NCBI RefSeq assembly: GCF_026151205.1
Contig: NC_087072.1
Coordinates: 1,633,375-1,697,374 of the forward strand
Length of the DNA: 64,000 nt
DNA from: Bolinopsis microptera
Lineage: Eukaryota > Ctenophora > Tentaculata > Lobata > Bolinopsidae
Reading direction: 5' to 3'
The number at the start of each line of letters is the position of its first letter. Within the stretch, counting starts at the first letter, position 1. The notes below the pieces were generated by a model. That model did not search any database and had not been told where the DNA came from. It saw only the letters and a program-made list of their open reading frames with translations. Shown here in pieces: positions 1 through 64,000 of this stretch. The translations under genes were made by a program, and so were the position numbers.

Positions 1-556
1 GTACGTTCTGTTGCTGTACTAGTTTTAAATTTAAAAGAACTGATCGTAATTCGCAGGCTAATACTACCGCTCACTTTCACATGAGAACAAAAAAACATGT
101 CCTAAATAACTAATTAACTTGAATAATGATTTGACATAGCTCCAGTGACTTACGTTGCGTTAATACTAGTCGCGAAAGGGACTTCACATCGTACTGCCAA
201 GACGTAGTTACATTTGATGTTTCTAGAGTTTTGTCTGTGGGAAGCACGTCGAGACTCTGATAAGTCTAACTCTCGCTTAAAAAACTGCTTTCTCGCCCGA
301 AGGGAACATCCTCAAACTCCAAACATATACTCCTGAAAAAAAAGAGCTTACTTCCTTGTGGTAATTTCTTTAGAATCTTACTCGGTATTGAAAATTGGTC
401 ACAGCTATTATTACAAGGAGGGATGTTTAATAATTAGTACATACTGTGTTTCGTTTCATTCTGAGCTTAAATAAGGTAGTCAATAATGTGTTAAATAAGT
501 TAGTCATAACATTATGAGCTTTGTTAAAAATATGAACCAGTAGATATAATTAGGGA
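1..556. other. No gene recognised (AT-rich)
   Basis: No coding exon, RNA gene or clear repeat is recognised here. It may contain the lost 5' part of the decayed retrotransposon that follows, but nothing in the sequence shows this. Confidence 0.4.
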
Positions 557-3370
557 TTGGGGCGTATACAGAAGATAAAAGTCATTGATTTCATTCAGTC
601 CGATACAGAACGTTTTTCTTGCAGGCGAGGCTGCCACAGTCGACATATCAACATTTTCGATTGTGATAGCTTATGCTCAACTGAGGGTGCCGCAGTCGGG
701 GTAAAGGATGACTTTTATCAGCAGCCTATCTGGGCTTTTGATGAACTACCAGCTCATGACGTGAAGTTTTTACTTGGAGATCTAAATGCTCGCATTGGCC
801 AAGATAGCCTCAGCTTGGTCGTGCCTGTGATTGGTAAGCTTCCCTTCACGTTTCATCAAATGACAACGGCCTTCGATATTAGATTTCTGTGCTTCATCAG
901 TCTGACAATCGGTGGAAGCTTTTCAGCATCGTGATATTCATTAAAGGAATAGGAAGTTTTTCTCCAGTTGCGCACAGTAAATCAGATTGACCATGTCTGT
1001 ATTTCTACCAAGTGGAGTCACTCTCTACTTGAAGTAAGATCTTGCAGGGGTGCAGACATTGGCTCCGATCATTATGTGGTTCGGGGTCAATTTAGAGTCC
1101 AAATTATGGCAGTTCAAAAAATGATCCGCCTCTTGTAGGATATCTCCAGCATTGAGAATCTTAGAGATCAGTCCAAGGTTGAAGGAGTACTGGCATAGTC
1201 TTCAAAATCGTTTTTGCTGTTCCAATGGCAGAGAATCTTGATGGAGAATGGACAGTAGTTAAGGATCCTTTTAAGAAGTGTCTATGGAGGTACTGGCGTG
1301 AGGCGCCCCCGGCACAGAACAGCAGCAAGCTATTTGTCACAGGAGACAAAAAGCCTTTATTGCAGAACGCAGTAAGATTAAACAGATGGCGCCCCTTGTG
1401 AAACAACATTAGGAGCGAGTATTCACGGGCCAAACGAGCTGTCAAAAAGAGCTGCAGGAAAGACGACGAGAATTGGGTCTTAGATTTGCAGAGATCTGTA
1501 AACAGATGCTGTCCATGGGCGCAAATGGGAGTCTGGCAAAGGATATAAACCGTTGTCGGTAAAAGAAAAATCGAAAATCAACTGCTTAAGAGACAAATGG
1601 AAGATGATTGCTGATCCCTCGGCTCAGAGGAGGAGCGATGGGAGAACATTTTTGCGGGTTATTAAACCCTCCTCCACGACTGCGGACCTGGTATGACCTG
1701 GACACCCATATTGAAGGGGTTCCATGCTTGCCCTATCTTGGTGATGGGTGATGGTCCCCCCCCCCCCAATAGACTTGAGATATAAAACTGTCTCAAAAAT
1801 GAAGAACCACAAAAAGTGCTGGGTTCGTCGAAAATCTCTAATGAGCAGTTAAAGTATGGGGACGTGGTGTGGATGGATGGAGAAATTGTTCTCTAAGTTT
1901 GGAATCAGAAGCAGTGCCTGACGACTGGTTGAAAGGCATCGTGATAAATTGTACACTAGAACGGGTGATACCTCTCCATTGCTCCAATAATCGGGGGATC
2001 ATCTCTAAGATCATACAGCATTAAACTGTATTTCAAATCATTTCATATTACAACGCATGAGTGACGGTTTAAAAGTTTGCTAGGAGACAATCAGTGTCGG
2101 GTTTAGAATGACAGATCATGCATTGATCAGATTTATTCCTCCGCACTATTATTCATAAACTGCATTGATATAATCTCCCCTGTATGTAAATTTTGTGGAC
2201 TTCAAGGCAGCTTTTGATTCCATCGACAGGAATTATATTGGAATGATTTCAGTCCTTATGGACTGCCATGTAAATACATTCGAATAATACAGGCATTATT
2301 TAATGGAACTGTTAGGGCGGTTAGACACAATGGTGAAACTATCAGAATGGTTTGAAGTACGTAAGTTCAGGCAGTGGCCAAGAGAAATTCTGGGTCCCCT
2401 CTTTTTAATTTCTGCCTCAATGTGCTGCTGAGAGAACAGAAAGCAACTAAGTGGTGTCCCACGGAGAGGCGGTTGTCAAAGATCTATCAGTCCGCTTGTT
2501 GATGATATCACTGTGTTAGATACAGAGTATGCAGCTGGACATGGCTTTACTGGATAACAGCGGGAAGGTCTTCAAGAAAACAAACTGACCTTTTGTGTAT
2601 ATGTATGGTCGGCCCAGGAGGTCTTCGAATCAAATGAGTTCATAAGATGAGGACTTGTTGGATCATCATTGGAGTAAAGCAACTCTCAACGGCCATACAC
2701 GAAAAAGAGCAACAGTGAACATCACTGTTGAAGCACACCGTGCAGCCAGATTGTGACTTTCGTCTTATGTTACAATTATTTCCAGCGGACGGTTACTATC
2801 GACCGTGAGCTTCGTCAGTAGGATTCAGGAAAGCTTCAGAGCCTTCATGCAACTGAGTAATATATGGAAAAAATCCGCAAACATCCAGTCTTATACAAAG
2901 ATCAGGATTTATAAGGCAGCCGGTTTTGACAATATTGTAATGGTAGTGAGGTTTGGAACAAACCCAAAAAGCAGCTTACATCGCTTTGAGGTGTTCCATC
3001 AGCGTTGCTTGAGGAGAAAACTTAGGATAAGATGGCTCGTTCGGGTTAGAAAACCTGAAGGGCTGGAGCGTGCAAAGATAAATCAAGTTAGTAGAGACGT
3101 ACATCGGAGCAAACCGCCTGCGTTTTTGGTTTGGCCATGTCACCAGAATTGCCAGTCACTAGGCTTTCTAAGTACCTGCTTAACTGGGGACCTGCCCTGG
3201 GAGAAGATCTAGGGGCCGTCCAAGGGAAAGAACTGGAGGAACATGTTTTGTGGAAGATGCTGCAGGTTTACAGGAAACACTGACATAGACCAGAAGGAGC
3301 GCGCGTGACTGGCTAGTACCGCAAACTTGGGGAGGGAGATGATAGTCACAAAAACACGGGGAGTTACTTG
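557..3370 (+). mobile_element. Degenerate APE-type non-LTR retrotransposon (LINE)
   Basis: Broken pieces of a LINE ORF2 lie in the expected order on the + strand. Around 700-800 a frame reads DDFYQQP followed by FLLGDLNARIGQD, the late part of an APE-like endonuclease. Around 2185-2235 it reads VNFVDFKAAFDS, the first catalytic block of a reverse transcriptase. Near 2496-2520 it reads LVDDITVLD, the block holding the catalytic Asp pair. From 2805 to 3212 the thumb and C-terminal part reads RIQESFRAFMQLSNIWKKS and later FHQRCLRRKLRIRW. Around 3200-3330 a remnant of the usual arginine-rich C-terminal segment is visible. Many stops and frame changes separate the pieces, so it is a dead copy. The clade is not certain; RTE, CR1 or Jockey-like is possible. 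Its 5' end and any target duplication were not found. Confidence 0.8.
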
Positions 3371-6300
3371 GTGCAGGCCACTCGCAATGATTGAGGCGAC
3401 CTAATCAAGTAAGGGTAAACATCATTATCGCATTACACTATTACAGTGAATCATTTGCTATTGCCTCTTTTCTATTCCTTCTCACTGTGTTTCACCCATC
3501 TCTTTAAAATGGTAACAACCGTTTCTCACTTTTCAGCTGCCAAGCCATGATATTCTATTTATACATTAAATCATAAGTAATCAGTTGCATAGATGGATAC
3601 ATAGTCATGATTTGATATCTGGCGTTATATTATTGAAGCAAGATTTAAAACGGTTATTGGTTAATAGACAACGTATATGACTGCCACATTTCTCGAAGGG
3701 TGCCGATTTTTTGATTAAATCTAAAGTTATTGAACAAAACTCGTTACCAATTATGTGTGGCTATATGTTGCTTTTTAATTTGCTTTTAAAGGTGCTTTTA
3801 AGGTTGCTTTTAATGTTGCTTTTAATGTTGCTTTTGTTTTGCTTTTTAATGTTGCTTTTAATGCTGCTTTGAATGTTGCATATAATGCCTAAATGTGATG
3901 ATAATCCTACCAGGATGAAAGGATTTCTACTGTTAATAGCAGTGCTCCTAACAAGGGGAGGCATTGCAAGTTGGACAAAAGTAAAGTTCAGTTCGGGCTC
4001 AACTACCCAACACTTTATCAGGCGTCGACCCAACGGAAGAGTTGCGATCTCCCATCTCAAGTTCTGCAGCGGACAAAGAATGGTATGTGGTAAGTGGTTA
4101 AGCAGGAAAAAGGTCTCTTCTAGCAGGAAAGTATCAGTCTGTGGTCCATATCTTGGGGATTTCTCCGACACAGAAATGGTGGCCAAGTCTGGGTTGACCC
4201 ATATCTAACACGGATCTTCTACAAAAAAAGATTCGGTTTTCACCCTAGAAAGAGGCTTGCGGGAAAAGGAAATCACTTTCACTCGTCAACTATCCAGGTT
4301 ACTTCTTCGACATGCCGGATACAGTCTTTGGCTCCAATACCATCGATGGCTCAAACCTTTTTTGCCTTAGACAGCTATTTGAAGTTGATGGGAATTATTA
4401 ACGATCGGTGCACAATGGAATACCCGAGAACTCATAATTTAGTCATAAAATATTACGTTTGGTCTTTAAAATATAATTACATACTTGACATGATAAAAAA
4501 TCAGAGAGAACTTAACGAAATTACAATTATTCCAAATCTTTGGGAAAAATTAACCTTCTTATTAAAAGTGAAAGTTTCATTACACTCACGGGATAGCCAG
4601 TTACCTTTCAGAAAATGTTTGCTCTACCTTTTTCAATTTTTGTACAAAGTTGTCATGATTATTTTAAAAAGCCAATTAAGCCAAATAAAAATTCATGTTT
4701 TCTTTACTGCAGTACGACTAGTCATCAAAGTGCAACTTTAACCTATGATTAGATATCTTAGAGGTATATTGGAACGGGATTCCCATTATTGTATGTTTCC
4801 TAACCTTTGGTTACTAACTGTTACATGGATACTTGTATGTTTTCCTACCTTGGTGCGTATATTCCTTTGAGGACTGTTTGCTAAATACCTTCAGCTTTAC
4901 GACAGCACTGCAAAATGTTCTTACATACCAAAGCGGTCATGTTGTGATTGATATGAAACGGTCAACTTATAATTACTTTGGTCACTTTGTGGTATACCAG
5001 GATATGGTTAGATTGCATAGAGTGTAAAAAACTGAAATGTACTTTTGCCGATTGAACTAATATATAACGTACCAGTCAATTTTATAACGATCGATGTTCC
5101 ACAAGAACAGATAACATTATGCCCAGTAATGGAATGTTGATAACAGATATTGGGAAACTAAAATGTGTTTTGTTTAACTGACCTCTAACGTTAATCCTAA
5201 AACATCGTCGTGTCTGTAGCATCATTTATTCTCTTGCACACTAACAGGACTATAGCTCTGGGAAAACACCGAATGTTTTTTTCTGTTCGGTATGTCTTGC
5301 TTTGCGTTGTGTTTCCGTTTTGTTCTGGAGTGGAATGAATGAGAAACGGCTGTAACTGCTTCCTGTCCTATGATACTTCGTCCTTTTCCAGCACTGCTTT
5401 TATTGAGTATTGTACCTTTGGAGACAACAATGAGAGATTATTATTAGTATAAAACAGGATCTTACCGACAACAAATGATACTTAAAATTACCTTAATGCG
5501 GTAGACTGTACCTTGGAAAAAGATTTTCCCAACATTGTTGATGCAGCTTTATATTATATCTCTAATTTCGTTCAATTCAGCAAGTTGTCCATTTGCAATT
5601 TCTACTACTTAAATCACTTCTTATAAACCGATAACAAGTTCATCTAGGTCTCCCAATCTACCAATGAATACTAAAATTATTGATTCATTAGCAAAAGAGA
5701 GAGCCTATCACACGATCCTATAAATAAATTAGGACTAACCGAGGCTCGTGCATCTTTATATCTTACCATTGGGAGAGTTCTTTTACAAGATTCCAAAACT
5801 AAGAGAGGACGTAGAAACTCCGGCACCACATAAAAACTTGAAGAAATACCTCCACGGGTATGGGTTTGCTTAAGCACGAACCAGGGATCGCTCCTCGACA
5901 GTTTAACTTCTTCTGAATAGTTAGCCCTGCCGGTGAGTCACAATTAGCCAGAGGGGGGGGGGTAAATGGCACTTTTGTTAGTTTTTGCCTATTCTTGATA
6001 ATAGATACTGGAGACGAACCCAATGAAGAAAAAACCGGATCAAAATCTGATCAAGGTGAATTTTGTTAGCTCGGCGGGCCAAGCTCTATATAATTTCCAC
6101 TGGGGTGACAACGAATAAGTAACTAAAATAAGTAAAACTTTCGTTTTTCGGCCTCATCCCGGGCCCTTTTTATTGTAACCCTCAACTACAGCCACAAGTT
6201 TAGAAAACCTTATCGACTCCTTGGCTACATGTATATTTTTCCAGTGATGTTGTTCGCCAGGCAGATAAGATCTTTCTCTGTTGCATGTTGTAACTGGTCG

Positions 6301-7796
6301 ATTGAAAAATAAAGAAAAAGCAGGATTTTTTTGCTGTGGAAAAATCTATTTAACGATCAAATTTAATAAAACATTAATCAAGCAGCAGATTCGAGTAATA
6401 AATGATAATTAAAACAATGAATAACATAGCAGTACCTCGATGGCATATTCTTGCTTTGATTGACCCTCGCAAAGTCGGCCAGTGCCTGCCGGGATTCATG
6501 ACAAACCCACTATCACTAACGATCACTGTAAAAAAACCCATACGGTGAGTGTTTACTAATACTAATTCATCTAATCATTAACTTGATTAGGGCCCCCGTA
6601 ACGATTTTTTTTTAGTCACAGCTAACTGGATGTGATGTCATGAAATATCAACGATCATTTTTAAGATGAAAACTGGAACGGTGCAGGCGGTTCCAATGAC
6701 CAATTTTAAAACATATATTAAATAACAGTGAATATTACTCCCTCTGTTCAGGGCACTGCACGCCAATATGTTCATGTTTAGTATGAACTCAACCAAAAAC
6801 ATCTTCTATAGCTTAAAATGAAATCAAACCAACATATGCGAAAATATGATGTTTTGTGTGGCTCATATGGGCAGCAAAAAAAAGAAAAAGCTAGTGCAAG
6901 GTGGTTACTGATTAATATATGCATATATTCAAGATAATTGACTTACTTTATCTGCAGGCCACTGACAGTGAAGTAAGCATGCAATTATTTTGCCTCACTC
7001 CCAGCTCCACAACCCGCACTGAATGTGTTTTTAAGCTGTCCTGTAATCTTTCTTCCGGAATGAGTCATCCTTACTCCATAAGCCATTGTTCTATTTTAGA
7101 TTCAAACCTGAATTTAGCTTATTGACTTGTCAGATTTAAACAGGATATTACTGGCCAAGATAAAATAACAATGTTCTGATTGGCTAACATATGGGTCTGA
7201 CCTATGGACCATTGGTAGTATTTCTTGTAATTCTCTAGTTGCAAAGACATGGTGTTTTATCATAATACCTTAGGGAATAAGGGATCGCTCACCTTATTTT
7301 GTGAGCCAGATTTTTGGCATTCTAAACCCTCCCCTCCTTTGCGGGTGTTTATTTAATGACAATTACTATTCCACTATTTTAAAGAGCTTTAAATTTGGTT
7401 CTATGTTGCAAAGAATATGGTTATTGGTCGTGCGATCAGTTTGGTTCACTTGGGCTGAGCTCTTGTGTTATCATAGTCCTACATGATATATAATAATTAT
7501 TGTTGATTGTATGCAGTACTTACTTTCCTAATAAAAAAATTATTTATGTTTAGATACCAAGAATAAAATCAATTCTATTCTCTTCATTGAAAACCAGTCC
7601 CCATTGTGTTCTTTATTCTTTTTCTTATTTTATTTCATCCAGAGCATATATCTGTCTGCTTAAATTTTTTAAATCATCTGAAGGGACTGCTTTCAAAACA
7701 TTCAGATGCTTGAATTTCCAAAAACATTAACGCATATCATTCTCATATTACGTGGATACCATAATTTAGAAGTTTTTGATTTGAAACTTTTATAAA
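3371..7796. other. Long stretch without recognised genes
   Basis: AT-rich sequence with only short, unsupported open frames, for example 3873-4208 and 4328-4741, both + strand. Neither shows a recognisable domain or splice context. A pyrimidine-rich repeat block at 3773-3890 is listed separately. Confidence 0.4.
3770..3892 (+). repeat. Degenerate TGTTGCTTTTAA tandem repeat
   Basis: About ten imperfect copies of a 10-13 base unit around TTGCTTTTAA. It explains the Lys/Ser/Asn-rich reading on the - strand (repeated SNIKSNIK), which should not be taken as a protein. Confidence 0.75.
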
Positions 7797-7913
7797 TTAT
7801 AGTATAAACTAATGTAACCCAAGCCTACGGCCGGAATTTCACTATCGCAGCTGAAATACATAGTATATTCCTGCTCATTCGAAAACACTGTTGCAGTTAA
7901 AACGGTGCAAAAG
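7797..7913 (+). mobile_element. Dispersed repeat R1, 5' part (split by hAT element)
   Basis: This matches two other places in the window, 25918 and 52430. All three read close to GTAACCC..CCTTCGGCCGG, then TTCACTATCGCAG, then further on GGTGCAAAAG. The copy continues after the hAT insertion, at 17266-17330 (TGCAAAAGTATGAA, then TTGCTCAGTC). I cannot assign R1 to a class; no protein was seen. The short shared head suggests a non-autonomous element. Confidence 0.7.
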
Positions 7914-10900
7914 CAGTGGCGTAACGTTGCCTGTTGGCGCCCCGAATGGCGCCTCAAATGGGACAGAGTATGGGACAGAGTATGGGACAGTATGATTTTT
8001 CAATTCTTTTCGAAATTATGACTACCAGTACCTCAATTTGGTTTCATATCATCATTAATTAACTGACTAATTAGTTCGTGAGCAAAAATTTCATCCAATC
8101 TGTCAATTGTGGGTTCACAAATTTTCAAATCTGAAAATGGGACAGAGTTTTGAAAATACAACTTTTCGTTTTGTTAAGATTTCTGCTGTGAGCTTCCTCC
8201 GACCCAAATCAAAATTCCAGCACCCCAATCGTGTCATTTGCTATCTATAGTTGACTGACTAATTGGTTGCGGGTCAGAAATTCGGTCAAAACTGTAAAAT
8301 TTCGGCCCTGGAAATTTCAGCTTCAAAAACCGAAAATGGGACAGAGTATGGGACAGTATGATTTTTCAATTCTTTTCGAAATTATGACTACCAGTACCTC
8401 AATTTGGTTTCATATCATCATTAATTAACTGACTAATTGGTTTGTGGGCAAAAATTTCATCCAATCTGTCAATTGTGGGTTCACAAATTTTCAAATCTGA
8501 AAATGGGACAGAGTTTTGAAAATACAACTTTTCGTTTTGTTAAGATTTCTGCTGTGAGCTTCCTCCGACCCAAATCAAAATTCCAGCACCCCAATCGTGT
8601 CATTTGCTATCTATAGTTGACTGACTAATTGGTTGCGGGTCAGAAATTCGGTCAAAACTGTAAAATTTCGGCCCTGGAAATTTCAGCTTCAAAAACCGAA
8701 AATGGGACAGAGTATGGGACAGTATGATTTTTCAATTCTTTTCGAAATTATGACTACCAGTACCTCAATTTGGTTTCATATCATCATTAATTAACTGACT
8801 AATTGGTTTGTGGGCAAAAATTTCATCCAATCTGTCAATTGTGGGTTCACAAATTTTCAAATCTGAAAATGGGACAGAGTTTTGAAAATACAACTTTTCG
8901 TTTTGTTAAGATTTCTGCTGTGAGCTTCCTCCGACCCAAATCAAAATTCCAGCACCCCAATCGTGTCATTTGCTATCTATAGTTGACTGACTAATTGGTT
9001 GCGGGTCAGAAATTCGGTCAAAACTGTAAAATTTCGGCCCTGGAAATTTCAGCTTCAAAAACCGAAAATGGGACAGAGTATGGGACAGTATGATTTTTCA
9101 ATTCTTTTCGAAATTATGACTACCAGTACCTCAATTTGGTTTCATATCATCATTAATTAACTGACTAATTGGTTTGTGGGCAAAAATTTCATCCAATCTG
9201 TCAATTGTGGGTTCACAAATTTTCAAATCTGAAAATGGGACAGAGTTTTGAAAATACAACTTTTCGTTTTGTTAAGATTTCTGCTGTGAGCTTCCTCCGA
9301 CCCAAATCAAAATTCCAGCACCCCAATCGTGTCATTTGCTATCTATAGTTGACTGACTAATTGGTTGCGGGTCAGAAATTCGGTCAAAACTGTAAAATTT
9401 CGGCCCTGGAAATTTCAGCTTCAAAAACCGAAAATGGGACAGAGTATGGGACAGTATGATTTTTCAATTCTTTTCGAAATTATGACTACCAGTACCTCAA
9501 TTTGGTTTCATATCATCATTAATTAACTGACTAATTGGTTTGTGGGCAAAAATTTCATCCAATCTGTCAATTGTGGGTTCACAAATTTTCAAATCTGAAA
9601 ATGGGACAGAGTTTTGAAAATACAACTTTTCGTTTTGTTAAGATTTCTGCTGTGAGCTTCCTCCGACCCAAATCAAAATTCCAGCACCCCAATCGTGTCA
9701 TTTGCTATCTATAGTTGACTGACTAATTGGTTGCGGGTCAGAAATTCGGTCAAAACTGTAAAATTTCGGCCCTGGAAATTTCAGCTTCAAAAACCGAAAA
9801 TGGGACAGAGTATGGGACAGTATGATTTTTCAATTCTTTTCGAAATTATGACTACCAGTACCTCAATTTGGTTTCATATCATCATTAATTAACTGACTAA
9901 TTGGTTTGTGGGCAAAAATTTCATCCAATCTGTCAATTGTGGGTTCACAAATTTTCAAATCTGAAAATGGGACAGAGTTTTGAAAATACAACTTTTCGTT
10001 TTGTTAAGATTTCTGCTGTGAGCTTCCTCCGACCCAAATCAAAATTCCAGCACCCCAATCGTGTCATTTGCTATCTATAGTTGACTGACTAATTGGTTGC
10101 GGGTCAGAAATTCGGTCAAAACTGTAAAATTTCGGCCCTGGAAATTTCAGCTTCAAAAACCGAAAATGGGACAGAGTATGGGACAGTATGATTTTTCAAT
10201 TCTTTTCGAAATTATGACTACCAGTACCTCAATTTGGTTTCATATCATCATTAATTAACTGACTAATTGGTTTGTGGGCAAAAATTTCATCCAATCTGTC
10301 AATTGTGGGTTCACAAATTTTCAAATCTGAAAATGGGACAGAGTTTTGAAAATACAACTTTTCGTTTTGTTAAGATTTCTGCTGTGAGCTTCCTCCGACC
10401 CAAATCAAAATTCCAGCACCCCAATCGTGTCATTTGCTATCTATAGTTGACTGACTAATTGGTTGCGGGTCAGAAATTCGGTCAAAACTGTAAAATTTCG
10501 GCCCTGGAAATTTCAGCTTCAAAAACCGAAAATGGGACAGAGTATGGGACAGTATGATTTTTCAATTCTTTTCGAAATTATGACTACCAGTACCTCAATT
10601 TGGTTTCATATCATCATTAATTAACTGACTAATTGGTTTGTGGGCAAAAATTTCATCCAATCTGTCAATTGTGGGTTCACAAATTTTCAAATCTGAAAAT
10701 GGGACAGAGTTTTGAAAATACAACTTTTCGTTTTGTTAAGATTTCTGCTGTGAGCTTCCTCCGACCCAAATCAAAATTCCAGCACCCCAATCGTGTCATT
10801 TGCTATCTATAGTTGACTGACTAATTGGTTGCGGGTCAGAAATTCGGTCAAAACTGTAAAATTTCGGCCCTGGAAATTTCAGCTTCAAAAACCGAAAATG

Positions 10901-13900
10901 GGACAGAGTATGGGACAGTATGATTTTTCAATTCTTTTCGAAATTATGACTACCAGTACCTCAATTTGGTTTCATATCATCATTAATTAACTGACTAATT
11001 GGTTTGTGGGCAAAAATTTCATCCAATCTGTCAATTGTGGGTTCACAAATTTTCAAATCTGAAAATGGGACAGAGTTTTGAAAATACAACTTTTCGTTTT
11101 GTTAAGATTTCTGCTGTGAGCTTCCTCCGACCCAAATCAAAATTCCAGCACCCCAATCGTGTCATTTGCTATCTATAGTTGACTGACTAATTGGTTGCGG
11201 GTCAGAAATTCGGTCAAAACTGTAAAATTTCGGCCCTGGAAATTTCAGCTTCAAAAACCGAAAATGGGACAGAGTATGGGACAGTATGATTTTTCAATTC
11301 TTTTCGAAATTATGACTACCAGTACCTCAATTTGGTTTCATATCATCATTAATTAACTGACTAATTGGTTTGTGGGCAAAAATTTCATCCAATCTGTCAA
11401 TTGTGGGTTCACAAATTTTCAAATCTGAAAATGGGACAGAGTTTTGAAAATACAACTTTTCGTTTTGTTAAGATTTCTGCTGTGAGCTTCCTCCGACCCA
11501 AATCAAAATTCCAGCACCCCAATCGTGTCATTTGCTATCTATAGTTGACTGACTAATTGGTTGCGGGTCAGAAATTCGGTCAAAACTGTAAAATTTCGGC
11601 CCTGGAAATTTCAGCTTCAAAAACCGAAAATGGGACAGAGTATGGGACAGTATGATTTTTCAATTCTTTTCGAAATTATGACTACCAGTACCTCAATTTG
11701 GTTTCATATCATCATTAATTAACTGACTAATTGGTTTGTGGGCAAAAATTTCATCCAATCTGTCAATTGTGGGTTCACAAATTTTCAAATCTGAAAATGG
11801 GACAGAGTTTTGAAAATACAACTTTTCGTTTTGTTAAGATTTCTGCTGTGAGCTTCCTCCGACCCAAATCAAAATTCCAGCACCCCAATCGTGTCATTTG
11901 CTATCTATAGTTGACTGACTAATTGGTTGCGGGTCAGAAATTCGGTCAAAACTGTAAAATTTCGGCCCTGGAAATTTCAGCTTCAAAAACCGAAAATGGG
12001 ACAGAGTATGGGACAGTATGATTTTTCAATTCTTTTCGAAATTATGACTACCAGTACCTCAATTTGGTTTCATATCATCATTAATTAACTGACTAATTGG
12101 TTTGTGGGCAAAAATTTCATCCAATCTGTCAATTGTGGGTTCACAAATTTTCAAATCTGAAAATGGGACAGAGTTTTGAAAATACAACTTTTCGTTTTGT
12201 TAAGATTTCTGCTGTGAGCTTCCTCCGACCCAAATCAAAATTCCAGCACCCCAATCGTGTCATTTGCTATCTATAGTTGACTGACTAATTGGTTGCGGGT
12301 CAGAAATTCGGTCAAAACTGTAAAATTTCGGCCCTGGAAATTTCAGCTTCAAAAACCGAAAATGGGACAGAGTATGGGACAGTATGATTTTTCAATTCTT
12401 TTCGAAATTATGACTACCAGTACCTCAATTTGGTTTCATATCATCATTAATTAACTGACTAATTGGTTTGTGGGCAAAAATTTCATCCAATCTGTCAATT
12501 GTGGGTTCACAAATTTTCAAATCTGAAAATGGGACAGAGTTTTGAAAATACAACTTTTCGTTTTGTTAAGATTTCTGCTGTGAGCTTCCTCCGACCCAAA
12601 TCAAAATTCCAGCACCCCAATCGTGTCATTTGCTATCTATAGTTGACTGACTAATTGGTTGCGGGTCAGAAATTCGGTCAAAACTGTAAAATTTCGGCCC
12701 TGGAAATTTCAGCTTCAAAAACCGAAAATGGGACAGAGTATGGGACAGTATGATTTTTCAATTCTTTTCGAAATTATGACTACCAGTACCTCAATTTGGT
12801 TTCATATCATCATTAATTAACTGACTAATTGGTTTGTGGGCAAAAATTTCATCCAATCTGTCAATTGTGGGTTCACAAATTTTCAAATCTGAAAATGGGA
12901 CAGAGTTTTGAAAATACAACTTTTCGTTTTGTTAAGATTTCTGCTGTGAGCTTCCTCCGACCCAAATCAAAATTCCAGCACCCCAATCGTGTCATTTGCT
13001 ATCTATAGTTGACTGACTAATTGGTTGCGGGTCAGAAATTCGGTCAAAACTGTAAAATTTCGGCCCTGGAAATTTCAGCTTCAAAAACCGAAAATGGGAC
13101 AGAGTATGGGACAGTATGATTTTTCAATTCTTTTCGAAATTATGACTACCAGTACCTCAATTTGGTTTCATATCATCATTAATTAACTGACTAATTGGTT
13201 TGTGGGCAAAAATTTCATCCAATCTGTCAATTGTGGGTTCACAAATTTTCAAATCTGAAAATGGGACAGAGTTTTGAAAATACAACTTTTCGTTTTGTTA
13301 AGATTTCTGCTGTGAGCTTCCTCCGACCCAAATCAAAATTCCAGCACCCCAATCGTGTCATTTGCTATCTATAGTTGACTGACTAATTGGTTGCGGGTCA
13401 GAAATTCGGTCAAAACTGTAAAATTTCGGCCCTGGAAATTTCAGCTTCAAAAACCGAAAATGGGACAGAGTATGGGACAGTATGATTTTTCAATTCTTTT
13501 CGAAATTATGACTACCAGTACCTCAATTTGGTTTCATATCATCATTAATTAACTGACTAATTGGTTTGTGGGCAAAAATTTCATCCAATCTGTCAATTGT
13601 GGGTTCACAAATTTTCAAATCTGAAAATGGGACAGAGTTTTGAAAATACAACTTTTCGTTTTGTTAAGATTTCTGCTGTGAGCTTCCTCCGACCCAAATC
13701 AAAATTCCAGCACCCCAATCGTGTCATTTGCTATCTATAGTTGACTGACTAATTGGTTGCGGGTCAGAAATTCGGTCAAAACTGTAAAATTTCGGCCCTG
13801 GAAATTTCAGCTTCAAAAACCGAAAATGGGACAGAGTATGGGACAGTATGATTTTTCAATTCTTTTCGAAATTATGACTACCAGTACCTCAATTTGGTTT

Positions 13901-16900
13901 CATATCATCATTAATTAACTGACTAATTGGTTTGTGGGCAAAAATTTCATCCAATCTGTCAATTGTGGGTTCACAAATTTTCAAATCTGAAAATGGGACA
14001 GAGTTTTGAAAATACAACTTTTCGTTTTGTTAAGATTTCTGCTGTGAGCTTCCTCCGACCCAAATCAAAATTCCAGCACCCCAATCGTGTCATTTGCTAT
14101 CTATAGTTGACTGACTAATTGGTTGCGGGTCAGAAATTCGGTCAAAACTGTAAAATTTCGGCCCTGGAAATTTCAGCTTCAAAAACCGAAAATGGGACAG
14201 AGTATGGGACAGTATGATTTTTCAATTCTTTTCGAAATTATGACTACCAGTACCTCAATTTGGTTTCATATCATCATTAATTAACTGACTAATTGGTTTG
14301 TGGGCAAAAATTTCATCCAATCTGTCAATTGTGGGTTCACAAATTTTCAAATCTGAAAATGGGACAGAGTTTTGAAAATACAACTTTTCGTTTTGTTAAG
14401 ATTTCTGCTGTGAGCTTCCTCCGACCCAAATCAAAATTCCAGCACCCCAATCGTGTCATTTGCTATCTATAGTTGACTGACTAATTGGTTGCGGGTCAGA
14501 AATTCGGTCAAAACTGTAAAATTTCGGCCCTGGAAATTTCAGCTTCAAAAACCGAAAATGGGACAGAGTATGGGACAGTATGATTTTTCAATTCTTTTCG
14601 AAATTATGACTACCAGTACCTCAATTTGGTTTCATATCATCATTAATTAACTGACTAATTGGTTTGTGGGCAAAAATTTCATCCAATCTGTCAATTGTGG
14701 GTTCACAAATTTTCAAATCTGAAAATGGGACAGAGTTTTGAAAATACAACTTTTCGTTTTGTTAAGATTTCTGCTGTGAGCTTCCTCCGACCCAAATCAA
14801 AATTCCAGCACCCCAATCGTGTCATTTGCTATCTATAGTTGACTGACTAATTGGTTGCGGGTCAGAAATTCGGTCAAAACTGTAAAATTTCGGCCCTGGA
14901 AATTTCAGCTTCAAAAACCGAAAATGGGACAGAGTATGGGACAGTATGATTTTTCAATTCTTTTCGAAATTATGACTACCAGTACCTCAATTTGGTTTCA
15001 TATCATCATTAATTAACTGACTAATTGGTTTGTGGGCAAAAATTTCATCCAATCTGTCAATTGTGGGTTCACAAATTTTCAAATCTGAAAATGGGACAGA
15101 GTTTTGAAAATACAACTTTTCGTTTTGTTAAGATTTCTGCTGTGAGCTTCCTCCGACCCAAATCAAAATTCCAGCACCCCATACGTGTCATTTGCTATCT
15201 ATAGTTGACTGACTAATTGGTTGCGGGTCAGAAATTCGGTCAAAACTGTAAAATTTCGGCCCTGGAAATTTCAGCTTCAAAAACCGAAAATGGGACAGAG
15301 TATGGGACAGTATGATTTTTCAATTCTTTTCGAAATTATGACTACCAGTACCTCAATTTGGTTTCATATCATCATTAATTAACTGACTAATTAGTTCGTG
15401 GGCAAAAATTTCATCCAATCTGTCAATTGTGGGTTCACAAATTTTCAAATCTGAAAATGGGACAGAGTTTTGAAAATACAACTTTTCGTTTTGTTAAGAT
15501 TTCTGCTGTGAGCTTCCTCCGACCCAAATCAAAATTCCAGCACCCCAATCGTGTCATTTGCTATCTATAGTTGACTGACTAATTGGTTGCGGGTCAGAAA
15601 TTCGGTCAAAACTGTAAAATTTCGGCCCTGGAAATTTCAGCTTCAAAAACCGAAAATGGGACAGAGTATGGGACAGTATGATTTTTCAATTCTTTTCGAA
15701 ATTATGACTACCAGTACCTCAATTTGGTTTCATATCATCATTAATTAACTGACTAATTGGTTTGTGGGCAAAAATTTCATCCAATCTGTCAATTGTGGGT
15801 TCACAAATTTTCAAATCTGAAAATGGGACAGAGTTTTGAAAATACAACTTTTCGTTTTGTTAAGATTTCTGCTGTGAGCTTCCTCCTGACCCAAATCAAA
15901 ATTCCAGCACCCCAATCGTGTCATTTGCTATCTATAGTTGACTGACTAATTGGTTGCGGGTCAGAAATTCGGTCAAAACTGTAAAATTTCGGCCCTGGAA
16001 ATTTCAGCTTCAAAAACCGAAAATGGGACAGAGTATGGGACAGTATGATTTTTCAATTCTTTTCGAAATTATGACTACCAGTACCTCAATTTGGTTTCAT
16101 ATCATCATTAATTAACTGACTAATTGGTTTGTGGGCAAAAATTTCATCCAATCTGTCAATTGTGGGTTCACAAATTTTCAAATCTGAAAATGGGACAGAG
16201 TTTTGAAAATACAACTTTTCGTTTTGTTAAGATTTCTGCTGTGAGCTTCCTCCCACCCAAATCAAAATTCCAGCACCCCAATCGTGTCATTTGCTATCTA
16301 TAGTTGACTGACTAATTGGTTGCGGGTCAGAAATTCGGTCAAAACTGTAAAATTTCGGCCCTGGAAATTTCAGCTTCAAAAACCGAAAATGGGACAGAGT
16401 ATGGGACAGTATGATTTTTCAATTCTTTTCGAAATTATGACTACCAGTACCTCAATTTGGTTTCATATCATCATTAATTAACTGACTAATTGGTTTGTGG
16501 GCAAAAATTTCATCCAATCTGTCAATTGTGGGTTCACAAATTTTCAAATCTGAAAATGGGACAGAGTTTTGAAAATACAACTTTTCGTTTTGTTAAGATT
16601 TCTGCTGTGAGCTTCCTCCGACCCAAATCAAAATTCCAGCACCCCAATCGTGTCATTTGCTATCTATAGTTGACTGACTAATTGGTTGCGGGTCAGAAAT
16701 TCGGTCAAAACTGTAAAATTTCGGCCCTGGAAATTTCAGCTTCAAAAACCGAAAATGGGACAGAGTATGGGACAGTATGATTTTTCAATTCTTTTCGAAA
16801 TTATGACTACCAGTACCTCAATTTGGTTTCATATCATCATTAATTAACTGACTAATTGGTTTGTGGGCAAAAATTTCATCCAATCTGTCAATTGTGGGTT

Positions 16901-17265
16901 CACAAATTTTCAAATCTGAAAATGGGACAGAGTTTTGAAAATACAACTTTTCGTTTTGTTAAGATTTCTGCTGTGAGCTTCCTCCGACCCAAATCAAAAT
17001 TCCAGCACCCCAATCGAAAAGGTGCCCCCTGTTGGCGCCCCCTCCCCTTTGGTGCCCCTCCCTAAAATTGAACAAATTAGGTGATTTCAGAGGATACACC
17101 GGTAAAATCTCTAAAAAAGTGTGTATCTAGAGCAAAATGCGCAGTTTTGCTAGTACTTTAGTTAAGTTTTCGAAATTGTCTCACATTCAAACGACGATTT
17201 GGCGCCCCCCTAAGACGGCGCCCCCTTGCACAGCGGGGTCAGCGGGGCCCTTCGTTACGCCACTG
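7914..17265. mobile_element. hAT-like non-autonomous DNA transposon carrying a satellite array
   Basis: The left end reads CAGTGGCGTAACG (7914-7926) and the right end is its exact reverse complement (17253-17265). Both are flanked by the 8-base direct repeat TGCAAAAG (7906-7913 and 17266-17273). Ends starting CAG and an 8-bp target duplication are typical of hAT elements. Subterminal sequence is rich in GGCGCC on both sides. No transposase is present; nearly the whole interior is a 366-bp tandem array. The insertion split an older R1 copy, whose halves rejoin cleanly when the element and one target repeat are removed. Confidence 0.9.
7957..17016 (+). repeat. 366-bp satellite array (about 24.8 copies)
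   Basis: The phrase AATGGGACAGAGTATGGGAC recurs every 366 bases (for example at 8335, 8701, 9067, 9433). Copies are almost identical. Few differences are visible: AGTTCGTG instead of GGTTTGTG in the first unit (8072) and near 15390, CATACGTG near 15180, CTCCTGAC at 15885 and TCCCACCC at 16252. Each unit is a dimer: ACTGACTAATTGG and GAAAATGGGACAGAG each occur twice per 366 bases, at spacings of roughly 170-200, in related surroundings. Short open frames inside the array (for example at 15757 and 16856) follow single-base variants and are not genes. Confidence 0.97.
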
Positions 17266-17273
17266 TGCAAAAG

Positions 17274-18050
17274 TATGAAATTGCTCAGTCAAAATACCTC
17301 AATCATTAAGTAGGGTTACAATTAAGAATGACTTACCAGGTCTGTATGTTGAAGAGCCACAGTCACATTAGACATGCACAGTGTAAGCTAAAGCATCACG
17401 CTCTGATTTGATTTTGTGTTCACTGCCGCACTCATCCAAAGTAGATTGTAGCTTCGCTTCACATCACCTAAAGTAGTTTGGACTAATAATAACGTGCTAT
17501 ATTATATCATGATGATATATACATATATATCTATCACATGGTTTGGTTAACTTATCACCTCAATTGAAAATAAAGTTTACCAACAAATATTCCATACAAA
17601 GGTTTCACAGGTACGATGGAGCTAAGGTTAGGAAAAGTATTGACTTTAAAACTGAAATCAAATCGTTTGTCATATGTAATTTGCCCATATTTGGACGTAA
17701 TTTATTCTTCAACACTGTTCCATAAACACTGAAGCCTGAATTCCCCAAGTAAAAAGAAAGTATGTCAAAATATGGTCAAATTACATGTAGAAGGCTACAG
17801 AAATTTTTTTTAAAAATAAAAAAAAAACCCAAGTAGCTGAAAGTGGCTCTTGCTTGTGAATGGTGCATCAACTACCCGCCGAAGCGGTGGGTTGGGAGTC
17901 CCCCCTGGGATCATTTCGTCCGTAAAATTGTATACAACATAAAATAGTACAGTAAAATATCTACAAAATTTACATAAACCAATCTAGGAGACCTCAAAGC
18001 TCGTCTTCTGGGGGATGAGGTTGAAGGAAACGTCTTGCTATATAACATGT
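17274..18050. other. R1 tail, then no recognised gene
   Basis: The first about 55 bases are the continuation of the R1 copy split by the hAT element. The rest is AT-rich with A- and T-runs (17803-17826) and no supported gene. Confidence 0.4.
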
Positions 18051-18055
18051 ATCAA

Positions 18056-18280
18056 GGCTATCTGGCAGAGTGGCTAGAGCGTCCATCATTGGAGCAGAAG
18101 TTCCAGGGTTCGAACCCCTCAACCCTAATGTCATCCAGTCAAGGGATGTATCTAAGGATTCGTTGGGTCTGGCGAAATTACAAATCTGTGTAATTTTTCC
18201 TCGGTTGACTGGAATTATTGGAAAATCGTGAGTAGGTAGGCGTAGGGCAAAAAAAAGGTTTAAAAACCTTTTTATGGTAC
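18056..18280 (+). mobile_element. tRNA-derived SINE
   Basis: An RNA polymerase III A box (TGGCAGAGTGG, 18063-18073) is followed 44 bases later by a B box (GGTTCGAACCC, 18107-18117), the spacing of a tRNA gene. The would-be acceptor stems do not pair, so it is a tRNA-like head and not a tRNA. A non-tRNA body follows, ending near a short palindrome (AGGTTTAAAAACCTTT, about 18255-18270). No second copy was noticed in the window. Confidence 0.7.
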
Positions 18281-20239
18281 CCTGTTTTACATTGTAGTGC
18301 ATTATTACGGTGCAATTTTAGTAATTAGTATTATACTATGTACAAAAACACTGCACAACTTTGAACTTTTAAAAGTATTTCGTGGAAATATGAAGACTTT
18401 TTTTTGAGCGCTCGATTTCCGTGATATCAGATATAGTGTAAATTTGTGAAAATATGCGCGGCGCGCCTTTAATTTTAGTTTCACTTTGAAATCATAATCA
18501 ACCATCAACTGTACTGTCTATAATTGATAATGATGAACCTGGGTCGAATAGCGTCTGAAAAAATTAATAAATAAATCCAATTATTACATGGCAATCAAAA
18601 ATTAAAATATCAAATGTAAATGCACGCAAAAATAAAAATAGTTCTAGTTAATTAAAGATTAATTTATTGCATTGCATTGAGTAGAAATCTTAATTAATTA
18701 TTTTGTTATGCCAAAAAAATAATGAAAAATTTTCCATTTAATTGTTACTTTAAAAAAATCAATAGCAAAGTATTAATATATAATATTAATAAATAATGAT
18801 GTATGCACGAATAGAGGTATCCATGATCACGCAGAGGAGACGCGCGCATAAAAATAAGTTGTGTTCAAATCACCTCGCGCTTGTTAACAAATTTTTTCGG
18901 CATTGGATAAACATTCGATAATTCTATCGTGTGAACTCATAGACAGATTGTAGCTTCATATTCTCAAATGAGCGGTAAGGCTATGTATTCCGGAAATTGC
19001 ATCGTTATTTCCATTTGTTCCGTTTGATCATTGTTATCGCTTTTAACCCCATCTTTGGGAATTTATCTTACCCGGATGTGTGCTCATCGATGTATTAAAC
19101 GTCGTGGCCAATTTTTGGTCAACGCTTGGAAACGGAGTTTGTTTTGAATCACTAATATTCATACAGCGGTCTTTTCCTATTTTTAACATTATATTGATAT
19201 GTATTGTTATAATGGTTAAAAAATTTTGAATTTTGTTTTTCTAAAACGTTTCCCTCTAGAGTCTAGGCGTGAGATGTCCGTTACATGTCTAGTTTTCAAG
19301 TTTCGACAAAATAAATATATTGCACTTTTTGAATTAATTTCATCTTTGTTTGTGATGAATATGTTTTGTGTTTTACATTCAACTTTCGACCAGTACCCTG
19401 ATCAAACATATAAGACATCTTATAACAAGAGGATCACTTCTCCTTCGTAGTGTCAATAAGATTAGCTTTTTGCCTCCGCATACTTGCATTGCTGCTTTTC
19501 AGGTTTACAATTTTAGATGAAAACTGTTTTATTGCGTGGTTTATGCTAGGTATAAGACTATAATGCCCGATAATGTGTTGTTTACTTCATGATTCTCAAT
19601 TGTTAATACTCATTATGTATTGACCTTAAATATCGTTAAAGGCCCTGTATGTTCCAGGATTCATCTCTTCATTTGTTTGTCTTAGCAATTGTCTGTCTTA
19701 TTTACTTCATTACAACTATGAACTGTAAAAGAGCTGTAAACTGTATATTTGTACCAGATATGACGGTGAAACCTTCTACAGTAAGTTTTTTCTACAACTC
19801 TTGTCCAACAAAAATCACCTGAGCATTTATGATCTAGGGAGTGTTTAGCAAGTTCAGGTTCAAATCACATATTGCAGCAGAGTTTTTACTCCTCTAGCTC
19901 TTCATCCCATGATTGAAATGATGCAAGTTCTGACGAAAGTCATTACATCACTGTTAATTAATTAGCATCAGCATAACGGCCACTTTCCTTCATCCCCCAT
20001 GATGCTGACGTTATATCTGAACCCTCCCTCATAGAAACCGTTTGTCGACCTTTGTCCTTTTGCCTTGTGCGAGAACATATTTGTTTGGTAGAATATTGGT
20101 ACAATAGTGCAAGTGTACAGCATTGGACCATTCTCTGTCACGTGTTTGATACTAGAACATACATTACGTAGTGTGAAATATCTGTTATAATTACAAATTA
20201 TATCTAGTGAGTCACATACCCGGCAATCTGGCGACTAGT
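18281..20239. other. No gene recognised upstream of INSIG
   Basis: AT-rich sequence without supported exons. It could contain a 5' non-coding exon or promoter of INSIG, but nothing in it identifies one. Confidence 0.35.
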
Positions 20240-20248
20240 TGCAGTTCA

Positions 20249-21003
20249 GGTACACGTACTCAAGTTCGACACGCACTCTAGTCTGACACGTACTCAGTCG
20301 AACTAAAGTGCGCTACCTGGACTCAAGGTCGACAAGAGAACTTCGACTGTCAAACTAGAGTTTTGAAATCTCCGATCTCAAGCAACGATCCTTTACGAGC
20401 TTGTAATATATTCGTTTGTTTGTTTTCCACTTGTCTCATGCTGTTCAATTATGTGTGAATGTAATATCTGTAATCCATATTTATGAACATTTAATTGACC
20501 TCGGACTCAATTGTTAGTAAGCAGAATTGTAGACTTAGCGGAGAGATAAAAGACTATCGTGGTAACTCGTACTCCGTTTTACAGATCTACATTTTAGAGT
20601 ACGCTTTATAAATATCTACCACATACCACACTCAATATTATCACAAACGACTAGTAACCGAGTACCGGTCCAGAGGTTTGGCTGCTGAACCGGAAACAGT
20701 CGGATATCAATCTATTTTCCTGTTAGCTAGACCAGAATCGAGTGGCAAACATGAGAAATTCGCCAGGGGTGATATCTGGCGAACTATAGTACGTGTCGAA
20801 CTATAGTACGTGTCGAACTAGAGTACGTGTCGAACTATAGTACGTGTCGAACTAGAGTACGTGTCGAACTATAGTACGTGTCGAACTAGAGTACGTGTCG
20901 AACTAGAGTACGTGTCGAACTATAGTACTTGTCGAACTATAGTACGTGTCGAACTATAGTACGTGTCGAACTATAGTACGTGTCGAACTAGAGTACGTGG
21001 ATC
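20249..21003. mobile_element. Mutator-like MITE, copy 1 (GTCGAAC family)
   Basis: The 13-base ends GGTACACGTACTC and GAGTACGTGGATC are imperfect inverted repeats, flanked by the 9-base direct repeat TGCAGTTCA (20240-20248 and 21004-21012). A 9-bp duplication is typical of Mutator-like elements. The ends carry many copies of GTCGAAC, few on the left and an expanded array on the right. A second copy lies at 52928-53232 in the opposite orientation; both share the segment around CTGGTCTAGCTAAC and CCAGATATCACCCCTG. No coding sequence. Confidence 0.8.
20781..20999 (+). repeat. 17-bp tandem repeat inside the MITE (about 13 copies)
   Basis: The unit is CTATAGTACGTGTCGAA, with a CTAGAG variant. It is an expansion of the element's subterminal repeats. 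Such repeats often serve as transposase binding sites, but that role is inferred here. Confidence 0.9.
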
Positions 21004-21225
21004 TGCAGTTCATTTCCAGTTTGCTCCAGATGTTTCTGGAACATAAGACAAGACGGGGAAAAGACTCTACTCCTGTTTTACAATTCGTGTTAACAATTGC
21101 TGCCCGGTCTGCCATAATTTTATCGTGCTTATAATTTGCTTTGTCTTATTTAGAGCGCTTTGTCTTTCTTATTATGAGCGGATCATGGGGCCGGTTTTCA
21201 ACTGTCTTCAGAGTCATCTCATATG

Positions 21226-21315
21226 AAGCAAGCTAACCGGAAGCAAGCTAACCGGAAGCAAGCTAACCGGAAGCAAGCTAACCGGAAGCAAGCTAACCGG
21301 AAGCAAGCTAACCGG
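21226..21315 (+). repeat. 15-bp tandem repeat (6 copies)
   Basis: Six perfect copies of AAGCAAGCTAACCGG, about 180 bases upstream of the INSIG start codon, so probably in its promoter or 5' UTR. Confidence 0.95.
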
Positions 21316-21497
21316 CTGGTGTGTACTGTGTTGACTGAACAGTTTGGAAAATGGTTGAGATAGTGGTCCAATATAGCCATACACCACCCTGTAAACTGAT
21401 AAATATTATGTTTAAAGTGTAGTTACAAAAATCTGTTTCTTGACATTAAAATGACTGACGAGAGCAGCTCTGATAATAAACTAACTAAAATCTCAGT

Positions 21498-24400
21498 ATG
21501 ACAAGTTTGAGTAATCAGCCCGAGTTGCCTCTGAGGATAGCAGTGTTATTTTTAGCTGGCGTCGTGTTCTCTCTCCTGTTCTCCACCTTATTGATTCAAA
21601 GAGAGGTGAGATCAACTTTATCAAATTTATTTAGTGTTTAATGGTGGACTTGTCAATTACTTTGGACAGCTTTTAGACCAAAGAATGTGTCTCAGATGCA
21701 TTTCAGTGTGAATATTTCGAATATTTATTAGGTCATGGGTGAATCATCATTCGATTCGCTCTACTTACGTCTAGCTATTTCAACGTGTAAGCTGTCGGCC
21801 AATGTTTAAACATTTAAAAACTTTCCGCTTTAATAATTTGGTTTTCCCAGAAAGATAAAATCCGTTATCAACCTGCACCAGAATAACTTCCCCTCACACC
21901 CTCTCCTAACCCTCACACCCTCTCCTAACCCTCACACCCTCTCCTAACCCTCACACCCTCTCCTAACCCTCACACCCTCTCCTAACCCTCACACCCTCTC
22001 CTAACCCTCACACCCTCTCCTAACCCTCACACCCTCTCCTAACCCTCACACCCTCTCCTAACCCTCACACCCTCTCCTAACCCTCACACCCTCTCCTAAC
22101 CCTCACACCCTCTCCTAACCCTCACACCCTCTCCTAACCCTCACACCCTCTCCTAACCCTCACACCCCCTCCTAACCCTCACACCCTCTCCTAACCCTCA
22201 CACCCTCTCCTAACCCTCACACCCTCTCCTAACCCTCACACCCTCTCCTAACCCTCACACCCTCTCCTAACCCTCACACCCTCACACCCTCTCCTAACCC
22301 TCACACCCTCACACCCTCTCCTAACCCTCACACCCTCTCCTAACCCTCACACCCTCACACCCTCTCCTAACCCTCACACCCTCTCCTAACCCTCACACCC
22401 TCTCCTAACCCTCACACCCTCTCCTAACCCTCACACCCTCTCCTAACCCTCACACCCTCTCCTAACCCTCACACCCTCTACTTCCCCTCACACCCTCTCC
22501 TAACCCTCACACCCTCTCCTAACCCTCACACCCTCTCCTAACCCTCACACCCTCTCCTAACCCTCACACCCTCTCCTAACCCTCACACCCTCTCCTAACC
22601 CTCACACCCTCTCCTAACCCTCACACCCCCTCCTAACCCTCACACCCCCTCCTAACCCTCACACCCTCTCCTAACCCTCACACCCTCTCCTAACCCTCAC
22701 ACCCCCTCCTAACCCTCACACCCTCTCCTAACCCTCACACCCTCTCCTAACCCTCACACCCTCTCCTAACCCTCACACCCTCTCCTAACCCTCACACCCT
22801 CTCCTAACCCTCACACCCTCACACCCTCTCCTAACCCTCACACCCTCACACCCTCTCCTAACCCTCACACCCTCTCCTAACCCTCACACCCTCACACCCT
22901 CTCCTAACCCTCACACCCTCTCCTAACCCTCACACCCTCTCCTAACCCTCACACCCTCTCCTAACCCTCACACCCTCTCCTAACCCTCACACCCTCTCCT
23001 AACCCTCACACCCTCTACTTCCCCTCACACCCTCTCCTAACCCTCACACCCTCTCCTAACCCTCACACCCTCTCCTAACCCTCACACCCTCTCCTAACCC
23101 TCACACCCTCTCCTAACCAGGTGACGTCACTACCAACAGAGCTGCTGAACGACATGGTGTCCTCTGCGTGGTGGGTTCCCATAGCTGCAGGGATACTGTC
23201 TCTCTGTGTCGGCATGCTCTACCCCACCGTTAGTAAACATTTCTTCTACTTTTATCGTTTTTAAATCATTTGTTGGATTTTGCAGTAATTATGTTATTCT
23301 GCAGAAGGTGCTCATCTTGTCAGAAATCATAAAAATTAGCATACAAATAATTTATGGGTTTAGGTTACAAATGTACAAATTAAGCTCCACCCTTTGGTCT
23401 TTTCCTCTCAAACATCAGAATTCAGTCTTGAAGTAACCCCCTATTTAGAGTATATTTGTATAAATGTAAATCAAGTCCAAGAACACTGAACAGCCGCTGC
23501 ATATTTTGGTAAAGTTATGCACACCATCAGTAAATTCGTCTTACTCTGCGCCCTTCATGTCCCATTTCTTTGATTTTCCACTCTCTAATTTATTGAGAAA
23601 GTCCTCATAGTCCCTCACTGCACTGATTATCTTCTGAGACTTAAGACAGCAAGTAAATCCTTTCTGGTCCCCGTAATAAGCGCACCAATCCACCTCTGGG
23701 TGGTCAGCGAGTGAGCGCTGCGCAGCGCACCAATCCACCTCTGGGTGGTCAGCGAGTGAGCGCTGCGCAGCGCACCAATCCACCTCTGGGTGGTCAGCGA
23801 GTGAGCGCTGCGCAGCACACCAATCCACCTCTGGGTGGTCAGCGAGTGAGCGCTGCGCAGCGCTGATCTCCAGTTTGGAGTGGTGCTCCTCAACAGCTGT
23901 AGTGATAGAACAGGGTAGAGTTGTTAAAGAATGAGGGTGAGGAGGTGAGATGTGCAGGAGGTGGATGTTATTCAGAAGCTCTGCTGAGTGGTCCTCTACA
24001 TGATACGCATGGGAGTTGTAGCTGAAATCTGTCATTATGTTAGTCGTTGTGTCTGGAAACCGTTGCTCGTACAGTTCTACCTGCAATTTGTAACTGTCAT
24101 GTTTTATATCAATATTTCTCAAATTTCCATGTTCATTCATCTGGTTACTAGTAGGCAGTAGCAGTAGAGAGGCTATCTGGTTACTAGTAGGCAGTAGCAG
24201 TAGAGAGGCTATCACTAGATTATTTGACATAAATAGTTCTCAACTTTGCTGAAAAAGCTATATTTTGTCACCTTGTGTTGCAGTTCGGCTATGTTTTTAC
24301 CTTGTGTTGTAGTTTGGCTAGGTTTTTATTGAGTCTTCTGTTATCACTCCTCATTAATCCAGCTAATTGTTTACAATAACGTTCCTGCTTTCCCAACTTC

Positions 24401-27400
24401 CTCTCCAATCTCACCACTCTCTCTTGAAGTACAGCTTGCCTACCAGCGAGTAGATTGTACTCTGCCTGCATGTCTGTCTGTAGTGTGCTATCATGTGGTG
24501 TTGGGGCGGATCTATCTGCTAACTCCTCTAAACTGAAGATACGACGGTTGCTGTCAACTTTATAAGAAGGCTGAGTTACCATCACTCTAGGCCGGGTACT
24601 GGGTGTAGCTGTGTTGCTAATGTTGGGGTTCGTCTCACACTCGGAGGGGTGTCTCGAGCGTTTGAGTCGTGAGGATTTACGTCTAAACAAACTACTCATC
24701 GTGCAACAAAGGAAAACAGGACGAGTGTCGTTAGCCATGGTCTAAATTAGTACTTGCTGGCTGTGTTGCTACTGCTAATTGATCACTCGTATTGTATCTT
24801 TATATTCCATCATTTTACCTAATTACTTCCTTGTTGCAATCAACTGGTGTAACTGTGAGGTGTACTGAATATTTGGGGTAGTTAGAAAATCTAAATTAAA
24901 CCAATTGAGTGGTTAGGACGTAGCACTTAGGACGAAGTCGTGTACGTTAAATAAGACACTTGATCACTGATCAGCAGCTAATATAGACTGCTTGCGAAAT
25001 CCGAAGTTTAATAGAAATGTATGTTGTGAATGTAGCGAAGTTTCGCGAAGGAAAGAATATAATACTTTACATAATATATATTTTGTAAATATGTACATGT
25101 AAAGCCAATTAAATCAACAATACTGTAAACCTGAAGTAGTACTTTTAACACTCAATATTTCAACACAACAAGCAAATGTTAAACACCAATGTAAATACAT
25201 TCCTATTTAAAATCCTAACATTCCACATTCGCTTCAGGTTGACAGTATTTACGGTACAAAACCAGTGTTACAGTGTGATTGGTCCAATCTCATTCGCTGC
25301 TCCATCATTTTCTTCGGCATAAACCACGCCTGCATGGTATGTAGCAGTTACATACCCTAACATTGCAACATGTTTGTTTGTTACACTTTAACCTCTTCCT
25401 AATTGGCCATCTGCCAACACTTCTTCATTTTCAAACAAACCACGCAAAATATCATATATAAACTGTACAGTGTACACTGGAAATGAGTACTGCAGTGCAC
25501 TGGCACTTCAACTTAAATGAAGTTGAAAAATAACAACTGAATATTTTTAGAAACTGGACTACATGAACAGCATGCAGCTATCAGTAACACTTGGGGTCCT
25601 GTCTATAACGATGTGGTGGTTGTTCGACAGGACAGTGTCCGGCCTGGTTGTGGGTCTCGTCTCCACCATCGTCTTCATATCTGTATCCCAGTTCTTTGTC
25701 TATCACGGTTTTGCCAGGTATGTGCTTAATTGCTTACATCTTTCATCTTTATATAACATTTTTATTAAATAAAAATTCTAAAAACAATGCCCAAGTCTAT
25801 TTGTTCCCTAAAACAAATAACTGAATGTCAAAGTTTCTGTAGTTTCTGCCAATATCTTTTGTCATATAAGGTCATTTCATTTCATTTCATTTCATTTCAT
25901 AAATATGATAAATTACTAGTGTAACCCGTGCCTTCGGCCGGGACTTCACTATCGCAGTTGAATTGGAAAAATTATAAAAGGTGCGAAAGCTTGAACTCGC
26001 CCAGTCGAAACCAGCATTATAGTCAATTTAATTCTGAGCGCCCAACGGCCAACACGGATCCAATAGTAATACGTAAACTAGGCAATCTTGCGTCCTCTGG
26101 CTCTACTGCCAAATTACCTAATTATATGCCAGAGCTGTAATTAGGGGAGCTGTAAATGGCGAGAGATAGTGCGAGAGAGAGAGTGTGAGAAAAAGTGAGA
26201 CACTTAAGTACCACATTTGGGGTACAAAACCATCAATTAAACCACTTACTGCCGGCCGATTTAGAAAAGCTTTGCTTTCAACTTCGTCAGAGTTTTGTAT
26301 AAACTATACCGAAAAAACCAGTCCCATAACTCTTACCGTTTTCTTGATAAAGCCACTCGAAATTACCAACGACCACACACATTTTGGGATTATTAGTATA
26401 GTTAGCTGAAATATCATAATTTTGTATTATTATTAAACGATGGACATTTTGTAAGGAAGCAAACTATAAAGATTTGTTAGCCATCTCTTCAGAAACATCG
26501 CAAATCTTTTTTTGTGCAACTTTAACTTTATCCTTATTCCTTAGTCACATTTTAGTTGACTTTTGGCTCGTGTCCACAAAAACCGGATAGTTATCTCGTT
26601 TCTGGTAAATAAAGACTTAACCCTTAATAAAGACCCTTTATTTTAATAAACTAAGTGGCGCCTTCAGAAACACCCTGTAAACATTGCATCTGACATACTT
26701 ATTACTGATAATATAGTGTTTTAATTGCCGAGAGCAGATATAATATAGAGATGAACCCAAATATTCACATGTTTACGGGTGCATTAAACTAAAATAGTTT
26801 ACACTTAGTTTAACTTCTAATAGTTTTGATTTTTGAGATAATATCCGGTAGTAGAGACTAGGTAGGACAGGTGAAACTACTGTTTAGAAGTTTAAACTAC
26901 TGTTTACTACTGTTTAGCGTTTCCTCCTAAATAGTAGTTTCACTTGTCCTACCTAGTCTCTACCGGATATTATCTCAAAAATCATTATCTTATCATGAGA
27001 CTGATAAACAGCGAACCTCTCCAAAATCTTATATTTCTAATAGGGGGGGGGGGGGGGGGGGGGGTATAAGCTCTAGACAGTCTACTGTTGTGATGTATTT
27101 CCGGTTAAGTGAGTATTGTAGAAATGTCAGGAGACGTACGTGCTTATACGATGTAGAATACTGAGTAGTTTACTGATGAGAGCGATTACTTGTAGCTACG
27201 AGCTATTTATAGAACTAATCTGCAGTCAGTGTAACTTGTAAACGCTAGTATTCTATTCCAATGATGAAAACATTGTGCAAGATTTTCAGAAGGTTTTCAC
27301 GAAAGTTATCACTTATCTGACTCTTTTTGAGAAGAATCCTCTTAAAAGAGTATTTGCAAATTTGTATTTAAAGATCAGATCACAAGTTACAGTCTACTTT

Positions 27401-28614
27401 TGGCCAGATCATCAGCCCCAGCTTATTAAACCAAGGTTACAGTTTGGATTAGGATTAGGTTTAGGTGTAAGCAAAAGTGTTGGTGTAAGCAAAAGTGTTG
27501 GTGTAAGGCTTAATGCTTATAGGCTATAATCTAATTTTAGAATCTCGAGTGAGGAATGCAGAAGCTGTCAGCTGTGGGATAAAATGTGGGAAATTGGGAA
27601 ATTCTTTACCTGCACCCTTTAATCTGCCCACTAAATAGTGTCATTTTGGGTGGGCCGTGGGATCATTCTTAACACTATATAAATCACAAATAAGATAAAT
27701 TACACATAACAATTACACGGATTAAATAACACATTGATTAGATGAAATATAAATTTTATATAACAGATCGAATAGTAGTTCACATCTCCTATTTCAGTTA
27801 TAAGGCACCAGATTTCTTCTTGCTGCGATCCTGGATCCCCTCCCTAATATTCAGCGCCGTCATAACGTTTGGTACTATCGGCCGACAGCTCTCCGCTTTC
27901 GTAAGTACTTTATACCCACTCGCTAAGAACATTAGTACATTATACATATCTGTTCGTGTTTACGAAAAGTACATTATGTTTTGTACAATAGCATTATGAA
28001 GTGTACAATAGTAGTATTAGCAGAGATATAAACATGTAATTTATTGTGCAGCCTGTAACCCGTCTTAGTGTGGTGACATCACACTGGGGTTACAGTTACC
28101 ACCTACAACATTACTCCTGTAACAAATTTCGCATTCCTTTTTTATCACATATCTTTGAACAGCTCCTAAGTTCATACCACATATTTTAAATTTAAATTCC
28201 AAAGCACTGCTTATATTGGACCTATAAGATATCCCTCCTTTAAATATACACTGTGTATTATAACTTACATAACTCAATAATTGTGACAGGTGTTAAGTTT
28301 AATACTGGCTACAGCAGGTTTTTAGGGCCTGGTTATACACGTCACCTTACGTTGTGCAAATGTGCACGTCACCCCTCTAAATATTTCTGATTAGTTATAA
28401 CTAGAATACATATATTCTTATATTACACATATTATTATTATATTATATTATTACATGTATATTACACATATTACGGGATATGACACGTACTGCATATTTA
28501 TTATTTAAATGCTTTTAGTTATTTTTAGATGCATATTCACGTGTATTGCATTACATTTTACTTTCTCAAATATTTGCAATATTTCAGAGATTTACACACA
28601 GCCACGAAGATTGA
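21498..28614 (+). CDS. INSIG: INSIG (insulin-induced gene protein), six exons
   Basis: INSIG is an ER membrane protein that binds oxysterols, retains SCAP-SREBP in the ER and, in other animals, targets HMG-CoA reductase for degradation. Proposed exons: 21498-21605, 23121-23228, 25238-25336, 25551-25717, 27798-27900 and 28588-28614. All introns are GT-AG and the frame is kept throughout, giving 203 residues (vertebrate INSIG2 is about 225). Family landmarks in order: a first membrane helix (residues 12-33), SSAWWVP (46-52), a loop ending FFGINHA, KLDYMNSMQL (106-115), WWLFDR with the conserved Asp near residue 131, SQFFVYHG and IPSLIFSAVITFGTIGRQL. The last exon is chosen because it gives a short tail ending HSHED, like the K-x-H-x-[DE] ends of vertebrate INSIGs. 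A weaker alternative last exon starts at 28052. Introns 1 and 2 hold a minisatellite and an antisense gene. Confidence 0.93.
21885..23118 (+). repeat. 19-bp minisatellite in INSIG intron 1
   Basis: About 65 copies of CTAACCCTCACACCCTCTC or close variants fill most of the intron. Some units are shortened to CACACCCT. A unit reading CTCTACTTCCCC occurs at about 22476 and again about 537 bases later with the same order of variants around it, so a half-kilobase block was duplicated. The last unit runs directly into the acceptor CCTAACCAG of exon 2 (23111-23120). Confidence 0.97.
23541..24738 (-). CDS. Coiled-coil protein with 15-residue repeats, antisense in INSIG intron 2
   Basis: Not recognised as a known family. 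Two exons are proposed on the - strand: 24738-24301 (ending AAG before GTAAAA) and 24140-23541 (starting ATG AAT GAA after an AG). They join in frame to give about 345 residues. Exon 1 encodes a basic, Ser/Arg-rich start (SSRLKRSRHPSE) and a likely coiled coil at residues 95-146 (QERVVRLERKLGKQERY). Exon 2 encodes four copies of a 15-residue repeat, AAQRSLADHPEVDWC, then a charged C-terminus. A second Met (MSSLF, residue 14) could be the start. The gene lies inside an intron of INSIG on the other strand. A regulatory role on INSIG is not shown. Confidence 0.6.
23681..23865 (-). repeat. 45-bp coding tandem repeat (4 copies)
   Basis: Four nearly perfect 45-base copies inside exon 2 of the antisense gene. 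Because 45 is divisible by 3, copy number can change without breaking the frame. The near-identity at DNA level points to recent expansion. Confidence 0.95.
24140..24213 (-). repeat. 36-bp duplication at a splice acceptor
   Basis: Two tandem 36-base copies (start CTGGTTACTAGTAGGCAG on the + strand) lie just upstream of exon 2 of the antisense gene. Each copy carries a pyrimidine tract followed by ACCAG on the - strand, so the acceptor is doubled. Confidence 0.85.
25869..25901 (+). repeat. (TTTCA)n microsatellite
   Basis: Six to seven copies of TTTCA just before an R1 copy, in intron 4 of INSIG. Confidence 0.85.
25912..26425 (+). mobile_element. Dispersed repeat R1, copy 2
   Basis: The head matches the R1 copies at 7797 and 52430 (GTAACCC, CCTTCGGCCGGGA, TCACTATCGCAG). 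The 3' part around 26220-26370 resembles 53450-53530 (ACCAATTTAACCA-like, then ACCGTTTTCTTGAT), so R1 is at least about 500 bases long. It lies within INSIG intron 4. Confidence 0.6.
26828..26993. mobile_element. Palindromic MITE-like element
   Basis: Two arms of about 54 bases starting GATTTTTGAGATAATATCCG and ending in its reverse complement flank a short core containing three ACTGTTTA motifs. Arms are nearly perfect. No clear target duplication was found. It would fold as a long hairpin in an INSIG intron 4 transcript. Confidence 0.8.
27043..27064 (+). repeat. Poly-G run (about 22)
   Basis: A pure G homopolymer in INSIG intron 4. Its length may be unreliable. Confidence 0.9.
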
Positions 28615-30494
28615 ACTCAGTTTCGAATGCTTAAGAAACAACGCAGAAACACTACACTAGATAGAATCATTCAGAGTTAAACAGATGAAATCATAAGCAG
28701 TCAACGTTAACAAGATCACAATATTATGTCATCCAGAATAATCATCGGCACGTTGAAGATCACGACGGGTTGTGATAGGAAGTGTGACAGAGGTTTGAAA
28801 TTAGATAACATTTACGGAACCTTTCCATTTCTATTGAATTAGAACTGTGTAGCTTTTCGGATTCGGATCATTTTATACGATATATCGAATTTTACATTCT
28901 TATTGGGCATGTTGTCCGGAAATTTGTTTTTAATAAAACGAAAATATTTTTATTTTTGCTCTGGGCCGATCTTTTTATTCAAGGTAACCGTGCTAAGTCT
29001 TATATATTAATTAATAATATCAATAATAATATCAATATATATAATATATCTTCTTTTCTTATTAATATAGGTTAAGTTTAATATTACTTTAAAATTTAAG
29101 TTGAATACAGTATGTTCTACTTTCTATGCAGTCCCTGGGTTAAAAGTGCAGTATTAAATAATACCATTTATGTTGGTTATCAATTTTAGTTATGAAATTT
29201 AGTTATTAGTTTGAGTTATCAATCCCTGATAGCCATGGTAACCTTATAAATAATAAGTTCTGTTTTATTAATCCTCATAATCATGATAATAATGATAGTG
29301 GTAAATGTAAGTTTTGGTTATAATAGTTCAATTCTACATGGTGTCCACAAGCATTTCATGTTCTCAGGAATTCTCTTCAGAAATTCATAGTTAACAATAA
29401 CATAGTCTTTAGATTTCATGATATTAGGTGCAAAGATTGTTATGTTTGGAAAGTGACCGCTTTATTATTGTATGGTATCATCATATTCATCAAGGTAGAA
29501 TTTATGATTATAATGTATGATAAATATCACTGTTCTTTGGTTTAATAATTCCAAAACTAAAGCATGCATCTCATCTTATTGTTGATTATTTCTTTAAATA
29601 TCTTCCATAGAGGGGTTTACATTTGAATTATTTGACAGTGACTCACTTCACAGACATGAGTCTGTGTGCATGAAGCATTTTTAGGAGTACACTGAATATT
29701 TTAATCTTATTTGAAAATTGTTACTGTATATTAATTTATTTTTGATGTACTTGAATTAAGTCTATTTTCTGTGCAGTTTACATTGATTTCGGCACGTTCA
29801 AGGACTGGAGGTGAAATTTAAAATTATCCTCAAGGTTATCAGATTATCAGGTTATCCGACGGTAATTTCCGTTTAGGGGACGTTTTCCAAGAAATAAGTG
29901 TGCTCGGTTGTTCTGGTTCCCTGCCACGTGAAAACTTTTAACATTTTAATTTGAGATAAGATTGCAGTGCCAAGAATTTAAAAAAAAAACATGGAGCCAC
30001 GAATACTCCGCTATCCTTTGAATTTAAAGTCTACAGCATGGTGAAGACGGCTGGCGCGAACACCTTACACTTGTACTGAGGGAGACCTTTTTGCGCGCAA
30101 GCAGCGCTGTGGCTGCGCGTTTCATGCTAACGAAACAAAGATCATCCGAGTTGAATATCAGGTGATACTTGGAAGATGCAGTACGCCCACGTGCTAAATA
30201 GACTATAGTAGTGGCCGGACCGTGCACCTGCGAAGGTATATCACGCTACTTTGCAGGTATTCAACAGTAAATGTAAATTGTAGCAGCTGGTCCACGTACT
30301 ATCATGTAGCAACGATGCTCAGCTGACAGCTCATACTATTCATGATCTGGTGACTTTTGGGAAATGTTTCGCTCACCCCCTCATCTGATATGATGGTAAG
30401 CAATTCCTTCTCAGGGAGAGATGTTACAATTTTTGGCTGTGATGGAAAGTAGAATCGTTGGTTTATGCATAGCAATCATAACTTACAGTTTGGT
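28615..30494. other. No gene recognised downstream of INSIG
   Basis: AT-rich sequence. A possible polyadenylation signal for INSIG (AATAAA) lies near 28932. A GC-richer island at about 30030-30240 has an open frame on the - strand (30024-30227) without recognisable features, possibly an old transposon fragment. Confidence 0.35.
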
Positions 30495-30596
30495 TACCGG
30501 AGGACTGCAGTGGGGGATGGGGGGGCACTGGAGGACTGCAGGGGGAGGCGCCACTGGAGGACTGCAGTGGGGGGGGGGGGGGGGGGGGGGCGCCTA
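30495..30596 (+). repeat. GC-rich minisatellite, left half (split by LINE)
   Basis: Copies of GGAGGACTGCAGTGGGG with GGCGCCACT links and a G run at about 30569-30590. The same unit resumes on the other side of the LINE at 37239-37392. Confidence 0.9.
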
Positions 30597-30962
30597 ATGA
30601 TTGATTGGGGGACTGGTCCGTAGTACCAGCCAATGTTTACTCAAAAGTAATATATAATTGAAATAAGTTAAATATTCATCCCCGAGGGGCACGCAGATTA
30701 TAATTGTGATGTTATCTATTAAAACTATTCAATTAAAATTTTATTGGTCGAGTCGACTGGCCCTGATCTGCAAACATATTTGATATTAGTAACTTTATGA
30801 CGCTGCCTCACCGCAATTAGGTGTGTTATCAGTGTAGATATTATGCGCTATGTGGCAGTGAAATAAGGAATGTGCTGTTAGAATGGCAGGTGGTTTGAAA
30901 TGTTGTCCTGATTCAGATTGTTTAATTTGAGCTGTATGAGTTTGGTTTTGAGTGATTATTGA

Positions 30963-33900
30963 CTATGTTCTTTGTGATTTACGTAATCCAGGTAGGTTGT
31001 GGAGTAAAAATGGTGGCCATTCGTCGTTGCAGCCAGCACTTTGCAAGTCTAGTAGTACTTTTTTTGACGAATTCTTATATATGTTGATAGAAAATATACT
31101 GGATGGGCATGTAATGCGAGTGTTATGCTCTGAAATAGCGAGCATTGGGCCTTTATAAAAGATGCTAGATCTCAGGTCAGTCTGTGAGTAAATTGATAAC
31201 CAGTCTAAGTTTTGTTCGTGTGTCGTTCCTTGTTTGGGTGTGTTAGGAGGGAAAAGTTCTGAAATCGATTTAGGTAACAAACTAGACATATTTCGAACTT
31301 TGTGCAGTAAAATAAGTGCGTTTTTAACGATAACCCCTTGAACGGTTAAGACCTCGTGTTCTTTAAATGCTAGTTTTGTGTGCTCTGGCAGTTTTCCGTC
31401 CTTGTAGTAGTAGTTCACATTTCCGGCCATAACTGCCCTCATACCTTGTTTTTGTTTAGCAAAAAGAGATTCTATAAGAGATTTTGAAGCAAATCCCCAG
31501 ACAAGTGAGCAGAAGTTTAAATGGGACTGAACAAAACTTTGGAAAATCTGTAAACGGGCCTTCATCGGCAATTTATGTTTTATCCTGTACATCACCCCAA
31601 TAAATCTTGACATCTTGCTCCTCAGTGCTTTTATGTGGCTACTCCAGTTAAGCTTTTCATCTACAATTACACCAAGAAACCGAGCTTCAGTTTTACGTTC
31701 TAATACTGTGTTTTCTATTTGTACTTTAATCAATGATGGTTCTATACGCTTTTTCGAGAAAATCATATAACACGTCTTTTTTAGATTTAGTGCTAATCCG
31801 TTGCTATTAACCCACCGTGATAATGTTTCCGTTAATTGGTTGACCCTTAGCATTAGTTCTTGGACATTGGAACCGTTAATAATGATATTTGCATCGTCTG
31901 CATAAAGTATGAATTTTACCATCATGTTAGAAATACCGGGAAGATCGTTGATGTATATGACGAAAAGTAAGGGACCTAATATGCTCCCTTGTGGAACACC
32001 ATGCACAATAGGCTTGTGGGACGAATGTGAATTGTTTATTGCTACATATTGGCTTCTATCACTTAGGTATGACTCAAACCACTTTAGAGCTATTCCCCGG
32101 ATGCCGTAGTGCTGTAATTTATTTAGCAGTGTAGCATGATCCAGGACGTCAAACGCTTTACTGTAATCTAATAATAGCAGTAGTGAAATTTGGTTTTTGC
32201 TAAGAGAGTGTAAAATTGTACTTTGTGCATTAAGAAGAGCATGTTCACAGGACCTTCCTGGACGGAAACCATACTGATTTTCGAATAAAGAACTATTTTT
32301 GTTGAGAAATTCTAAGACACGTCGGTGCATCAGTTTTTCGTAGATTTTTGAGAAGGAACCTAAGAGAGAGATGGGTCTATAATTTTCAACGTCAAGTTTA
32401 GAGCCTCCTTTATGGATGGGAGTTACTTTGGCAATTTTAAGGGCCTGTGGAAATATGCCTGTACTTAAGGATTCGTTGATAACTTTTGCTAATATAGCAA
32501 GGAAACTATCGCTGGAACTGGCTACTTTTAGTGGTTCAATTTTTGTGTCAAGGGTCGCTTTGTTCTTCAAACCAATAATAATTCTTTGAATTTCGATCGT
32601 TTCGGCAGGCTGTAGATAGATTGATTGAGAACAGGATGTGGGCAGATATTCCTGGAACCCCCCAGGGTCAAAGGTCTGACGGGCACTTATCTGAGTTTTG
32701 ATGTTCGTAGCAATGTTCGAGAAATAGTCATTAAACCTTTCAGCCACGGTATCTTCAGAACTCAAAATCGACCCGTCCGAACCTTTAAGTCTTAACTGCT
32801 CAGTTTTCCTGCTTCTACCAAGTAAACCGTTGATTATTTGCCATTGTTTTTTGGAGCAGTCCTGGTATTTTTCGAATTGTTTTTTATAGTATCGTTGTTT
32901 GGCAATGTTGACATGTTTTTTACAGAAAAGTTTTAGCTTTTTATAGGCCTCTATATTATTCATTGTAGGTTCAAGTACTTTACTATGATAACTTTCTTGT
33001 TTCCGCGCACATGCTTCTTCAAGCCAGGGTAATATCCAGGGTTTAGTATTAGAACGCTCATGCTCACGGCGAATATGATTGATTTTTAGTGGATAGGCAG
33101 TGTTATAGTGCTTGGTGTATATATCTGCAAGTTTACCGTATTGCAGACTAGCGTCGTCTGTACTTAATATCTCTTCCCACGTTTCCCCATCGATGAGTTC
33201 CCTAAAAACAGCATTGTTGGCCTCATTTATGACACGTGTTTCATAACTAAGTTTAGGTTGTGTGTTAGTGGGTAGCCTGAGATGTTGTTGCGAAGAGTTA
33301 CTTAGTTTAAAAGTGGTAACGATAGCAAGATGATCCGATAAATCCACCGTTACAACGTTACTGCTTATTGTGTGACTTATATTATTTGTGTAGACATGAT
33401 CAATTAAGGTAGCACTATGATCGGTGACTCGTGTCGGCCTTGAAACCGTCTGAACAAATCCATACTTGGCAAGGAGGTCTATGAGGTTCTGTCCAGAAAT
33501 ATCAGTTTTGAATTTTATAAGATCAATGTTCGCGTCCCCAAAAAACATGATATGCTTGCGAGAATGTCTGTCTAGACCTCGTAGCACCTTTTCCAAAGAA
33601 TTTAAGAAGTTCTGAGTACCTTTAGATGGGGACCTGTAAAAGTTTATCAATACTTTTGTTTGGTTTGTGCCTTTGCAATTATGCACCTTAACTAATTGAA
33701 ATTCAGCGCACGTGTCTTCGGGATCTGTGGTTGCCTTAAGATTTTCTATATTTTCGGGATCACAAACCCTCTTATTAATGTAAATTACAAGGCCACCACC
33801 TTTTCCTGATTTGCGTAATGGTTCCTGAACAATAGGCTCGTGAAACCCTTCAATTTTAATGTCGGAGATTCCGTTTGGTAATTTATCTAACTTCAAATTG

Positions 33901-34637
33901 GTTTCGTTAAGACACAAAACGTCATACTTAGTATAACTGTCGATTTCTTCACGGAAGTATGTGATGTTCTTTACTAATGATCGCACATTAAGAGAAAACA
34001 CTTTCAGTTCATCACGGGAGGAACTTTTAATGTTCGATGGCTGCTGATACTTACAATTGGTTAATATATCGCTGATTTCGTTCCAGTATTGGTAACTTTC
34101 ATCGTTATCCTGATCTAAAGCGTTACCAATCAAATCTAAACCATGTGAGCGGTCGTATGGATTGAAAAGAGCAGTGATTCGGCTGCTACAGTCCATAAAA
34201 AGATCATAAGATGTCACATAATAACCTGGGATTAACGACTCACAGCACTTTATGCAGCCTAAATTATCTCTAAAACACTTTTTATGAATGTACTCATCGC
34301 ACCATGGACAAAACCTAATGTTTAATCTAGAATAACAAAACCCGTTACAGGCCATGCACTTTGTTTTAAAATTAGTCTTGTTAACACTACTTTTTTTATT
34401 CGTCGGGACATCAGAGGCATTGATTGGGAGAATTGAGCTTATGCATTCATAGCAGAACCATGGGTTCCCAGAATTTATAATGTGCCGGGCATCGTTTTTT
34501 GATAGTTTCTGGCATTTTAAATGTTTACGTTCAGCACATAGGTCACAAATTAGGTCAGGAGAACTTTTAGGGATACGAACATAGCATTTGTCGCAATTGG
34601 GCTGTGAGCCGTGTTGCCTTTGATTACTTCGCTCCAC
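30963..34637 (-). CDS. LINE ORF2: PHD finger, zinc finger, APE endonuclease, reverse transcriptase
   Basis: This protein of about 1,224 residues would nick target DNA and copy the element's RNA into it. Residues 15-66 form a PHD-type finger (CDKC, CDLC, HLKC, WFCYEC). Residues 94-132 form a second Cys/His cluster (CMAC, CPWC, HKKC, CIKC). Residues 211-446 are an APE-like endonuclease with its key residues visible: SLNVRSL, LNETNL, FYRSPS, FGDANID, LIDHVYTN, LSDHLAI. The reverse transcriptase spans about 735-990, with catalytic Asp near 824 (LLLDYSKAFD) and the pair at 914-915 (YADD), plus GVPQGSILGP. The first codon shown is GTG. The frame is open for only 12 more codons back to a TAA at 34674-34676 with no ATG, and the first ATG comes after the PHD finger, so initiation is unusual. 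Confidence 0.93.
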   Translation of the reverse strand: MERSNQRQHGSQPNCDKCYVRIPKSSPDLICDLCAERKHLKCQKLSKNDARHIINSGNPWFCYECISSILPINASDVPTNKKSSVNKTNFKTKCMACNGFCYSRLNIRFCPWCDEYIHKKCFRDNLGCIKCCESLIPGYYVTSYDLFMDCSSRITALFNPYDRSHGLDLIGNALDQDNDESYQYWNEISDILTNCKYQQPSNIKSSSRDELKVFSLNVRSLVKNITYFREEIDSYTKYDVLCLNETNLKLDKLPNGISDIKIEGFHEPIVQEPLRKSGKGGGLVIYINKRVCDPENIENLKATTDPEDTCAEFQLVKVHNCKGTNQTKVLINFYRSPSKGTQNFLNSLEKVLRGLDRHSRKHIMFFGDANIDLIKFKTDISGQNLIDLLAKYGFVQTVSRPTRVTDHSATLIDHVYTNNISHTISSNVVTVDLSDHLAIVTTFKLSNSSQQHLRLPTNTQPKLSYETRVINEANNAVFRELIDGETWEEILSTDDASLQYGKLADIYTKHYNTAYPLKINHIRREHERSNTKPWILPWLEEACARKQESYHSKVLEPTMNNIEAYKKLKLFCKKHVNIAKQRYYKKQFEKYQDCSKKQWQIINGLLGRSRKTEQLRLKGSDGSILSSEDTVAERFNDYFSNIATNIKTQISARQTFDPGGFQEYLPTSCSQSIYLQPAETIEIQRIIIGLKNKATLDTKIEPLKVASSSDSFLAILAKVINESLSTGIFPQALKIAKVTPIHKGGSKLDVENYRPISLLGSFSKIYEKLMHRRVLEFLNKNSSLFENQYGFRPGRSCEHALLNAQSTILHSLSKNQISLLLLLDYSKAFDVLDHATLLNKLQHYGIRGIALKWFESYLSDRSQYVAINNSHSSHKPIVHGVPQGSILGPLLFVIYINDLPGISNMMVKFILYADDANIIINGSNVQELMLRVNQLTETLSRWVNSNGLALNLKKTCYMIFSKKRIEPSLIKVQIENTVLERKTEARFLGVIVDEKLNWSSHIKALRSKMSRFIGVMYRIKHKLPMKARLQIFQSFVQSHLNFCSLVWGFASKSLIESLFAKQKQGMRAVMAGNVNYYYKDGKLPEHTKLAFKEHEVLTVQGVIVKNALILLHKVRNMSSLLPKSISELFPPNTPKQGTTHEQNLDWLSIYSQTDLRSSIFYKGPMLAISEHNTRITCPSSIFSINIYKNSSKKVLLDLQSAGCNDEWPPFLLHNLPGLRKSQRT

Positions 34638-35301
34638 TTTCAGTGACAGAATAAAGTAAGAGTTGAAAACAGATTAAATAAATGAAACAAAAACTGAAAA
34701 AAGAAAAATTGATATTAATATATAATCTGATGGGTGTAGACAGTAGGCTGGTCAGATCCGTTTGCAAGAACTTTCAGTTCTGTGTGCAAGACAAGATCGT
34801 GACGGTTGGGCCTATTTGCTACTTAAAAACTACAGATTATCGTCTGCTCAATATTAACAGGCTCTGCAACTAGTTCTCTTAAAGAATTTGATAATAAATA
34901 ACAGAAAAGATTGACTAATGCGAGGGGCGCACGGACTGTGGATCAGTCATAGTCTGTCAGAAGTCGGTAGTTGGGTAGATTGTCGATGTAATTTGTCGTT
35001 TTCTGTATCAATTGTACAATGTAATAAGATGTAATAATATACAGTAGGCCTCGTATTTTGTTTTATAAATGGAGTATTAAACGATGCGATTAAGGGACTG
35101 TAATTAGAATGACTGATAAGTGTAAAGCCGAGATTACTGATAAGGCGAGATGTTGTGACAGGTGTAAGTGAGTTGCGATAATATTAGTATTCGACGTGTT
35201 TTGAAATTGTTATGCTACGTTGGCTTAATTTGAAATATGATTGCAGATCAGTCCTTTTACAAATTGATCATAGTACTAGAGTAGTTGTATGTGTTTAACT
35301 C
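34638..35301 (-). other. LINE inter-ORF spacer
   Basis: About 660 bases between ORF1 and ORF2 with stops in all useful frames on the - strand. No structure was recognised. It could hold an internal ribosome entry or reinitiation signal, because ORF2 has no upstream ATG. Confidence 0.5.
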
Positions 35302-36960
35302 TCAGCCGAAACCGCAACTATTCATATAGTTGTTACATATATCTAAAAATGGACGTCTTAGAGGTAGTGATCCTTTACGAAATCCTAAACTCAGTAAAAT
35401 CAAATTTATCCAACATGTCGTGAGAACAGATTTGCCAGTGTTATTTAAATGTATGCCATCCCGTGCAAGGTGAGGCAAACCGAAATTCAAATTGTCAAAC
35501 AAAAGAAAGTTGGGCGAGCGTAGTGAGAGATGAACAAGCAGCTCGTTCAGGTTGTTAATACTGTCGTTCAGCTCATGGTAAGGGTCTGCATTCAAGTTGA
35601 CTGGTGATATGGCGTCGAAGATGAATTGAGTGCCAGAGTGACTTATGAAATGTTTTAGGTGGTCGTGCAAGGTCATAGGATCAGCATGACCGAATCTGAG
35701 GTCGTTCACTCCGGCACTGATGAGGACTAAATCAGATTGTTCTATTGAGGCTTGGTGTTGTGCTAAGTCTCTCAGATGGAAGAGATCTTCTCTGAACGCA
35801 ATGATCGGCTCTTTGAGGAGAGAGCAGTCGAATGTACGGTTCTTGGAGTCAGACAGTATAAGAACTCGCCGAAGTCGTTTCGGTGTTGGGTGGTCCTTGT
35901 GTGGTGATGATAGGCCTGACGACAAGGAGCCTCGTTGGGGACGTCTGCTCTTCTTGACTGTACTGGGGTCTTCTAGCAGTCTGAAGGTAATGCTCAATCG
36001 GGGCCCCTCAAATTTCTCTTCAGGGATTCCTGGAACGGAGTGATCCCATTCATCCTGGCTTTGTCTGGACATGGTATAGAGAGAACCATGAGTAGCTGTG
36101 AATGTCTCCTTCTTGTACTCTCCAGGGATCTTCCTCCGAAATACCACTTCTCTAGGACAGCCGAGTGACAGAGTGATGATGTTACTATCCCTACTGATAC
36201 TGGGTTCGTTGTCTGAGTGGGGTGGAATGCAGGAGCGGGGAGAATCGTATGAGGTGACCATGGCTGAGTTGAAATTAAGATCTGGATATTCGGTCTTAAG
36301 AACATTAGCAATTTCACTCAAATATGACGATTTTGAAATGTCTCTAGCATGATGGGAACCGCCGGAATAGCGATATGAGAACTGACCATAGTAGGCAACA
36401 CGTCTATTAGGAAAAGTACGGTCATAAGTTACGTCATCGTTCAGCGCAGAACTCGTAAATGTGTCAAAATGCGCACCATCAAGTGTCTCAAACGGTAGTG
36501 TACCTGAGTTTGTCGAGTTACCGTGTAGTCCTGGGCTGTGTAGTCGTTGGCTGGGGGGTGGGGGGATGGGCGTCTGCTGAGGGCTGCAGGGTGGTTGAAT
36601 AACTGTGGTAGTTGTTGAACTGAGAGTTTGGCCAATGTCTTTTTGAAGTCCTTTCAACTGCTTACTAGCGTCCTCCGTGTGCCTCGTAATGATTTCAGTT
36701 AAATTATCAACGCAATTAGATAACAAGTTAAATAAAGAATCTTGTTCTTCGCCAATAAATTGTTGGAAATGCTCTTTTAGGGCCACACGAGCTTCGTCAA
36801 TGTCCTTTTTACTACGAGTTTTACGTGGCAGATTCTTGATAAATTCAGGATTCAAAATGAGGTTGCTCTCCCTCATTATCTGATCTTCATCTAGCTTGTC
36901 GACTAGCTCTAGGCTGGTCAGCGCTGAGAATCCCCCTAATCGTTTTGGTTCAGGTTCCAT
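35302..36960 (-). CDS. LINE ORF1: AlkB-like 2OG-Fe(II) dioxygenase fused to SGNH esterase
   Basis: A 552-residue protein read from the ATG at 36960. Residues 1-115 are charged and likely helical. A Pro/Ser/Gln-rich linker follows. Residues about 185-335 carry the complete AlkB signature: H-x-D in IPPHSDNEP (His 248, Asp 250), a distal His in EWDHSVPG (307), and the AlkB-specific R-x5-R in GPRLSITFR (321 and 327). These bind iron and 2-oxoglutarate in known AlkB enzymes, which remove alkyl groups from nucleic acids. Residues about 365-530 are an SGNH/GDSL hydrolase: LILSDSKNR (Ser 372, with SDS for GDS), SAGVND (Asn 419) and DGIHLNNTG (Asp 501, His 504). Esterase domains are known in CR1-like ORF1 proteins; an AlkB domain is not something I know there. 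All catalytic residues are kept. Confidence 0.88.
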   Translation of the reverse strand: MEPEPKRLGGFSALTSLELVDKLDEDQIMRESNLILNPEFIKNLPRKTRSKKDIDEARVALKEHFQQFIGEEQDSLFNLLSNCVDNLTEIITRHTEDASKQLKGLQKDIGQTLSSTTTTVIQPPCSPQQTPIPPPPSQRLHSPGLHGNSTNSGTLPFETLDGAHFDTFTSSALNDDVTYDRTFPNRRVAYYGQFSYRYSGGSHHARDISKSSYLSEIANVLKTEYPDLNFNSAMVTSYDSPRSCIPPHSDNEPSISRDSNIITLSLGCPREVVFRRKIPGEYKKETFTATHGSLYTMSRQSQDEWDHSVPGIPEEKFEGPRLSITFRLLEDPSTVKKSRRPQRGSLSSGLSSPHKDHPTPKRLRRVLILSDSKNRTFDCSLLKEPIIAFREDLFHLRDLAQHQASIEQSDLVLISAGVNDLRFGHADPMTLHDHLKHFISHSGTQFIFDAISPVNLNADPYHELNDSINNLNELLVHLSLRSPNFLLFDNLNFGLPHLARDGIHLNNTGKSVLTTCWINLILLSLGFRKGSLPLRRPFLDICNNYMNSCGFG

Positions 36961-37235
36961 TATCAAAAACTTACTTTACTGGAAAGTTTGTGGCAGCTTT
37001 ATGTAATTGGACGGTTCTGATTCCCGTACCGCCTAGCCTCAGTCTGTCAGTCGTAGTTAGTTACCACAGTCCACGTCACAAGCACATGCAATTTAGCTGT
37101 TATCTACATACAGATAAGAGTGGACAAACGTACTACAGAAAGAAATGTGTGTAATGAGAGAAATGAGTGTAATGAAAGAAATGTGTGTAATGATCTATAT
37201 GTAATTATGAACACGATAGCCTGAGGTCCCCAGGT

Positions 37236-37392
37236 AAGAGGACTGCAGTGGGGGGGGGGGGGGGGCACTGGAGGACTGCAGTGGGGGGCGCCACTGGAGG
37301 ACTGCAGTGGGGGGCGCCACTGGAGGACTGCAGTGGGGGGGGACGCCACCGAAGGACTGCAGTGGGGGGCCTGCGCTGGAGGACTGCAGGCT
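37236..37392 (+). repeat. GC-rich minisatellite, right half
   Basis: About five copies of a 26-30 base unit, CACTGGAGGACTGCAGTGGG plus GGCGC, with a G run near 37250. It is the continuation of the array at 30495-30596, interrupted by the LINE. Confidence 0.92.
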
Positions 37393-38210
37393 ACTCTATG
37401 AAGCTCCAACCTGACAACCTCATATTAGTTTTAAAAGACCCCGGCTTCGTTTTAATATGATGGAATTCAGTGGAAGGCGAGGCTGGCATAATTAGTGATT
37501 CTGATTAAAGGGTGAGGAGAGCAAGTTAATTAAGTATCGTGGTAATGGGCCGTTTGCAGTTCGCACATTACAGTATTCACTTTTTGGCCAATTGTTTACC
37601 CCTTCCTTTCAGTTTGAACCCCCTCCTTAGTAATTAAGTAATATGTGAGCGACGTGACTTAACGGGTGATGAGTTATAAACCTACAAGTGAGCGACCAAT
37701 TAGGTGTCGATTTTATTTCAATTATACGGATGCCGTGGCCTTTTCAGTAGAGTTTAATCATTTAACAGTAGCCTTTGTGATTCAAACATTTATGCGGCTA
37801 TGCCGGCTGCTCTAGTTATCTTTCATTTTTGTCACACCAGGAACTCTCCATGCACTCTCTCGTCCGTCACGCACATCAGAAACTGATCTACGCGCGCACA
37901 CGTGTTTTATTGCGCAAGACTGTCTATAAATTCGATTGTCGCGTATTCCAATTCTCATTTGAGAAGAACGTTTACAGCACAGATAAACGGTCAATATTCA
38001 CAAAAAGAAACACGCAGTCTGAATAAAAGAAATCATACACAAATCATAAGAATAACAAATAGCCCTAGTCCTCACCAAAACATTCCACCGTTACGCTACC
38101 TATATACTCCATATTCAGTCCACCGTTACGCTACCTCTCTGCTCTATTGAGTTGCATGTGAGACTTAACCAGGTCTCCAGAACAGAGAGCGGAGAGAAGG
38201 GATATCTCAC
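37393..38210. other. No gene recognised
   Basis: Only short open frames on both strands around 37830-38150; none has a supported splice context or domain. Confidence 0.35.
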
Positions 38211-38217
38211 CAGCCAA

Positions 38218-38546
38218 CACTGCTCCACATACCACCTGTAATAGTGGAGATTGAGGAAACTAAACACTGCTCCACATACCACCTGTAATAGGGGAGATTG
38301 AGGAAACTAAACACTGCTCCACATACCACCTGTAATAGGGGAGATTGAGGAAACTAAACACTGCTCCACATACCACCTGTAATAGGGGAGATTGAGGAAA
38401 CTAAACACTGCTCCACATACCACCTGTAATAGGGGAGATTGAGGAAACTAAACACTGCTCCACATACCACCTGTAATAGGGGAGATTGAGGAAACTAAAC
38501 ACTGCTCCACATACCACCTGTAATAGGGGAGATTGAGGAAACTAAA
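38218..38546 (+). repeat. 47-bp tandem repeat (7 copies)
   Basis: The unit starts CACTGCTCCACATACCACCT and repeats every 47 bases. Only the first copy differs (TAGTGG for TAGGGG). Confidence 0.97.
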
Positions 38547-39171
38547 TCATAAAGTAAACATGGTGCGCGGTGTATTATAATGTATATATAAGTTAAGTGT
38601 ATAATATATAATGTATTATATATACCCTATATAGTCAAGTGTAAGCAGTGTTCGTGTATCCTACACCCATCTTCGAAAGGGCATTTCGGTGATGCCTTTA
38701 ATATGATTACCTTTAATATGATTAACACTGGTCATATCCATTGAGACTACAATAATCAGGTCAACAGGTACATGAACAACTGTAACTGTGGAAGTTACAC
38801 AACTTGATGAGGTAAACTCTCAATATGCAGGAAGTACATGGTGACCTGGGACAAAACACACAAGCATTGTTAAAATATTTACTAAACGCTTTAAAAAAAA
38901 CTTAAACTTCAATAATAAGTTTTGTACACCAGGTGGGTAGAAGTAAGGCAGATTTCTCTTATAGGAATAGGAGCGGGAATTATTGTACCTGTGCTTATTA
39001 TATTATGTCATATTATCTATTATCAAGTATCACTACTGAACAACACACTACAAAACAAACACCATTAGCAAAATGATTAAAGTTTGTGTGATGTCTCTCT
39101 TGCTGGAGTCAGCATTCAGCTGCTAAGCGGACACAGAGGCTCACTGCAGTTATCTCTCCTCCGGAGCAACT
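38547..39171. other. No gene recognised between two tandem arrays
   Basis: AT-rich sequence. A TATA-rich stretch lies at 38578-38632. No coding signal is seen. Confidence 0.35.
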
Positions 39172-40425
39172 AAAGAACTTATCACAACACTAAGGATATA
39201 GCGCCATCAGAATCATAGTCCGGGTGGAACTTATCACAACACTAAGGATAACGCCATCAGAATCATAGTCCGGGTGGAACTTATCACAACACTAAGGATA
39301 ACGCCATCAGAATCATAGTCCGGGTGGAACTTATCACAACACTAAGGATAACGCCATCAGAATCATAGTCCGGGTGGAACTTATCACAACACTAAGGATA
39401 ACGCCATCAGAATCATAGTCCGGGTGGAACTTATCACAACACTAAGGATAACGCCATCAGAATCATAGTCCGGGTGGAACTTATCACAACACTAAGGATA
39501 ACGCCATCAGAATCATAGTCCGGGTGGAACTTATCACAACACTAAGGATAACGCCATCAGAATCATAGTCCGGGTGGAACTTATCACAACACTAAGGATA
39601 GCGCCATCAGAATCATAGTCCGGGTGGAACTTATCACAACACTAAGGATAACGCCATCAGAATCATAGTCCGGGTGGAACTTATCACAACACTAAGGATA
39701 ACGCCATCAGAATCATAGTCCGGGTGGAACTTATCACAACACTAAGGATAACGCCATCAGAATCATCACAACACTAAGGATAACGCCATCAGAATCATAG
39801 TCCGGGTGGAAATTATCACACCACTAAGGATAACGCCATCAGAATCATAGTCCGGGTGGAAATTATCACACCACTAAGGATAACGCCATCAGAATCATAG
39901 TCCGGGTGGAAATTATCACAACACTAAGGATAACGCCATCAGAATCATAGTCCGGGTGGAACTTATCACAACACTAAGGATAACGCCATCAGAATCATAG
40001 TCCGGGTAGAACTTATCACAACACTAAGGATAGCGCCATCAGAATCATAGTCCGGGTGGAACTTATCACAACACTAAGGATAACGCCATCAGAATCATAG
40101 TCCGGGTGGAACTTATCACAACACTAAGGATAACGCCATCAGAATCATAGTCCGGGTGGAAATTATCACAACACTAAGGATAGCGCCATCAGAATCATAG
40201 TCCGGGTGGAAATTATCACAACACTAAGGATAACGCCATCAGAATCATAGTCCGGGTGGAAATTATCACAACACTAAGGATAGCGCCATCAGAATCATAG
40301 TCCGGGTGGAAATTATCACAACACTAAGGATAGCGCCATCAGAATCATAGTCCGGGTGGAAATTATCACAACACTAAGGATAGCGCCATCAGAATCATAG
40401 TCCGGGTGGAAATTACCAACACAGG
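39172..40425 (+). repeat. 50-bp tandem repeat (about 25 copies)
   Basis: The unit reads AACTTATCACAACACTAAGG followed by ATAACGCCATCAGAATCATA and GTCCGGGTGG. Two variants are interspersed: AATTATC for ACTTATC, mostly on the right, and TAGCGCC for TAACGCC. One unit at about 39762 is shortened. There are no spacers, so it is not a CRISPR array. Confidence 0.97.
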
Positions 40426-40435
40426 TTTTTTAAAA

Positions 40436-41400
<965 letters not shown>

Positions 41401-41682
41401 CAGGGTACTGGAATATTACTATACCAGGAGTAGATATTACTTTACTGGAGTATCACTCCAGTATAATCATTAGAAGTTGAAATACACTGAAAGTCATGGT
41501 TGAGTAGACATTAGACAACGTCATAATATGTCCTGTTAGTGTTACACTGTATTGCGATTTACGATAACAATCAAATATCGAGGCTAATTTATTGATTGCA
41601 GGTAATATATAAACAAAAGCTCTAAGAAACAGATAGTAAACAAAGTAAACATTTCTGTCCCCTAATCTTTCTCAAACAAAAG
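41401..41682. other. No gene recognised
   Basis: Short AT-rich stretch with two near-copies of a TATTACT..CTGGAGTA motif at 41410-41460. Nothing else is seen. Confidence 0.35.
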
Positions 41683-42066
41683 TCATGCAATTTGCATACT
41701 TCTCCATTTAACTCTATTCTGAGCGATTAAAGTTAAATTGTTTAAATCACATAAATTATTTAACGATAATTTTCGAACACTAAGGTCGTGTAGAATCAGT
41801 GAGAAAAGGTTTGACTGCGGTCTTCCACGCCGCCCTTGAAGCTGTAAGGTGTTAACAGCAAAAACAAGCGACGAATAGGCTGGACCATCTGTAGGCCCAC
41901 GCAGTTCATGTCCGAGCATCCTCCACCGACTACGAGCCACTTTAGCTGACAATGGTTCGCTATTGCAGCGTTTATACAAGTTCTTGTTGGAAATGATGTG
42001 AGGGTATTTGTAATTCAAAATTGATCGCAGATGACGTCTGTGAGCAATATCTAGATTGCAGGTAAG
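41683..42066 (-). mobile_element. LINE ORF2 C-terminal fragment
   Basis: The - strand reads IAHRRHLRSILNYKYP and then NLYKRCNSEPLS, VARSRWRMLGHELRGP and QLQGRRGRPQSN, ending at a TAG at 41683. This is the conserved C-terminal segment of many LINE ORF2 proteins. It is open over about 125 codons but starts abruptly, as expected for a 5'-truncated insertion. It differs from the CR1/L2-like LINE at 30.6-37.2 kb. Confidence 0.8.
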
Positions 42067-42185
42067 GACAATGTATAATTGAGCAGTGTTGATATAATGA
42101 CTAACTCTCTAATCTACGAACGAGAGGGTTCTCTGTCCATTTGTGGAAATAAGGTGTTGGAAAATTAAAGGCACAAACGAAGAAT

Positions 42186-42428
42186 GATGATTAATCACTC
42201 TACACTCGACTGTCACGTGACTTTTTAAATTTCGTATCACCTGATCGAGACAGTTTTTCGCCAATATCTGGCCCGGGGAGCATTTTAACCCTATTTCATG
42301 GGGGGGTGATTCGGAATCAGCGTCCGAAAATACATCGTTCTAAGTTGTATTGGTTTCAACTGACGCCTGACGGGGGCCCGTTTAGAAAAATCTCGAAGAT
42401 CGAGTGTAGAGTGATTTAGCACGCTCGA
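42186..42428. mobile_element. Dispersed TIR element R2, copy 1
   Basis: Perfect 17-base inverted repeats AATCACTCTACACTCGA (42193-42209) and its complement (42400-42416). Interior shared with 60389-60806: ATCGAGACAGTTTTTCGCCA, then TTTTAACCCTAT, a G run and AATCAGCGTCC. Flanks outside the inverted repeats are partly shared too (GATGATTAATCAC, GATTTAGCACGCTCG), so the true ends may lie a little further out. Confidence 0.8.
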
Positions 42429-42588
42429 CTAACGAACTCCTACTTATCACATTCCATCATTTAATCAAACTAGAAAAAAGAACAACTCAATCAACCCTTT
42501 ATTTTACAGCTCTCTGAATTCAACATATTTTGTTTACAGTGAAACATGAAACATACCTAAACTAGTTTGAAATACAATAGAGAAATGC

Positions 42589-42731
42589 AGTATCATCTAA
42601 CATGTAAAGTCGTGTTTTACACTTTGGTCAAGGTAAGTATCATCTAATATGTAAAGTCGTGTTTTACACTTTGGTAAAGGTAAGTATCATCTAATATGTA
42701 AAGTCGTGTTTTACACTTTGGTAAAGGTTAG
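42589..42731 (+). repeat. 47-bp tandem repeat (3 copies)
   Basis: Three copies starting AGTATCATCTAATATGTAAA, spaced 47 bases apart, just downstream of the last recognised HMG-CoA reductase exon. Confidence 0.95.
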
Positions 42732-42805
42732 TCCGGAAGGGACTGAGTCTGCCAATCTTATACTCTTACAGAAAGTATGTGAGGAATCCTAAGACAAAGT
42801 GTTAC

Positions 42806-44028
42806 CTGAGCTAATAAAGCAGCATTAATGTTCACGTCCGGGGTGCTGGTTAGAAGTTGTAAGTTATTTTGTTGAGCAGCCAGTGAGGTTCCTCCACCAA
42901 CTGTGCCTACCTGACGTGAAATTAACCTTATAATAATGATCAATAATATTTTACTTTTTAGACGTGCTGGGTCTTGGTGCCCACGAGAGAACGTCTCACC
43001 TCTCCACCAGTATCCGAATCTAGATAAACTAGTGAAACCATTCCAAGTTACCGTAAAAGAGAGTCAATTAAGCTTAACTTGGAAACTAACCTCAATACAA
43101 GGCATAGTGACACTGACATACAGGTCTCCCCGATCCAAACATTCCATATTCACCATTGCCATGGAACTGGTCCCTGCCTGCGCTATGTCCTGTCCTGTTG
43201 CTAGGTAAATACCTGCTACTATGTTACTAGCGTGTGCGTTATTACCACCTGGGAAGATTATATTTAGTTCTGCTTTGTCAAACTGTATTGTGGGGGGCCG
43301 GGGGGGGCTGTATTGTATTCAAGGCTCGGCCGGGACCACTTTTTTGGCCGGGACCAGAAAAATATGCCGGGAACGGCTAGTATAGGAAAAATTTTACTTG
43401 TAATAAATATTTGGTATTATCACACAGCCGATCTCATTCGATGACTCTTAGTATATTGATCTTATATAACGTACATGGTGTTTCCAGAATATTCTTTATT
43501 TTGATTTTAGCATAAAACATACTCCTTATGTGCGACTACTTTACCTATTACGGCATAACACATGCATTATTTATTGAGATTAATGCTAACCATAAAAAAT
43601 GACTTTTGTTTTTACCGCGTGACCTTAGATATTATATATCATCAGTTTTTATTCTACATTCAGCGGTGTAATGATAACAGCTTCTAAAAACAATAACAAT
43701 TTGTATCCCTAGCTGAGCCAGCTTTTCCGGATCTATCTGTGTACACCTCCTCCCTTAGTTTCAATGTGGCGAAAAAAAGTTGTAGGGAATAACAGACTGA
43801 GCCTCCGGTCGTAGAAATGAACTTGTTTTTAAAATACAACTTAAGGGCAATAAACTACGAAATAGATCAGGTCAAGTCCCACCTGTTGGTAACCTGGCCC
43901 GTAACAGTCTGAACAAAGACTATACTGATAAGGACTCACACAACGACAGTATGATTTCTGAGTCCGAAGAAGAGGCAGTGAGATTGAATTTACAGATGAT
44001 GAGGGAAAGCATTTTGCTTTAATCTTAA

Positions 44029-44060
<32 letters not shown>

Positions 44061-47000
44061 CACCCTGATTTTTTTGTGAAACTTGGTTTCGAGATAGCAG
44101 TTGTCCGACAAACTAGGACCAGTGACCAAACTTTTGAGGGGGTCCCGGACCCCAACCGCCAAAAGGTGCCCGCGGGGCAGCCACGCCCATATTTGGTCCA
44201 AATTAGGCCCAATTTAGCCAAATACCTTGAACATGCTCAGAAACCAGATTTTAGGTGCTTTACTTGTAGCTAGTAGTCCCCTGAACTCATATACGAATTT
44301 TCATCAAGATTGGACAAAAAATGACTGAGTTATGAGCCAAAAACCATATGACCATATTTGGGCATACGCACCAAATTTGATCAATTTTTGCCCATAAATT
44401 GGTCAAATATCAATATTTTTGAATGAAACCAACTTTATATGTAAGATAAGCCTATACTACACATTCTCTATGATTATCAGCTCAATATCTACCTAACTGT
44501 AGATTCTATGTTCAAATAATCGCAAAAAATGAACAAAATCGCTCATATCTCAGTTCGCGATATTTGCAAAACTGATTTCGCTCAAAACAATAGAACTCAA
44601 TAGGGTTTCAATATTTTTACATGAAATTTTCAGAATCAACGTAGAATCGCATTTCGACCTTAAGTTTTGTATTGGAATTTTGAGTTAGGCCTTTAAAAAA
44701 ATTCGGCGGCCAAATTCTGAATTTTGCAGTGCAAATTTTGGAATTTGGCCGCCAACTAGAACATAATAAATGAACAACATAATACAATAGACCACGTCAT
44801 AATAAATAAAACACTAATCGAACTGTCCCGATTTATAAGAATCGTCAACAGCAGCAGCAGCACCAGTTGCTGTCTTTACGATGTCAATCCTCTCCTTGTC
44901 CATGTAAGTCTCCTCACTTACAATCCTTTTCTTGTCTTCTTCGACGATGAACTTTGTCAAGAACAAGGTTGGCTTGAAACTGTTCTTCTCAACTATCTTC
45001 CTCAGGTATGATAGCCCAGAGTTATTTTGCACGACACCTCGTGCAAAAGCTCCTCTTAGAATCTCAGGACCTCGGAACTGAAAATATAAATGTGGTACAA
45101 TAGACAGTTATATGATTACTACTCGCACAAGTAATTGAATTCTGAAACAATGATTATATTTATAGCCCAAATGATTAATCGGCTCATTATACCTTCTTTT
45201 TCGAATGCTGGCTGTGAACCGAGCTGAAGAGGGATTCCAAGTCGTCAGTGTGGAGACCCTTCGAGAGTTTCACAAGCATTAGATCGCTAGTGAATTCGTC
45301 AATTATTGGCAGCAGCAATTGATAGAACTCGCCGTACAAGTGCGTCTTTTTCCTTTCTGCATACCTGATTTAAAGAGCTCAGTAATTCCTCTCCTATGCA
45401 ATGGGGGTAAAAATGTTTTGCAAATAACAGCTGGTCTAAGATATGATTAAAAATGTTTAGTGATTCAATAAGACTAACTCTGAAAGGTCACCAGCTTGCT
45501 GTCTCCTCCAACCACAAAAGCTATTCTTTCCTTTGGGGCACAGTTTGTGACGATGAGCAGGAGGTGTCACCATGCAGTTGTGCAAGAAAACTCCCCGGAT
45601 CCCTTTGTTCAAACGTTTCATCTGTGATAGTTGTCGTTGTAATCTTGTATATTTCCGATGTCAGGTACTGCGAGACAGAAAAAATATGCATTGTTTGACC
45701 TCTTAGGACTTGTGACGAAATATTTATAATAAAATTATATTTATACCTTCGCTTCGACCGATATCGTTTCAGCAGTCACGCTCTTAACAACCTTCTTGAC
45801 CTGTATCTGCAAACTGGTGCACTTCTCTCCCGTCATCCGGTGACCACCAGCCCCTCTTATGGAAACATTCTTCTGCTCTGTTACCTCGATTTTGTCCTTC
45901 TTCTTTTTTTCTACCAGAACATTCACAAGTGGGAACTTGTGATTCCTCAATCTAGCTCCGAGGTTTCGGCACCAGTGTTCCACGCAGTAGTTATCGTTGA
46001 CTCTCAGGCATCCGACAACACCCTTCTGGTGGTCTAGCTCCCACTGCTTAAACTCGTCGCTCTTCCTGTTATAAGTATAATTTACTATTAATTTACAGTG
46101 CAGAACTTGGTCATATCAAAAGCAAAAAAAAACTATTACCAATCGATAGGCCATAAATCACACTTACAGAAATGATTTCCATTCAGGAGACTTTGCATCT
46201 GTATGCTGTAGTTTTGTACAAGTGGCACACAGACCCAAATCCTTGTACGCAAATCTGATATGGAACATTACATCTGAGTCCCTATCACGTACGACTCCGT
46301 CAAACACCACCCCTCCTTCCGGCCAGCTTTGACTCCGTTCGAACATTTCCCGAACACCTGTGGCCTCCATTCCGCCACTGGATCCCTTCGTAATTAGCCT
46401 GCGATTAGACTGTAAGTTTTGTAATTGGACACTATTGCCGTTTGTCATTGAGCAATTCTTATTGTACGTTTACTGATTATCATAAAGACTGAATATAAAG
46501 ATAGCACTAGCAGTATCTACTAAGAACTTACTGAGCAGTTGGCACAGGAAACAATCTCACTGTCTTTCTGCATATTGCAGCTATTGCAATATTTCGACTT
46601 GAAGATGCAGTCTAACACTTTACCAGTTTTTGAGGACAACACCACAACAAACCCAAAGTTTGACGTAAAACCCGCTTTCGACCAGCTTCCGTCGATTTTA
46701 ACTGTGATTCGAGGTTTCTCACCGACGTACAAAGTTGACTGCTGATTCTTAGCTAGAGAAAGCTCCTCGACTCTATTCCTATGAACCTGCTCCATTAGAA
46801 TTTCCTCTTCAATGGACAGTAACTTCGATTGATTCCTCTTGAATGTTGAACTGGAATCTTGGTGCTCTATCCCCATCAGGCCTTTGAACTTGTTGAGACC
46901 TGATGTAACAATAAATTTCTGTTGATAGATCAGTAAGGTTATTTACAAAAATACTGAAAGATAGATGTTGATAAGTTGATACGAGATGGTAGAGTAAAAA

Positions 47001-48831
47001 TAAGATAATACCTGCGAAATGGATGTCCAGACACCTCATTGACATTTGCATCTCTGTTGCGACCAATCGCTAACCTGGACAACTTGGTTACAGCTGCAGT
47101 GAACTCTGATGGAGGTGGTTTGTGCGCTCTGGTCAACTTCCAACTCTCTCATTGGTTTCGTGCATCTGAATATATTTATTTAGAGTTCAATAAAGAAAAC
47201 TGATAATAATTGTTATATTATTTTAATCAATTTATGTTCGTGATCATTTAGGTTAAATATCATAAAAATGGGATTACCTATTACGTCCACCAACGTCCAA
47301 GTGATTACGATACAAGTTCAAAAGCTCCTTCAAACTTTGCTGGGACATTACAACAGTTAAACCCGACTCTTCGCTTTCCTTGACTGCAGCTGACCTTTGC
47401 AGTACTGCCTTCCTCGCTAAAGTTGGGGACTCTGGGGACTCTGTACCAGACACAATGTTGTATAGTTTCTTTCTGGGAGGTGGACTTTTTCAGAGCTCTT
47501 AGTTGCAGTTCCTCCAGTTTATCAGCACCCTCTGGAAAATGGGAAATTACTTTTAGTCACTTAGAAATATCAAAGTTGACATTACCAATGAAGTACTCAA
47601 ATATTAGCTGGAATAAACTACAAAACGGACCTATAATTTGGGGATTTTATCTACCTACCATCTTGGGAACTCAAGTCAGGACTACTGATCTCAACATGGA
47701 CAATACTGGAAGTCGGTGTATCCTCTAGCGTCGTCGGTCTGGTCTGAGGTGGGAGGTGTTTTGAACTTCTATGGGCTGAGGTTGAGGACTTTGATCTGGT
47801 TGGGTGTAGTTTTCTGAACACGTTTATCCAGGGGAAGATTTCCAAAACCAGACATCTTGCGCTTTTTTGGTCCCATGACTATAACTAATACTCATTGTCA
47901 GAAATCAAAGAATTATATTAGTTCACTTACAATCGCAAACATTGGTAAATATCTGAATGTCATACAGAAAACGTTTTGTTTAGTTTATAGACGAGATGCT
48001 TGTATAATTGAGTTCAAAATGAAACAAACGTACCAAATTTTGGGTTGTGCGGGTGAAACACATTTCTGGTCAAAGTATCACTGGACCCGAAGGCCCTCAA
48101 CATACCACCCTGTGAATCGTGATCTGGCCAAACCACTTAATTTAAAACTCTAATTTAATTAATCTTTAACAAAACTATATATGAACTCACAAAATAATTT
48201 GTTGTTGTTTTTAAAACAAATATGCTTGTTTACTGAGAGCAGGTGAAAGTTGGTTTTTAAGCTTACGATTTTATCGTAAATTTAGATTCGAAAGTATTTT
48301 AAATCCAATTTAGTCACAATATTATATAAACAATAAAAATTTGTGATTTTCCGACGGGTAGATACCAACTTTTGAAACCCATTTTGGGTATTTTCCTGAG
48401 AAGATATCGACATGCAGACTTCGCTACGTTGTTTAGAATCACTTGAAGTACAACTGACATAAATTTGACATGGATTGAGGAAAGTTTAATTTTTGAGCAT
48501 TTTGGGCATTTTTTGGGGTGACGCGACCACTTTTTGAAGCCCATTTTGGGCAACTTCCCGATAAGATATCGACATGCGGACTTCACTACGTTGTTTAGAA
48601 TCATTTGAAGTACAACTGACATGAATTTCACATGGATTGAGGAAAGTTTAATTTTGGTCATTTTGGTCATTTTTGGGCCATGTGACCAAACTTTTTGAAG
48701 CCCCATTTTTGGGCAACCTTCCCCCCCAATAAGATATCGACATGGGAATTTCACCACAAGATTCCAAATCGTCTCAAGTGTATGAAACCACTTAAAACCA
48801 GAAAATCGATAAACCATTAATTTTTGACATG

Positions 48832-48886
<55 letters not shown>

Positions 48887-50482
48887 ACCCCCCCCCCCCC
48901 CCCCCCCCCCTTAAGTTTTTTAAAACAATTAGTGTTTTTTATTCATTTCTACGAAAAGTTTCTCAATATTATTAACAATAAATGGGCAAAAATTTAGAAA
49001 AAATTATGGTTTGGTCCCGGCTAAAATGCCGAATTTTAATCGGGACTGGATTCCCAAAAATAGGCCAATTTTAACCACGAGCGGGATTCCGGTCGAGCCT
49101 TGATTGTATTTGACCTTGATATCCTTGACACAATTTTCAGAGTTTCACAAAAGTGCAGACGAACCTATGCAGCCAGCAAGACTGGATCCGACGTGGTTTT
49201 TAGAGGAGTTCAACTCCGCAAGAGCTCCAGCAGATGTCTTGAGAACTGATTTGATGACGTCACACTTAAGAGTGACGTCACAGGAAATGCTGTAACCTCT
49301 GTTGTTTATCCAGTTCATTGCTGACGGTTTCTTGTCAACACAGTAGTTACCTGAATCGTAGCAAGTAATGATTAGTGTGGTGTATGAGGGGAAATGTTCC
49401 AATGTACAAAACATTAGAGGCTATCACCTTATTCAATTAACGAAGTTTTTTCTCGTCTTTAATGATAAAATAGGGAAAAACTGAAATAGATCGATGAATT
49501 CTGATGCAGTGGGCTTGCACTTTCGTATATATTAAGTTTCATCATTGAACAAAAGGAATAATTGTTTACACAGTAAGAGTTTTCCGCTAAGAGTCTAACA
49601 TAAACTCACCACTTATACTAAGGACAGTCATGTTCTCAAAAACGTCAACCGTTTGAAGAAACTGAAGCATCTTCTCGCAGCCTTTACTGATCATGTTCAT
49701 ACCCATTGCATCACCAGTCGCGGCTACTACCCTCAGAAACAGTAACTTTCCCGCTTGCTTCGGATTAATCGACTTCAACTTGGCGAATCTACTGGTACTC
49801 TCGAACTGCGCCCTTATTTTCTCAAAATTACCAGGTTCTAATATCCAATCAGCAGCTTGCTTTGCTGCCCTGCCGCAACTGAACTTGATCAGTGGAGCCC
49901 GGGTCATCCCGAAGTAGGTTTGAGTACTGTCTATTCCACCACTGAAAATAGTTGGTGGTTCAGAAATTTCAACGGGGTATCTGCTTTGTTTAATGAGAAT
50001 TAAGCAAGTTTAACGTAATCACAAAGAGGAGGTTCCATAATGGACCTATAAACTGGAGAGGGGAGATAAAATAACAAATTAACGTGAAAAATAACGAGGT
50101 ACAATACTAACAAGAGCTAGCACCTTTCTCTAACAGCCCTGCATCCTCTAGACAAACTAGCAACCAGCGCTCCCTCAGTAGTTGCTATGGGAACATTATA
50201 CTCGCTCCCATTTATAAGAAGAGGTCCCGCCAGACCCAGAGGAACGGGCACGTAACCAATAACATTTTCACAGCAACTTTTAGTAGCAGTCTCGTAGTTA
50301 GAATAGTGCTTGTAGGGGATAGTATCTCTGATATGATCAGGGTAGTCTGATAGAAGGAACTGTTGTCGGATCTGCACTGCTCTCAGAGGTTCCAGTTCTC
50401 GGTCTAGGGTGTATTGTTTTATCTGGCCTGTCTCAAGTAAGGATAGGATCTCCTCGTCTGTTTTATCGGTAAGTTTTGGCAT
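42806..50482 (-). CDS. HMGCR: HMG-CoA reductase catalytic domain, five exons, last exon not found
   Basis: The enzyme makes mevalonate from HMG-CoA using NADPH. Exons on the - strand: 50482-50124, 49941-49610, 49350-49165, 43248-43091 and 42910-42806. All join in frame, giving 380 residues. Landmarks: [26 protein letters not shown] (catalytic Glu about 103), [25 protein letters not shown] (catalytic Lys about 237), [16 protein letters not shown] (catalytic Asp about 313), [14 protein letters not shown]. The family then continues with a segment ending in the catalytic His of GHLV-x-SH; no such exon was found at lower coordinates. The start Met ([11 protein letters not shown]) corresponds to the linker before the catalytic domain. 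An AG just before it allows an upstream exon, but no membrane domain was found. The donor of exon 3 (GTTCGT) is weak. Intron 4 is about 5.9 kb and holds nested transposons. Confidence 0.9.
44814..47876 (-). pseudogene. Mutator-like transposase gene with introns, frame breaks
   Basis: Nine exons can be placed on the - strand with GT-AG borders: 47876-47659, 47531-47278, 47165-47012, 46899-46532, 46409-46168, 46065-45747, 45667-45479, 45364-45193 and 45077-44814. Landmarks of animal Mutator-like transposases: a start MGPKKRK, IKVDGSW-like [28 protein letters not shown] (exon 4), [15 protein letters not shown] followed by RDRDSD (exon 5), NLGARLRNH and GAGGHRMTG (exon 6), [14 protein letters not shown] (exon 7), [12 protein letters not shown] (exon 8). 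Exons 1, 2 and 7 each need a frame change to read through, so this copy is probably dead, unless the assembly has errors. It belongs to the inner TTAA element. The superfamily is uncertain because TTAA targets are unusual for Mutator. Confidence 0.75.
48834..48910 (+). repeat. Poly-C run (77, one A)
   Basis: Right end of the inner transposon. A single A at 48887 interrupts the run. Confidence 0.9.
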
Positions 50483-50529
50483 GGCTGATAACAGGATTTT
50501 ATATTGATAGTAAAATGAAATCAATACCT

Positions 50530-51380
50530 AAAATCATAAAATTTTCCACATAATGAGAAAATGTGGCATACTCACGCTAATATTAACATTGAATTTGAGA
50601 TGATTCTGATTTCTGAGTAAAACACAAAAATTATAGGTTACTGCATGCAAACGCTAAACAATAATAATATACAAAAGTTCAACATTTATTATAGAAAGAT
50701 AGTGTACAGAACTCTACATCTACCTGGGTTAAAGTCTAAAGCTAAACAAATATATGTACGATAAATTAGTTCGATGAACATGCAATCTATATATAGATAG
50801 CTATATCCTATAATACGACGTAAATTAAATTTTAAATAATATGATATTAATCAATTCTAAATATGATCATGCAATAGTTCATATAACTCGAAATGAGTAT
50901 CAGATTATCTGTTCGATAGAACTGTCTATTTTCTGTCCTGACGAAGTGCCCTTCCTCGTCATGGTTATTGCATTAGGCATCGTTAAAGGAATCTCTCTTT
51001 TAATACACACAATTGTTTCTTTTAGGATATCCAAGTAATTATTATTGCTATTTTTATTTGATTACTACATAAGTCACTCAAAGTCAGTATAAGTATTCAC
51101 ACACACACACACACACACACACAATATTTAAGGTTATTTTACACACACAATATTTAAGGTTATTTTACAATTCACAATATTTACAATAATTTAAACTAGC
51201 TGAAGCTTTAAAAATCAATAGAATATCTAAACAGCGTTCATAAATTTCGCATCAAGCGAACCAACCATATTATATTATATTTTACACGTTCCATCGTTTC
51301 AATCAGTATGCTAAAAAACTACATCTCCACTGTTTAACCTTTCACACCAGTCTGTAAAAACGTAAACATTCTCAATCTGA
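50530..51380. other. Upstream region of HMGCR, no gene recognised
   Basis: AT-rich sequence. A (CA)n microsatellite lies at 51098-51123, followed by two copies of ACAATATTTAAGGTTATTTT at about 51121-51170. If the reductase starts at 50482, its promoter would lie here; no sterol-response-like site was recognised by eye. Confidence 0.4.
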
Positions 51381-51737
51381 TCACCTGACAGCAGCCCGAC
51401 TTGTCCCACTCCCAGCAAAGTATTTAGTGTTCATATACTTCATAAACATGAACATGAAGAGTTTATCACCCCTCCTTGAGAAGGCGAACAAGCACCCATT
51501 GTACCACCTCTTACACACACCACACACCACCACCAGCTCCTCGAAGGAGAGGTAGGAGAATATGAGGTCGATACAGTCGTCCGGGAGGATGTGGACGGAG
51601 GGTTTAGCTGGGTCGGACGAGGGGTTCCCCAGGATCTGGTATCGGGGAGTGTATTTAAAGTGGGAGTCTACCCAATCTCTCTCAGTTTCATCTTCTTTTT
51701 TATACTTTCTGTGGTGCACTTTTGGGAAGCGCAACAT
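51381..51737 (-). CDS. Small F-box protein
   Basis: A single open frame of 118 residues. An F-box lies at about residues 49-79: ILPDDCIDLIFSYLSFEELV followed by GVCKRWY, the usual Leu-Pro start and Val-x-x-x-W end. F-box proteins bind Skp1 in SCF ubiquitin ligases; the substrate-binding part is usually C-terminal. Here only about 38 residues follow (FMFMFMKYMNTKYF), with no recognisable repeat, so it may be a short F-box-only protein or the first exon of a longer one. The start Met (MLRFPKVHHRKY) is the first in frame. It lies head-to-tail upstream of HMGCR on the same strand. Confidence 0.7.
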   Translation of the reverse strand: MLRFPKVHHRKYKKEDETERDWVDSHFKYTPRYQILGNPSSDPAKPSVHILPDDCIDLIFSYLSFEELVVVCGVCKRWYNGCLFAFSRRGDKLFMFMFMKYMNTKYFAGSGTSRAAVR

Positions 51738-52424
51738 TCTATTGGGGGCTATGAATTGAGGGAAGAAAATATTGATAGATACTGAGTTTAAACAAAATCT
51801 TCTAAATTAGTTGTGATTAATCCACTTAATTTGATACATTATTGTGCCGGTATTAATTTGGTTCAGAGTTTCACCGTCCCTATTCAATTAATTTTCATCG
51901 AATCATTCTATTATTTCCTATTATATCTCATAATGAAAATTAATGATAATCTTCTTGTGATATTTTACATTTTTAGATGAGCACATGTCAGTATGAATTT
52001 AGTCAAAACAGTAAAATTTTTCAATGAAATTTGTAAATTATTTGAATGATATAAACACTTATTATTATCTCATTTTATAAACAATAAACGTGCAAATTAA
52101 TCGGGTAATTTAATTTTAATCAGATAAATTATGTTTCATATCGCATGGATTTCAATATTTAAACAGCTACACATTCAATTATTCATGCATTGTTTGATAG
52201 TTCCTCTAGCTCCATGTAGTGTAGTTGTCATGGTAACTAGTGTAGTTGTCATGGTAACTATGCATTGTTTGATAGTTCCTCTAGCATTTAATACTTAAAG
52301 TTAAATTTCTGATCACAGGATAATAAATGTTTGATATCCTTGGTGTAGATTTGAATATGTCAAAAACATACGGAAGAGTAAAAAGTGTTCCTTCAGAAAA
52401 GGAATTTAATTTATATAATACTAG
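51738..52424. other. No gene; short direct repeats
   Basis: AT-rich. At 52186-52285 TTGTTTGATAGTTCCTCTAG occurs twice, around two tandem copies of TAGTGTAGTTGTCATGGTAA. Nothing else is seen. Confidence 0.5.
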
Positions 52425-52468
52425 AGTAACCCAGCCTTCGGTCGGGATTCCGCTGTCGTAGCTAAAAT

Positions 52469-52791
52469 AGGCATCATGTAGCCTCCATGCTCGACAAACC
52501 CCGACAAACCCCGACAAACCCCGACAAACCCCGTTTGCCAGGGTTTGTCGAGGGGTTTTGCCTCGGGCCCACCGGCTACATGAGGCCTTCTTGTGTAGTG
52601 TTTTTCCACGTAAAGCTTGATGACTCCGTCCAAAAAAAGCCTCCAGGCTCGACAAACCCCGACAAACCCCGACAAACCCTGACAAACCCCGACAAAACCC
52701 GACAAACCCCGACAAACCCCGACAAACCCGACAAACCCCGACGTGTCGAGATATGTCGTATCATGTCGGGCCCACCGGCTACATGATGCCT
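52469..52791. mobile_element. TIR element with expanded CGACAAACCCC repeats
   Basis: Perfect 15-base inverted ends AGGCATCATGTAGCC and its complement, flanked by TAAAAT (52463-52468 and 52792-52797). Inside are two blocks of an 11-base unit, CGACAAACCCC: about 4 copies, then about 10. They are separated by an internal copy of the right end (GGCTACATGAGGCC), so two related elements may have fused. Long frames through it on both strands come from the 11-base repeat and are not genes. Confidence 0.8.
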
Positions 52792-52927
52792 TAAAATGGT
52801 GCAAAAGTATAAACCTGCTCAGCCTGCAAAACATTATCAAGCAATCAAGATGTGTTTGTAAAATCTCAAGTGACAGAAGAACATACCTTTAAAAAAATTA
52901 TGAAACATTACCAGTGAGGATGGAAAG

Positions 52928-53232
52928 GATTCACGTACTCTAGTTCGACACGCACTATAGTTCGCCAGATATCACCCCTGTCGAACTTCGGTACGTGTCG
53001 AACTAGAGTCCAGGCAGCGTACTCTAGTTCGACAAATAGTTTCTGCTTGTGATCCAACGGCTATTGCCGGGTCCTCATCATAGGATCACATGGTTCAATG
53101 GCAGATAAAACAATTTTCTGACATTTAGCAACCAGCGGTTAGAAATTCCAGAACCTTTCAGTATAGTTTTAATTCTCCTGTTTACCACTCGGTTCTGGTC
53201 TAGCTAACGTGTCGAACTTGAGTACGTGTATC
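52928..53232. mobile_element. Mutator-like MITE, copy 2 (GTCGAAC family)
   Basis: Ends GATTCACGTACTC and GAGTACGTGTATC, flanked by GATGGAAAG (52919-52927) and GATGGAGAG (53233-53241), a 9-bp duplication with one mismatch. It shares ends and interior (reverse orientation) with 20249-21003 but lacks the expanded 17-bp array. Confidence 0.8.
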
Positions 53233-53560
53233 GATGGAGAGAAACACACTCAAACTTAATAACGTATCGAAACGGAATATTGTACTCCAGTTGAACTTCC
53301 TATAAAGCACCTGCACCGTTCACCAGACAGTTAGGAGCAGAGAAGCCACTCATTCAGGCCGAGGAGCAAAGTCTCGTGATCGAATAAAATCTATAATCTA
53401 TAAATTATAATCTATAATTCAGATCAAACTGCCACGTTAATAAAAAGCAGCAGGCCACCAATTTAACCACCAATTGAACCACTCTAATACCGTTTCCTTG
53501 ATTAAGTCATTTATAAATTTATAGAACACACACTCTTATAATTTAAGCTATTATGATACA

Positions 53561-54044
53561 AAAAGAAAATTTGTTTCTAGGACCGTACCTTTCTGGGCTT
53601 TCTGGAATTTTACTTCTCTGGAACCTTACTTTTACAGAATGTTCTAGAACTCGGTGGAACTATGTGCCAACTTACAACGAATCAATTTACCACAGTAATA
53701 TAATATAATATTCCCTCGACTGAACGATGTTAAATATTCCATATTACGTTTCACAAATCAGGTACAAAATCTTATTGTATAAAGTACTATGATGCTCCAT
53801 TTTCACGTATCGGATGATACGTAAGTCAAAACGTAAGTCAAATCCTGTGTAAAAGTCAATAAAAACAATTCCTAACATGTTTAAACAATTCCTAACATTT
53901 TAAGTGCACCCATTATTTACAATATAAATCAAATTATAAATTGACTCTAATAAATCTAGTGCTGCAATGTGGCGTAATCCGGTAATTCCAACTCCTTATC
54001 ACCTCCCACTATTATTCACCTCCCACTATCTAACATAAGAATTA
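53561..54044. other. No gene; downstream of hexokinase
   Basis: AT-rich 3' flank of the hexokinase gene (which is on the - strand). Short direct repeats such as CAATTCCTAACATGTTTAAA and CACCTCCCACTAT are seen; no other feature. Confidence 0.4.
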
Positions 54045-57000
54045 CTAAGCGATGGCAGCAATAAGAGCCGACCCAAGTCCAGAGCCATCAGTGGCAACTT
54101 CCAGATTAACAGTGCAGTTCAACTCCTGGAGAGTTGACCTCATTACATTAGCAAATGTAGCGTGTTTTAGGAACACTGATCCGTCCACTGCTACGGTAAA
54201 CGGTACTTTCTCACGTTTCAGCCAGATAGCGTAGACACCTGGGTAATTTGTTTTTATTACGGGGTCAGTTTAACTTTAGAAGTGGAAAAAATTAATGCAT
54301 AATATGCAAACATACAATTGTGGATAATGTAAGTAATATTGATGTCATGTAACATATTGTGTGAATGATGCAGTTTGTTAACAAGGATTTAATGAATACG
54401 GACAATAATTGTGATTTGTAAATATAATATACTACATATAACTTACCTGCTGCAGCAAGTTTAGCAGCCCTGTTACTAACAGCATTACAAACTTGTCGCA
54501 CCACAGCAATATCTGCAGGACTCGCTTTAGGGAACACGGCACGACACTCCTCTTCAGAACTGGGCACATTGGACTGTTAAATACCAGGTTTCCTCTTAGA
54601 TTGTAAAGGCAAAAACGTCGACAATACATGATGTATTTTGCTTAATAGTGATCGTAGATTTTTGCCCCAGCAATCCACTCAGGAGAGCGAAGGATGTAAA
54701 ATAAAATACAAGGTTCGGAATTTCTGTCTGCTCAGTGTAAATAAGTTGGACTCATAGTCTTGGCACCAAGCCATTCGACTATTTAAACTGAACTGTTAAA
54801 CTCACTTAATACAATCACTGACAGTTGATCCGTCGAGTGAGTCTTCCTTGTGAAGCATATCTGGGATATTCCCGGCGAAGATGCAGTTTTTATGTAGAGT
54901 TCGTTTCAGCAGTGCTAGTCTTGTCAGTTCCCCGAGATACATGCCACTAATCATCTTCTCATACCTGTAAGTGTGGGTCATCTTAGAGATAGGGAAAACA
55001 TAGCTATATAGTTATATAATACATGCATATAATATATTATTATATAATATATATATATATACTCTAGAAGAAAGAAGCAACGGTTGTGATACTTACAGTT
55101 GCTTGCCAGCGTTAACACTGGAAGCATCAAGCTGTTTGTCGTAGTCTGTTTGTAGATCAGCAAGATGGCCCAGCTCACCAAAGTTTCCCCACTCCATGTT
55201 AATTACTACCTTATCAATTAGACAAGAGTTATTTATAAACTTATTTGTTTAGAGAAATTATATACATCAATCAAGTTCATTCCATTTAATGAAACAAGAC
55301 AAAATTATTAAAACGGGTGAATATTGAATATTGTAACAGCTAACTGTAATTAACAGCTAATTAACAGCTAATTAACAGCTAATTAACAGCTAATTAACAG
55401 CTAATTGTAATTAACAGCTAATTAACAGCTAACTGTAATTAACAGCTAATTAACAGCTAATTAACAGCTAATTGTAATTAACAGCTAATTAACAGCTAAT
55501 TAACAGCTAATTAACAGCTAATTAACAGCTAATTAACAGCTAATTAACAGCTAATTAACAGCTAATTAACAGCTAATTAACAGCTAATTAATAGCTAATT
55601 AACAGCTAATTAACAGCTAATTAACAGCTAATTAACAGCTAATTAACAGCTAATTAACAGCTAATTAACAGCTAATTAACAGCTAATTAACAGCTAATTA
55701 ACAGCTAATTAACAGCTAATTAACAGCTAATTAACAGCTAATTAACAGCTAATTGTAACAGCTAATTAACAGCTAATTGTAACAGCTAATTAACAGCTAA
55801 TTAACAGCTAATTAACAGCTAATTAACAGCTAATTAACAGCTAATTAACAGCTAATTAACAGCTAATTAACAGCTAATTAACAGCTAATTAACAGCTAAT
55901 TAACAGCTAATTAACAGCTAATTAACAGCTAATTGTAACAGCTAACTTTAACTGACCAACCATCTCCTCAGAAGACTTGATATTCGGAACATTGGACACT
56001 TTCTCAGTGTAGGCAGCGTTAGTACCAGTTCCCAAAATCAATCCTGAATGACAGTTAGCGTATTTGGAACATCCAGACACTAGTGTTCCTGCAGTGTCGT
56101 TGGCTAAAGCTACAACCTTAACTTTCTTGGTGACCTGACAATATTGATATTATTGTAACATATAAATTGTTGATATTTTAGCCATTTCGGACACGTATTT
56201 TGTAGGTGTAGAAATATAGGTAAGGTTACGAAGACAGAGTGAGGGATTATGTAATAAGTACAAACCTCATTCTTAGCCAAAGCTTTGTTTAAAAGTTCTG
56301 CTACATTTTTATCCACCACGTCTGAGTTCGAAAAGCCTTTTGTCCATCGAACTAATGTACCATAGCACAATGAAGATTGTTGCATTGGGAAGGAAAAAGT
56401 AAACCCAAGAGGAATTTCGGTGTTTTCCAAACTTTCCTAGAGTAAGGAATTGTGATGAAATTTTTAAATATAACCAATAGCGTGTTAAGGTTAAGGTGGT
56501 AATGTTTAAAGAAGACCTACAGCTACATGTGTAAATGTAGGTACTGAATGTAGGTACTGACCTTCTTCATGAAGCTTGCCACACAATCTGCCAAGTGCTC
56601 AAAGAGTTCTTGCCCTCCCACAGTTTTCATTCTACTCTCCATGCAAACTGTCGTTGATTTTATAACAGGACTACTGTTTGGTATCAATTTCACAAGTATG
56701 ACTCGAAAAGTTGACCCACCGAAATCTGCAGAGAATTATAGTTCAGCTGGCATTAATTTGGCAACTTACAAAAGTTGTAGGTCTCTCTTTAAAACTAGGC
56801 AGCTGGGTTGTTGAGATCATATTCAGACTATCGTGCTTTAAAAGGCTGAAAACCTTTCAGTGTTAGAATTATAGGTCTTGATTGTGATCTATAATCCATG
56901 TCAATGAATTATTACAATTGTCAAACTAAACTTCAATCATCTTAAAAAGCATATATTATGTTTGCTATTATAAATTGACCTTAGAGGAAGAAATGTGTAC

Positions 57001-57690
57001 GCAGTGAGTAACTGTGGCGCCAAATTAATTTAAAGTTTAATTCAAAATATTAGATAAATATTAATAATGTGAATATACCCAATTCCTGATCGAACTGAAA
57101 TATAAAACGCTTGGCTTTATAGATCGAAGGACGAAGGCAGCTGATCGACTTGATCTCACTGGACTCTAGTTCTACATGAACCGAAATAATTTTGATATCT
57201 GCACTTTTTGGCAAATTTAACATCGCTGGCTTTGCATGATTATGCAGCGCCGCACAGATTAATCCGAGCAGGTAATCGCCTTTTTGGGGGACTTCACACA
57301 GTCCTAACCAATCGATTCCTACATGACCCGTGTCAAGCAGAATATTTAATTCGGCTCTTGTTTTTTACTTCAAGGTCACGAAACTGAGCGAAAATGTTCA
57401 ATCTAAAAGGAGGTGGCTAGCTCCCGAAACTTGAATTTTTGCCATCGATTTGGTCAAGATCTAGACGCTTTGCAGATTGTGCAAGGCTCAAATAGAGTAC
57501 ACCCTAGGGTTATCGACATACCTAATGCCAAAAAGTTTCCAGACTCGCTACCATTTGGCAAGGTATGTATATAGGTCGGAAGCATAAGCAGGCTTGATTG
57601 TTTCCCTGAAAGACCTTTTTCCATTTCTTGGTACATGTCATTGGCTAATTTCTCAAGCCTTGTCTTGTCAACATTGTCAAACTCAGACAT
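54045..57690 (-). CDS. Hexokinase, single-domain, eight exons
   Basis: It phosphorylates glucose with ATP in the first step of glycolysis, in the cytosol. Exons on the - strand: 57690-57522, 56725-56562, 56436-56266, 56134-55961, 55209-55097, 54964-54806, 54559-54447 and 54238-54045. All have GT-AG borders and join in frame to a TAG, giving 418 residues, shorter than the usual 450-480 mainly at the N-terminus. Landmarks: [13 protein letters not shown] (phosphate loop, 56-68), [12 protein letters not shown] (glucose loop, from about 121), LANDTAGT (catalytic Asp about 181), [24 protein letters not shown] (227-238), [18 protein letters not shown] and [10 protein letters not shown]. The start MSEFDNVDK is the first ATG in the frame; an AG shortly upstream allows a 5' exon. 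There is no second hexokinase half and no mitochondrial-binding segment is evident. Confidence 0.93.
55328..55950 (+). repeat. 11-bp minisatellite in a hexokinase intron
   Basis: More than 50 copies of AACAGCTAATT fill most of the intron between exons 4 and 5, with occasional TGTAACAGC inserts. The array ends about 10 bases from the exon 4 donor. Confidence 0.97.
57053..57376 (-). other. Unexplained open frame in hexokinase intron 1
   Basis: From a TAA near 57377 the - strand stays open for about 100 codons, reading [20 protein letters not shown], then [35 protein letters not shown] and [10 protein letters not shown]. Its composition is protein-like and the other strand is closed. No family was recognised and no hexokinase segment matches. 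It could be a retroposed gene fragment or an exon of an overlapping gene. Confidence 0.35.
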
Positions 57691-57699
57691 CACCCTGTG

Positions 57700-58080
57700 A
57701 TATTTGTTTAGTTATTGTCTTCGCAACAAATTCAGTTCCCAACACTATTTTATTTTTTATTTGAAAATTCAATTAATTATTATATTATATAATATATAAA
57801 TCAAGCGTTACATTTCAGCCATGCAAAATTACAATGACATATTTTGATATACTTATTGATATATTATGGGACTGCAATATAAGTTGCTTAATGTGTGGTC
57901 GAATGACAACTAACTAAACAAGAAAAATAAATTGTATTATATAATAATTAGTTCGGCTGAACCAACACATAGCAAGAGGCACATTAACGTTGGGGCCGTC
58001 TACCAAATTTGCATGACAAACAATAACAAGAAATCAAACATATCATAAATAATTATAAGTATTTTGCTCTTTACAATTCT
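57700..58080. other. No gene; 5' flank of hexokinase
   Basis: AT-rich sequence upstream of the first hexokinase coding exon. No distinct promoter motif is seen. Confidence 0.35.
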
Positions 58081-58084
58081 GTCA

Positions 58085-58507
58085 CAACTGAGGACAAGAA
58101 AAATAGGGCCACCAAATTTTAAATGGGAAAATTTTGAAAAATGAAAAAGCCTTAGGCTTTTTGGTGAAGTCACTTACTTTCTAAGTGACTTCTAAAATTG
58201 CGAACTGAGATATGGCCAATTTTCTTCATTTTTAGTGGTCTTTTGGCCTTAGTTTCTACATTTCTATAAATATTAAGCTATATATCTCAGAGAATGTATA
58301 GTTTATGCTTACCTTTTATATAAAGTTGGTTTCATACAAAAATATTGATATTTTACCAATTTATGGGCCAAAAATTTTAGATTTTGGCCCAAATTTGGTG
58401 TGTATGCCCAAATATGAGCATATGGTTTTTGGCTCATAACTCAGTCATTTTTGTCCAATCTGGATGAAAATTCATATACGAGTTCAGCGGACCACTAGCT
58501 ACACGTA
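58085..58507 (-). mobile_element. Orphan end of the inner (TTAA) transposon family
   Basis: Inverse copy of about 44250-44560: shared phrases include AAAGTTGGTTTCATA, GGCTCATAACTCAGTCATTT, TTGGTGTGTATGCCCAAATA-like sequence and TTCATATACGAGTTCA. Only this end is present, next to a LINE fragment. Confidence 0.75.
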
Positions 58508-58519
58508 CCTGATCTTGAG

Positions 58520-59010
58520 GTGATGTACGACACCTCGTTAACTCAATCAATGTCTGGAAGGCTGCAAATTTTCACATGCCCAGCACCTATTTTTCTTAAG
58601 GAGTTGTGCAAGATGACGATGCATAGAGGCCGCAGAATTATGAGGACTACCAGATCCTGGTGGAACCTAAGTGATCCATGTTATCACGACAGGCCCTACA
58701 TTTTGAGGTACAAACGCTTAACAATGCTGGCAGAGCAGCGAATAAGTGGTGACCTTATAGGAACTTTTAAAGTAACTTGTGGTATGACTGATTGTGGATC
58801 GGGTATGTCTTAATTTTGTTTCAAGCAACGGATGTAGTTCTTCTGGAGCGAGTTAATCCTCACTGGAACAAACTCCCTCCGAACTCTGTGACAGTTAAGT
58901 TTTAAGTTAAGCTTTAAAATTGAATTAGGAGGATTAAGAAAGATGTGATTTCTAAAAGTGTTGAATGTTTCGAATGAAGTATCAGTATTTGTTTTAAAGA
59001 CCCGAGGGCC
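58520..59010 (+). mobile_element. LINE ORF2 C-terminal fragment
   Basis: The + strand reads DRPYILRYKRLTMLAEQRIS then GDLIGTFKV, the conserved region after the reverse transcriptase in many LINEs. A frame change later it reads HWNKLPPNSVTVK, the usual C-terminal WN-x-LP motif. It is 5'-truncated and degenerate. Confidence 0.75.
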
Positions 59011-59624
59011 ACCCTTAAGGGCTTTGAAACCGGTTTATTGAGTACAATATAATAGAAAAATAAACTGCAATCGTAACATTCAAGTCGATACTAACTGAAA
59101 TAATATAATCTGTAGTTAAGGAAGAATTGAGGGAACCAATTATGTCAGTAATAACGGGAAACAAAATGAATATCTAAATATTTTTTCATCCTTGTGTGCA
59201 TGTGGCAAATCTGTGAAGTATAAATAAGTAAGAAGTGTAAGCAGTAAGGACGTAAGGATAAAACCTGCACTCCTGTCATTCCACCATAACTTCTATCGTG
59301 TTTATGGACACAAAAGCTTGAGGTTCCCAGGTAAATTAACTATTCAATGAAACAAGAAATTTTTTCAATGAAACAAGAAATTTAATTTTTATCACATTTT
59401 ACAGAATAAAGAGATGTAAAACAATTTATAAAAATATAATGCTCATTTGGTGTATGACTTTTTGTCCTTGACTGTTAGTTTGATTTTGAAGGGACAGGTA
59501 ACTAACGGGGCAGGGAATGTGCGTGCCTGAAAGCTTTTGCACACACCAAAACGCTAGTTCAGTTGAGTTTTTAGAGACAGGGCTCATATGAGGATCAGAA
59601 GAAAATTTTTAGCATACGTTAGGG
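59011..59624. other. No gene recognised
   Basis: AT-rich. The phrase around 59305-59333 (GGTTCCCAGGTAA) resembles 37210-37230 at the 5' end of the LINE, so a short relic may be present. Confidence 0.35.
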
Positions 59625-60388
59625 TTGATTCACGATGTCAATCCTTCGCATCTCGCCGATCTGCATACGTCTGTGGTTGCGAGAAGCATTATTTGATGCG
59701 CGCGCGACCCAGTAGTGCATCGCGCTACAAACGTTAGGGGTTCTGTTTGTGTTTGTTACTATGGGTTATAGTCTTGTTGTGACAGAAAGTCTACACTATA
59801 TAATATAATATATATAATATGCCTAAGTTTAAATTGTGTAGTTTGAGGATATAAAATGCAACTTTAAAATGGATATTGGAGAGCTGGTGAAAAATTATGA
59901 TCGTTGTATCAATGGTTATAATAAGCTATAAATATCTTAAACTATACATTAATTGACGATGTCAATTCATGGCAGCTCGGCGCGGCACAGTAGCGCATCT
60001 CGCTACAAGACCCGCCGCGCTTTACATAGCCATGTGTAAACGCGTACTGCTCTGAGAGAGGGCTCTGGTTAGAGCAAACCCGCCGCGCACGAGTGCGCGG
60101 CTCCCCCTGTATCGTAGAAACTCTATAGTGAAACGACAATATATAGGGGTCACGACGTGATACAAGTAAAAATTATTGTTTAGGTTGCTCTAACCAGAGC
60201 CCTCTCGCTTGCAGTATCGCGCGAGTTGCTCTATCCAGAGCCCTTGCGCTTGCGGTAGCGCGCGCCCGCCTCACGGCTTGACTTGTGAAACAAGCGCGCC
60301 CGCAGTGTGCAGTGGCGCGAAAGCACATGGTTAGGTGAATCGCGCGAGAGATATTCTACTTGTGAAACAAGCGGATCACGCAGTAGGA

Positions 60389-60806
60389 TGATGATTAATC
60401 ACTTTATACTACACTCGACTGTCACCTGACTTTTTCAACCCGTTCTCTATCTGGTCCGGTTCTGAACGACTTTTCGAAACCCTAACCCTCTAATCTGATC
60501 CCAACCCTAACCCTAACCCAATCCTTAAAAAACCATATGCTGAAACCCTAACCCTAACGGGAAATTAGAATTACTTCCTTATATACGGTCATATCACGTG
60601 ATCGAGACAGTTTTTCGCCAATATCTCGTCAGGGGAGAATTTTAACCCTATGTCACGGGGGGGGGGGGGGGGGGGGGGGGTGATTATGAATCAGCGTCCA
60701 AAAATTCATAGATTGAAGTTGGTTACAACCGTCGGCCGGCCGGGGGCCTTTTTAAAACAATCTCGAAGATCGACTGTAGAGTGATTTGTGATTTAGCACG
60801 CTCGGT
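60389..60806. mobile_element. Dispersed TIR element R2, copy 2
   Basis: The same interior as 42186-42428, enlarged by telomere-like repeats and a 24-base G run (about 60657-60680). Ends ACACTCGACTG and CGACTGTAGAGTGATT are slightly degraded inverted repeats. Confidence 0.75.
60480..60562 (+). repeat. Interstitial telomere-like repeats (CCCTAA)
   Basis: Seven or eight CCCTAA units in three short runs inside the R2 copy. CCCTAA/TTAGGG is the usual animal telomere repeat. The R2 copy at 42 kb lacks these runs apart from a single AACCCTA. Confidence 0.8.
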
Positions 60807-61031
60807 TCGTTATAAGCAATAGCATTAGCAGGTAATTGTAGCGCGATGCACCATGCACTGGGCCTAACCGAGCTGCGAAGGATTGACATCGTGAATCAAG
60901 TCAGGTTATAAATTATTTTCCCGAAAGTTTTTGGACTAGAATATTTTCAATCGAAAGATAGATTTAATTTAGAGTCTGGAGTCATTTGTCATTGCACATT
61001 TAATTGCAGTACCGTGACCGCAAAACTAGTT

Positions 61032-61566
61032 GTTATAGTGGGAGTAGTAGTGGGAACTGGGAGTAGTAGTGGGAGTAGTAGTGGGAGTAGTAGTGGGAGT
61101 AGTAGTGGGAGTAGTAGTAGTAGTAGTTGTAGGAGTAGTAGTAGTGGGAGTAGTAGTAGTAGTAGTTGTAGGAGTAGTAGTAGTGGGAGTAGTAGTAGTA
61201 GTAGTTGTAGGAGTAGTAGTAGTAGTAGTAGTAGTAGTAGGAGTAGTAGTGGGAGTAGTAGTAGTAGTAGTAGTAGGAGTAGTAGTGGGAGTAGTAGTAG
61301 TAGTAGTTGTAGGAGTAGTAGTAGTAGTAGTAGTAGTAGTAGGAGTAGTAGTGGGAGTAGTAGTAGTAGTAGTTGTAGGAGTAGTAGTAGTGGGAGTAGT
61401 AGTAGTAGTAGTTGTAGGAGTAGTAGTAGTAGTAGTAGTAGTAGTAGGAGTAGTAGTGGGAGTAGTAGTGGTAGTAGTAGTAGGAGTAGTAGTGGGAGTA
61501 GTAGTGGAAGTAGTAGTGGAGGTAGTAGTGGTAGTAGTAGTGGGAGTAGTAGTGGGAGTAGTAGTG

Positions 61567-61600
<34 letters not shown>

Positions 61601-61962
61601 TAGTAGTGGTAGTAGTAGTGGGAGTAGTAGTGGGAGTAGTAGTGGTAGTAGTAGTGGTAGTAGTAGTAGTAGTAGTAGTGGGAGTAGTAGTGGGAGTAGT
61701 AGTGGGAGTAGTAGTAGTAATAGTAGTGGGAGTAGTAGTGGGAGTAGTAGTGGGAGTAGTAGTGGGAGTAGTAGTGGGAGTAGTAGTGGTAGTAGTAGTA
61801 GGAGTAGTAGTGGGAGTAGTAGTGGAAGTAGTAGTGGAGGTAGTAGTGGTAGTAGTGGTAGTAGTAGTAGTAGTAGTAGTAGTGGGAGTAGTAGTGGGAG
61901 TAGTAGTGGGAGTAGTAGTAGGAGTAGTTGTAGGAGTAGTAGTGGTAGTAGTAGTAGTAGTA
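61032..61962 (+). repeat. (AGT/GGGAGT)n triplet array, about 930 bp
   Basis: Almost only AGT, GGG, TGG and TGT triplets. The patterns GTGGGAGTA and TTGTAGGAGTA recur in higher-order blocks. The Ser-, Val- and Thr-rich frames read across it on both strands are by-products of the triplet repeat. Confidence 0.97.
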
Positions 61963-62253
61963 CGTGGGAGCGTAAAATTTTTCTCTGCAGAATTTTCGAT
62001 CGAATGATAGATCATAGATTTACTTTTAGACTTACAGTCATTGCGGTCCCGTAAAACTAATATCTTATTTATATTAATCATTTTATAAATTAAATAATGG
62101 TCTAAGTTTAATACTATTGAGATTATAAGATAAAACTAATTCCCGGTTTCTACAGTGTACAGAGTGACCACTTTCCACAATGCTGAATGCACATGCCGTT
62201 AATTTTTTTGTTGTCTCGAACCGAACGTCTTACTTGCATTAATTTTAAACTGT
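61963..62253. other. No gene recognised
   Basis: AT-rich spacer between two tandem repeats. Confidence 0.35.
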
Positions 62254-62363
62254 ACTGTCCACCACCGTACTGTCCTCCACCGTACTGTCCTCCACCGTAC
62301 TATCCACCACCGTACTATCCACCACCGTAGTGTCCACCACCGTACTGTCCACCGCCGTAGTAT
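62254..62363 (+). repeat. 15-bp tandem repeat (about 7 copies)
   Basis: The unit is CCACCGTACTGTCCT with small changes. It resumes at about 62676-62715 after the MITE insertion. Confidence 0.9.
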
Positions 62364-62672
62364 GAAAGCGTTCACATATGTCTATGACGTCAGCAATATT
62401 TTGGCAAATTTTACCCCTTACCCCCTCCCTCGTGTCAGCCAGCGAGGGTGTTTTGAAATCCTGAGGGGGTGTAGGCAGGGACCCTGGGATTTATGTTTGA
62501 CTTATTTGAGCAGTTGGTCAACAGAGTTCAGTTTTTGCCAAAATGCAGGTATTTCTGCTGACGTCAGCTGGTCAGCAAGTCTCAGCCCCCCCCCCCCCCC
62601 CCCCCCCACGTTAGCAACCGTCGACATTTTCAAACCCCTCCCCTTCGACTGACGTCATATGTGAACGCTCCC
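62364..62672. mobile_element. MITE inserted in the 15-bp array
   Basis: Ends GAAAGCGTTCACATATG and CATATGTGAACGCTCCC are inverted repeats (15 of 17), followed inward by TGACGTCAG on both sides. The flanks share TAT, a possible 3-bp target duplication. A 24-base C run lies at about 62585-62607. No protein. Confidence 0.8.
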
Positions 62673-62715
62673 TATGTACACCACGCACCGTACTGTACAC
62701 CACCATACTGTCCAT

Positions 62716-63171
62716 CGTCTTACCGACCTTTGCAACGTTGTCAGAGACGTCCACCGCCGCCGCAGCGAAATTTTGAAGCTTGACCGCGGTCTTTGAGGTA
62801 TTGGCCGTCAGATCAACAAATACAGCTGTTATATATATTAATATATTAACGATGAATTAGTTCTTCAATGTAGAGTGATATTAAGAAATCGATTCATATA
62901 CATCGTCATCAGTAACACAAATAAATTACCATAATGTACACAGTACACCTCACAGACCACGGTTTAGATGTATCATAGTCAGACCGTGGTCAGACTGCCG
63001 CCGCCGACCAATTATGGCGTCCAGACCGCCGCCGCCTAAAAATAACACGGTGCACATCTTTGCGCGTTGTGTGCTATAACCAGAACCTAACGTAGTAACG
63101 TGATTATAATTACACATCTTTAATTCAAATGAAATTCACATCTCTAAGCTCCCTGCAGTCCCAGCAGAGGA
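62716..63171. other. CCGCCGCC-rich repeats upstream of the collagen gene
   Basis: Copies of GTCCA(G)ACCGCCGCCGC-like phrases at about 62748-62765, 62994-63004 and 63018-63036, and an inverted pair CACGGTTTAGA / CAGACCGTG around 62955-62995. No gene is seen. Confidence 0.5.
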
Positions 63172-63918
63172 ATGGTATCCCGAAGTTTGGTCCTACTAAC
63201 CCTCCTTTTTGTTGTGTGTGTTAAAACTGAGCCTGACCCCGAAGCTTCCCCCAAAGACTGCTGCTCTACACCTGTGAGAGCTTCTAGAGGTAAACATTGT
63301 ACTAAGCTATTTCATATTTAGACAAGACGTGTTCGTTAAGAGTTTTGTGTGGAATTTTAAATATTCATCTATATTTATAAAGACATATTTTAATTTATAA
63401 AGGCATATTCCATTAGTAGGAATAGGATCGCGTGATTGATGGCAAATTTTCCATGTAAGCATTAATAATGAATATCGACTATGTTATCGGCTATTGTGTA
63501 ATTGTACTTGGTTTTGATTTACCTGGCAGGGCAGTCCTTGTGCGCGGCGCGCTCTTTTCAAGATTCCTGAACGTGAGAGGAGCGAGCAATAAACTAGCAA
63601 TAACTCAATATATAATAAGCAAGCTAGGTAAGGTTTTGATCGGCACGAAAACAACCAAAGCACTCATCACGGTTTTAAACGTCCATCATTTTAATTTAGT
63701 CAAAAGTCAACCTTGCAAAAATGATCGTGATCCCAGGATCGTGATCCTAATCTCCGTTCCCAGGAAAGCAAGGCCGTCAAGGGTTCGAAGGACCACCAGG
63801 TCTCGTGGGATCAGTTGGCCCTCCTGGAAGACCAGGATTGCGGGGGAACGTCGGACCACCTGGTCTAAAAGGAACCAAGGGTCGTCTACGCGGCCTTAGT
63901 GGAATAAAGGGAGCCCGA
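63172..63918 (+). CDS. Secreted collagen-domain protein, first two exons (partial)
   Basis: Exon 1 (63172-63289) encodes MVSRSLVLLTLLFVVCVK, a signal peptide, then TEPDPEASPKDCCSTPVRAS with a Cys pair. Exon 2 (63764-63918) encodes about 17 uninterrupted Gly-X-Y triplets (GFEGPPGLVGSVGPPGRPG and onward) and ends before GTAAGT. The frame is kept across the intron through a split Gly codon, and the gene runs past the window. Gly-X-Y stretches form the collagen triple helix of secreted proteins. The C-terminal domain (for example C1q, lectin or NC1) is outside the window, so the subtype cannot be named. The Cys pair before the helix could link chains. Confidence 0.85.
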
Positions 63919-64000
63919 GTAAGTTCCGGCTTATTTTTTTACTTTTAACTTGACAAACTGAAATCATCGTTCTTAATTTAATAAATATGCAGGACTTGAA

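Follow-up and report, generated by a model that had tools for sequence, protein, structure and literature searches.

AlkB joined to an SGNH esterase in ORF1 of a LINE from the ctenophore Bolinopsis microptera

The window analyzed here is a 64,000-nucleotide stretch of the Bolinopsis microptera genome (NC_087072.1, positions 1,633,375 to 1,697,374). It harbors an intact endonuclease-type LINE with two open reading frames, both on the minus strand. ORF1 (35302..36960) encodes 552 amino acids from an ATG, in the order coiled coil, AlkB domain, basic linker and SGNH hydrolase. A 664-bp spacer (34638..35301, minus) separates it from the downstream ORF2 (30963..34637), which encodes an endonuclease and a reverse transcriptase in 1224 amino acids; this succession on one strand is the layout of endonuclease-type LINEs. 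The element extends over 30598..37155 (minus), the region shared with a copy on contig C3 (L050) at 99.79% identity over 6558 bp, and near-identical copies with common ends are thereby dispersed in the genome. No second LINE copy was found inside the window.

No clear target-site duplication was seen at the ends of the window LINE. A 28-bp repeat (30557-30584 and 37238-37265) was considered as such and dropped after comparison with L050: it sits 13 and 82 bp beyond the ends that the two copies share, within a 26-bp minisatellite present near both ends of the element (30494-30592 and 37238-37390). In L050, the 80 bp adjoining the ends contain no minisatellite. Elsewhere, the window contains a 366-bp satellite (7970-17016, 24.7 copies, 99% matches), a piece of a Mutator-like transposase (46520-46942, minus; PF20700, 4.3e-15) and exon pieces of an HMG-CoA reductase, an F-box gene and a hexokinase (49593-50524, 51381-51806 and 56116-57711, minus).

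ORF2 matched PF00078 (1.8e-37), PF14529 (2.7e-9) and PF03372 (6.1e-7), and its best PDB match was human LINE-1 ORF2p (4.9e-16). The apurinic-type endonuclease (PF03372/PF14529) spans residues 215-436 (33330..33995, minus) and the reverse transcriptase (PF00078) residues 742-992 (31662..32414, minus). A PHD-like zinc finger occupies the N terminus (residues 18-65; 34443..34586, minus). Its residues C18, C31, C34, H39, C42, C62 and C65 are kept in at least 90% of 24 ORF2s, and the PHD model matched 4 of these 24 members, a match scored per protein and not by position. A second zinc-binding motif follows (residues 94-132; 34242..34358, minus), in which C110, C113, H118, C121, C128 and C131 are invariant in the 24 ORF2s. 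We observed that the first in-frame ATG of ORF2 does not occur before codon 95 (34355-34637, minus), so that the conserved PHD-like finger is encoded upstream of it. ORF2 of the second full copy (L050:1570-5244) likewise opens at GTG, and a TTTTTTCAG stretch lies upstream. A start by a non-ATG codon, splicing or trans-splicing is possible.

In ORF1, residues 51-118 (36607..36810, minus) form a long helix in the AF2 model, predicted to be a coiled coil; the profile search gave weak hits to known coiled-coil proteins, tektin and keratin among them. The AlkB/2OG-Fe(II) oxygenase domain covers residues 151-331 (35968..36510, minus). It carries the HSD motif with the iron ligands H248 and D250 (36211..36219, minus), the distal iron ligand H307 (36040..36042, minus) and the AlkB-family arginine motif R321-x5-R327 (35980..36000, minus), each kept in 63/63 family-1 proteins. 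PF13532 matched the window ORF1 above cut-off (6.5e-19), as it did all 47 members of A1 and all 63 members of A4, and the predicted structure has an AlkB fold. A chance motif match is ruled out by HMM, profile search and fold. By these same three approaches the best AlkB matches were ALKBH3 and ALKBH2; at E<=1, the AlkB-family chains among the profile matches listed were ALKBH2 and ALKBH3. In the fold comparison, these two enzymes are 25-27% identical to the window domain over about 176 residues. ALKBH5 was not the closest relative. Judged by sequence and predicted fold, the window domain is of the ALKBH2/ALKBH3 type, unlike that of the orchid Gypsy element discussed below, which is of the ALKBH5 type.

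The AlkB domain is followed by a basic linker of low pLDDT (residues 333-361; 35878..35964, minus); the stretch 331-364 is net positive in 45 of the 47 relatives. The SGNH/GDSL hydrolase domain (residues 362-530; 35371..35877, minus) comprises block I (SDS, 35845..35853, minus) with the nucleophile S372, block III (GVND, 35701..35712, minus) with G417, N419 and D420, and block V (DGIH, 35449..35460, minus) with D501 and H504. The residues of blocks I and III are found in 47/47 relatives, and those of block V in the 46 that have letters there, with one gap. PF13472 matched the window protein at an E value of 1.3e-5, with 26.2 bits against a curated cut-off of 32.9, and matched 47/47 relatives at E<=0.01; an SGNH fold was predicted for the C-terminal domain. 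The fusion of an AlkB-type domain to an SGNH esterase in a LINE ORF1, proposed in the initial annotation, was confirmed, for AlkB by HMM, profile and predicted fold and for SGNH by catalytic residues and predicted fold, and the pair recurs in other ORF1 proteins, with all 47 relatives matching both profiles. An assembly chimera is an unlikely source of this ORF1, given the relatives with both domains and the 99.79% identical copy. Among 46 family-1 proteins, mean pairwise identity is 47% for AlkB, 56% for SGNH and 30% for the N-terminal part, and the AlkB and SGNH distances correlate with a Mantel r of 0.82 (maximum of 999 permutations, 0.27).

Esterase ORF1s have been described in CR1, RTEX and Penelope elements (PMC3905857) and in L2 (PMC4120745). 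Like these type IV ORF1s, including that of zebrafish ZfL2-1, the window ORF1 combines a coiled coil, a basic stretch and a C-terminal SGNH esterase; its SGNH triad is intact, and its element carries an endonuclease and a reverse transcriptase. Unlike them, it has an AlkB domain between the coiled coil and the esterase, and so departs from the type IV feature, reported for Repbase members in PMC3905857, of having no further nucleic-acid-binding structural domain. Because of this AlkB domain, we regard the window ORF1 as a new subtype of type IV ORF1. Among the 50 matches listed in a fold search of ORF1, the ZfL2-1 esterase was not present, and it may stand below them. The results passages of the 2014 study of 448 Jockey-superfamily elements name no AlkB (PMC4120745). 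The initial annotation knew of no described LINE with this fusion, and we found no description of an AlkB-SGNH LINE ORF1 among the open-licence papers listed on AlkB in transposons. Within that scope, what is new is the joining of AlkB to a known, esterase-type LINE ORF1.

We searched the host genome (G000; 264,652,675 bases, 232 contigs) with ORF1 and obtained 79 scored matches out of 818 candidates. Four places matched the whole or nearly whole ORF at 98.6-100%. One of them is L050, in which both ORFs are open; together with its 99.79% identity, this indicates that the element moved recently. Thirty loci were then read for ORF2 linkage and catalytic residues. The catalytic residues of both domains had been described as intact in the window, and this holds well beyond it. 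All five AlkB residues (HDHRR) are present in the window ORF1, in 29 of the 30 loci, the remaining one being cut short, and in 168 of 182 database proteins, including 63/63 of family 1 with the window counted; the SGNH residues are likewise kept across relatives. The other copies thus retain the AlkB domain. The 14 exceptions among the 182 comprise five QDYSR, one HDHRQ, three in which R321 falls in a gap and R327 is replaced by N or L, and five with other gaps. QDYSR occurs in five second-family proteins (P0291, P0293, P0294, P0300 and P0302), whose AlkB is predicted to be inactive.

This conservation bears on the idea that the AlkB fold is there chiefly to bind nucleic acid within the RNP, replacing a missing RRM or zinc knuckle, with catalysis secondary. 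Such a role would suit the esterase ORF1ps of Repbase, which according to parts of a 2013 study contain no structural RNA-binding domain (PMC3905857), and five relatives do keep an AlkB predicted to be inactive. Binding alone, however, needs no iron ligands, and the catalytic residues are kept in the great majority of proteins and loci counted above; of the 177 positions scored for variability, they belong to the 18 that vary least. We consider this explanation unlikely.

Window-type ORF2 lay within 1500 bp downstream of ORF1 in 20 of the 30 loci, and the endonuclease of another ORF2 lineage in five (L028, L033, L035, L036 and L037). Five had no ORF2 within this distance, including L042, for which a longer stretch (L052) revealed an open ORF2 of 1219 amino acids, so that ORF2 sequence stands beside ORF1 in 26 of the 30 loci of this genome. 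The reverse transcriptase of the second lineage (L051, in a broken frame) is 40% identical to that of the window over 205 residues. Furthermore, in L025 and L027 the ORF2 stretches are 98-99% identical to the window, whereas the ORF1 DNA is only 76-77% identical; in L027 the change in identity, and hence the switch, is located in the spacer between the two ORFs. Near-identical ORF2s with different ORF1s, along with two ORF2 lineages, indicate at the sequence level that the AlkB-SGNH ORF1 moves between LINEs as a module.

The initial annotation had also suggested that selection may act on the fusion, which proved true in part. Within copy families, pN/pS (summed over pairs, which are hence not independent) was 0.08, 0.09 and 0.14 for AlkB in families A, D and F, with no change in family E. 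It was 1.0 in family B, where frames are broken, and 2.0 in family C (5 synonymous and 35 nonsynonymous changes). For SGNH, the values were 0.11, 0.46, 0.40, 0.20, 0.14 and 0.04 in families A to F. Comparison of the window copy with L025, L026 and L027 gave dN/dS values of 0.24, 0.46 and 0.23 for AlkB and 0.11, 0.08 and 0.08 for SGNH. Most testable copy families thus point to purifying selection on AlkB, with families B and C disagreeing.

All relatives with an organism name among the matches listed are from the ctenophore Mnemiopsis leidyi, for ORF1 (P0052, P0058, P0059, P0284, P0285 and P0301) as well as for ORF2 (P0076, P0095 and P0156, among 120 of 234 matches listed). No ORF1 relative was found in viral_contigs or genome_contigs, and viral_contigs gave one distant ORF2 match (L001). 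Co-occurrence of ORF1 and ORF2 among database relatives, tested through contigs of equal length, gave no evidence of linkage in family 1 (1 shared length versus 0.4 expected) or family 2 (0 versus 0.9 expected). The family-2 alignment retrieved 18 loci from genome_contigs, of which L002 and L006 are bacterial by their gene tables; the 18 served as cellular outgroup, and 8 of them were reused in a later tree. PF13532 gave 587 candidates in the host genome, 150 of them scored; the matches listed all exceed the cut-off, and the majority lie in long open frames. AlkB stands alone in three of the top-scoring ones (L053, L054 and L055).

In a first small tree with two cellular rows only, P0057 was placed next to the human pair, though weakly supported (73/52), a position it no longer held in trees with more cellular rows. 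An earlier tree separated 47 transposon-type AlkBs from 20 cellular ones (100/100). In the later one, L053 grouped with human ALKBH2 (100/96) and L054 and L055 with human ALKBH3 (99/98), and 55 transposon-type AlkBs, those of the window type included, stood across a branch supported at 98/96 from the cellular ones, human and host ALKBH2/ALKBH3 among them. Since the host enzymes cluster with the human ones, a recent capture of host ALKBH2 or ALKBH3 was rejected, as was a recent chance capture of AlkB in view of the database relatives and the genome-wide ORF1 and PF13532 matches. The tree fits one old origin of the transposon-type AlkBs; L057 is long-branched, and its position is unsure.

L057 lies in an open frame of 2459 amino acids (L061:1803-9179, on G000:C12) with, in order, SGNH (1.3e-6, under its cut-off), AlkB, Helitron_like_N (3.7e-22) and a PIF1 helicase (1.3e-20). 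By these domain matches, the AlkB/SGNH pair is also present in a Helitron, in reversed order relative to the LINE ORF1. Further AlkB frames of 2200-3400 amino acids occur among the listed PF13532 matches. Helitrons do not use reverse transcription, which makes an RNA-only role of the pair less certain and shifts some weight to single-stranded DNA. It is even conceivable, though in our judgement improbable, that RNA is no substrate at all and that the enzyme works exclusively on DNA (at the insertion site, on cDNA or on the single strands of rolling-circle Helitrons) or else on a protein.

Transposon-borne AlkB, that of the orchid Gypsy, is treated in passages of PMC9289625 and PMC12786077; the AlkB passages of PMC7915175, PMC12211846, PMC4982230 and PMC12140624 mention no transposon-borne AlkB. 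Like the window LINE, the giant orchid Ty3/Gypsy element Gypsy_Pa_2799 is a retrotransposon with an AlkB-family domain, but it is an LTR element of a plant host with an ALKBH5-like extra ORF (PMC9289625, in part), and the word "esterase" is absent from that paper. The window domain, in contrast, belongs to a LINE ORF1, is ALKBH2/3-like and SGNH-fused, and is part of a large diverged family. Plant RNA viruses (Flexiviridae and others) similarly carry AlkB on a replicating RNA element, according to passages of PMC544882 and PMC11784248. The window domain resembles ALKBH3 and ALKBH2 in predicted fold and catalytic residues and differs from them in that it resides in the ORF1 of a transposon and is joined there to an esterase. 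In plant viruses, AlkB is part of the viral polyprotein, and to our knowledge the viruses that carry it have neither an esterase nor reverse transcription.

By analogy, the AlkB domain could erase m6A from the RNA of the element and allow it to escape host recognition or decay. In vitro, the product of the orchid ORF was shown to bind RNA and to strip it of m6A (PMC9289625), and AlkB-like domains recur in plant RNA viruses (PMC11784248). However, human LINE-1 becomes less mobile when overexpression of host ALKBH5 takes away its m6A (PMC12211846). Profile and fold, moreover, assign the window domain to the ALKBH2/ALKBH3 type, and the pair also sits in a Helitron frame. ALKBH2 and ALKBH3 act mainly on 1-meA and 3-meC. 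Removal of m6A is, in our view, quite unlikely to be the role of the domain.

Our best explanation overall, to which we give about an even chance, is that ORF1p packages the element, AlkB demethylates its single strands and the esterase acts at membranes or lipids. ORF1p would self-associate through its helix and package the RNA of the element, as proposed for esterase ORF1ps in parts of PMC3905857. AlkB would take methyl groups off the pairing face of bases in the RNA template, the first cDNA strand or both. Because of the kinship to ALKBH2/3, its targets would be lesions of the N1-methyladenine and N3-methylcytosine type, the removal of which would keep polymerases from being blocked. Passages of the literature fit such a role: for the R2 reverse transcriptase used in OTTR, m1A is an impediment, and m1A and m3C can both be removed by treatment with AlkB (PMC12140624); in a model, ALKBH3 clears both from mRNA (PMC8254245). 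The esterase would act as proposed for ZfL2-1. The same pair in many mobile elements of the genome suggests that these elements carry their own tool for cleaning the nucleic acid they copy. More broadly, and tentatively, AlkB-SGNH may be an old accessory module of the mobile elements of ctenophore-like animals, common to several lineages of LINEs and to one Helitron or more, by which the elements repair their own single-stranded replication intermediates and thus encode their own template repair.

LINE ORF1 proteins are poorly understood. Here, both ORF1 active sites survive in deeply diverged proteins, in numerous copies and with two ORF2 lineages, so that base demethylation is probably of importance to the elements. 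Transposition can thereby be linked, in a testable way, to the alkylation of single-stranded nucleic acid, and the AlkB domains known from plant RNA viruses and from orchid Gypsy elements gain an independent parallel. The AlkB-SGNH LINEs also offer a clear example of LINEs exchanging their ORF1, and they might supply demethylases for use when modified RNA is reverse-transcribed.
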